From a virus: 36,319 nt of DNA. A program made the translations under genes and the position numbers. The notes under the pieces are model-generated. The model had not been told where the DNA came from and did no database searches. It saw only the letters and a program-made list of their open reading frames with translations. The stretch spans positions 1 to 36,319 of the IMG/VR virus record IMGVR_UViG_3300036768_000129; one strand, given 5' to 3'. This document shows, piece after piece, positions 1-36,319 of this stretch. The first letter of the stretch is position 1. Every line of letters starts with the position of its first letter.

Positions 1-127
1 GCCGCCCCACGAGCCGCCGTCTGAATCGTCGCGGCCCATCGGCGTTAGACCTATAGCCCATTGGATCACAAGGAGTATTACAGACCATTTGAATATCCAT
101 CGTGTCCACCTCTTGAGCGTTTCAAGT
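1..127. repeat. Direct repeat, left copy (matches 1126-1252)
   Basis: Positions 1-127 equal 1126-1252 base for base, and the sequences diverge at 128 versus 1253. Bases 1-28 also equal 36292-36319. The repeat covers the membrane-spanning N-terminal half of the DUF6440-like gene in both copies. Confidence 0.95.
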
Positions 128-132
128 TCCAT
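1..132 (-). CDS. DUF6440-like single-pass membrane protein, copy B, N-terminal part (cut by window edge)
   Basis: Reading leftward from an ATG at 130-132, these 44 codons start with a short charged head, then one hydrophobic segment (about residues 12-29), then a Gly/Ser/Asp-rich stretch, and run off the left edge. A GGAG ribosome-binding site lies about 8 bases upstream. If the ends are joined through the 28-bp overlap, the frame continues at 36291 and stops at 36169, giving an 84-residue protein nearly identical to the product of 985-1275. The start overlaps the end of the HNH gene by 11 bases. The function is unknown; a small inner-membrane protein with a soluble tail is inferred from the hydrophobic segment. 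Confidence 0.7.
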   Translation of the reverse strand, partial: MELETLKRWTRWIFKWSVILLVIQWAIGLTPMGRDDSDGGSWGG

Positions 133-418
133 GCTTGCATCTCCTTTTCTTCCGTCCATCGCTTCGCATCTTGGCATCGTGGGTGTTGTGGCACTTCTGG
201 CAAAGCGCCGCTAGGTTCAGCAGGCTCGCCGCTTCTGGTCTGTGGTCATATACGTGTGCTGTGGTCAGGACGACCTTGCTTCCGGTGACTGGATGCGGCT
301 TGCCGTTCTCTGCCCCGCACCACTCGCAGTGGTTCCGCGCCCGAACGAAGCGCACGAACCGGCTCCTAAGCTTCCAGTCTTCTGGATATCGCTTTTTGTT
401 CTCAGTGCGTATCGGCAT
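122..418 (-). CDS. HNH endonuclease (small, free-standing)
   Basis: This 98-residue protein has the layout of small phage and bacterial HNH nucleases. A CxxC pair (C31, C34) is followed by an AH...DH segment (H55, H59), then a CxxC-H-x2-H segment (C73, C76, H77, H80). The cysteines should hold a zinc and the histidines form the beta-beta-alpha metal finger that cuts DNA. I chose the ATG at 418 because the family usually begins MPIR plus a basic tryptophan-containing segment; an ATG at 439 would add seven residues. It sits between the two copies of a duplicated cassette, as expected of a mobile homing-type nuclease or a packaging-associated HNH. Its distance from the terminase genes favours the former, as inference. 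Confidence 0.85.
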   Translation of the reverse strand: MPIRTENKKRYPEDWKLRSRFVRFVRARNHCEWCGAENGKPHPVTGSKVVLTTAHVYDHRPEAASLLNLAALCQKCHNTHDAKMRSDGRKKRRCKHGT

Positions 419-456
419 ATCAGTTCTCAATCTCCGCATCTACGCCACTCGCTTGC

Positions 457-705
457 TTATGTCCATTGACAGCCACTACAGGAAACAAAGTTCTCGATTT
501 TTAGCTTTACGAAGGTTTGGTCTTTACTTTTAGACGCCAACCGTTCAATTTCGGAGTTTACAAATCCCTCTTCCTGATAAATCTTAGGCGGGAAAATAAG
601 TTCGACGAGACGACCATCATATCTAAGAACTCCTATTACCAAACCTTTGTTTTGCGCAGTCTCTGCCGACTTTACTGCATGATGATCCTCTTCATACCGG
701 CTCAT
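457..705 (-). CDS. Hypothetical protein with conserved MSRYEED start
   Basis: This 82-residue protein is unrecognised. The ATG at 705 has a GAGG ribosome-binding site six bases upstream and overlaps the stop of the gene at 692. The first seven codons (MSRYEED) are identical to those of a 27-residue ORF at the same place in the other cassette (35797-35880), after which the two diverge completely. The body is a mix of charged and hydrophobic residues (a GLVIGVLRYDGRLVELIF core) with a C-terminal CSGC. The region is visibly richer in A+T than the structural genes. Confidence 0.6.
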   Translation of the reverse strand: MSRYEEDHHAVKSAETAQNKGLVIGVLRYDGRLVELIFPPKIYQEEGFVNSEIERLASKSKDQTFVKLKIENFVSCSGCQWT

Positions 706-955
706 AGGTGGCCTCGAAAATGTCCGGTTTGCACGTGTAAAACCCACCCTTCTCGCCTCTGATGATCCAGTCTCCTGGGCTCACTTCTTTCGATCCATCA
801 ATGGTTTCGATCCGCCATGACAGTAACCTACCATCGTAGGTAGTTGCGCCGACAGTTCTAACATCGAAATCTGCTTCGAGTCGCTTCCTGCATTCAAGCG
901 TCCCGTCGAACTGACGGGCTTCAATCTCTATCTGTTTCTTTCTGAATATCGGCAT
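692..955 (-). CDS. Small conserved phage protein ending in PGDWIIRG...FEATYEPV, copy A
   Basis: The 87-residue protein starts MPIFRKKQIEIEARQFDG and ends with PGDWIIRG followed by a CKPDIFEATYEPV tail, a pattern found in many small uncharacterised phage proteins. The ATG at 955 follows GAGGGTGAT, a good ribosome-binding site; longer starts upstream lack one. It is a paralogue of 35867-36127, with both ends nearly identical and the middle diverged. The next gene upstream is the DUF6440-like gene, so the two form a duplicated cassette. No function is known to me. Confidence 0.8.
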   Translation of the reverse strand: MPIFRKKQIEIEARQFDGTLECRKRLEADFDVRTVGATTYDGRLLSWRIETIDGSKEVSPGDWIIRGEKGGFYTCKPDIFEATYEPV

Positions 956-984
956 ATCACCCTCATCTATTAGAAAGGCTTTTC

Positions 985-1275
985 TCAGCCTTGACCTTGA
1001 ATCAATTTCCTGCAACCAACATGCCGCCCGTCACCATCGAGCCGTGGAGTAATGCCGCCGCCCGGGACGGTGAGATACTGGCAGCCTGTGAGCGCATCCG
1101 TCATGACCTTCATACCGCTACGACCGCCGCCCCACGAGCCGCCGTCTGAATCGTCGCGGCCCATCGGCGTTAGACCTATAGCCCATTGGATCACAAGGAG
1201 TATTACAGACCATTTGAATATCCATCGTGTCCACCTCTTGAGCGTTTCAAGTACATCAATCCATCCGTATATCAT
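985..1275 (-). CDS. DUF6440-like single-pass membrane protein, copy A
   Basis: The 96-residue protein has a basic and aromatic N-terminus, one membrane segment (about residues 18-35), a Gly/Ser/Asp linker, then a compact domain with TGCQYL, GGITPRLD and GRHVGC motifs. This resembles the short DUF6440-type domain seen in phage and Firmicutes proteins, as recalled without a search. The N-terminus points inward by the positive-inside rule, placing the domain in the periplasm (inference); the two cysteines could pair there. Copy B crosses the circular junction and shares 198 identical bases with this gene (1055-1252). The ribosome-binding site is weak. Confidence 0.75.
   Translation of the reverse strand: MIYGWIDVLETLKRWTRWIFKWSVILLVIQWAIGLTPMGRDDSDGGSWGGGRSGMKVMTDALTGCQYLTVPGGGITPRLDGDGRHVGCRKLIQGQG
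1055..1153. repeat. Direct repeat matching the right end of the window (36221-36319)
   Basis: Ninety-nine bases are identical to 36221-36319; the base just outside differs (1054 G, 36220 T). With the 1126-1252 match to the left end, the two halves make one 198-bp identical block (1055-1252) present twice on the circular map. Confidence 0.95.
1126..1252. repeat. Direct repeat, internal copy (matches 1-127)
   Basis: This is the internal partner of the left-end repeat: 127 identical bases, offset 1125. It lies wholly inside the DUF6440-like gene, covering its membrane segment and linker. Confidence 0.95.
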
Positions 1276-1277
1276 GA

Positions 1278-1496
1278 TTAACCAATTTCTGTATGTTCGT
1301 TCGCCAGCACCCTCTCGGCAATCCTGGACGCATCGCCGCCACCGTACTCCGCAATCTCACGAAGCGCGAGTTAATAGGCCGCAAGCCGCGCGATGAGTTG
1401 CGACACGACCAGCGCATCGCGCTCTGTTGTCGTGCCTTGTTCGATCCGGTCAATCAGCGTTTTTTCCATACTCGTCTCGTGTCCATGTTCAACCAT
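1278..1496 (-). pseudogene. Small phage protein interrupted by one in-frame TAA
   Basis: Read leftward from ATG 1496 (or the in-frame ATG at 1469), the frame gives MEKTLIDRIEQG... to LIARLAAY, then TAA at 1371-1373, then continues in the same frame as LALREIAEYGGGDASRIAER to a TAA at 1278. The second half looks like the C-terminus of a common small phage protein family (REIAEYGGGDASRIAE). The first half looks like its helical N-terminus, so the TAA most simply derives from GAA. Whether this is a decayed gene, a sequencing error or an expressed readthrough product cannot be told here. The intact length would be 64 residues from 1469 or 73 from 1496. A ten-codon ORF coupled to the clamp gene stop lies just upstream. 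Confidence 0.6.
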
Positions 1497-1517
1497 CATC
1501 AATCTTCACTTTGATCT

Positions 1518-2084
1518 TCATTTGGACTCCTCGCGCTTGCTGTTGTGTGGCATCACAGCACCGATAAAAGCACTGTCAGACAAATCCACAAGCGCGGCAG
1601 CATTGCCGTTGTGGTTAATCCTGATGCAACCTGGTTTTTTCGCGCCAAGGCCCTTATTAACCTTGGCGAAGAGTGACAGAAGATTAACGTCAAATTGCGC
1701 TGTTTCTCCGCTAGTCGATGATGGTATGACTTTAGAAAAGTCCGTGTATTCGCAATCGATCTTGATGAATCCGAAATCCTGTCCGGCTTCGTGACCAAAG
1801 ACGCGGGCCACGCTAGTATCTGGATTGAATGTGATTCTGTCATACATCACATCACCAGGATTCTTGAGTTGCTTGGCCACGTATTCTGGGATGATGATCG
1901 AGAATTCGCTCATGTTGTCGACGTGGTCAGTGTATTTTCCGAGCGCTTTTCCGTTCGAAGCAACATAGATGGTCTTGTCGCGCTGGAATTCGACATATAC
2001 ACCATTTAGGTAAGAACGAACGTCATTCTTCGCGGCTAGATGACGTATAGCGCGAACAACTTTGGTGTTGATTCTGTTTTGCAT
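1518..2084 (-). CDS. Beta sliding-clamp-like protein (DnaN-related), half size
   Basis: The 188-residue protein carries pieces typical of the bacterial replication clamp. A central EYTDFSKVIP segment (residues 112-121) matches the EYPDYxxVIP signature of DnaN. It is followed by FDVNLLSLFAKVNK (131-144), and near the end AFIGAVMP (172-179) matches the final strand of clamp domains (YVIMP). Bacterial clamps have three such domains in about 370 residues, so this one could hold only about one and a half to two. It sits downstream of SSB, RecT and the exonuclease. No polymerase is encoded, so it may recruit or redirect the host polymerase III or repair polymerases (inference). Confidence 0.65.
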   Translation of the reverse strand: MQNRINTKVVRAIRHLAAKNDVRSYLNGVYVEFQRDKTIYVASNGKALGKYTDHVDNMSEFSIIIPEYVAKQLKNPGDVMYDRITFNPDTSVARVFGHEAGQDFGFIKIDCEYTDFSKVIPSSTSGETAQFDVNLLSLFAKVNKGLGAKKPGCIRINHNGNAAALVDLSDSAFIGAVMPHNSKREESK

Positions 2085-2122
2085 CGCAATCTCCGAGCAA
2101 CCTTATGTCAGCGTCTTTCCGG

Positions 2123-2554
2123 TCAGAATGGATAATCGTCGTCAAGGTCGCTGAACCCGCCCGCCTGTGCAGCATGACGGCTTGGCGAATCCGAAGCGGG
2201 CTGTGACATGCCGCCAGACTTGCCGCTTCCAGCCTCGCGTCCGCCACCGGCAAATTCAATCTCCAACACCCTACCGGCCAGCTTGTGGCCTACCGTCTGG
2301 CCCTGCTTTGTCCAGGTCTCAATGTGTGGATCGGATAGGACAACGACCACGGCGGTGCCTTTCGTCAGGTGCTTGGCTAGCGACTCCGCGCGCTTGCCGA
2401 ACAGAGCAGCGTCTACCCACTGCGTCGGCTTGTTGCCGTCTTCGCCCTTCTGGCCGTAGTTGAAGGCAAGGCGCAAGTTGGCGACAGGTTCTCCGCTTGT
2501 GGTGTAGCGGAGCTCTGCGTCCGCGCCGAGTCGGGCTAGTCCTGTCAGGATCAT
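2123..2554 (-). CDS. ssb: Single-stranded DNA-binding protein
   Basis: The 143-residue protein has an OB-fold of SSB type: an N-terminal LTGLARLGADAELRYT strand pair, a WVDAALFGKRAESLAKHL segment and a GRVLEIEF strand. A flexible Gly/Ser-rich tail ends in DLDDDYPF, the acidic tip that recruits partner proteins. The ATG at 2554 overlaps the recT stop (ATGA) and follows GGAGG by seven bases, so the longer upstream reading is unlikely. It coats single strands made by the exonuclease and works with RecT in the same operon. Confidence 0.95.
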   Translation of the reverse strand: MILTGLARLGADAELRYTTSGEPVANLRLAFNYGQKGEDGNKPTQWVDAALFGKRAESLAKHLTKGTAVVVVLSDPHIETWTKQGQTVGHKLAGRVLEIEFAGGGREAGSGKSGGMSQPASDSPSRHAAQAGGFSDLDDDYPF

Positions 2555-3468
2555 TGTCCATCCTCCGCTGAATCGAACTCTTTCACCCATCCGTCATCCT
2601 TTGCGGGTTGGCTGGTTGCGCTCTGTGCCGTCTGCTCCGCCTGCTGCTCATGCTTGGGCTGCTCTTGCGCGGCCTGCTGCTGCTCCAAGACTTCGCCAGT
2701 GTCCTGGTCAATCGTCAGCGGGTTGTCCTGCGGGATGCCAAGGTCCACGCGCTCATCCGACTCGATGGCCGAGGCCAGTTCCACGCTGATCGGAAGCCAC
2801 TTGAACAGGCGGCGCACCACCGTCTTTAGTGCCATGGCCTCGAAGTGCGTCACCCACGGTCCGCTAGACCCGGCCCGGGACTGTGCCCGCACGGCCTCCA
2901 CCTCGCGGCGGCCCATGACCTCGAATTGCACCCCGCCGTCCTTGAGCTTGGCCACGGCGTACACGAACCGCAGCTTGTCCGGCTGCACCCGGTTCGGATT
3001 CTCAAAGTCCGGGACGTGCCGAAGGTTGCTCTCAAGCCCAAGGGCCACCTCGAACGTGTCCCCCTCGTACACGGGCCGCGCTTCGATGCTCACGATCTGG
3101 CCGGACCTGCGGGCCAGGTCGATCATGCCGCGATAGCCGACGATGAACTGAACTTCGGTCCTGTTGGCCTTGCGGTTTTCGAACGGGATCAGGTAGGCAT
3201 GGCCGAGCGGTCCGCCAGGCTCAAGGCCAAGCTGTGCGCACGTCATGAGCGCCCCAAGAAAGCTGGTCTGGTCGCATCGCGCAAGCGCCGGATTCTTGCG
3301 CACCTCGGTCAAGGCCACGCGCGCCAGCCGGTCGGCGGTGACGTGCTTGGGCATGGCCAAGGACATTTGCGCTTTGATCTTCGGATCGGAGAGCAACGCG
3401 GCGATGTCGTTTGCAGGCTTGCGGGTGGCCGGAGCTTGGCCGGTGACTGCGGCTTTGAGCGATGTCAT
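2551..3468 (-). CDS. recT: RecT-family single-strand annealing recombinase
   Basis: The 305-residue protein matches RecT in length and motif order. These include DRLARVALTEVRKNP (about 46-60), the LGALMTCAQLGLEPGGPLGHAYLIPF block (71-96), FIVGYRGMIDLARRSG (108-123) and a WVTHFEAMALKTVVRRL segment in the C-terminal half. The tail is rich in Gln, Glu and Ala. RecT anneals complementary single strands made by a 5'-3' exonuclease, here the YqaJ protein upstream. The start has AGGAG seven bases before the ATG and overlaps the stop of the previous gene (ATGA). Confidence 0.95.
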   Translation of the reverse strand: MTSLKAAVTGQAPATRKPANDIAALLSDPKIKAQMSLAMPKHVTADRLARVALTEVRKNPALARCDQTSFLGALMTCAQLGLEPGGPLGHAYLIPFENRKANRTEVQFIVGYRGMIDLARRSGQIVSIEARPVYEGDTFEVALGLESNLRHVPDFENPNRVQPDKLRFVYAVAKLKDGGVQFEVMGRREVEAVRAQSRAGSSGPWVTHFEAMALKTVVRRLFKWLPISVELASAIESDERVDLGIPQDNPLTIDQDTGEVLEQQQAAQEQPKHEQQAEQTAQSATSQPAKDDGWVKEFDSAEDGQ

Positions 3469-3824
3469 TTCTGATCTCCTTTGGCTTTTTTCAGCTCTTC
3501 CCGGATGCGTTTCTTCCCTTCGTCTGTATAGACCCCACGCATCTTGGCGATGATCTCAATCACTGCGTCCTCCACAACAAAGGCAACTCCAGTAACGATG
3601 TATCGCTGCATTTCACGCGCTATGGACTGAGTGATTGAGTCCTTATCAAGGCTCTTGACCGCGTTTTCCACGGATTGGGCAATGGAATTTGCGGCAATGC
3701 CGCCAGACACAGCATCGACAATGGCCGAGCGAATTTCGCTGCTGTACATCAAGCTATTGATTGACCTGTTGAACGCATCTTCCATGGCAGAAGACAAAAT
3801 TTCTTCGCTGATCTTGATTTCCAT
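3465..3824 (-). CDS. Conserved hypothetical protein between exonuclease and recT
   Basis: The 119-residue protein is predicted to be mostly helical and has no motif I recognise. A Ser/Asn/Ile-rich first half (repeated A-x-S and I-x-S steps) is followed by a lysine-rich C-terminal tail (RIREELKKAKGDQK). The ATG at 3824 has a perfect AAAGGAG seven bases upstream, and its stop overlaps the recT start, so it is translationally coupled in the recombination operon. A role as an accessory to exonuclease or RecT is suggested only by position. Confidence 0.75.
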   Translation of the reverse strand: MEIKISEEILSSAMEDAFNRSINSLMYSSEIRSAIVDAVSGGIAANSIAQSVENAVKSLDKDSITQSIAREMQRYIVTGVAFVVEDAVIEIIAKMRGVYTDEGKKRIREELKKAKGDQK

Positions 3825-3825
3825 G

Positions 3826-4809
3826 TCAAATCTCCTTTAGTAAAAACCGGCGAGAGCCGGGGGTTTCGGTGGTGTGTGCGGCGATTACGTCTGTGGGCGC
3901 TTGCAGCACCTCGGCAACCGCCTTCCAGTCGGTGCGGCGGGTAGGCTTGTGGGCCTTCCAGGTCACAAGAGTCTTGCCGTTCAGCGTGAGGGCTGAGCGG
4001 TCTCCAAGTGCCAGCTTGATGCGCCCCGCGGCGGCATCGTAATCGGCCTCGGCTTGCGCCATGCGGTCCTTGGCTACACGCGCGTCGTAGAAAGCCGCCA
4101 GCAGGTCATCCGTTGCCTCGATTGCCTCGCCGTTGTCCGCCGGGAAAAGGCGCTCAACGTCCTTGGCGCTTGCAGGCTCTGGCGGCGTGCGCGTGAGCAC
4201 GTGCTGGTGCCAGAAGTCATGCGCGCGCTCCAGCATCGCGTTGATGGTCTCGTCGTCACGGTGGACGCGGCGAATGATCATCCGCTGCCCGCCGATGAGG
4301 GCGGCAACGTCGGCCCATGGCTGCCTCGTGATGCCAAGGTACCACATGACCTGGGCCTGGTAGTGGATCGGCACCGCGTCCTCGTCACCATCACGGCCCC
4401 ATTCTCCGGCCTTGTAGGCGTTGACGGTCTTGACCTCCAGCAGCCCATCGGCACCGAGCAGCGTTCCGCCGTCGTCTGCCACGCGCACGCGGCTCTTGTG
4501 CGTTACGACTGCGCGGTCGATATTGCCGATTGCCCACTCGTGCGCCGGATGCCGCAGGATGCGATTGACGCGCTGCACTGTGCGGTACATGCGCTCGCTG
4601 TACTCGCGTGCCACCACATCCTCAAGCAGGTTTCCCCACCGCACGGCCTCAGCGTTGCCTACTGTGTCCTCCGCTTGGCCGGTCTTGTCCATCCACACAT
4701 CAACAGCCGTTTTCCAGGGCGACAAGCCTAGGATGGCGGCAATGTCTGATCCGCCAATGCCGGTCCGGCGCGCGGCCAGCCATTCTTCATGGCTCATGGT
4801 CATGGTCAT
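3826..4809 (-). CDS. YqaJ-family viral recombinase / 5'-3' exonuclease
   Basis: The protein of about 327 residues has the YqaJ/lambda-exonuclease PD-(D/E)xK pattern: RTGIGGSDIAAILGLSPW (15-32), a GN-ID motif (about 95-98), LLEVKT (123-128) as the catalytic E-x-K, and YQAQVMWYLG (150-159). It should degrade 5' strands of double-stranded ends to make single strands for RecT. Three in-frame ATGs lie at 4809, 4803 and 4797. The first overlaps the previous stop (ATGA), but the AAGGAG site is spaced best for the second. The C-terminal third (after about 220) is a helical extension ending in SRRFLLKEI. Confidence 0.92.
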   Translation of the reverse strand: MTMTMSHEEWLAARRTGIGGSDIAAILGLSPWKTAVDVWMDKTGQAEDTVGNAEAVRWGNLLEDVVAREYSERMYRTVQRVNRILRHPAHEWAIGNIDRAVVTHKSRVRVADDGGTLLGADGLLEVKTVNAYKAGEWGRDGDEDAVPIHYQAQVMWYLGITRQPWADVAALIGGQRMIIRRVHRDDETINAMLERAHDFWHQHVLTRTPPEPASAKDVERLFPADNGEAIEATDDLLAAFYDARVAKDRMAQAEADYDAAAGRIKLALGDRSALTLNGKTLVTWKAHKPTRRTDWKAVAEVLQAPTDVIAAHTTETPGSRRFLLKEI

Positions 4810-4973
4810 GCTCCTTTCTCAGAAAGCTGACGCACAGGCTTTGCAAGCAGCCAGCGGTCGCCGAGGATTGCCAGTGCCCGCGCATACCGCGCCGCTTGGC
4901 GGCAGCGCGAAACCCGGTCAGTCATCGGGTAGTAAGTGCGCGCCTTGCGCGCGGTCTTGAGCGTTGTGCTCAT
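4806..4973 (-). CDS. Small basic hypothetical protein (55 aa)
   Basis: This short frame runs from ATG 4973 to TGA 4806. It is supported by a strong GGAGGTGG ribosome-binding site about seven bases upstream and by an ATGA overlap with the exonuclease start. The product (MSTTLKTARKARTYYPMTD..., then LAILGDRWLLAKPVRQLSE) is basic and helical. It overlaps the upstream gene (4918-5106) by 56 bases in another frame, so one of the two could be spurious. The start and stop signals favour this one being translated. Function unknown. Confidence 0.6.
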   Translation of the reverse strand: MSTTLKTARKARTYYPMTDRVSRCRQAARYARALAILGDRWLLAKPVRQLSEKGA

Positions 4974-5106
4974 CGTGGTCCACCTCCATGGTTTGCAATG
5001 CGACCTTCACCGCCTCGCATGGGTGGCGGGCGATGATGGTCATGTTTACCGATCCTGAAACCGCATAGAGACGGCCCGGCTTTATGGCTTTTACTGTGAG
5101 ACGCAT
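4918..5106 (-). CDS. Small hypothetical protein (62 aa)
   Basis: The frame begins MRLTVKAIKPGRLYAVSG and continues NMTIIARHPCEAVKVALQ, an alternating pattern that suggests a small beta-alpha domain. An acidic, His-rich tail lies in the region shared with the next gene. Its ATG lies 16 bases inside the end of the preceding gene. I do not recognise a family. Confidence 0.6.
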   Translation of the reverse strand: MRLTVKAIKPGRLYAVSGSVNMTIIARHPCEAVKVALQTMEVDHDEHNAQDRAQGAHLLPDD

Positions 5107-5348
5107 GACTCATAGCCTTCCGCATACTGGACTGCTGCCCTGGCTGCCGGGCAGTCCCACCCGAACATCGATCCGGCGACAGCGCTCTCGACGATTTCGT
5201 GAGTCACGTTGGTAGAGTTGAGCGCATCCGCTGAGCATTTGCAGAAGATCGGGTAATAGCCTTGCTCACCCACATTGATCGCTATCACCTGAGCATCTGT
5301 GTCAATGAAGAACCTTCTCGGGTCCGCGTATACAACCTTGTTTGCCAT
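5091..5348 (-). CDS. Hypothetical protein (85 aa)
   Basis: The product starts MANKVVYADPRRFFIDTDAQVIAI and has three cysteines in the middle (CKCS, WDCPAARAA). No family is recognised. The ATG follows GAGGAAATC, an acceptable ribosome-binding site. It lies in the leftward early operon between the zinc-ribbon and exonuclease genes. Confidence 0.65.
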   Translation of the reverse strand: MANKVVYADPRRFFIDTDAQVIAINVGEQGYYPIFCKCSADALNSTNVTHEIVESAVAGSMFGWDCPAARAAVQYAEGYESCVSQ

Positions 5349-5360
5349 GATTTCCTCTCT

Positions 5361-5627
5361 TTACCGTCCGTCATCGCGGACAACAATTGACCCAACCGGG
5401 AAGTAGATCGCGGCCAATGCCAGCGCACCAGCTACGCGGCGGCACTCAAGATCAGTGGAGCACTCGATCCGCCATCCGTCGCGGGCCATGCTGGCAAAGG
5501 CCGAGCCGTCCATCGGTAAGCTGGACTTGGCCCGCATGACGACGCCAAGCCCGTATCTGGAGTGCTGGCTCCGGTCGGTCCAGCGTAGCCGCTCGCTTCG
5601 GCCTTCGGGGGAGATTAGGCGGATCAT
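5361..5627 (-). CDS. Hypothetical protein with ARDGWRIECSTD motif, paralogue of 35537-35800
   Basis: The 88-residue protein shares with the product of 35537-35800 an SPxGR start, an LRW motif, SxYGxGV, an AFAS-x-x-RDGWRIECSTD core and a terminal IVVR, at nearly equal spacing. These shared positions argue for gene duplication within this phage and for a real coding sequence. The ATG at 5627 overlaps the stop of the zinc-ribbon gene (ATGA). Function unknown; the compact alternating pattern suggests a small alpha/beta protein. Confidence 0.75.
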   Translation of the reverse strand: MIRLISPEGRSERLRWTDRSQHSRYGLGVVMRAKSSLPMDGSAFASMARDGWRIECSTDLECRRVAGALALAAIYFPVGSIVVRDDGR

Positions 5628-6025
5628 TGCCCGTCCTCCGCATCGTATTCTGATCTGGCTGCGCGTATCGCGTACCAGTCTTCTCTGGTCAAAATGCGTG
5701 GTTTCTCGTCACCATCCAGCGAATACGACGTGTTGCACGCATCGCACGCATAGATGCGATAACGATCAGCCGGGTGAGGACTGATTTGCTCTGCGTATTG
5801 GCACCCGCAATTCGGGCAGCCGTCACGTACCAATGTGTAGGCAGACGAGTCGTCGCCTCCGTCCTCAAGAGCGCGAAGAGCGCGGGCCTCCTCATCGTCG
5901 CACTCGGCGCACAGGTAAACCGTGTGCGACTGACCTCCGCTGGTCCAGACGACCGGCCACGTCGGCCTCGCGCCGCAATAGGCGCATGGCTCGTTGGATG
6001 CACCATCGGGCAGGTGTGTTTCCAT
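5624..6025 (-). CDS. Double zinc-ribbon protein
   Basis: The 133-residue protein contains four CxxC knuckles: CAYC and CAEC in the first half, CPNC and CDAC in the second. It probably folds as two four-cysteine zinc ribbons joined by an acidic linker (EARALRALEDGGDD). Zinc ribbons of this kind bind nucleic acid or partner proteins. I chose ATG 6025 because AGGAGG is spaced seven bases from it. An ATG five bases further upstream is too close to the site and leads into another frame. It lies one base after the VWA gene stop and is co-transcribed with the AAA+/VWA pair. Confidence 0.75.
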   Translation of the reverse strand: METHLPDGASNEPCAYCGARPTWPVVWTSGGQSHTVYLCAECDDEEARALRALEDGGDDSSAYTLVRDGCPNCGCQYAEQISPHPADRYRIYACDACNTSYSLDGDEKPRILTREDWYAIRAARSEYDAEDGQ

Positions 6026-6026
6026 G

Positions 6027-7367
6027 TCATTTCCTCCTTGTGAGAGTTTCAACAGCCGCGGCAATGTCGCCGTCGGCGATGATGGTGTAATCGCACCAGT
6101 CCGTATCAAACGGCGCGATGCTAGGGTTTGGGTTCGCCCACAGCACCCGGATACCAGCCTCCGCAGCCGCACGGTAGCCAGCCGTGCCGTGGGCGTCTCC
6201 GAACACCAGGATGTGCGAGACGCCAGCGGCCTTGAGCCGCGACCACCCGGCAACGTCATCGCCGTGCCTGTTGCCGACGATGGGCGGCAGCTTGGCAAAG
6301 CGGTATGCGCCGCGCCCGACGATGCGGGAAGGGTCTAGCGATCCCTCCGCACCTTCTTCTACTGCTGGCGTGGCGGCGGCGTAGAAGCTGCTGTAACGCT
6401 TGGCCATGGCCTCGGCGATCCCCCAGGTGCGGGCGGCGATCCAGCCGCATGACCCGCTCACATCGTAGATGACGAGCAGGCCCCGGACTGCGGGCACGTC
6501 CCGGCGCATCCGATGCAGCCGCACCTGACGGGTGACAAGCTCGTGGACCACGCGCTTGCCGTCCCACATCGGAGACGGTTCCGGGCGGGCGGCATCCGCC
6601 ATCAGGCGGGAAAGTGCAATGCTGATACGCGCAACCTCCGCCACTCGTGCGAGTGATTGCGAGACTCCCACGACACAACCGCCGGATGCGTCCTGGGAGT
6701 CGGCCTCGGGTGACCCTGCGTCCCCGGAAGCCTGTGGCGCGCTCGTAGGACCACTGATGGACTCCACGCCGCCCGCAGCAGGGCACCGGCTGCCTTCCGG
6801 CTCTTCGTCGGCGGGCATGGAGTCATCATCGATGGTTTGGGAGCCCATCCCCTCGGTCACCTCTTCGGTTCCGGTCTCACCCTGGCCGGTGGGCTGCCCC
6901 GCTTTCGCGGACGAGTCGCTAGGCTCCAGCGTGCCGCCACTGTTGGCGTCATCGCCGACCGCTTCGCGCTCGCGACCTTCGGGCGTGTCTCCGGTAGAGC
7001 CCGCATCGCAGGCGCTTTCGGAGCCAGTCCGGTTGTCTGCTGCCGTCTCAGCGGCGTGCTCGCACTCGCCGCTGTTGCCGTCGCCTCCGTGGGTGTTGGC
7101 GTCAGCGTTGGCGTGCTCGCCTTCGCTGATTGGCGCGTCTTCTCCGGCCATGTGGTCAGTGCGCTCAGCGCGCGCGCGGTCTGCCTCGATGCTGAGCACG
7201 TCGGCTGCCGCGGCGAACGCCCCATACCGGCTTATGAGCCGGTCGATGGCGCGCAGAGCGTCATCGCCCCACCCGATAGCGTGGGCGACCGCGTCCGCTT
7301 CGGCAGACATTGGCCACCGTCCCCGGCTCATGAGACGGCGGCAATCGCGGAGCGTGAGGGCGCTCAT
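6027..7367 (-). CDS. CobT-like von Willebrand factor A (VWA) protein
   Basis: The 446-residue protein has three parts. A short helical N-terminus (1-70) is followed by a long low-complexity acidic linker rich in Gly, Ser, Asp and Glu (about 70-225). The C-terminal VWA domain starts near 290 and has the metal-ion (MIDAS) motif DVSGS at 302-306. This layout matches CobT, the cobaltochelatase subunit partner of the AAA+ CobS, and more loosely the ViaA-type partners of MoxR ATPases. The ATG overlaps the AAA+ gene stop (ATGA). No chelatase large subunit is present, so cobalamin synthesis is unlikely; a MoxR-type remodelling role is inferred. Confidence 0.8.
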   Translation of the reverse strand: MSALTLRDCRRLMSRGRWPMSAEADAVAHAIGWGDDALRAIDRLISRYGAFAAAADVLSIEADRARAERTDHMAGEDAPISEGEHANADANTHGGDGNSGECEHAAETAADNRTGSESACDAGSTGDTPEGREREAVGDDANSGGTLEPSDSSAKAGQPTGQGETGTEEVTEGMGSQTIDDDSMPADEEPEGSRCPAAGGVESISGPTSAPQASGDAGSPEADSQDASGGCVVGVSQSLARVAEVARISIALSRLMADAARPEPSPMWDGKRVVHELVTRQVRLHRMRRDVPAVRGLLVIYDVSGSCGWIAARTWGIAEAMAKRYSSFYAAATPAVEEGAEGSLDPSRIVGRGAYRFAKLPPIVGNRHGDDVAGWSRLKAAGVSHILVFGDAHGTAGYRAAAEAGIRVLWANPNPSIAPFDTDWCDYTIIADGDIAAAVETLTRRK

Positions 7368-8194
7368 GCTGCCCTCCGGCGCTGGGCGACTATCTCGCCC
7401 CAGATTGCCGCGATCAGGCGGCGCACCTCTGGCGTGTCCACCGCCAGCGCGCCTTCGTCTGTGCGTGCCGCCCAGGCCCGCAGGGTTTCGGCCACGGCGT
7501 CTGCCGAGTCCGCGACTGTCCACACCTCGGCGCAGGCATGGGCGATCTCCTGGAGGCTCAGGGCTTCGTTGCCCTCCGCCTTGGCCACTATCTGGCAGGC
7601 CCGATCCATGAGGCGGACGACGCCAAGATGGGCACCACTGCGGGCTGCGGCAAGCTCAACGCGGAGCGCCTCCGGCATCGGCTGCATGCGCAGCCGACGG
7701 CAGCGGCGCAGGAGCGCGTCGGTGTGCGGACGCTGGCCGTTGCTGGTGATGACCACCAGCACGCGGCTCAGGTCGGTCTGTAGGTGTTCGCCGGGTTTGA
7801 CGGGCACTCGGCCCGACTGGAGCCAGTCGAGCAGCAGGGCCTCAACTGACTCAGGGGCCTTGTCCATCTCGTCGAGGCAAACCACGACGAGCGGATGCTC
7901 ATGGCTTGCCTTGGCAGCCAAGGCCAAGATGCCGGGCTGATGGACGCCGGCGGCATCACCGGCCACGGCTGCAGGGACGTTGACCCCGGCGAAGAGGTCA
8001 TCCGCACCGCTCCAGGAGTGGAGCAGAGCGTAGAGAAACACCCCGCCGTGCTCGCGGGCGATGGCATCCGCGAGGGCAGTTTTGCCGGTACCGGGCGCGC
8101 CGGTAACCAGCAAGGACCGAGCGCTGTGTCCGGACTGGGCTAGGAGGGATGCCACCGCCTGGGCGGTGGCTGTAGTGTGGCGGTAGGTCATCAT
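7364..8194 (-). CDS. MoxR/CobS-like AAA+ ATPase
   Basis: The protein of about 276 residues has Walker A GAPGTGKT (32-39), Walker B VVVCLDEM (103-110), sensor 1 VITSNG (148-153) and an arginine-finger-like ALLRRCRRL (160-168). This is the order of the MoxR/CobS branch of AAA+ proteins. The double ATG at 8194/8191 follows AGGAG; the second ATG has the better spacing. It is the first gene of the leftward operon and is coupled to the VWA gene. MoxR/VWA pairs act as chaperones or metal-insertion motors; what this one acts on is unknown. Confidence 0.85.
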   Translation of the reverse strand: MMTYRHTTATAQAVASLLAQSGHSARSLLVTGAPGTGKTALADAIAREHGGVFLYALLHSWSGADDLFAGVNVPAAVAGDAAGVHQPGILALAAKASHEHPLVVVCLDEMDKAPESVEALLLDWLQSGRVPVKPGEHLQTDLSRVLVVITSNGQRPHTDALLRRCRRLRMQPMPEALRVELAAARSGAHLGVVRLMDRACQIVAKAEGNEALSLQEIAHACAEVWTVADSADAVAETLRAWAARTDEGALAVDTPEVRRLIAAIWGEIVAQRRRAA

Positions 8195-8228
8195 CTTTCT
8201 CCTAGCCCTCAGAACCCCGGGGCGCGGG

Positions 8229-8247
8229 GGATAGCACCGCGCTATCC
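8229..8247. repeat. Inverted repeat in leftward leader
   Basis: GGATAGC at 8229-8235 and GCTATCC at 8241-8247 are perfect complements around a 5-base loop. It lies just downstream of the predicted leftward start site, so it may be an operator or a leader hairpin in the AAA+/VWA mRNA. Confidence 0.55.
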
Positions 8248-8256
8248 ATGTACTGC

Positions 8257-8284
8257 ATGATACAACAAAAATTTTACCAGTCAA
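8257..8284 (-). promoter_or_regulatory. Leftward early promoter (sigma-70 type)
   Basis: Read leftward: -35 TTGACT (8284-8279), a 16-base AT-rich spacer and -10 TATCAT (8262-8257). It points into the AAA+ ATPase gene and is the only strong candidate to drive the leftward operon. Confidence 0.6.
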
Positions 8285-8336
8285 GAAGTTTTTTCATGAA
8301 ACTTTTTTATGACCAACATAAGAAGGACTTATAGCC

Positions 8337-8555
8337 ATGAACTGCGAAGGTTGCCAACGAGACAAGACCGCCGGGATGTCTGATGGCCGGACCGTGTGCA
8401 CGTGGTGCATACACTGGCTCATCGAGTGCGAGGCCCGCTATCTGCTGGCCTTGCCACTGCCTGAGCGGCGGGCCGCACTGCAAGCGCGTGAGCGTGTCCG
8501 CCGGTCGGTCAAGGCCCTCAAGGATGCGATGGTGCGCATCCACGGGCAGCGGTAA
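8337..8555 (+). CDS. Small zinc-motif early protein
   Basis: The 72-residue protein starts with two CxxC pairs (CEGC and CTWC) that could hold one zinc. A helical C-terminus follows with CEARYLLALPLPERRAAL, a pattern I associate with short uncharacterised phage proteins (DUF7696-like, recalled and not searched). It is the first rightward gene, next to the control region, with AAGGA upstream of the ATG. A regulatory role is possible but not shown by the sequence. Confidence 0.65.
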   Translation: MNCEGCQRDKTAGMSDGRTVCTWCIHWLIECEARYLLALPLPERRAALQARERVRRSVKALKDAMVRIHGQR

Positions 8556-8589
8556 ATGCACGATTCGCGCAAGGCCGTCAAATTATGTG

Positions 8590-8618
8590 TTTACAATGCT
8601 GCATCGTCAATATAGGAT
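8590..8618 (+). promoter_or_regulatory. Rightward promoter before the YdaS-like gene
   Basis: TTTACA (8590-8595), a 17-base spacer and TAGGAT (8613-8618) lie in the 69-base gap upstream of ATG 8625. Transcription would start only a few bases before the ATG, so the mRNA would be nearly leaderless, which lowers confidence. Confidence 0.4.
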
Positions 8619-8624
8619 GAGAGC

Positions 8625-8867
8625 ATGAGGCCACAAGACGCATTGAGTCTGGCTATCGAGATAGCTGGCGGCCTGACAAAGCTAGGCAAGATGATCGGCT
8701 GTACCAAGCAGCGGGTTTGGAACTGGACGGCCATTGGTCTCGCGCCAGTAAAGATTTGTCCCAAGATCGAGGCGGTCACGGGGGTCCGGTGCGAGGAGCT
8801 AAGGCCGGACATCAATTGGGACTACATGCGTCAGAAGCTGGCCGTTGGCATGGAGGAATCATCTTGA
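8625..8867 (+). CDS. YdaS/Cro-like helix-turn-helix regulator
   Basis: The 80-residue protein has the YdaS-type fold signature. A helix (SLAIEIAGGLTKLGKMIG) leads into CTKQRVWNWTAIGLAPVKICP, where the recognition helix reads QRVWNW, followed by IEAVTGVRCEELRPDINW, the family's typical end. Such proteins act as Cro-like repressors in lambdoid and related phages. No partner CI repressor or integrase is visible, so it may simply tune early transcription. Its stop overlaps the TTG start of the replication gene. Confidence 0.85.
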   Translation: MRPQDALSLAIEIAGGLTKLGKMIGCTKQRVWNWTAIGLAPVKICPKIEAVTGVRCEELRPDINWDYMRQKLAVGMEESS

Positions 8868-9838
8868 GCCGAGAACCTTTCTCCAGAATACCCCTCCAGG
8901 TATGGCAGGACAGGCGTCTGACATTGGAGCAGTTGCGCGTTCTCGGCGTCCTGTTCTCCTTCGCCAACAAAGAGCTTGAGGCATGGCCAAGCCGATCGGC
9001 GATAGCCGAACGTTGCGGAATGCACGTCGCCAACGTATCGAGCGCGACAAGGAAGCTCGTTGATCTGGGGTGGATTCGCAAGGATGGGAAAGGCGGTCAT
9101 TCGCTTCCTTGCCGATACCGGATAACGATTCCTGAAACACTAGCCCAACAGGCTACTACATCCATAGCCGAATCGGCTACCGATAACAGTAGCCGAATGG
9201 GCTACAGATCAAGAAACAAAACCCTAGCCGATTCGGCTACCACCCCCCTAGCCGATTCGGCTACCACCCCCCTAGCCGATTCGGCTACCACCCCCCTAGC
9301 CGATTCGGCTACCACCCCCCTAGCCGATTCGGCTACACGCAAAGAACAGACCATTGAACAGACCATTGAACAGACCATTGAACAGACCATTGAACAGACC
9401 ATTGAACAGACCAGTGGCACACACCCTACCGTTGCTTGCGCAACGGCTCCCCAAAAATCGAAGTTGTCCGATGAGATGAAAAACGCCTGCCGAGAAACAT
9501 GGCGGAGATACTCGCTGGCATACCTGGATCGCTACGGTATCGAGCCGGTGAGGAACGCGAAGGTAGCCGCGCAAGTGGTGTCCTTCGTCAAGCGCATCCC
9601 GATGGCCGACGCCCCTCACGTAGCGGAGCACTACGTCTCATCGAATGCCAGGTTCTACGTCGAGCGCGGGCACGCCTTCGGGAACCTGCTCGCCGATGCC
9701 GAGAAGCTACGCACCGAGTGGGCAACGGGGCGCAGCATCACCGCAGCAACAGCCCGCCAGATTGACGCGACACAGAGCAATTTCAACGCAGCGCAGCAGG
9801 CCAAGGCCATGCTTGCCGCAAGGAGGACCAAACCATGA
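8864..9838 (+). CDS. Replication initiator (lambda O-like) carrying internal iterons
   Basis: The 324-residue protein begins at TTG 8864, with GGAGG seven bases upstream and overlap with the previous stop (TTGA). Residues 1-90 are a winged helix-turn-helix typical of phage replication initiators (LTLEQLRVLGVLFSFAN, then AIAERCGMHVANVSSATRKL, then DLGWIRKDGK). The middle (about 91-185) is low-complexity, encoded by palindromic repeats and then EQTI repeats. The C-terminus (190-324) contains ARFYVERGHAFGNLLADAEK, common in phage replication proteins. As in lambda, the origin seems to lie within the initiator gene. Confidence 0.8.
   Translation: MSREPFSRIPLQVWQDRRLTLEQLRVLGVLFSFANKELEAWPSRSAIAERCGMHVANVSSATRKLVDLGWIRKDGKGGHSLPCRYRITIPETLAQQATTSIAESATDNSSRMGYRSRNKTLADSATTPLADSATTPLADSATTPLADSATTPLADSATRKEQTIEQTIEQTIEQTIEQTIEQTSGTHPTVACATAPQKSKLSDEMKNACRETWRRYSLAYLDRYGIEPVRNAKVAAQVVSFVKRIPMADAPHVAEHYVSSNARFYVERGHAFGNLLADAEKLRTEWATGRSITAATARQIDATQSNFNAAQQAKAMLAARRTKP
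9141..9335. repeat. Eight palindromic iterons, putative replication origin
   Basis: Eight 15-bp units of the form TAGCCGA-T-TCGGCTA start at 9141, 9165, 9190, 9225, 9249, 9273, 9297 and 9321. The last five are perfect palindromes spaced exactly 24 bp and separated by C-rich CCACCCCCC spacers. The first three are degenerate, keeping TAGCC and GGCTA arms. They lie inside the initiator gene, as lambda O-binding iterons do. They are probably bound as dimers by the winged-helix domain encoded just upstream (inference). Confidence 0.75.
9344..9415. repeat. Six tandem 12-bp repeats (GAACAGACCATT)
   Basis: Five exact copies and one variant last copy follow the iterons directly and encode EQTI repeats. 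Repeats of this type are prone to slippage, so copy number may vary. They may act as a flexible linker, or as DNA close to the unwinding site. Confidence 0.9.
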
Positions 9839-10509
9839 GCAAAGAAACCATCATCGACGCACTGAGCGTTACCGCCGAGGCAATGGGGCAGCAGATCAGC
9901 CCAGCGGGGTTGCTACTGATGGCGGATGACCTGGAACCGTATGGGGCCGATCAAGTGCTGGCCGCATTGGCGCGGGTCCGGCGTGAGTGCAGAAAGCTAA
10001 CCGTTGCGGACGTGATAGAACGTGTTGCATCGGCTGATGGCCGCCCTGGCGCAGACGAAGCATGGGCGAACGCGCAGCTTGCGCATGACGAGTCTATGAC
10101 CGTGGTATGGACGCAGGAGGCCGCAGAAGCGTTCTGGATCGCCCGCCCGCTTCTGGTGCTTGGGGACAAGACCGGAGCGCGCATGGCGTTCCGTGATACC
10201 TACCTGCGGCTGTGCGAGGAAGCGCGCCTGAATGGCCGTCCTGTGCAGTGGCAGGTGTGTCTTGGGTTCGATGCGGAGCAACGCGCGGAGGTGCTAGGGG
10301 CTGCTGTTCAGGCCGGGAAAATCGGGGCAGAGTACGCGCGCGGATTGCTTCCACCGCCGGAAAACCCGGAGCGCACCAAGGCGCTGCTGTCTCTGGTGTC
10401 TTCCCATGGCGTGCTTACCGACCAAGCCGCATCCGCAATCGAGCGCGAGACCGCGCGCGAACGCATTGCGGCGATCAAGGAAATGCTTGCTGCCAAGAAA
10501 TCGATGTGA
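9835..10509 (+). CDS. Probable replication accessory protein (helicase-loader position)
   Basis: The 224-residue protein is helical and starts four bases inside the initiator gene end (ATGA overlap). It has segments such as LLLMADDLEPYGADQVLAAL and LTVADVIERV, typical of phage proteins that follow an initiator. Its place right after the O-like gene matches lambda P or other helicase loaders, but I see no Walker motif. The role is inferred from position only. The C-terminus is a charged helix (RETARERIAAIKEMLAAKK). Confidence 0.6.
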   Translation: MSKETIIDALSVTAEAMGQQISPAGLLLMADDLEPYGADQVLAALARVRRECRKLTVADVIERVASADGRPGADEAWANAQLAHDESMTVVWTQEAAEAFWIARPLLVLGDKTGARMAFRDTYLRLCEEARLNGRPVQWQVCLGFDAEQRAEVLGAAVQAGKIGAEYARGLLPPPENPERTKALLSLVSSHGVLTDQAASAIERETARERIAAIKEMLAAKKSM

Positions 10510-10520
10510 GAGGAGAGAAC

Positions 10521-10781
10521 ATGGCAACCATCCAAATCCCAAGCTGCTTCAGCAGCCGTGAGCAGTACGCGCTCTGGATGCGCTCTGCGAGGTCAACGAA
10601 GCCGGGCAGAAGTGGCTACTGCGAGGACTGCACGCCAGAGTACAAGCGCAAGATGGTCGAGCAGAACAGATGCGAGTATCCGGCCACGTGGTTCCACACC
10701 GACGAGGACGGGTTTGTGGCCGGGGTACGGGTTGGCGGTGGGGTACCTGGCAAGCCTGGGAGGCCGCGGAAATATGCGTGA
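10521..10781 (+). CDS. Small hypothetical protein with zinc-like CxxC
   Basis: The 86-residue protein starts at ATG 10521 after AGGAGAGAAC, a good ribosome-binding site. It contains CEDC and a later lone C (NRCEYP), and ends in a Gly/Pro/Arg tail (GVPGKPGRPRKYA) like an AT-hook. This suggests DNA binding, though weakly. Its stop overlaps the start of the RuvC-like gene. Confidence 0.65.
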   Translation: MATIQIPSCFSSREQYALWMRSARSTKPGRSGYCEDCTPEYKRKMVEQNRCEYPATWFHTDEDGFVAGVRVGGGVPGKPGRPRKYA

Positions 10782-11247
10782 TTGCATCCTGGCCCTGGAC
10801 CTTGGCACCACCACAGGATGGGCGCTGAGAGGCCGTGACGGCTCCATCACCAGCGGCAGCGAGAGCTTCAAGCCTCAGCGGTTCGAGGGCGGCGGGATGC
10901 GCTTCCTTCGCTTCCGGCGCTGGCTCACCGAGACCAAGCAATGCGCGGATGGGTTCGAAGCGGTTTACTTCGAGGAGGTGCGCCGCCATGCTGGGGTGGA
11001 CGCGGCCCACGCATACGGCGGGTTTCTGGCCACGCTCACAGCGTGGTGTGAGCACCACGGCATCCCATACTCAGGGGTCCCGGTCGGTACGATCAAAAAG
11101 CACGCCACCGGCAAGGGCAATGCAGGGAAGGCGGAGATGGTGGACGCGATGCAGGCGCTTGGCCACCAGCCAGCGGACGACAACGAAGCCGATGCTCTGG
11201 CTCTGCTATGCTACGCTTCGGAGCAGCATGACGTGGGCAGTGATTGA
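10774..11247 (+). CDS. RuvC-like Holliday junction resolvase
   Basis: The 157-residue protein matches RuvC-fold nucleases: ILALDLGTTTGWAL (catalytic D9), VYFEEV (E67/E68) and a C-terminal DDNEADALALL (D136-D140) supplying the last acidic residues. A conserved lysine helix (GTIKKHATGKGNAGK) sits between. It would cut branched recombination or replication intermediates before packaging. It lies directly upstream of the terminase genes, a usual position. Confidence 0.88.
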   Translation: MRDCILALDLGTTTGWALRGRDGSITSGSESFKPQRFEGGGMRFLRFRRWLTETKQCADGFEAVYFEEVRRHAGVDAAHAYGGFLATLTAWCEHHGIPYSGVPVGTIKKHATGKGNAGKAEMVDAMQALGHQPADDNEADALALLCYASEQHDVGSD

Positions 11248-11250
11248 GCT

Positions 11251-11718
11251 ATGCCAAGACTGAGCAAAGAGACGTGGGCGGATATTCGGGCCGAGAGGGA
11301 GGCGGGTGCGACCTTCCCAGAGCTTGCCGCGAAATATGGCGTCTCACACCAGGCGATACAGAAGCGCGCGAAGGCTGGCGGATGGGGAGACGGCACCGAT
11401 GTTGCAGAGGTTATCCGGCGCAAGGTTGCAGAAAAGGTTGCACGAGTAGTTGCAGGAGCCAACCCGGAAAAACGCGCTGAGGCCATAGACGCAGCAGCCG
11501 AGAAAAGCGCATCAGTGGTGCGCACACACCAGGCCGAATGGGAAGATCATCGGGCGCGATTCGGCTCCGTCCCGGAGGACTTCGAGCTAGGCAAGCTGGC
11601 CAAGATCAGCGCGGAAATGTTGCGCATCCGGCAGGACGGGGAGCGCAAGGCGTGGGGGCTGGATGATGCTTCCGCGCAGCCGACAATCGTGATTGAGCGC
11701 AGCTACGGATCAAGATGA
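11251..11718 (+). CDS. Terminase small subunit
   Basis: The 155-residue protein has an N-terminal helix-turn-helix (WADIRAEREAGATFPELAAKYGVSHQAIQKRAKAGGW), an alanine-rich middle helix and an acidic C-terminal part. It is the DNA-recognition subunit that hands phage DNA to the large subunit. Its stop overlaps the large-subunit start (ATGA), which strongly supports the assignment. Confidence 0.85.
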   Translation: MPRLSKETWADIRAEREAGATFPELAAKYGVSHQAIQKRAKAGGWGDGTDVAEVIRRKVAEKVARVVAGANPEKRAEAIDAAAEKSASVVRTHQAEWEDHRARFGSVPEDFELGKLAKISAEMLRIRQDGERKAWGLDDASAQPTIVIERSYGSR

Positions 11719-12980
11719 CCCGCATCGTTATCCCGCCAATCGACCTGCACCCAGGCCAGCGCCGCGTACTCGATACGCCAGCGCGGTTCAAGGTCATCAG
11801 CGCCGGGCGGCGATTCGGGAAAACAATGCTCGCCGTGGAGTGGCTCGCGCTCATGGAAGGCGGGGCGATTGACGGCAAGCCCGTGGCGTTTCTCTCCCCA
11901 ACGTACAAGCTGCTGCTGGACGTGTGGGCAGATATGGAGCGCACGCTAAAGCCAGTTACGCGCAAGGCCAACCGGACGGAAATGCGTATCGAGTTGATAA
12001 CCGGCGGGGTGATCGACTTCTGGACGCTTGGCGACCCTGACGCTGGCCGGGGCCGCAAGTATGCCCGCCTCGTGATTGATGAGGCCGCCCATGCCCGCTA
12101 CCTCAAGGACGCCTGGGAGCGGGCCATAAGCCCGACGCTGACGGACTACAGCGGCGATGCGTGGTTCATCAGTACCCCAAACGGCCTGAACTACTTCCAC
12201 GAGCTTTTCCGTCGCGGTGACGACCCGACGTTTCCAGATTGGGCCAGTTTCCACATGCCGACGAGCGTCAACCCGCACATAGACCCGGCAGAGATCGAGC
12301 AGAAGCGCCGTGAGCTTCCCGATCTGGTGTTCCGGCAGGAATACCTGGCCGAGTTCGTCACCTTCGGCGGTGGGCTGGTGAAGCCGTACATGCTTGTGGA
12401 TGCGCCTTGCCCCACCGGTTTGCCAGTTGTGCTCGGCGTTGACCTTGCAATCAGCGAACGCTCAGGCGCGGACTACACCGCCATCGTGGCGCTTGCCCGT
12501 GATCCTGAAACCGGCATCGTGTACGTCAAGGAGGTCGAGCGTCACAGGTGCGGCTTCCATGACGTGCTCCAGCGCATCAAGGCCGCAGCCGCGAGACACA
12601 GCCCCATCCTTATCGCAATCGAGCAGACGCAGTACCAGGCCGCCGTGGTGCAGGAGCTTCTAAGGACGACCCAGCTACCCGTTCGCGGCATCAAGCCGGA
12701 CCGCGACAAGCTGACGCGCTTCTTGCCCGTGCTCACCCGCTACGAGCAGCGCATGGTGCGCCATGATCCGTCTGGCGTCCCGGCCTGGTTCCGCGACGAG
12801 TTGCTTTCCTTCCCCGAGGGCGAGCACGATGACGGCGTGGACGCGCTGGCCTATGCTTTTGCTGGGATAACGTCTGCTATCGTAGGATACGGCTATGAGC
12901 CGGTCGGATCGCGTAGATGGTCCGGCAAGCAGGACCAGGCGCCGGATGATGCGCCTATGGACAAGTGGAGCGCGTATTGA
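11715..12980 (+). CDS. Terminase large subunit (packaging ATPase-nuclease)
   Basis: The 421-residue protein has the Walker A variant SAGRRFGKT (29-37), Walker B RLVIDEAA (118-125), the coupling motif ISTPNG (152-157), and a C-terminal RNase H-like nuclease. That nuclease starts at LGVDLAIS (240-247), with a further acidic site near EHDDGVDALAYA. It pumps DNA into the procapsid and cuts concatemers. The stop overlaps the portal start (TGATG). Confidence 0.96.
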   Translation: MTRIVIPPIDLHPGQRRVLDTPARFKVISAGRRFGKTMLAVEWLALMEGGAIDGKPVAFLSPTYKLLLDVWADMERTLKPVTRKANRTEMRIELITGGVIDFWTLGDPDAGRGRKYARLVIDEAAHARYLKDAWERAISPTLTDYSGDAWFISTPNGLNYFHELFRRGDDPTFPDWASFHMPTSVNPHIDPAEIEQKRRELPDLVFRQEYLAEFVTFGGGLVKPYMLVDAPCPTGLPVVLGVDLAISERSGADYTAIVALARDPETGIVYVKEVERHRCGFHDVLQRIKAAAARHSPILIAIEQTQYQAAVVQELLRTTQLPVRGIKPDRDKLTRFLPVLTRYEQRMVRHDPSGVPAWFRDELLSFPEGEHDDGVDALAYAFAGITSAIVGYGYEPVGSRRWSGKQDQAPDDAPMDKWSAY

Positions 12981-14530
12981 TGGACACCAAGACCCTCAAA
13001 ACCGAACTCGCCGCCCCGGCACTGACCGGCTTTCGCCAATCGTGGACGTGGCGGCCTCTGGCAAGCCTCACGCCCGCCCAGGTGGCCGAAATCCTGCGAC
13101 GCGCCAGCATGGGCGATGCGCATGACTTCCTCATAGCCGCCGCAGACATCGAGGAAAAAGACCTGCACTATCGCGCCGTGCTCCAGACCCGCAAGCTGGC
13201 GGTGGCGGGCCTGCCGTTGGAGGTGCAGCCCGCAGAAGATTCGCGCGCGGCGAAGAAGGCCGCCAATCTGGCGCGAACAGTGCTCGAATCCATCGACCTG
13301 CCCGAGCTATTGGTGCAGCTTCTTGATGCGCTTTCCAAGGGCTACGCGGTGGCGGAAATCCTCTGGCAGACCGACGGCCCCACCTGGACGCCAGCCGCCA
13401 TCCTGCCGCGTGAAGCGCACTGGTTCAGATTCGACCGCGAGACCGGGCGCGAATTGCGCCTCATGGACGGGACGCCTGACGGCCAGGAACTGCCGCCCTA
13501 CAAGTTCATCTCCCATTCGCCAAAGGTCATGGCCGGTATCCCGCTCATGGGCGGGCTGGCCCGCTCTGCACTGTGGGCCTGGGTGTTCAAGAGCTACGCT
13601 TTGCGCGATTGGGCGGCCTTTGCCGAGACCTACGGGCAGCCGGTCCGCCTGGGCAAGTATGGGCCTGCTGCCACGCGGGATGACATCGCGGTGCTCAAGC
13701 GGGCTGTGTTTGAGCTTGGATCGGATGCAGGAGCGGTTATCCCGGAGAGCATGGCCCTGGAAATCGTGGAGAGCGGGGCCAAGAGCGCGTCGGCGGACCT
13801 GTACCAGAGCCTCATCGAGTACCTGGACAGACAGGTTTCCAAGGCCGTGCTTGGCCAGACGCTTACCACCGACCAGGGCAGCAGCGGGAGCCTCGCCCAG
13901 GCCAGCGTCCACAACGAGGTACGCGCCGACTTGATGCGCGCAGACGCCCGCGCGCTTGCCGCCACGCTCACCAGAGACCTGATCGCCCCGCTCATCGCCC
14001 TCAACATGCCAGACGCGCCACTGCCGCGCCTCTCGCTCATGGTGGAAGAGCCGGAGGACATGGCCGCGCTGGCCGATCAACTGGCCAAGTTGGTGCCGCT
14101 TGGCGTGCCGATCCCGCAGGCCTGGGTGCGGGAGAAATGGGGCATCCCAGAGGCCGCGCCGGATGAGCCTGTGCTTGGTGCTCCGGCCACGCCACCAGCG
14201 CCGCCCGAGCCGGAGTCCACCGACCAGGCCGGACAGTCCGCGCATCGCAGCACGCAATCCGCACACGCCACCGCCGACGGGTCAGACCCCACCCCAATCG
14301 ACCCAATGACCGACCGCATGGACACAGAGAACGCGCCCGCGTGGGTGGAGATCATGGACGGCATCAAGCGCATCGTGGCCGAGGCGCAGAGCATGGAGGG
14401 CTTGCGCGATGCGCTGCTGGCGGCCTATGGCAACCTGCCCACCGACCGGCTCACCGAGGTAATGGCGATGGGCTTCGCAGCAGCAGACCTGGCCGGTCGG
14501 TACGACGTGCGGCAGGAGTCCGCCGCGTGA
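12980..14530 (+). CDS. Portal protein (Mu gp29-like, DUF935)
   Basis: The 516-residue protein follows the Mu gp29 family: an early LHYRAVLQTRKLAV segment, LSKGYAVAEILW, WAAFAETYGQPVRLGKY, and the LGQTLTTDQGSSGSLAQASVHNEVRADLMRAD region typical of the family, then a helical stem. A Pro/Ser/Thr-rich linker (about 395-445) leads to a short helical C-terminal domain. It forms the dodecameric ring through which DNA enters the head. I chose ATG 12980, which overlaps the terminase stop; an upstream GTG adds five residues. Confidence 0.95.
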   Translation: MDTKTLKTELAAPALTGFRQSWTWRPLASLTPAQVAEILRRASMGDAHDFLIAAADIEEKDLHYRAVLQTRKLAVAGLPLEVQPAEDSRAAKKAANLARTVLESIDLPELLVQLLDALSKGYAVAEILWQTDGPTWTPAAILPREAHWFRFDRETGRELRLMDGTPDGQELPPYKFISHSPKVMAGIPLMGGLARSALWAWVFKSYALRDWAAFAETYGQPVRLGKYGPAATRDDIAVLKRAVFELGSDAGAVIPESMALEIVESGAKSASADLYQSLIEYLDRQVSKAVLGQTLTTDQGSSGSLAQASVHNEVRADLMRADARALAATLTRDLIAPLIALNMPDAPLPRLSLMVEEPEDMAALADQLAKLVPLGVPIPQAWVREKWGIPEAAPDEPVLGAPATPPAPPEPESTDQAGQSAHRSTQSAHATADGSDPTPIDPMTDRMDTENAPAWVEIMDGIKRIVAEAQSMEGLRDALLAAYGNLPTDRLTEVMAMGFAAADLAGRYDVRQESAA

Positions 14531-14730
14531 CTGACGACGCGGACCGCGCCGACGAGATCATCGCGCAGACCGTAGCGGACGCGCTGGAATCCGCGCGCCG
14601 AAACGTCGGGCCATTGGCCACAGGGCGTTGCCTGTGGTGCGATGATCCGGTTGCGGAAGGCCGCCGCTGGTGCGGCCCGGAGTGCCGATCCGAATGGGAT
14701 CTATACCATGCCGCAGAAAACCGCCGCTGA
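14527..14730 (+). CDS. Small zinc-binding protein between portal and gpF
   Basis: The 67-residue protein starts at GTG 14527, overlapping the portal stop (GTGA). It has a helical acidic N-terminus and a knuckle pair CLWC...CGPEC followed by RSEWDLYHAAE, resembling short zinc-finger proteins found beside phage head genes. Its end overlaps the next gene by 23 bases. Function unknown. Confidence 0.7.
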   Translation: MTDDADRADEIIAQTVADALESARRNVGPLATGRCLWCDDPVAEGRRWCGPECRSEWDLYHAAENRR

Positions 14731-15499
14731 CTCGTCCTTTGCCTTCATATTCAGCCGCCCGTTCGCGGAGCAGGTGGCGTTTTTCCGTGGCAAGATCGGC
14801 AACCTGGTCCCGACGAGACGATGGGACGACATCCAGAAGGAAGCCCACGACCGCGCCTTCATGGTGGCCGGGGCCGCTAAGGCCGATCTGCTGGCCGATC
14901 TGGCCGCCGCCGTGGACAAGGCCATCAACGAGGGCGAAACGCTCGATGCTTTCCGCAACCGCTTCGGCGACATCGTGCAAAAGCACGGCTGGCACGGATG
15001 GAAGGGAGAGGACACGGAAGCAGGCCGCGCATGGCGCACGCGGGTCATTTACCAGACCAACCTTGCCACCAGCTACTCATCCGGTAGGCTGGCGCAGTTG
15101 CGCGATTCTGGCTATCGCTACTGGATTTATCGCCACACGCCGAACGAGCATCCGAGGCTCCACCATCTTGCCTGGGATGGGATGATGCTGCCCACCGACC
15201 ATCCTTTCTGGCAGACGCACTACCCGCCCAATGGCTTCGGATGCGGATGCCGGGTTGTCGGGGCCAACGGACCCAAGACGGCGAAGCTGGTGGGCGGAAA
15301 CCCGGACTACAACGAGCCGCCGCCGGGATGGGACGAGATCGACGAGAAGACCGGGGAGCAGGTTGGCATTGACAAGGGGTGGGGTTACATGCCTGGGCAG
15401 ACGTCGGACCTGGTGCGGGAGATCGAGCGCAAGGCGGCCAATCTGCCTCAGCCGCTTGGGGACGCATTGCGCGCGGACATCATGAGGACCGGGAAATGA
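14708..15499 (+). CDS. Head morphogenesis protein (Mu gpF / SPP1 gp7 family)
   Basis: The 263-residue protein contains the SPP1 gp7 signature in its second half: TRVIYQTNLATSYSSGR, then YWIYRHTPNEHPRLHHLAWDG, then the HYPPNGFGCGCRV block with its cysteines. In Mu this minor head protein is needed for capsid assembly and protection of ejected DNA. I chose ATG 14708. The stop overlaps gpG (ATGA). Confidence 0.93.
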   Translation: MPQKTAADSSFAFIFSRPFAEQVAFFRGKIGNLVPTRRWDDIQKEAHDRAFMVAGAAKADLLADLAAAVDKAINEGETLDAFRNRFGDIVQKHGWHGWKGEDTEAGRAWRTRVIYQTNLATSYSSGRLAQLRDSGYRYWIYRHTPNEHPRLHHLAWDGMMLPTDHPFWQTHYPPNGFGCGCRVVGANGPKTAKLVGGNPDYNEPPPGWDEIDEKTGEQVGIDKGWGYMPGQTSDLVREIERKAANLPQPLGDALRADIMRTGK

Positions 15500-15978
15500 T
15501 CCGCATCGACATCGACGACCGCGAAGTTCTCAAGGCGCTTGACAACCTCCGCCGCCGCACATCGAACATGAAGCCGGTCATGCACACCATCGGCCAGTCG
15601 CTGATGGAGGGCAGCCGTGAGCACATCATCGCCGGGCGGGACTGGACCGGGCAGCCGTTCGCCCCCAACAGCCCGGCCACGCTTGCCCGCAAGAAGGGCA
15701 ATAAGCCGCTCATCAACGAAAGGACGTTCGTCAGAAGCCGCCTGCACTACGAGGCCAGCAATGACATCGTGATAGTCGGATCGTCCGCCGTGCAAGCCGC
15801 CGTGCTCCAATTCGGGGCCAAGAAAGGGGCCTTCGGCGCGACAAAGCGCGGGGCCAAGATACCGTGGGGCGACATCCCCGCTCGGCGTTACTTTCCGGTA
15901 ACACAGGACGGCAGGATAGACGACTCGGCAAGGTCTCTGATCATTGACGCCATACGCGCGTATCTGGCGGATGGGTAA
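15496..15978 (+). CDS. Virion morphogenesis protein (Mu gpG family)
   Basis: The 160-residue protein has the family order: an N-terminal helical part (LKALDNLRRRTSNMKPVMHTIGQSL), WTGQPFAPNSPATLARKKG, a hydrophobic strand (DIVIVGSSAVQAAVLQFGA), IPARRYFPV and a C-terminal helix. It is thought to join head and tail. It ends the first late gene block; an 88-base gap with a promoter follows. Confidence 0.9.
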   Translation: MIRIDIDDREVLKALDNLRRRTSNMKPVMHTIGQSLMEGSREHIIAGRDWTGQPFAPNSPATLARKKGNKPLINERTFVRSRLHYEASNDIVIVGSSAVQAAVLQFGAKKGAFGATKRGAKIPWGDIPARRYFPVTQDGRIDDSARSLIIDAIRAYLADG

Positions 15979-15979
15979 C

Positions 15980-16008
15980 TGGACAAACCAATATCCGTCT
16001 GCTATACG
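15980..16008 (+). promoter_or_regulatory. Late promoter-like site 1, before the accessory virion module
   Basis: TGGACA (15980-15985), a spacer of exactly 17 bases ending in TGC, and TATACG (16003-16008). The same -35, spacer length, and 12-base TGCTATACGGCG core recur at 19746-19774, and both lie in rare intergenic gaps. Repetition in the two gaps supports function. Confidence 0.6.
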
Positions 16009-16066
16009 GCGGCCTAGGCAAACTTTCCCGTGAGCAACGAGGTCCGGTCCTTTTTGGAGGTGCACG

Positions 16067-16507
16067 ATGGGCGCAAAATCTGACTACCTGGAAAACAAGA
16101 TCATCGACTGGCTCTTTCGTGGCCAGACCTACACACCGCCCGCAACCATTTATGTCGGCCTGCTCACCTCCGCGCCGACAGATGCGGGCGGCGGAACCGA
16201 GGTGAGCGGCGGCAGCTATGCGCGCGTTGGCGTATCCGGCGGCCTGACAAACTGGTCCGGTACGCAAGGCGCTGGCACAACCACGGCCAGCACAGGGACG
16301 AGCGGCACCACGAGCAACAACGCGGCTATCACCTTCCCGGCGCCAACGGCAAACTGGGGCACCGTTACCCACTTCGCCCTGTACGATGCGGCATCCGGCG
16401 GCAACATGCTGTATTACGCCGCGCTTACCACGCCCAAGACGATCAACAACGGAGACGCCGCGCCGAGCTTTGCGGCTGGTCAGTTGTCCGTGCAAGAGGA
16501 CAACTAG
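16067..16507 (+). CDS. Small virion protein of the phage tail-fibre/decoration type
   Basis: The 146-residue protein begins MGAKSDYLENKIIDWLFRG and continues PPATIYVGLLTSAPTDAGGGTEVSGGSYAR. It has a Thr/Ser/Gly-rich middle, then NWGTVTHFALYDAASGGN and a conserved end. This is a widespread phage family often labelled tail fibre or Gp80-like; I recall it from other siphophages. It is mainly beta-strand. GGAGGTG lies just before the ATG. It opens the seven-gene module inserted between gpG and the protease. Confidence 0.75.
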   Translation: MGAKSDYLENKIIDWLFRGQTYTPPATIYVGLLTSAPTDAGGGTEVSGGSYARVGVSGGLTNWSGTQGAGTTTASTGTSGTTSNNAAITFPAPTANWGTVTHFALYDAASGGNMLYYAALTTPKTINNGDAAPSFAAGQLSVQEDN

Positions 16508-16518
16508 CGGGACTGGCC

Positions 16519-16983
16519 GTGAGCCACATCGTCCTCGCCTTCTCGCACGACCCGCGAGACTGGATCAGCCGTGCGATGGCCTGGTTGACGCATGGCCGCT
16601 ACACACACGTTGCCCTCGTATCTGGCGACGGGTCGGAGGTGATCGAGTCGAGCGGCGTGGGCAGGCCGCAAGGCGTGCGGATGGCCAGCTTCGCGGCCTG
16701 GGCCGCCCGGCATCCGAACTACGTGCTGCGCAAAATACACCACCAAAATCCTGATCTGGTGTGGCGCATCGCGGCCTCTAGGCTTGGCGATGGGTACGAT
16801 TGGGCCTATCTGTGTGGTTGGCTGTTCCGCCGCAACTGGCAGGACTCGTGCAAGTGGGTCTGCCACGAGTTGATCGTGTGGGCCTGTGAGCGGGCGGGGC
16901 GCGCAATCATCGACATGGACGAAGCGCAATGGCTCACGCCTGAGCACCTGTATCTCGTATCTCAACCTTTGGATCGACCATGA
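16519..16983 (+). CDS. Permuted papain-like (YiiX/NlpC-P60-type) amidase
   Basis: The 154-residue protein starts at GTG 16519. It has HGRYTHVALVSGDGSEVIES near the N-terminus and CKWVCHELIVWACE near the C-terminus. This His-first, Cys-last order matches permuted papain-fold peptidases and amidases (YiiX type), with catalytic His in THVA and Cys in VCHE. Such enzymes cut peptide or amide bonds in the cell wall or lipids. Its place among virion genes suggests a wall-opening enzyme carried in the particle (inference). There is no signal peptide. Confidence 0.6.
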   Translation: MSHIVLAFSHDPRDWISRAMAWLTHGRYTHVALVSGDGSEVIESSGVGRPQGVRMASFAAWAARHPNYVLRKIHHQNPDLVWRIAASRLGDGYDWAYLCGWLFRRNWQDSCKWVCHELIVWACERAGRAIIDMDEAQWLTPEHLYLVSQPLDRP

Positions 16984-17432
16984 CCAACGACCAACTCGCG
17001 GCGCTGGCCGCTGAGATCACCAGCAACCCGGTCTATGCGGACTGGATCGCCAACGGCAACGACCAGCAGATCGCCGATGCGCTCAACGCCACTACGCGGC
17101 CCGTCGTGGGTAGCTTGTCGCGTTCTCGGTTCAGCATGTGGTGTGGTGTCAGCGGCCTGCGTGCGGCCATTGCAGACCACGCGGCCAACCCGGCCTCGCC
17201 CCTTCGCGCCGTGGCGCTGACGGTGCAGGACTTCCTGCTCGGCGGGGTGGCTGACTCCATCGACTTTGCCGATCCTGCCAATCAGGCCATGCTGCAAGCG
17301 TGGGTGCAAGCCGGGGCGCTCACGCAAGCGCAAGTGGACGAGCTACTGGCGCTGGCCACTACCCAGCAGCCGGTGTTTGGTACTGTGAGCAATCTGGACG
17401 TGGCCCGCGCTCTGGGCCGGACGGGGGTCTGA
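16980..17432 (+). CDS. Hypothetical virion-module protein
   Basis: The 150-residue protein is helical, Ala-rich and without cysteine clusters. It starts MTNDQLAALAAEITSNPVYADWIANGNDQQIADALNA and later has MLQAWVQAGALTQAQVDELLALAT. Similar proteins lie next to the Gp80-like gene in other phages, as recalled. The start overlaps the preceding stop (ATGA). Function unknown. Confidence 0.75.
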   Translation: MTNDQLAALAAEITSNPVYADWIANGNDQQIADALNATTRPVVGSLSRSRFSMWCGVSGLRAAIADHAANPASPLRAVALTVQDFLLGGVADSIDFADPANQAMLQAWVQAGALTQAQVDELLALATTQQPVFGTVSNLDVARALGRTGV

Positions 17433-17433
17433 C

Positions 17434-17886
17434 ATGGCGATTACGACCAATGACATGATCGTCAAGCTTGGAACGACCAAGACACTGGAGGCCAATGGCG
17501 CGTCCATCGCCAACAATACCGTGATACAGGCCGATGATGCAATGTACAGCATCATCGACGACGGCGACAACGCGCCGGATGCGGAGTTCGTGCTGGCCTG
17601 CACGTATGCAACCGCGCCGACTGTCAACACCACCATCGACCTGTACGCAGCCGAGCAGGATATTGACGGCACCAACGATGCTGCCAACCCGACGACGACG
17701 TACAAGCCGCGCTACATCGGCAGCTTTGTGGTCAACAACGTCACGACCACGCAGTATCTCAAGCTGCGGGCCTGCGACGTTCCTACCATCGCAAGATATT
17801 TCCTGCACAACAATGGCACCGGCCAGACCGTAAGCGCCGGCTGGACTCTCAAAGTCACCCCACGGACGGTAGGCCCGAAGGTCTAA
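17434..17886 (+). CDS. Hypothetical structural protein (beta-rich)
   Basis: The 150-residue protein starts MAITTNDMIVKLGTTKTLEANG and is rich in Thr, Asn and Val. A TTYKPRYIGSFVVNNVTTTQYLKLR strand pair and a LHNNGTGQTVSAGWTLKVTP end suggest a beta-sandwich virion protein, possibly head decoration. This is supported only by composition and location. Confidence 0.7.
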   Translation: MAITTNDMIVKLGTTKTLEANGASIANNTVIQADDAMYSIIDDGDNAPDAEFVLACTYATAPTVNTTIDLYAAEQDIDGTNDAANPTTTYKPRYIGSFVVNNVTTTQYLKLRACDVPTIARYFLHNNGTGQTVSAGWTLKVTPRTVGPKV

Positions 17887-17889
17887 ATC

Positions 17890-19428
17890 GTGGCTAACCT
17901 GATCCTGCCAAGGAGATTTCAGCAGCCGATTGGCGACGCTGTTGTCGATCAGGCGTTCAGCAAACGCTGCACGTTCGCGCTCAACGCCGGGTCTGGCGCG
18001 CGAGACCTGATAAGCAGGGCTCTGCCTGGGGCGGCTGGCTCTGGCGTTTCATGGACGGCGGGTAACGCTGGCCGTGCACTGAAGTTCGACGGTACGCAGG
18101 CCAACGGTGCGTTTAGTTGGGGCACGAGCTTCAACCCGTTCGCAGGATCGAAAGGGCTGACTGTCGTAGCGGTCATCAACTACGACACGAGCGCATCGCG
18201 TCGGGTTTTGGCGAAATGGGGAGCATCGCCGAACACATTTGTCTGCGGCATCGGCAGTGGCTCTCTCGGCGAGCCTACTTTAGGCATAGGAGATACAGCA
18301 GGAGGTTCTGAAGCCTACAGATCAAGTGGCTTGCATATCCCAGCGAACAAAGACACGGTTGTCGTCTTTCGGTGGAATGGCGCGAACGGCGCTGCCGGGT
18401 ACTCGTTTTTCGTCGATGGCGTAAAAGCACCGAGCGTCGTTTCTGTATACGACACCACCGACCCAACGGCTGTCCCAGCAAATACGACCGGAAACTTTCA
18501 GCTTGGCGTATCTGATGATGGAGCGCCAGCGCTTGGCAACGTCTATGCGGCCTTCGGGTTCAACGGCGCGCTCACGGACGCCGAATGCTTTGCCCTATCT
18601 CGCAACCCGTGGCAAATCTTCAAGCCCGCCCGGCGCGTGCTGTATTTCGACGCAGGCGGCGGAGGTGGCCAAGCCCTGGAAGGCTCTGCATTGGCCAGCG
18701 CAGCGGCGAGCGGCACGCTTACAACCGAGATACCGATATCTGGCGCTGCCGCCGTTGTCACCACCTCCAGCGGTGGTCTGACCACCGCCATCCCGCTCTC
18801 AGGATCGGCGTCCTCTGTGTCCGTCGTGGACGGCAATCTCACCACCACCATCACGCTCACCGGATCGGCCATCGCCCAAGCATTCGCCCAGGCCGGGCTT
18901 GATAGCGCCATCCTGCTTTCTGGGGCGGCATCCACCAGCGCATCTGCATCCGCCAGCCTCACCACGCAGATGAGCCTCTCCGGTGAGGCCATCGCCGCCG
19001 CGTTGGCAGCAGCCGACTTGGCCACCACACCATCTGGACTGTCAGGCCAAGCCAGCGCAGCAGCAAGCGCATCTGGAGCTCTGCTCACGCAGATTCCGCT
19101 CGTTGGCGACGCGCAGGCGTACAGTATCGCGTCAGGCGGACTGACGACCCTCATACCGCTATCTGGCGCGGCGGCTTCCGTCTCCAGCGCATCTGGCGAT
19201 TTGACGATAGAGGCCACCATGAGAGGCGAGGCCATCGCCGCCGCCGTTGCAGGTGGCACACTCAGCACTCAGATCATCCTCAGCGGCGCTGCCCTGTCCA
19301 ACGCGGCTGCGTTGGGATCGCTCGGCGGCGGTACGGTGCTGCCTGCCGTACTGCCCCACCTCGTTGAAGCGATAATCTCGGACTGGACCGTACAGGCAGA
19401 CAATGGCCCATGGGAGATTGCCGCATGA
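17890..19428 (+). CDS. LamG-domain virion protein with ten 20-residue repeats
   Basis: The 512-residue protein (GTG start) has an N-terminal LamG/concanavalin-like beta-sandwich (about 50-240). It shows LTVVAVINYDT, VVVFRWNG, YSFFVDGV and NVYAAFGFNGALTDAEC, closing with the NPWQIFKP motif common to phage LamG proteins. After a Gly run, residues 277-477 are ten units of about 20 residues (LTTxIPLSGxA...). A short C-terminal part (IISDWTVQADNGPWEIAA) follows. LamG domains bind sugars, so a surface or receptor-binding role is likely (inference). Confidence 0.75.
   Translation: MANLILPRRFQQPIGDAVVDQAFSKRCTFALNAGSGARDLISRALPGAAGSGVSWTAGNAGRALKFDGTQANGAFSWGTSFNPFAGSKGLTVVAVINYDTSASRRVLAKWGASPNTFVCGIGSGSLGEPTLGIGDTAGGSEAYRSSGLHIPANKDTVVVFRWNGANGAAGYSFFVDGVKAPSVVSVYDTTDPTAVPANTTGNFQLGVSDDGAPALGNVYAAFGFNGALTDAECFALSRNPWQIFKPARRVLYFDAGGGGGQALEGSALASAAASGTLTTEIPISGAAAVVTTSSGGLTTAIPLSGSASSVSVVDGNLTTTITLTGSAIAQAFAQAGLDSAILLSGAASTSASASASLTTQMSLSGEAIAAALAAADLATTPSGLSGQASAAASASGALLTQIPLVGDAQAYSIASGGLTTLIPLSGAAASVSSASGDLTIEATMRGEAIAAAVAGGTLSTQIILSGAALSNAAALGSLGGGTVLPAVLPHLVEAIISDWTVQADNGPWEIAA
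18718..19320 (+). repeat. Ten 60-bp coding repeats (20-residue units)
   Basis: Units start at L277 and recur every 20 residues (one has 21) with the pattern L-T-T-x-I-x-L-S-G-x-A followed by an Ala/Ser-rich half. DNA identity between units is low, so the repeats are old and kept at the protein level. Confidence 0.85.
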
Positions 19429-19733
19429 TCGCCAAAAAGTTCCCGCCCGTAGCGCCCGAGGCGCTAATCCCGCTGGCATTCAGCTTCGCCCGCTTCCTCG
19501 GCCCATTGGCGTCCATAAGCAGCATCAAGAGCGTGTCCATCGCCGTTGAGTATGGCGACGACCCGGCAGCCTCTACGCGGCTCTATGGAGTGCCAACCAT
19601 AGACGGCCAGCGCGTGGTGCAATGGGTGCGCTATCCGGTGCTTGGATGCGTCTATCGCGTCAAGGCTGTTGTGGTGGCATCTGATGGCCGAGAGTGGCCA
19701 TGTACCGCGCTGCTGCCGGTGCATGAGCTTTAG
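19425..19733 (+). CDS. Hypothetical protein closing the accessory module
   Basis: The 102-residue protein starts at ATG 19425, overlapping the LamG gene stop (ATGA). It has a hydrophobic first third (PEALIPLAFSFARFLGPLASI), then a beta-rich part (VQWVRYPVLGCVYRVKAVVVAS) and ends WPCTALLPVHEL. The family is unknown. Confidence 0.7.
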   Translation: MIAKKFPPVAPEALIPLAFSFARFLGPLASISSIKSVSIAVEYGDDPAASTRLYGVPTIDGQRVVQWVRYPVLGCVYRVKAVVVASDGREWPCTALLPVHEL

Positions 19734-19745
19734 CACTCGCTTTTC

Positions 19746-19774
19746 TGGACAAGTAGATGATCGTGTGCTATACG
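19746..19774 (+). promoter_or_regulatory. Late promoter-like site 2, before the protease gene
   Basis: TGGACA (19746-19751), a 17-base spacer ending TGC, and TATACG (19769-19774). It is a near copy of site 1 at 15980-16008 and lies in the 70-base gap between the accessory module and the head protease, so it would drive head and tail genes. Confidence 0.6.
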
Positions 19775-19803
19775 GCGCCCATGAAACAGGACATGGGTTC
19801 GGT

Positions 19804-20856
19804 ATGACTTACGGCCACCCAACAATCACCGCATACCACGCAGCTGCCCACGCGGGGCTCAGGCTCGCGCGCAACGCCATCTCACTGCCGCTCCTCCCTG
19901 CCGACGCCGACGAGGCGTCCTTCACCCCGCCGGATTGGGTCCACCTCATTCCGGCGGGGACTTTCTCCGGGCGGGACGGCCGCGGGCCGTACACGCTGGA
20001 TGCCAAGGCGGTGCTGGATGCCTTTGACGCCAATGGGGCGGACCTGCCCATCGACTACGACCACCAGAGCCTCACCGCCGACGAAAAGGCCGGGCCGGTG
20101 CCCGCAGCCGGTTGGATCAAGGATCTACAGGCACGCGAGGACGGCATTTGGGCGCGGGTGGACTGGACGCCGCGCGCCGCCGAGCTGCTCGCCAACAAGG
20201 AATACCGCTACCTCTCGCCGGTCTTCCGCTACCAGGCCAAGACTGGCCAGGTGGTGGCGCTGTCCGGCGCGGGGCTCACCCACAACCCAAATCTCTATCT
20301 GCAAGCCGCAGCCTCACGAAAGGAGAGTCACGCCGTGGATGATCTACTCGAACGCATCATTTACATGCTCAACCTGCCGGTGACGGCCACGCCCGACGAA
20401 GTGGCAGCCGAGCTGCAAAAGCTCGTCGACAGGCTCAAAACCGCCGAGGCCGCAGCCGCCCAGGCAGCCGAACAACTCGCCGCCGCGCAGGCGCGCCAGC
20501 CCGATCCGTCCCAGTACGTGCCGGTGGCCCTGCACAAGCAGGTGGCCGACCAGCTCGCCGCGCTTCAGTCCGACCTGGCGAGACGCGAGGCCGAGGCTGC
20601 GGTGGAAGCCGCCATGAGCGCGCGCAAGGTTTCGCCTGGTATGAAGGATTGGGCGCTGGCCTACGCCAGCAGCGACATCGAAGGCTTCAGGGCCTTCGCC
20701 GCTGCCGCGCCTGAGATCGTGTCCGCATCCGAGACCAATCCCTCCGCGCACAGCGTGGGCGGTGTGGCCCTATCCGACGAAGACCGCCTCGCCGCCAAGC
20801 TGCTCGGTATGACCGAGGAGGTGTTCGCCCAAGCCAAACAACTCACCAAGGAGTAA
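19804..20856 (+). CDS. Head maturation protease and scaffold (Mu gpI-like)
   Basis: The 350-residue protein has the Mu I pattern in its first half: DWVHLIPAGTFSGRDGRGPY, LPIDYDHQSL (His candidate), GPVPAAGWIKDL, and YLSPVFRYQAKTGQVVALSGAGLTHNP. The C-terminal half is a coiled-coil, Ala/Gln/Glu-rich scaffold. The protease is expected to process scaffold and head proteins during maturation. I chose ATG 19804; its ribosome-binding site is weak. A second start inside gives the scaffold alone. Confidence 0.9.
   Translation: MTYGHPTITAYHAAAHAGLRLARNAISLPLLPADADEASFTPPDWVHLIPAGTFSGRDGRGPYTLDAKAVLDAFDANGADLPIDYDHQSLTADEKAGPVPAAGWIKDLQAREDGIWARVDWTPRAAELLANKEYRYLSPVFRYQAKTGQVVALSGAGLTHNPNLYLQAAASRKESHAVDDLLERIIYMLNLPVTATPDEVAAELQKLVDRLKTAEAAAAQAAEQLAAAQARQPDPSQYVPVALHKQVADQLAALQSDLARREAEAAVEAAMSARKVSPGMKDWALAYASSDIEGFRAFAAAAPEIVSASETNPSAHSVGGVALSDEDRLAAKLLGMTEEVFAQAKQLTKE
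20335..20856 (+). CDS. Nested scaffold protein (Mu gpZ-like), internal in-frame start
   Basis: A GTG at 20335, in frame with the protease, is preceded by AAAGGAGAG nine bases upstream, a far better site than that of the protease itself. It would give a 173-residue protein beginning VDDLLERIIYMLNLPVTATPD, followed by the coiled-coil region. Mu makes scaffold Z this way from the end of gene I. Confidence 0.7.
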   Translation: MDDLLERIIYMLNLPVTATPDEVAAELQKLVDRLKTAEAAAAQAAEQLAAAQARQPDPSQYVPVALHKQVADQLAALQSDLARREAEAAVEAAMSARKVSPGMKDWALAYASSDIEGFRAFAAAAPEIVSASETNPSAHSVGGVALSDEDRLAAKLLGMTEEVFAQAKQLTKE

Positions 20857-20862
20857 TCAAAC

Positions 20863-21768
20863 ATGGCCATCATCACCCCCGCCCTCATTACCAGCCTGCG
20901 CACCGGCTTTTCCAAAGCCTTTCAGGATGCGCTGACCAAAACGCCCACTGACTGGGACAAGGTTGCTACCCGTGTGCCGTCCACTTCGGCGTCCAACACG
21001 TATGGTTGGCTGGGCCAGTTCCCTACTCTGCGCGAATGGGTTGGCGACCGCGTGCTCAAGGACATGGCCGCGCAGGCCTACCAGATTCAGAACAAGCTGT
21101 TCGAGGGCACGGTCCCGATCATGCGCACCGACATCGAGGACGATAACGTCGGCATCTATACCCCGTTGTTCGAAGAGATGGGACGCGCCGCAGCCACCCA
21201 CCCGGATCAGCTCGTCTTCGACCTGCTCAAGAACGCGCACACCACCAACTGCTACGACGGGCAGTTCTTCTTCGACACCGACCACCCGGTCTATCCGAAC
21301 GTGGATGGCACCGGCACGGCGACGCAGGTTTCCAATGTCCAGGCCGGCGCTGGCACGGCATGGTATCTGCTCGACACCAGCCGCGCGCTCAAGCCATTCA
21401 TCTTCCAGGAGCGGACCACGCCGGAGCTCGAATCGATCACCTCGACACAGAATGATGACGTCTTCAAGCGCGACAAGTACCTCTATGGTATCCGCTATCG
21501 CTGCAACGCGGGCCTTGGCTTCTGGCAGATGGCCTACAAGTCGCAAGCGACGCTGGACGCTACCAACTTCAACTCCGCCATGAGCGCGATGATGAGCATC
21601 AAGGCCGACGGTGGACGTCCCATGGGCATCAAGCCTACCGTGCTGGTTGTGCCGCCGTCCTTGCGCGCCAATGCCATCGAGATCGTGAAGAACGAGCGCC
21701 TGGCCAACGGTGCTTCCAACGCCAACTTCGGGGTTGTCGATCTGATCGTGTCCCCGTGGCTGATCTGA
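20863..21768 (+). CDS. Major head protein (Mu gpT-like)
   Basis: The 301-residue protein follows the Mu T family: start MAIITPALITSLRTGFSKAFQDAL, then YGWLGQFPTLREWVGDR, YQIQNKLFEGTVPIMRTDIEDD, FFFDTDHPVYPNVDG, WYLLDTSRALKPFIFQER and LVVPPSLRANAIEIV. It forms the capsid shell. GGAG lies upstream of the ATG, six bases after the protease stop. Confidence 0.95.
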   Translation: MAIITPALITSLRTGFSKAFQDALTKTPTDWDKVATRVPSTSASNTYGWLGQFPTLREWVGDRVLKDMAAQAYQIQNKLFEGTVPIMRTDIEDDNVGIYTPLFEEMGRAAATHPDQLVFDLLKNAHTTNCYDGQFFFDTDHPVYPNVDGTGTATQVSNVQAGAGTAWYLLDTSRALKPFIFQERTTPELESITSTQNDDVFKRDKYLYGIRYRCNAGLGFWQMAYKSQATLDATNFNSAMSAMMSIKADGGRPMGIKPTVLVVPPSLRANAIEIVKNERLANGASNANFGVVDLIVSPWLI

Positions 21769-21779
21769 TGAGGTGACAT

Positions 21780-22040
21780 ATGTCCGCGAAAAAGACTGCC
21801 AACCCGGTGCTCGACGGCATGGTGGATGTCCCGCCCGCTGAAGATCCATCAGAACCACCTGCCCGCACAACCGTGCGCCTGCTGGTGCGCACCGTGGCCG
21901 CGCACGGCGACGCGACCCGCTACCGCTCCGGTCTAGGCCCGTTTGGGCGCGAGGCTGTTGCGGTAGAGGCCACGCCCGAGCAGGCCGAAGCGCTGCGTGC
22001 GGACCCGATGCTGATCGTGGCCGAGACGGCTGACGAATGA
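21780..22040 (+). CDS. Small head-region protein (Mu gp35/HI1506-like)
   Basis: The 86-residue protein has a Pro-rich N-terminus, then VRLLVRTVAAHGDATRYRSGLGPFGREAV and an acidic helix (TPEQAEALRADPMLIV). This is the short pattern of the HI1506-like proteins that follow gpT in Mu-type phages. Its stop overlaps gp36. Confidence 0.65.
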   Translation: MSAKKTANPVLDGMVDVPPAEDPSEPPARTTVRLLVRTVAAHGDATRYRSGLGPFGREAVAVEATPEQAEALRADPMLIVAETADE

Positions 22041-22450
22041 CCTACGCCACCCAGGCCGATCTTGAGGACCGCTTCGGGTTCGATGAGCTTACACAGCTTA
22101 CCGACCGGGCGGGCGCGGGTGGGCCTGATGCTGGCATTGTGGCCCGCGCGCTGGCTGACGCAGACGCAGAGATCGACGGCTATCTCGCCAGCCGCTACGC
22201 CCTGCCGCTGGCTACCGTGCCGGCGGTCCTTGCCCGCATTGCATGCGACATTGCCCGTTACCGGCTATGGGAGGACCGCGCCAGCGAGGAGGTGCGCCTC
22301 CGCTACGAGGATGCGCGCAGGATGCTGGAAAGCATCGCCAAGGGCCAGGTGTCTCTTGGCCTGCCTGCGGCGTCCGCCGCCCCGGCGCTTGCCGAGGTGA
22401 GCCTGGGCAATGCCCGCGTGATGACCCGTGACGGTACTGGCGGCTACTGA
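22037..22450 (+). CDS. Head completion protein (Mu gp36-like, DUF1320)
   Basis: The 137-residue protein starts MTYATQADLEDRFG and contains ARALADADAEIDGYLASRYALPL and ACDIARYRLW, the core of the DUF1320 family, with the usual length. It joins the head-tail connector. Overlaps with both neighbours show translational coupling. Confidence 0.92.
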   Translation: MTYATQADLEDRFGFDELTQLTDRAGAGGPDAGIVARALADADAEIDGYLASRYALPLATVPAVLARIACDIARYRLWEDRASEEVRLRYEDARRMLESIAKGQVSLGLPAASAAPALAEVSLGNARVMTRDGTGGY

Positions 22451-22881
22451 TGCTTGACCTGGAACCGCTCATCCGCCAGCGCCTCATCGACACAGTGCCC
22501 GCGCTTGCCGGGGTGCATAGCTCTGTATCCGGCAGTGTTGATGACTTTGCAGGTAAAAAGCTACCAGCCGCACTCGTTGTCTCTGGCGGACACAAGGTGT
22601 TGGAAGTGACAGGATTCGGCAATACCGCGCGCATCGCGTCCCGCTGGATGGTGTTGGTTGGGGTGCGCAACGTGCAGAATGTCGCGCAGGGCGAGGCCGC
22701 ACTGGCAGACGCCGCCGATCTGGTGCTGGCATGCCTGCAAGCCCTCATGGGTTGGCAGCCGCGCGCCGGGGTGCAGACCATGCAACCCGTCTCGCCGCCC
22801 GCCCCGGTGTATCAGGACGGCCTGTTGCTCTACCCGCTGGCCTTCGAGGTTGGCGAAGTCATCCAGGGAGTCGAATCGTGA
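22450..22881 (+). CDS. Tail/connector protein (Mu gp37-like, DUF1834)
   Basis: The 143-residue protein begins LDLEPLIRQRLIDTVPALAGVHS, has a beta-rich middle (ALVVSGGHKVLEV, SRWMVLVGVRNVQN), a helix (ADAADLVLACLQALMGWQP) and ends with a strand pair, like Mu gp37 and other tail-terminator-type proteins. It is in the expected order after gp36. Confidence 0.85.
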   Translation: MLDLEPLIRQRLIDTVPALAGVHSSVSGSVDDFAGKKLPAALVVSGGHKVLEVTGFGNTARIASRWMVLVGVRNVQNVAQGEAALADAADLVLACLQALMGWQPRAGVQTMQPVSPPAPVYQDGLLLYPLAFEVGEVIQGVES

Positions 22882-23042
22882 TCGTGACACTCATCAAACC
22901 GCATACCGACGCCGGGATCGAATACCAACCCGGCGACACGCTGGACGTGGACGAAGCAACCGCGCAGTGGCTCATAGAGCACGGCGTGGCCGAATCCGCG
23001 CCGGATCAGAAACCCAACAAACCCACCCGTAAAGGAGACTGA
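22878..23042 (+). CDS. Small DUF7210-like protein
   Basis: The 54-residue protein starts at GTG 22878, overlapping the gp37 stop (GTGA). It reads VIVTLIKPHTDAGIEYQPGD then LDVDEATAQWLIEHGVAE. This short KPH...G...PGD...A.WL...GV pattern is frequent at this position in proteobacterial siphophages; the family label is from memory. Confidence 0.7.
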   Translation: MIVTLIKPHTDAGIEYQPGDTLDVDEATAQWLIEHGVAESAPDQKPNKPTRKGD

Positions 23043-23044
23043 AA

Positions 23045-23794
23045 ATGGCGTACTTCTCTGGCCAAGGCCGCGTCTACATCGGCACCCGCGACAGCAACGG
23101 CAACCCGCAGGCCATGCGCTGGCTGGGCAACGTGCCCGAACTGAAAGTGTCTCTGAACGTCGAGACCATCGAGCACAAGGAGAGCTATTCCGGCCAGCGG
23201 CTTACCGACCTTTCGCTCATCAAGGGCAAGGACGGCGAGTTTTCATGCGGCGTGGAGGACTTCTCCATCGAGAACCTGGAACTGACCCTGTACGGTCAGA
23301 CCAGCAGCGTTACGTCTGGCAGCGTCACCAATGAGGCCCTTCCGACCGGCGCTGTGGTTGGTGGCGTCTATCTGCTGGCGAACCAGTTTGTCTCGTCTGT
23401 TGTCGTCAAGGACTCCGCTGGCACCCCGGCCACCCTGACGGCGGGCACGCACTACAAGGTGCACGCCGAGCAGGGGGCCATCGAAATGCTCAACGTCACC
23501 GGATTCACGCAGCCGTTCAAGGTGGATTATTCCTACGGCGCGGCCAAGCGACTGGCCATGTTCAAGTCCGCCCAGCCGGAAGTGTGGTTGCGCTTCGACG
23601 GCCTCAACACCGCCGACTCAAACAAGCGCGTGATCGTCGATCTGTACCGCGTTGTGCTCAACCCGTCCAAGGATTTCAGCCTGATCGGCGACGAATTGCA
23701 GAAGTTCGAGCTATCTGGCCGTGTGCTGGCGGATACCACCAAGAGCGACACCGGGCCGCTTGGCCTATTCGGTCGCGTGATCCAAGCCTCTTGA
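23045..23794 (+). CDS. Major tail tube protein
   Basis: The 249-residue protein starts MAYFSGQGRVYIGTRDSNGNPQAMRWLGNVPELKVSL and has a middle IEHKESYSGQRLTDLSLIKGKDGEFSC segment. It ends in a LSGRVLADTTKSDTGPLGLFGRV motif. The pattern is that of tail tube proteins in siphophages of the B3/D3112 type. Its place before the frameshifted chaperones and tape measure fits this. The ATG follows AAAGGAGACTGAA. Confidence 0.85.
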   Translation: MAYFSGQGRVYIGTRDSNGNPQAMRWLGNVPELKVSLNVETIEHKESYSGQRLTDLSLIKGKDGEFSCGVEDFSIENLELTLYGQTSSVTSGSVTNEALPTGAVVGGVYLLANQFVSSVVVKDSAGTPATLTAGTHYKVHAEQGAIEMLNVTGFTQPFKVDYSYGAAKRLAMFKSAQPEVWLRFDGLNTADSNKRVIVDLYRVVLNPSKDFSLIGDELQKFELSGRVLADTTKSDTGPLGLFGRVIQAS

Positions 23795-23802
23795 GGTAGC
23801 GC

Positions 23803-24180
23803 ATGACGCAACAAGACCCGCGCGGCATCGCCATCACCCCTATCAAGGTGCGCGACCTGCCGCGCTTTCTAAAGGCCGTCGAGCCTATCGCGTCGGAACT
23901 GGCCACCGGCGACATCGCCGGGGCCTTGATGCGCCATGCCGATGCTGTGATCGAGGCCACGGCCATAGGCGCTGGCGTGGAGCGCGCATGGCTGGAGGAT
24001 CAGACGCCGGATGTGCTGGCGGAACTTGCCTCCCGCGTTCTGGGGGTGAACGCCGATTTTTTCGTCCATCGGGTGCTGCCAGTGATTCATGGCGCGGCGG
24101 ATCGTCTCGCACAAACCGCCTCTGGTGGCACGAGTGGATCGCCGCCCTCGTCGAGGCCGGATTCGGCTATCGAGACGTGA
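23803..24180 (+). CDS. Tail assembly chaperone, short form (gpG-like)
   Basis: The 125-residue protein precedes the tape measure gene, starts MTQQDPRGIAITPIKVRDLPRFLKAVEPIA, and ends in a Ser/Pro/Gly tail created by the frame it stays in. It coats the tape measure protein during tail assembly. A perfect slippery heptamer near codon 87 lets part of the ribosomes shift into the second frame. Confidence 0.85.
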   Translation: MTQQDPRGIAITPIKVRDLPRFLKAVEPIASELATGDIAGALMRHADAVIEATAIGAGVERAWLEDQTPDVLAELASRVLGVNADFFVHRVLPVIHGAADRLAQTASGGTSGSPPSSRPDSAIET

Positions 24181-24329
24181 TGGATATGGCCTGGACGGAC
24201 GCGCGGGACTTCATGGCGGCGGCGCAGATAATGCGCCGTCAGCGTTTGATGGACATGGCAGTGGCCGCGCGCGTGGCCCAGGCGGAGAAGAAGGACTGGG
24301 AGCGGTGGGTTAAGGACATCGGCGGATAA
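23803..24329 (+). CDS. Tail assembly chaperone, frameshift fusion (gpGT-like)
   Basis: A -1 frameshift at T TTT TTC (24057-24063) joins the first 87 codons to the frame ending at 24329. The fusion product is about 175 residues. Its added part reads RPSGAASDSWRGGS then LWWHEWIAALVEAGFGYRDV and MRRQRLMDMAVAARVAQAEK. The WIAALVEAG-F motif is typical of the T part of such fusions. Coordinates give the outer span; the frame changes inside it. Confidence 0.75.
24057..24063 (+). promoter_or_regulatory. Programmed -1 frameshift site (T TTT TTC)
   Basis: In the reading frame of the gpG-like gene the codons are GAT TTT TTC; the last T of GAT plus TTTTTC forms a perfect X XXY YYZ heptamer. Both tRNAs can re-pair one base back, on TTT TTT. 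No other good site lies in the overlap of the two frames. Confidence 0.7.
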
Positions 24330-24330
24330 A

Positions 24331-27192
24331 ATGAGCGCCATGACACAGAAAAGCCTCGAAATCAAAATCACCGCGGACAGCAAGCAAGCTGTCGCTTCGC
24401 TTGAACAGTCGGCGCGCGCTCTGGAAGGTCTTGGACAGAAAGCCGATTCGGTCAAGATTCGTGTCGTCGATATGGCCAAGGCGTTCGCCCTTGGTCAAGC
24501 CGCATTCCAGGCCATTGGTGCAGCCGTAACGTCAATTTTCGTCTCTCTTCCCAAGGCCGCGCTGGAAGCGGAAAGACTCGGTAACGCATTCAAGGTTCTG
24601 TCCGGATCGGCTGCCGCAGCAGCGGCGGAACAGAAGTTCGTGAGCGATGAGGCGCAACGCCTTGGCATTTCGCTGTCGGACGCACAGGAAGCCTACCTAA
24701 AGCTGGCCGCAGCCGCGCGCGGAACATCGCTTGAGGGCGAGGGCGCGCGCAAGGTGTTCTCGGCAGTCGCTGGCGCTGCCGCAACGCTTGGCCTGTCGTC
24801 CGCTGAAACCTCCGGGGCTTTGCTTGCCATTTCGCAGATGATGAGCAAGGGATCGGTGCAGGCCGAGGAACTGCGTGGGCAGCTTGGTGAGCGCATCCCA
24901 GGCGCATTCCAGATTGCCGCGCGCGCCATGGGCGTGTCCACGTCCGAACTGTCCGAAATGCTGGATCGTGGGCAGCTTCTGACCGAGGACTTTCTGCCCA
25001 AGTTCGCCGAACAGCTTGCGAAGGAAATCCCAGGCAGTGCTGAAACGATGGGGTCCGCATTAACCCGCGTCGCAAACACGGTAACGCAAGCCATGCAGTT
25101 GATGGGCGGTGCGCTTGCGGACGCGCTTGACAAGGCTTTCGGGCTGAAAGACGCCAGCAAGTCCTTGGCGCAAAGCGACGGCATCGTGGAGTTCGCGCGC
25201 AAATCGGCCAAGGCCATTGCGGTTCTCATGGATGTGGTGCGCGAGTTGGTGCTGTTCGTGCCGAACGTGTTGCGCACCATTGGCGGGACCATTGCGGCTG
25301 TGGCGCGCGACATCAAGTTTGTCTTCGACATTGCCGCCGCCGTCGTGACGGAAGGAGTCGGAAAGAGTGGCGTGGCTGCCATGAAGCGCGCTCTGGACGA
25401 GCGCAATGCTTTCGTGGCGGCCTACAACCAAGACTTGGCAGATCGCTGGTTTCCGAAGAACCTCACTGAGCGGGTGGACGAGTTCTTCGCCAAGCTCCGC
25501 AAGGAGCAGGCCCAGGCAGCCACAAAAGCCGCGCCATACCTTGAAGCATCGCTGACTGCCGAGCAGCGCAAGACGCTCGATGCGATCCGGTCGAGCGAGG
25601 AAAAGATGGCCGCCGAGTACAAGGCCCATGCGTCCAATCTGTACGCTGCCCTGACAAGTGGGGCCGTTGGGATCGACGAGTACAACAAGGCGCGCGCGAA
25701 GCTGGATAAGTGGTATCAAGAGCAGCTTGCCAAGTCGCGCAAGGGCAAGGCCGGGAACTCAGGCGTCATCACCGCCAGGCTTGCGGAACTCAAGTCCGAG
25801 GCAGAGGCCGAGTTTGCGCTACTCAAGGACAGCCTGGAACGGCAAAAGCGCCAGCTTGATGCTGCGTTCGAGGACCGCTTGGTATCCATCCGCGACTACT
25901 ACGCGAAGAAGACCGCCATTGAGCAGCAGGAGATTGATGCGGAGATAGCCCGCCGCCAGCAGGAATTGGCTGCACAGCGTGCAGTCGCCGCAAATCCGAA
26001 GGCAAGCGAAGATGCGCGCCTGCGTGCTCAGGGCGAGGTCAAGAAGCTCGAAGCCGACTTGATCGTGCTCAACAACCGCCGCGCTGATGTGGCGGTGGAC
26101 AACGCCCGCAAGGCGGCAGCCGCCGAGCGCGACCTAGCCAACGAGCTTGCCAGAGTCCGCGACAGGCTGGCGGAGATTGCAGGCGGAGCGGGCGGTGAAG
26201 TCACACGCGCGCGCTTGGAACGCGAGTACCAGCCGCTTATCGAGGGGCTACAGGGCATTGGAGACACGGCTGGCGTGGCGGATGTTCGCCGTCTTATCAA
26301 TGTCGAGTCTGATCTTGCCGAGCTTGGCAAGCTGGAGCGCCAATACCAGGCCGTCACCGAGCGCATGGCGATCCGAGAGCGTGAGCTACAGGTTCAGAAA
26401 GATGCCGGGATGCTCACCGAGTCGCAGATGCGGCGGGAGATCATCACGCTGCACCAGCAGACCGCCGCCGAGGTGGAAGGGCTGATTCCGAAGATGCAGG
26501 AACTGGCCGACTCCTCAGGATCGGATGAGGCCATCAACCGGGTTGCGCGGCTCAAGGTCGAGGTTTCCGGCCTCAAGACTGAGGTTGACGATGTGGCCAC
26601 GCGCATCAATGGCGACGTGGAAAACGCATTCGTCACGATGTTCGAGCAGATCGGATCAGGCGCGAAGACAGCCAAGGAAGCCTTCCGCGACTTCGCCCGC
26701 GCGGTGATTGCCAGCATCCAGCGCATCGCCGCGCAAAAGCTGGCAGAGCAGCTTTTTGGCGGCTCCGGGAAGGGTGGCGGAGGCGGAGGCATCGGAGGCT
26801 TTGTCTCAAGTGCGCTTCAATTTTTTGGTCTCAAATTTGCCACCGGCGGCCCCGTCCCAGGCACCGGCACCGGCGACACCGTGCCCGCCATGCTCACCCC
26901 AGGCGAGTTTGTGGTTCGCCGCGATGCTGTACAACGTATCGGCCTGGACATGCTCCACGCCATCAACGGCGGCGGCTGGATGCCGAGCATCAGCATGGGA
27001 CGGCTGGCCTTCGCATCCGGTGGTCTTGTGCCCGCGCCAGCTGCGGCGGCAGCGCCAACGGTCAACGCAAACACGCGCATCGTCAACATGTTCAACATCG
27101 ACGATGCGATGAGCGAATACCTCAACACCCGCGCCGGAGAGCGCGCCGTGCTCAACATCATCCAGCGCAACCCGCGCGGACTCGGAGGCTGA
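24331..27192 (+). CDS. Tape measure protein
   Basis: The 953-residue protein has an N-terminal tape-measure domain (about 60-235, with GNAFKVLSGSAAAAA, EAYLKLAAAARGT, GSVQAEELRGQLGERIPGAFQIAARAMGV). A predicted membrane-like segment lies near 305-340, and a long coiled-coil middle (about 390-760) follows. Near the C-terminus is a lambda-gpH-like block (VENAFVTMFEQIGSG, AFRDFARAVIASIQRIAAQKL) and a Gly-rich ATGGPVPGTGTGDTVPAMLTPGEFVVRR motif. Tail length scales with this protein, at about 1.5 angstrom per residue in other phages, so a tail near 140 nm is expected (inference). Confidence 0.95.
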   Translation: MSAMTQKSLEIKITADSKQAVASLEQSARALEGLGQKADSVKIRVVDMAKAFALGQAAFQAIGAAVTSIFVSLPKAALEAERLGNAFKVLSGSAAAAAAEQKFVSDEAQRLGISLSDAQEAYLKLAAAARGTSLEGEGARKVFSAVAGAAATLGLSSAETSGALLAISQMMSKGSVQAEELRGQLGERIPGAFQIAARAMGVSTSELSEMLDRGQLLTEDFLPKFAEQLAKEIPGSAETMGSALTRVANTVTQAMQLMGGALADALDKAFGLKDASKSLAQSDGIVEFARKSAKAIAVLMDVVRELVLFVPNVLRTIGGTIAAVARDIKFVFDIAAAVVTEGVGKSGVAAMKRALDERNAFVAAYNQDLADRWFPKNLTERVDEFFAKLRKEQAQAATKAAPYLEASLTAEQRKTLDAIRSSEEKMAAEYKAHASNLYAALTSGAVGIDEYNKARAKLDKWYQEQLAKSRKGKAGNSGVITARLAELKSEAEAEFALLKDSLERQKRQLDAAFEDRLVSIRDYYAKKTAIEQQEIDAEIARRQQELAAQRAVAANPKASEDARLRAQGEVKKLEADLIVLNNRRADVAVDNARKAAAAERDLANELARVRDRLAEIAGGAGGEVTRARLEREYQPLIEGLQGIGDTAGVADVRRLINVESDLAELGKLERQYQAVTERMAIRERELQVQKDAGMLTESQMRREIITLHQQTAAEVEGLIPKMQELADSSGSDEAINRVARLKVEVSGLKTEVDDVATRINGDVENAFVTMFEQIGSGAKTAKEAFRDFARAVIASIQRIAAQKLAEQLFGGSGKGGGGGGIGGFVSSALQFFGLKFATGGPVPGTGTGDTVPAMLTPGEFVVRRDAVQRIGLDMLHAINGGGWMPSISMGRLAFASGGLVPAPAAAAAPTVNANTRIVNMFNIDDAMSEYLNTRAGERAVLNIIQRNPRGLGG

Positions 27193-27193
27193 T

Positions 27194-28066
27194 ATGCCGC
27201 ATCAAATCGGCTTTGTGGACAACACAGGCACCTATAGCCTGGCGCATTACAACCTGATCGCCGCGATTAAGGCTTTTTGCGAGGCCAACGGCTACACCAC
27301 GCTGCGCTATACCACGGTGGACAACGCAACAAGCGGCCACGAACTCATCATGCGTGCGCCAGGACTGAGCGGGGCCGAGCAGATTTTCTGGGGCATCCGC
27401 ACATACCACAGCGTCTCCAGTGACTACTACAACCTGCTGGGTGGCGTGTTCACCGGCTACGTTCCCGGCAACACATTCGACACACAGCCCGGCGCTGCGC
27501 TTGTCGGCTGCCCTGCGCACAACAACCGCATCGACTACTGGCTGACGCTCAACGGGCAGCGGATCGCGCTTGCGCTCAAGGTCGGGACGCCGGTTTATGA
27601 ACACCTGTACCTGGGCAAGTTCTTACCGTATGCGCGCCCGAGCCAGTACCCATATCCAGTGGTTGCCGGGGGGATGCTGGCCGGGGCAGCCGCCACGCGG
27701 TTTTCGGACACCACGCACGATTTCTATCTGCGCGGCAACAATGCGCGCGGGCAACTGCGCACGCCTGGCGGGTGGATCAATATGCGCTGCTATCCGTGGG
27801 GTAATTCGTTCCTCACCAGCACCGCGACGCCGGGCTCCACGGAATTGCAGGCCCGCGACACTGGCGGGTTCTACCCGCTGTTGCCGGTCGAGCTGCATGA
27901 CGGCAGCGCCAACCTGTACGGTCAACTGGATGGCGTTTTCCACGTGAGCGGCTTCAACAACGCTGTGGAGAACACGCTTGTCATTGACGGCAAGACCTAC
28001 GTGGTCATGCAGTCGGTGGCGCGGACCGGCCACGCTGATTATTACGCTTTGAGGATGGACCCATAA
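27194..28066 (+). CDS. Distal tail protein, paralogue 1
   Basis: The 290-residue protein has an N-terminal helix (LAHYNLIAAIKAFCEANGYTTLRY) followed by beta-rich sequence, WLTLNGQRIALALKVGTPVYEHLYLGKF, and a final strand set ending YYALRMDP. The order of these elements repeats in the next gene. Its position after the tape measure and before the tail tip proteins suggests a baseplate or fibre-type protein. GGAGG precedes the ATG. Confidence 0.75.
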   Translation: MPHQIGFVDNTGTYSLAHYNLIAAIKAFCEANGYTTLRYTTVDNATSGHELIMRAPGLSGAEQIFWGIRTYHSVSSDYYNLLGGVFTGYVPGNTFDTQPGAALVGCPAHNNRIDYWLTLNGQRIALALKVGTPVYEHLYLGKFLPYARPSQYPYPVVAGGMLAGAAATRFSDTTHDFYLRGNNARGQLRTPGGWINMRCYPWGNSFLTSTATPGSTELQARDTGGFYPLLPVELHDGSANLYGQLDGVFHVSGFNNAVENTLVIDGKTYVVMQSVARTGHADYYALRMDP

Positions 28067-29001
28067 TGGCTTACTACTCCGGTACCGCATCCAGCTTGAC
28101 CGCGCTGAAAAACGCGCTTCTCACCCATGCACAGGCCGACGGATGGACGCTGACCGTTGATGTACTGAGCAAGGCTGGTGTGTACTTCCAGATCGGCCTG
28201 ACTTCAACCAGCATCACCTGCCTGGGTTGCGAGAGCAACGCGGTGGCGAACCCGGCCCCGGATATTGTCTCAATCGGGCGGCTTTTCCAGCGGTCCGGCT
28301 ACCCGACGAAGGAAATTTCGTTTCCATGCAACTACGAGGTCTTCGGCTTCGCACAGGAGCTTTATCTCGTCGTCAATTACGACGTGGACAGATACCAATG
28401 GATGGCATTCGGGAAAAGCAAGGTCCCCGGTCTTGTCAATAGCGGCGGCTGGTGCGGGGCGAGCGTAGGAAAATACACATCAACAGGTGGAGGAACTGAC
28501 ACAACTTACGTTCTGATGGGGCAAGAATTTGGCGGAGACTCTTATGGGGAAATTTGCCCAGCGTTGTTTTGGGCAACTGATTTCGGCCATTACAATTCAA
28601 GAAATTTCTGGGTCAATCATGGTCTTGATTCAGACGGATGGACATGGTATGGCTCGGCGTCTTCTAACCCTATAGGGATTAGACATGCCATCCCATTGCT
28701 CGGTTTACAGCCGAGTTCATGGAACTCAGAGACGGCGCTGCTCCCGCTCAGGGCCTATAAACAGCGGTCATCGTACAAGTCGAGTCTTGTTGTCGATCTT
28801 GAGTTCGCCCGTTTGGTGCGAATGGACAACCTGTCTCCTGGCGATATTCTGACCATAGGCCCAGACAAGTGGAAAGTTTTTCCTTGGTACAAAAAGAATA
28901 CAGCCGCGCGAAATGCAAGCGGAGTATCTCTTTCATCAGGCTATACTTACGTAGATCACACCGGCACCTTCGGCTGGGCCATCCGCTACGAGGGGCCTTA
29001 A
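28066..29001 (+). CDS. Distal tail protein, paralogue 2, with variable middle
   Basis: The 311-residue protein shares with its neighbour the start helix (LTALKNALLTHAQADGWTLTV), a strand set with YLVVNYDVDRYQWMAFGKSK, and an end of ILTIGPDKWKVF...GWAIRYEGP. The middle (about residues 130-285, nt 28450-28920) is richer in A+T than the flanks, with different codon use (more AAA, ACA, TCA). That pattern often marks a receptor-binding region exchanged between phages. Its start overlaps the previous stop. Confidence 0.75.
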   Translation: MAYYSGTASSLTALKNALLTHAQADGWTLTVDVLSKAGVYFQIGLTSTSITCLGCESNAVANPAPDIVSIGRLFQRSGYPTKEISFPCNYEVFGFAQELYLVVNYDVDRYQWMAFGKSKVPGLVNSGGWCGASVGKYTSTGGGTDTTYVLMGQEFGGDSYGEICPALFWATDFGHYNSRNFWVNHGLDSDGWTWYGSASSNPIGIRHAIPLLGLQPSSWNSETALLPLRAYKQRSSYKSSLVVDLEFARLVRMDNLSPGDILTIGPDKWKVFPWYKKNTAARNASGVSLSSGYTYVDHTGTFGWAIRYEGP

Positions 29002-30693
29002 GTGCCGGTCATTTCAGGATTCCTCGCAGGGTTCTCGGGCTATGGACATGACAACCCGTATCTGACAGACGACCTGTACGGATACGCCGACTCCTGGATC
29101 AATGATCTGGCGGTATGGCCATCTACGCCAAGCCCTGGCGCTCAGACGATCACCAACAACTTGCCGGTATCCACCACGCCATACGTGAAGTCCGGCGGCA
29201 TCGCCACCAGCTACTTCGACGACTACTACAACCGCATCCACATCCAGCCGCCACAAATTGACCTGGGCAACCTGTTGAGCGTGCAGACGCGCCAGGCAAC
29301 GGTCTGGAATGCGTACATGACGCAGCAGGGCCTTGGAGCCATCCTTGAGTATGGCACCGAAGGCATCACGGAGTCCGGCATCACCGCGCCGACGTTTTTC
29401 TCACCGCTGGAAGAGCGCACATTCAGCCTCAACGTGGACCCAGACGGCCCCGCGACGATAGATGCTATCTACACGTTCGTCTTTTCGTCTGAGTCGCCTG
29501 TTCTGCGCGTTTCTGGCAGCCGCGTGGTGGTATTCGGCTTCGCTCCGAACTGGTCTGAGCCGGTCCGCGAGAGGCTGGCATGGCTGACGGACGTGCTGCT
29601 CACTCAGTCCGGCATCGAGCAGCGCATCGGGCTGCGCGGGATTCCGCGGCGTGGCCTGTCGTACTCTCTGCTTACGCAGGACAGAAGCGCATCGGCCAAG
29701 CTCGAAACCATCCTGCTTGGCTGGCAATCCAGGCTGTACGCGCTACCCGTGTGGACGGAAATGCAGTCGCTTTCCGCGCCGCTGGCGGCAGGCAGCAGCA
29801 CAATCCCGTGCCAGACCACGGATTACGAGTTCGCGCCAAACGGCCTGGCGCTCTTGTGGCGCTCACACGACCAGAATGAGGCGGTCGAGATTGCAAGCGT
29901 CGGCGCATCGTCCATCACCCTCAAGTCGCCAACGGTTTCGGCATGGCCTGCTGGCACAAGGCTTTACCCTGTACGGACCGCGCGCCTGCCTCAGCGTCAG
30001 AGATTGACCCGCGAGACCAACCATCACCTGAGCGGCACGGTGGAGTTCGAGCTTACCGACAGCCCGGCCATCGCAGCGGTGGACACTGGCGACACCTACG
30101 CGGGCTATCGCGTCTATGCCAGCAGCCCCAACTGGGCGGAGCCCATCGAGGTCGAGGCCATGCGCCAGCTTGACGTGCTGGACTATGAGACCAGCGCTCC
30201 ATGGGTTGACGATCTATCCGGCCTTGCCGCTCTGCTGAAGAGCTGGCATTGGACGCTTGGCAGTCGCGCCGAGATCGTGGCGCTGAAAAAGTGGCTTGCG
30301 GCCCGCGAAGGGCGGCGCGTGCCGTTTTGGTCTCCAACGCAAGCGGAAGACCTAAAAATCCTGGCCCCAATCGGATCGTCAGCCGTCTCGATCACGGTCG
30401 AGAATATCGGCTATGCGCGCTATCTGGCAGGCCGTGCAGACCGCCGCCATATCATGATCGAGACGCAGGCCGGGCAACGCTTCTACCGCGCCATCACCGC
30501 ATCCAGCGAGGTCAATGTCGCTTCCGAGCAGATAACCATCGACAGCGCGCTTGGCGTGACGCTGCAAACGTCTGACATCAAGAGCGCGCGCTTCCTGCAC
30601 CTCACCCGGCTGGAGTCCGATGAGGTAGAAATCGCGTGGCATTCGCTGGCCGTGGCAGAATGCTCAACGATGCTTAGGAGCCTGCCGCAATGA
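29002..30693 (+). CDS. Large tail protein of the B3/D3112-type tail module
   Basis: The 563-residue protein starts at GTG 29002, immediately after the previous stop. It is mainly beta-rich, with segments LLGWQSRLYALPVWTEMQSL, SSITLKSPTVSAWPAGTRLYPVR and an end RFLHLTRLESDEVEIAWHS. I recall a protein of this size and pattern before the BR0599-type gene in several transposable siphophages. It probably builds the distal tail or baseplate. Confidence 0.75.
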   Translation: MPVISGFLAGFSGYGHDNPYLTDDLYGYADSWINDLAVWPSTPSPGAQTITNNLPVSTTPYVKSGGIATSYFDDYYNRIHIQPPQIDLGNLLSVQTRQATVWNAYMTQQGLGAILEYGTEGITESGITAPTFFSPLEERTFSLNVDPDGPATIDAIYTFVFSSESPVLRVSGSRVVVFGFAPNWSEPVRERLAWLTDVLLTQSGIEQRIGLRGIPRRGLSYSLLTQDRSASAKLETILLGWQSRLYALPVWTEMQSLSAPLAAGSSTIPCQTTDYEFAPNGLALLWRSHDQNEAVEIASVGASSITLKSPTVSAWPAGTRLYPVRTARLPQRQRLTRETNHHLSGTVEFELTDSPAIAAVDTGDTYAGYRVYASSPNWAEPIEVEAMRQLDVLDYETSAPWVDDLSGLAALLKSWHWTLGSRAEIVALKKWLAAREGRRVPFWSPTQAEDLKILAPIGSSAVSITVENIGYARYLAGRADRRHIMIETQAGQRFYRAITASSEVNVASEQITIDSALGVTLQTSDIKSARFLHLTRLESDEVEIAWHSLAVAECSTMLRSLPQ

Positions 30694-31487
30694 CCTACGC
30701 AGCCAGGGAAGCCAGCGACCACGACGCGCAACCTGTGGAGCTTTACCGCTTCACCGAGGGCACGCGCAAATGGCTTTACACCAGCGCCGATGCCGCCGTT
30801 GTGTACCAGTCGGAGACCTACGAACCGCGTCCGATCAAGCGCGGCGCATTTCGCCAGACCCAGGAACTCAACAAGGCCACCCTAGAGATCAACGCGCCGC
30901 GCGATCTTCCTCTGGTGGCCGATTCATTCGCCAGCCCCCTTGTTGGCGTCATCGCCTTGACGATCTACCGCCAGCATCGCGGCGACGGCGAAACGGTGGC
31001 TTGGTGGAGAGGCCGGGTTGCAGGCATCCGCGCATCCGGAAGCGAAATCACCATAACATGCGAGCCGCTTGCAACCGCATTGAAGCGGATCGGCCTGCGT
31101 CGTCCTGCACAGCGCCAGTGCCCGCACGCGCTCTATGACGCAGGATGCACCGTCTCACCGGCCCTCTTCTCAGCCACCGGAAATCTGCTTTCGATCAACA
31201 GCGCGACGTTGACGGCCAGCGCCTTTGCAACAAAGCCGGATGGCTGGTGGGTTGGCGGCAAGATCATCCTCAACGGCGTTCCGCGCTTTGTGATAGGCCA
31301 CACGGGCGATACAGTGACCATCAGCGCGGCAGTGCCCGGCCTTCCGCAGAATGCGGCGTTCACCGTGTACGCTGGATGCGACCACACTCCAGCGACGTGC
31401 AACAGCAAGTTCAGCAACATCCTCAACTTCGGCGGGGCGCCTTGGCTCCCCGTCAAGAACCCGTTCACCGGAGACAGCGCGGGATAA
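30690..31487 (+). CDS. BR0599/DUF2163-family tail assembly protein
   Basis: The 265-residue protein has the family pattern: VELYRFTEGTRKWLYTSADAAV, then YEPRPIKRGAFRQTQELNKATLEI, then a cysteine block CPHALYDAGCTVSP and CDHTPATC. The four conserved cysteines likely bind metal (in some tails an Fe-S cluster or zinc). It lies between the 563-residue protein and the tail tip protein as in related phages. Start overlaps previous stop (ATGA). Confidence 0.9.
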   Translation: MTYAAREASDHDAQPVELYRFTEGTRKWLYTSADAAVVYQSETYEPRPIKRGAFRQTQELNKATLEINAPRDLPLVADSFASPLVGVIALTIYRQHRGDGETVAWWRGRVAGIRASGSEITITCEPLATALKRIGLRRPAQRQCPHALYDAGCTVSPALFSATGNLLSINSATLTASAFATKPDGWWVGGKIILNGVPRFVIGHTGDTVTISAAVPGLPQNAAFTVYAGCDHTPATCNSKFSNILNFGGAPWLPVKNPFTGDSAG

Positions 31488-31490
31488 GCC

Positions 31491-31712
31491 ATGTGGACTC
31501 AGTTCATCGTCTGGGCAATCACCTCTGTCATCAGCTACCTGCTGCAACCCAAGCCGCCCAAGCCGCAGCCGGGGAAGATCGACATCCCGACCGTTGAGGA
31601 AGGCCGAAAAATCGGCGTCCTCTTCGGTGGGCGCTGGATCAAGTCGCCGCACATTTTCTGGTGGGGCGATGTGCGCACCACGCCGATCAAGAGCAAGGGC
31701 GGGAAGAAATGA
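31491..31712 (+). CDS. Small membrane-anchored tail assembly protein
   Basis: The 73-residue protein has an N-terminal hydrophobic segment (about 4-18: FIVWAITSVISYLLQ), then a Pro/Lys-rich stretch and a beta-rich end (GVLFGGRWIKSPHIFWWGDVRT). The same short protein is usual before the tail tip gene in this phage group. Its stop overlaps the next ATG. Confidence 0.8.
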   Translation: MWTQFIVWAITSVISYLLQPKPPKPQPGKIDIPTVEEGRKIGVLFGGRWIKSPHIFWWGDVRTTPIKSKGGKK

Positions 31713-31909
31713 GGGTGATGCGTCATCACCTGGACGAGATTGAGCCGCGCTACTGCGCGGGAGGCGCGCGTCGCTGGTTCGCCCGTATGGGGTGGGATTG
31801 GGCGGCCTTTCTGCGCGACGGCATCGAAATCGAAAAGGTCGAGGCCACGGGAGACGCAATGGCGCTCAAGCTGGCCGAGCACGTGAGGAATCGGCATGGG
31901 CAGCAGTAA
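31709..31909 (+). CDS. Small conserved tail-region protein
   Basis: The 66-residue protein is rich in Arg, His and Trp: MRVMRHHLDEIEPRYCAGGARRWFARMGWDWAAFLRDGIEIE. Overlaps at both ends (ATGA, and 14 bases into the next gene) support it. The RRWFARMGWDWAAFLRDGI pattern is frequent in this position in B3-like phages. Function unknown. Confidence 0.75.
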   Translation: MRVMRHHLDEIEPRYCAGGARRWFARMGWDWAAFLRDGIEIEKVEATGDAMALKLAEHVRNRHGQQ

Positions 31910-34058
31910 ATCCGCAACAGTCGGATATCGGTACTACGTCGGTATGCACCAGGTCTATGGCCTGAGCCCGACAACCGCGCCAATGACCGCGCTGAAGAAG
32001 ATCAAGGTGGGCGATAAAGAGGTGTGGAGCGGCAACGTGACGGCCAACACACAGCTCAACATCAACCAGCCCAACCTATTCGGCGGAGACAAGAAGGAAG
32101 GCGGCATCGTCGGGCTTGTCGATGTTGAGTTTGGCGGTGCAAGCCAAGGCGTGAACAGCTACCTGGCCAGCAAGCTCACCGGCTACCCTGTGCCAGCGTT
32201 TCGAGGTCTTGCCGCGCTTGTGCTTCGCAGCCCGCAGGTCTCAGCACTCAATCCATACATCAAGCCGTGGTCAGCGTATTGGGTGCGCACGCCGGGCGGG
32301 TTCTACCCGGCCAAGGCAAGCATCGGCGACGCAATGAACCCGGCGCACATCATCTATGAACTGCTCACCAGCAACGCCTTCGGCATTGGCATGGCCTCTG
32401 GTGACATCGACACAGCTTCCTTCATCGCCGCCGCCGATACGCTCTACAGCGAGGGCCTGATGCTGGCCTTCTTCTGGGAAGGCGAACAGGAGACGGAGGA
32501 GTTCATCCATTACGTGCTCCAGCACATAGACGGCAGCCTTCATTTCAGCCCGGCCACCGGTAAGCTTGTGCTCAAGCTCGCCCGTGGCGGATACAACATC
32601 GCCACTTTGCCGATCCTGGATTCGTCCAACGTTCTGCGCGTGGACAGGTTTTCGCAGCCGTTGCCTGGCGAACTGGTTTCCGAGGTGCAAGTCAAGTTCG
32701 AGGACCAGGCCACCGGAGAGCCCGGCAGCGTGACAGTCCAGGACATCGCCATCCTCGAAATGCAGGGCGGGTCGAGTGTGCCTGTTGTGCGCAACTATCG
32801 CGGCCTCATCAATGCGGACCAGGCATTGAAGGTGGCCCTGCGCGAACTGCGCCAGCTTGCCACGCCGCTTGCACGCGCTGAAATCCTCTGCAACCGCGAT
32901 GCGTGGAATCTGGCAGTAGGCGACGTGTTCAGGCTGCAATGGCCGCCGCTTGGGATTCTGGACATGGTTATGCGCGTGGCCGAAATCGACTATGGCACGT
33001 TGACCAATGGGCAAATCACGATCACGGCCATCCAGGATGTTTTTTCGGCGGCAAGCACAGTTATCGGCGCGCCCACGCCCACCGGGTGGACGCATCCCGT
33101 ATCCTCTCCCGCAGCCTGCCCGGTGCGTCTGGTCATGGAAGCGCCATATTGGGTTGTGGCCCGCGAAGTGCTTGGCGACATGCCTTCGCTGATTGCGGAC
33201 GTGGATGCAAGCTCCGGGCTTGTGCTGGCCTCCGGCAGCCGCCCGACTGCGGACGCATACGACTACCGGCTCTTGTCTCGCACCGGATCGGCCAGCTACA
33301 CCGACCGCGCGGGCGGGTCCTTCATGCCGGTGGCCACGCTGGCCGCCGCAGTCGGCCGCACTGAGACAGTCTTCTCGATCAGTGGCGGCGTCGATCTGGA
33401 TTTTGTCGAGGCAGGATCGTGGGCGCACGTGGATGGCGAACTGGTCAAGGTTGTGAGCGTCACCGCCAGCACTCTGACGGTGGCAAGGGGCGTGCTCGAT
33501 ACCGTGCCAGCCCCACACGCGGCGGGTGTGGCGATCCACTTCACCGACGATGCCAAGGCCATCGACACCACCGAGTGGAGCGATGGACAGACCGTCAATG
33601 TCAAGCTCCTTACCAGGACCGGCTTGGGCACGCTCCTGGAGGCGTCCGCGCCAGCCGACAGCGTGGTTATGGCCAAGCGATTCATCCGCCCATACCCGCC
33701 CGGCAAAGTGCGCATCAATGGTGCAAGCTACCCGGCAAGCGCGTCCGGCGATTTGGCCATTACCTGGGCGCATCGGGACCGCACACAGCAAACCGCCTAC
33801 CTGGTCGAGCAAAACGAGGGAGACATCGGCCCGGAGCCAGGCACCACGTACACATTGCGCATCTACAACGCACAGACGGGCGGCAGCCTCATCCGCACTT
33901 TTAGCGGCATCGCTGGAACAGGCCAAGCATACACAGAGGCTCTTGCCACGTCCGACAACGGCGGCACCAAGCCCGCGAACGTCCGCATCGAAATCGAGTC
34001 CGCGCGTGATGGGCATACAAGCTGGCAGCGGCAGGTTGTGCCGTTTGCATGGCTATAA
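31896..34058 (+). CDS. Tail tip / central hub protein (TipJ-like)
   Basis: The 720-residue protein starts MGSSKSATVGYRYYVGMHQVYGLSP and carries EFGGASQGVNSYLASKLTGYPVPAFRGLAALVL, the pattern of phage tail attachment proteins. The middle has YIKPWSAYWVRTP and NPAHIIYELLTSNAFGIGM. The C-terminal third is beta-rich (fibronectin-like near 605-715). It probably closes the tail tube and contacts the host. This is the last tail gene. Confidence 0.88.
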   Translation: MGSSKSATVGYRYYVGMHQVYGLSPTTAPMTALKKIKVGDKEVWSGNVTANTQLNINQPNLFGGDKKEGGIVGLVDVEFGGASQGVNSYLASKLTGYPVPAFRGLAALVLRSPQVSALNPYIKPWSAYWVRTPGGFYPAKASIGDAMNPAHIIYELLTSNAFGIGMASGDIDTASFIAAADTLYSEGLMLAFFWEGEQETEEFIHYVLQHIDGSLHFSPATGKLVLKLARGGYNIATLPILDSSNVLRVDRFSQPLPGELVSEVQVKFEDQATGEPGSVTVQDIAILEMQGGSSVPVVRNYRGLINADQALKVALRELRQLATPLARAEILCNRDAWNLAVGDVFRLQWPPLGILDMVMRVAEIDYGTLTNGQITITAIQDVFSAASTVIGAPTPTGWTHPVSSPAACPVRLVMEAPYWVVAREVLGDMPSLIADVDASSGLVLASGSRPTADAYDYRLLSRTGSASYTDRAGGSFMPVATLAAAVGRTETVFSISGGVDLDFVEAGSWAHVDGELVKVVSVTASTLTVARGVLDTVPAPHAAGVAIHFTDDAKAIDTTEWSDGQTVNVKLLTRTGLGTLLEASAPADSVVMAKRFIRPYPPGKVRINGASYPASASGDLAITWAHRDRTQQTAYLVEQNEGDIGPEPGTTYTLRIYNAQTGGSLIRTFSGIAGTGQAYTEALATSDNGGTKPANVRIEIESARDGHTSWQRQVVPFAWL

Positions 34059-34090
34059 TCACCCCAGAACGAGTCTGAGACGAGGGAAAT

Positions 34091-34456
34091 ATGACCAGGC
34101 AGTCCGATGAGAAAGAGCGCGACAGCGCCATCCAAATCGAGCGCATCACGCAGCACATCGAGCACATCCGCGAGGATCAGGCGGAGGTGAAAGAGGACAT
34201 GCGCGGATTGCGCGATGCGATCCAACGCATGTCCGAGGCAATCACCCGGCTTGCCCTGGTTGAGGAGCGACAGGCCGCCGCGTCCCAGGCCATTGAGCGC
34301 GTCATGGAGGCTGTCCAGAAGATCGACGAGCGAGTGAGGACGCTGGAGGTGGCCGAGCCGATGCAGGCCAAGGCCAGCGAATGGGTTCAGTCCGCCGTGT
34401 GGGCGGCGGCAAGCGCGGCGGCGATGTTCGCGGCGCACAAGTTGGGGTTGTTCTGA
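34091..34456 (+). CDS. Coiled-coil protein with C-terminal membrane segment (holin-region)
   Basis: The 121-residue protein is a long helix with heptad repeats (about 10-95, charged, with LALVEERQAAASQAIERV) followed by one hydrophobic segment (about 97-118: WVQSAVWAAASAAAMFAAHKLG). The same layout is common before lysozyme genes in Mu/B3-type phages. It may serve as a holin or holin partner, but a single segment and coiled coil leave the role uncertain. GAGGG precedes the ATG. Confidence 0.65.
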   Translation: MTRQSDEKERDSAIQIERITQHIEHIREDQAEVKEDMRGLRDAIQRMSEAITRLALVEERQAAASQAIERVMEAVQKIDERVRTLEVAEPMQAKASEWVQSAVWAAASAAAMFAAHKLGLF

Positions 34457-34962
34457 TGGACCAGCCCAAACCATCGCCTAGCCGGAAGCTCATAGCTGGC
34501 GCTGGCGCATCGGCAATAGCAGTGGCCCTGATTGCCGGGTTTGAGGGCTACTCCGGCAAGGCCTACGACGATGGCGTCGGAGTGCAGACCGTAGGCTTCG
34601 GCAGCACCCGCCACCAGGATGGGCAGCCAGTTCGCAAGGGCGATACCGTAACCCCTCAGCGGGCCGTGGTCATGCTGGCCACCGAGGCGGACCAGATCGC
34701 CCAGGAACTCGCCTCCTGCATCGGAGACGTGCCGCTCTACCGACACGAGTGGGACGCCTACGTCTCGTGGGCCTACAACGTGGGATCGGCGGCGGCTTGC
34801 CGCTCCACGCTGGTGAAGAAGCTCAAGGCCAACCCGCCGGACTACACGTGGGCCTGCCGCGAACTGCTCAAGTGGACGAAGGCGGGTGGGCGGGAACTGC
34901 CTGGGCTGGTCAAGCGTAGGCAGGCGGAATACAGCCTCTGCATGGGAGGGAAAGCGACATGA
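34456..34962 (+). CDS. SAR endolysin (GH24 lysozyme)
   Basis: The 168-residue protein has the T4-lysozyme catalytic triad with the usual spacing, E30, D39 and T45 (GFEGYSGKAYDDGVGVQTVGFGS). It also has the later W-AYNVGSAAACRSTLVKK region. The N-terminal 11-28 stretch, weakly hydrophobic and rich in Gly/Ala, looks like a signal-arrest-release anchor that lets the enzyme reach the periplasm without a holin channel. It cuts peptidoglycan glycan strands. Start overlaps previous stop. Confidence 0.93.
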   Translation: MDQPKPSPSRKLIAGAGASAIAVALIAGFEGYSGKAYDDGVGVQTVGFGSTRHQDGQPVRKGDTVTPQRAVVMLATEADQIAQELASCIGDVPLYRHEWDAYVSWAYNVGSAAACRSTLVKKLKANPPDYTWACRELLKWTKAGGRELPGLVKRRQAEYSLCMGGKAT

Positions 34963-35492
34963 TGCCTTTGCCGTCCTTCTGGCCTTGGATTCTGGTGGCC
35001 GTGGTATCCGCAGCCACTGGCGCGACGATAGGCTACGCCTGGGAGCACCGCGCCCGCGTGGCCGAGGTGGCGCAAATCCGCGCCGACATTGCCAAGCGCG
35101 AAGCCGCCGCAGCCGATGAATCCAGACGCCGCATGGAGGCCGCCAGCCGCGCCGCCGATGCAGTCATCGCACAGCGCGAAGCCCGCATTACCGAACTCGA
35201 TGCCACGACCAGGAGACTCCGCCATGACCTTCAAGCCGCTACCACTGGCCGCCCTTGCCTGTCTGCTGGCGCTCGCGGCCTGCTCCAGCAATCCCCCGCT
35301 TTCAGCCTCAGACTGTCCACGGCCACCGGCAGCCCTGCTTCAGCCACTGCCGCCCATGCCACCGATACCGGCGACAGCACGGATGCAGACGTTGCCGGAT
35401 GGATCATCGACGCCGCAAGCCTCTACGAGCAATGCCGGGCCCGCATTGACGCAATCCGGCAGTGGGATGAGGTGACGAACGGCGGGCGGTAG
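34959..35492 (+). CDS. Inner-membrane spanin (Rz-like)
   Basis: The 177-residue protein has one N-terminal membrane segment (about 7-26: FWPWILVAVVSAATGATIGY). A long charged coiled-coil (30-95) and a helical end follow. It overlaps the lysozyme stop (ATGATG) and has GGAGGGAAA upstream. It should span the periplasm with the outer-membrane Rz1 lipoprotein encoded inside it, and fuse the membranes in the last step of lysis. Confidence 0.85.
   Translation: MMPLPSFWPWILVAVVSAATGATIGYAWEHRARVAEVAQIRADIAKREAAAADESRRRMEAASRAADAVIAQREARITELDATTRRLRHDLQAATTGRPCLSAGARGLLQQSPAFSLRLSTATGSPASATAAHATDTGDSTDADVAGWIIDAASLYEQCRARIDAIRQWDEVTNGGR
35224..35475 (+). CDS. Outer-membrane spanin lipoprotein (Rz1-like), embedded in Rz
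   Basis: In another frame within the Rz gene, ATG 35224 (AGGAG eight bases upstream) opens an 83-residue protein. It has a lipoprotein signal (MTFKPLPLAALACLLALAAC), whose lipobox LAAC gives a lipid-modified cysteine at residue 20, and a proline-rich mature part (LLQPLPPMPPIP). The embedded layout is the classic Rz/Rz1 one. Confidence 0.88.
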   Translation: MTFKPLPLAALACLLALAACSSNPPLSASDCPRPPAALLQPLPPMPPIPATARMQTLPDGSSTPQASTSNAGPALTQSGSGMR

Positions 35493-35536
35493 GTGTGGGT
35501 GGCTAGTGGATGATCGCATATGCGCTCCTGACGCGC
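35493..35536. other. Convergent junction of the two transcription units
   Basis: The rightward lysis genes and the leftward operon meet here with 44 bases between the stops. A short palindrome (GCATATGC) lies at 35517-35524, but no stem with a T-run is visible, so no intrinsic terminator can be called. Confidence 0.4.
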
Positions 35537-35800
35537 TCAGAGGTCATAGCGCACCACAATCGCATCATCTGGCAGGTCGATCTCGGCAAATTCAAACGCC
35601 CTGGCTACCCTGCTGCGCTCCTTATCAGTGGAGCACTCGATCCTCCAGCCGTCGCGGGTGAGTGATGCAAAAGCCTCCATGTCAAAACGTCCGCAGAAAT
35701 CGTATCCAACAAGAACGCCAACTCCGTAGCTGTTGAACGGTGGCAGTCCATCCCATCGCAGCCGATAGCGGCGTCCGTCTGGCGACACCATGACGATCAT
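35537..35800 (-). CDS. Hypothetical protein, paralogue of 5361-5627
   Basis: The 87-residue protein shares SPDGR, LRW, SYGVGV, an EAFASLTRDGWRIECSTDKE core and a final IVVR with the product of 5361-5627. It starts at ATG 35800, overlapping the stop of a 27-residue ORF. It is the last gene of the leftward unit on the circular map. Function unknown. Confidence 0.75.
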   Translation of the reverse strand: MIVMVSPDGRRYRLRWDGLPPFNSYGVGVLVGYDFCGRFDMEAFASLTRDGWRIECSTDKERSRVARAFEFAEIDLPDDAIVVRYDL

Positions 35801-35880
35801 ACCTTAGCCCCTCCTGAGTTAGCGTCTACTGCACTACGCCACCAACGCTGTGGCGTCTCATCCTCTTCATACCGGCTCAT
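35797..35880 (-). CDS. Short ORF with the MSRYEED start (27 aa)
   Basis: This frame opens with the same ribosome-binding site and MSRYEED codons as the gene at 457-705 but continues ETPQRWWRSAVDANSGGAKV and stops at 35797, overlapping the next ATG (ATGA). It may be a true small gene or the remnant left when sequences after codon 7 were exchanged. Confidence 0.5.
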   Translation of the reverse strand: MSRYEEDETPQRWWRSAVDANSGGAKV

Positions 35881-36127
35881 AGGTGGCCTCGAAAATGTCC
35901 GGTTTGCACGGGTAAAACTCACCCTTCACGCCGCGGATGATCCAGTCTCCTGGGCTCACCTCGTAAGAGCGTTCCAGTGTGCCGATGCGCCATGCCAGTA
36001 CCCTGCCCTCGAAGATCGTTGCAGATACCGTTGTCACCCCAAACTCGGCTTCCAGTCGATTTCTGCATTCAAGCGTCCCGTCGAACTGACGGGCTTCAAT
36101 CATCGGTTTTTTAACGAAAATCGGCAT
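35867..36127 (-). CDS. Small conserved phage protein ending in PGDWIIRG...FEATYEPV, copy B
   Basis: The 86-residue protein (MPIFVKKPMIEARQFDGTLECRN...) is a paralogue of 692-955. Both share MPIF, IEARQFDGTLECR, VSPGDWIIRG and a CKPDIFEATYEPV tail, with about a third of the middle changed. I chose ATG 36127 because GAGGGTGAT precedes it, as in copy A; an upstream in-frame GTG at 36181 would add 18 residues. Function unknown. Confidence 0.8.
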   Translation of the reverse strand: MPIFVKKPMIEARQFDGTLECRNRLEAEFGVTTVSATIFEGRVLAWRIGTLERSYEVSPGDWIIRGVKGEFYPCKPDIFEATYEPV

Positions 36128-36168
36128 ATCACCCTCATCTAGTCGAAAGGATTGTCTCAGCCTTGCAT

Positions 36169-36319
36169 TCATTTCCTGCACCCAACATGCCGCCCGTCAC
36201 CATCAAGCCGTGGGGTAATTCCGCCGCCCGGGACGGTGAGATACTGGCAGCCTGTGAGCGCATCCGTCATGACCTTCATACCGCTACGACCGCCGCCCCA
36301 CGAGCCGCCGTCTGAATCG
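36169..36319 (-). CDS. DUF6440-like membrane protein, copy B, C-terminal part (cut by window edge)
   Basis: Reading leftward from the window end, this is the C-terminal domain (TGCQYLTVPGGGITPRLDGD then GRHVGCRK, stop at 36169) of the gene whose start lies at 132. Compared with copy A it ends seven residues earlier (GCRK rather than GCRKLIQGQG plus one shared change), and the rest is nearly identical. Joined across the 28-bp end overlap, the product has 84 residues. Confidence 0.7.
   Translation of the reverse strand, partial: DSDGGSWGGGRSGMKVMTDALTGCQYLTVPGGGITPRLDGDGRHVGCRK
36221..36319. repeat. Direct repeat at right end (matches 1055-1153; last 28 bases match 1-28)
   Basis: Ninety-nine bases equal 1055-1153, and 36292-36319 equals 1-28. 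Together with 1-127 this makes a 198-bp block present twice on the circle, in which the window was opened. Confidence 0.95.

Follow-up and report, generated by a model that had tools for sequence, protein, structure and literature searches.

A divergent lineage of virus-encoded MoxR-class ATPase and VWA-domain protein pairs with its own linker motif

Positions 6027-8194 of the window (the whole stretch of DNA analysed here, a 36,319-base viral metagenome record) hold exactly two genes on the minus strand, an AAA+ ATPase followed by a VWA-domain protein, coupled by an ATGA overlap of 4 nt, as an earlier note on this DNA had described. MoxR/VWA pairs are a known type of viral gene neighbours, and the lineage represented in the window is a new, divergent variant with a signature motif of its own. 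We tentatively read the pair as a chaperone of the MoxR/VWA kind, presumably expressed early, that would remodel a DNA-processing or host protein; we give this reading slightly less than an even chance, and weigh it below against the alternatives.

Locus and protein architecture

The features of the locus are as follows.

8257..8284, minus strand: sigma70-like promoter upstream of the operon (TTGACT-16-TATCAT, 10/12)
7364..8194, minus strand: AAA+ ATPase gene P0001, 276 aa, MoxR class, NorQ/CbbQ-like
8078..8101, minus strand: Walker A, GAPGTGKT, residues 32-39 of P0001; G-P-G.GKT invariant in 13 relatives
7868..7888, minus strand: Walker B region, VVVCLDE, residues 103-109; D108 and E109 invariant
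6027..7367, minus strand: VWA-domain adaptor gene P0002, 446 aa, overlapping the AAA gene by ATGA
7065..7091, minus strand: linker nonapeptide HGGDGNSGE, residues 93-101 of P0002
6450..6464, minus strand: MIDAS motif DVSGS (DxSxS), residues 302-306
6195..6200, minus strand: conserved G390-D391, probable third MIDAS element
5624..6025, minus strand: zinc-ribbon gene, 133 aa
3826..4809, minus strand: RecE-like/YqaJ exonuclease gene, same operon (phrog_434, 4.8e-92)
2551..3468, minus strand: RecT-like annealing protein gene, same operon (phrog_148, 4.3e-99)

The sigma70-like site lies just upstream of the AAA gene; in 1 kb, three promoter-like sites were found against an expectation of 0.4. In the window the pair does come first after the putative early promoter, as had been proposed; this is not general, as in the related contigs L009 and L001 the AAA gene has further same-strand genes ahead of it. 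The double zinc-ribbon gene reported to come next is indeed there: it starts at 6025, two bases beyond the VWA gene, and its product has CxxC pairs at both ends, with the N-terminal ribbon conserved in a close clade of relatives. The C-terminal ribbon (within window 5624-5830) resembles the Lar restriction-alleviation family weakly, at 2e-5, which falls short of the cut-off. The RecE-like and RecT genes follow downstream on the same strand, in agreement with the suggested recombination-operon context. A search of Rfam for a conserved RNA element gave no match.

The identity of the two proteins as a MoxR-like AAA+ ATPase and its VWA partner is supported by sequence and predicted structure. P0001 matches AAA_5 at 6e-12; the NCBIfam family matched by most AAA relatives is the MadB ATPase model, which all 13 of the aligned relatives hit, in every case far below its cut-off. 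The protein has the features of the MoxR class, i.e., Walker A and B motifs, a helix-2 insert (by our own assignment at about residues 64-87), a pre-sensor-1 hairpin, sensor 1 and an arginine finger, and a hairpin at 129-139 is visible in the structure model. GxPGxGKT, D108E109, N152 and R163/R164 are invariant across 13 AAA sequences. The lid helix carries SLQE, in which S213 and L214 are nearly invariant and Q215 and E216 invariant, apparently at the place where CbbQ/MoxR have STR/GPR. The sensor-2 arginine of those proteins appears to be replaced by the invariant Gln215, in a putative register that places this residue outside the hhalign-aligned range, and because of this replacement the ATPase behaviour of P0001 may differ from theirs.

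In the model of P0001 (pLDDT 87.9) the AAA core and lid fill the whole 276 aa. Its best 18 Foldseek matches comprise one CbbQ chain, all the others being NorQ (best E 5e-13), and VIA-align gives Z of 17-19.4 for CbbQ/NorQ and at most 16.6 for the other folds listed; the AAA profile likewise matches CbbQ-type proteins (Prob 95.6, E 1e-8). The predicted AAA fold is closest to NorQ/CbbQ among solved MoxR structures. CobS, absent from the structural hit lists of P0001, remains compatible with it as a fold.

P0002 has the CobT-like layout ascribed to it, consisting of an N-domain (~1-60, with conserved TLRD..R and IDRLISR), a low-complexity acidic linker (~61-230; about 170 residues, of which 24% are acidic, 5% basic and 6% hydrophobic) and a C-terminal VWA domain (~231-446). 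By sequence, this last domain stays below every curated threshold: VWA_CoxE is matched at 0.028 with the full-length protein and at 0.0048 with the domain alone, 16.8 bits against a Pfam gathering cut-off of 26.4, and nine of the 12 relatives match the same model weakly (best 1.6e-4). The MIDAS residues are nevertheless strictly conserved, as D302, S304 and S306 together with G390-D391, which follows a predicted strand, are invariant in 12 VWA sequences; this assignment comprises DxSxS and the downstream Asp, without the threonine position. A model of P0002 (pLDDT 77.8) shows a C-terminal domain that is a Rossmann-like VWA by the order of strands and helices, and its top matches in a viral library are mostly phage VWFA/CobT proteins, plus ATV p892 and the VWA protein of phage P74-26. 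The longest structural alignments of the domain, 155-160 residues, are to the NorD VWA and MDN1-MIDAS, with modest Z of 5.8-5.9, tied with unrelated Rossmann folds. Run as a profile against PDB sequences, the VWA alignment returned nothing relevant.

Distribution, linker peptide and two VWA types

Relatives of the AAA protein were found in a set of 2.9 million viral contigs at 34-90% identity. Besides the window, the pair itself occurs in 11 or more viral contigs and in one MAG contig (L015), down to 34% AAA identity; contig L004, which breaks off directly behind the AAA gene, and L014, a partial AAA match, were left out of this count. Wherever the gene after AAA is fully readable, its product is a VWA protein whose linker is long and of low complexity, and the two genes stay closely spaced across the range from 34% to 90% AAA identity. 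No match was found by tblastn among the 50,697 phages of INPHARED with the AAA proteins of the window, L010 and L012, the window VWA protein and the zinc ribbon as queries. Cellular or prophage homologues were confined to L015, the single positive, by itself, among 297 genomes of its group.

The proposed three-gene module holds for a close clade, where all six readable members (window, L001, L002, L003, L008, L009) have the zinc ribbon after the VWA gene, so the trio does recur in other viruses. It was not seen in the more distant pair members. The trio is a feature of one clade, and the AAA/VWA pair is the core unit. Genes for RecE/RecT, ERF, UvrD, SNF2, Cas4-exonuclease or helicase lie near the pair in six genomes: the window, L003 and L009 show it in a recombination operon, and L001, L020 and L023 have recombination or helicase genes in its vicinity. 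Since the sampled neighbours of the pair in L010 and L012 include structural genes, the replication context is not universal.

The linker drifts except for the nonapeptide HGGDGNSGE, which is exact in eight of 12 aligned pairs; L015 has HGGDGSSGE, L023 has HGGDSASGE, and the peptide was not found in L010 and L013. A search of the 2.9 million viral contigs with the back-translated DNA pattern gave nine matches, of which eight are AAA/VWA pairs, and the peptide can therefore be taken as diagnostic of the family. Seven of the nine contigs already belonged to the family, the AAA/VWA pair encoded by the eighth (L029) is divergent, and the ninth is a chance match, with HGGDGNCGE in an unrelated frame. 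Binding to the ring and binding to the target are both possible roles for the peptide.

Within the close clade the VWA proteins fall into two types, type A in the window, L001 and L009 and type B in L002, L003 and L008. Between types the motors are 77-81% identical and the VWA domains 20-28%; within types, the corresponding values are 86-90% and 73-77%. The type B domains are 33-36% identical to those of distant L010 and L015, above their identity to type A, and the linker identity between A and B falls from ~0.48 near HGGDGNSGE to ~0.2 at the linker end. Such divergent VWA domains on such similar motors suggest domain replacement, and recombination in the linker would be the simplest reading of the sequences. 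An AU test of the A and B VWA domains as sisters gave p 0.36, i.e., common origin with extreme acceleration was not rejected. A bolder and, in our estimate, unlikely extension is a retargetable phage machine, in which the AAA+ motor and the linker motif would stay nearly constant while the VWA domain, swapped by recombination within the low-complexity linker, would be exchangeable and select the target, letting phages follow changing DNA-processing or defence proteins of their hosts.

At the DNA level, synonymous sites of the linker (window 6690-7187, and L001, L002, L003, L008, L009) are more conserved than those of the flanking domains. This excess was seen in four of the five within-type pairs compared, though the linker protein is less conserved than its flanks: at fourfold-degenerate sites the linker value is 0.81 against 0.47-0.52 elsewhere for L003/L002 and 0.67 against 0.27-0.46 elsewhere for window/L001, with little contrast for window/L009. 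In most within-type pairs the three codon positions have near-equal identity. An overlapping gene was considered and rejected, as codon positions are similar and none of the other frames shows conservation or stays open throughout the relatives; the pattern would fit recombination or a DNA-level constraint.

Known relatives and the possible role of the pair

Viral MoxR/VWA pairs have been published for ATV, haloviruses, cyanophages and jumbo phages (PMC4124505, PMC7911831, PMC8651126, PMC7824862), and MoxR/VWA or cobST-annotated pairs occur in haloarchaeal siphoviruses and many tailed viruses (PMC7911831, PMC8651126). Virus-encoded AAA+/VWA neighbours include ATV p618/p892, those of Hardycor1/HCTV-2/HVTV-1, P74p49/P74p48, those of GMA7 and those of jumbo group 2.2. 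The suggestion that such a module is not usual in siphophages thus needs qualifying, given the haloarchaeal siphoviruses and the siphophages P74-26 and Gordonia phage GMA7, both with the AAA-then-VWA order of the window (the GMA7 protein in the place of VWA carries the annotation hypothetical, and a length of 607 aa was the basis for equating it with a CobT-like structure hit). The P74-26 pair, which lies near genes for DnaB helicase and a resolvase, has no significant protein similarity to the window family by BLAST, and the HGGDGNSGE search returned only the window family and the one chance match. In P74-26 (L035:26358-28870) the 'ATP-dependent protease' P74p49 is the AAA+ protein upstream of the VWA gene P74p48, and because of this arrangement the two genes probably form a MoxR/VWA pair, and the protease label is probably wrong.

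Among cellular systems, NorQ/NorD (nitric oxide reductase maturation) and CbbQ/CbbO (Rubisco activase) are built alike. NorQ and CbbQ, like P0001, are single-module MoxR AAA+ proteins of ~270 aa, and their adjacent VWA partners NorD and CbbO share with P0002 an N-domain, a disordered linker and a C-terminal MIDAS VWA. Identity to the phage pair is 14-20%; unlike these systems, the phage pair has an acidic linker with its own motif and the invariant SLQE at the probable sensor-2 site, and no NOR or Rubisco target is known in the phage. RavA/ViaA likewise joins a MoxR-class ATPase to a VWA partner, but RavA carries triple-helical and LARA domains in addition (PMC4124505), which are absent from P0001, a single AAA+ module.

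In NorQD and CbbQO, a ring motor works with a VWA partner that puts a finger into the pore, while MIDAS and N-domain contact the target and the linker is stretched (PMC13036017, PMC9976466). The sequence features needed for this mechanism are largely present in the phage pair; a pore finger was not found in the P0002 model. By analogy, P0001 would form a hexameric ring, the VWA domain would dock its protein in or on that ring, the metal-containing MIDAS face would hold the target, and ATP hydrolysis would pull or twist the target through a lever of N-domain, linker and VWA. The pair would be made early, from an operon of recombination and replication genes, and for this reason it most probably acts on a protein, of the phage or of the host, that serves DNA replication, recombination or takeover, and most probably on neither a cofactor-insertion enzyme nor a part of the virion. 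DNA processing or host takeover is suggested by the recombination and helicase neighbours and by the position of the P74-26 pair near DnaB and resolvase.

The host side of this proposal can be taken further, to counter-defence or takeover in which the VWA domain captures a host protein, e.g., a nuclease complex, for the motor to take apart. We regard this as rather unlikely. VWA types 20-28% identical on motors 77-81% identical are what one would expect if the target-binding end tracks host proteins, but neutral recombination can also give domain replacement; and while the early operon, the weakly Lar-like ribbon of the third gene and the small accessory genes nearby point the same way, the PADLOC matches are to generic AAA ATPase models only. 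Gene position argues against virion assembly, a role proposed for ATV p618/p892, the viral MoxR/VWA pair with published biochemistry, which is tied to tail development (PMC4124505), and for jumbo phages (PMC7824862). The window pair belongs to a recombination operon encoded on the opposite strand from the head and tail genes, and gene contexts are similar in L003, L009 and L020, so that by this measure an assembly chaperone is less likely, and on the whole improbable.

A role in cobalamin synthesis is a further alternative. CobS/CobT and the viral cobST pairs have the same gene order and the same layout of an acidic linker followed by MIDAS, and cobST pairs of archaeal tailed viruses have been proposed to raise cobalamin synthesis as accessory subunits that borrow the CobN of the host (PMC8651126). 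The models of CobS (TIGR01650) and CobT (TIGR01651), however, match in none of 13 viral records, and neither does CobN (PF02514), in line with the claim that the chelatase large subunit is missing; controls were positive for all three, with five positive genomes for CobN, and a CobN may still be supplied by the host. Homologues in a metabolic chelatase operon did not turn up. With these empty models the chelatase reading is disfavoured, and with NorQ/CbbQ as the closest folds we consider CobST-like subunits very improbable here. The remodelling chaperone remains our preferred reading. Viral MoxR/VWA pairs are widespread and often annotated as cobalamin genes, and the present family is one that fails the CobS/CobT models and adjoins recombination genes in several phages; with a diagnostic motif and two VWA types in a small phage, identification of its target by pull-down is directly testable.

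The surrounding genome

The window ends in an exact 28-base terminal repeat and is therefore probably a complete permuted genome; as the same 28 bases are also part of a longer internal repeat, completeness is likely, not proven. The end regions (1-127, 685-1153, 1126-1252 and 35860-36319) are near-duplicates, with two diverged copies of a gene of ~105 aa and an exact 127-base repeat; probably the genome is complete and circularly permuted, or else a junction has been duplicated.

At 63% identity, the major head protein resembles those of Pseudomonas transposable siphophages, which we take to be the D3112-like group, and Mu/D3112-like head genes (12965-31500) are joined here with a RecE/RecT early region; a transposase was not noticed. 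An early rightward gene contains tandem repeats (9138-9427; ~5 copies of 24 bases and ~6 copies of 12 bases) that look like phage-origin iterons within an initiator gene, cf. lambda O. The protein encoded at 1518-2084 matches phrog_3007 (1e-21, labelled RusA-like) and, weakly, a DNA polymerase processivity factor, and is possibly sliding-clamp-like.
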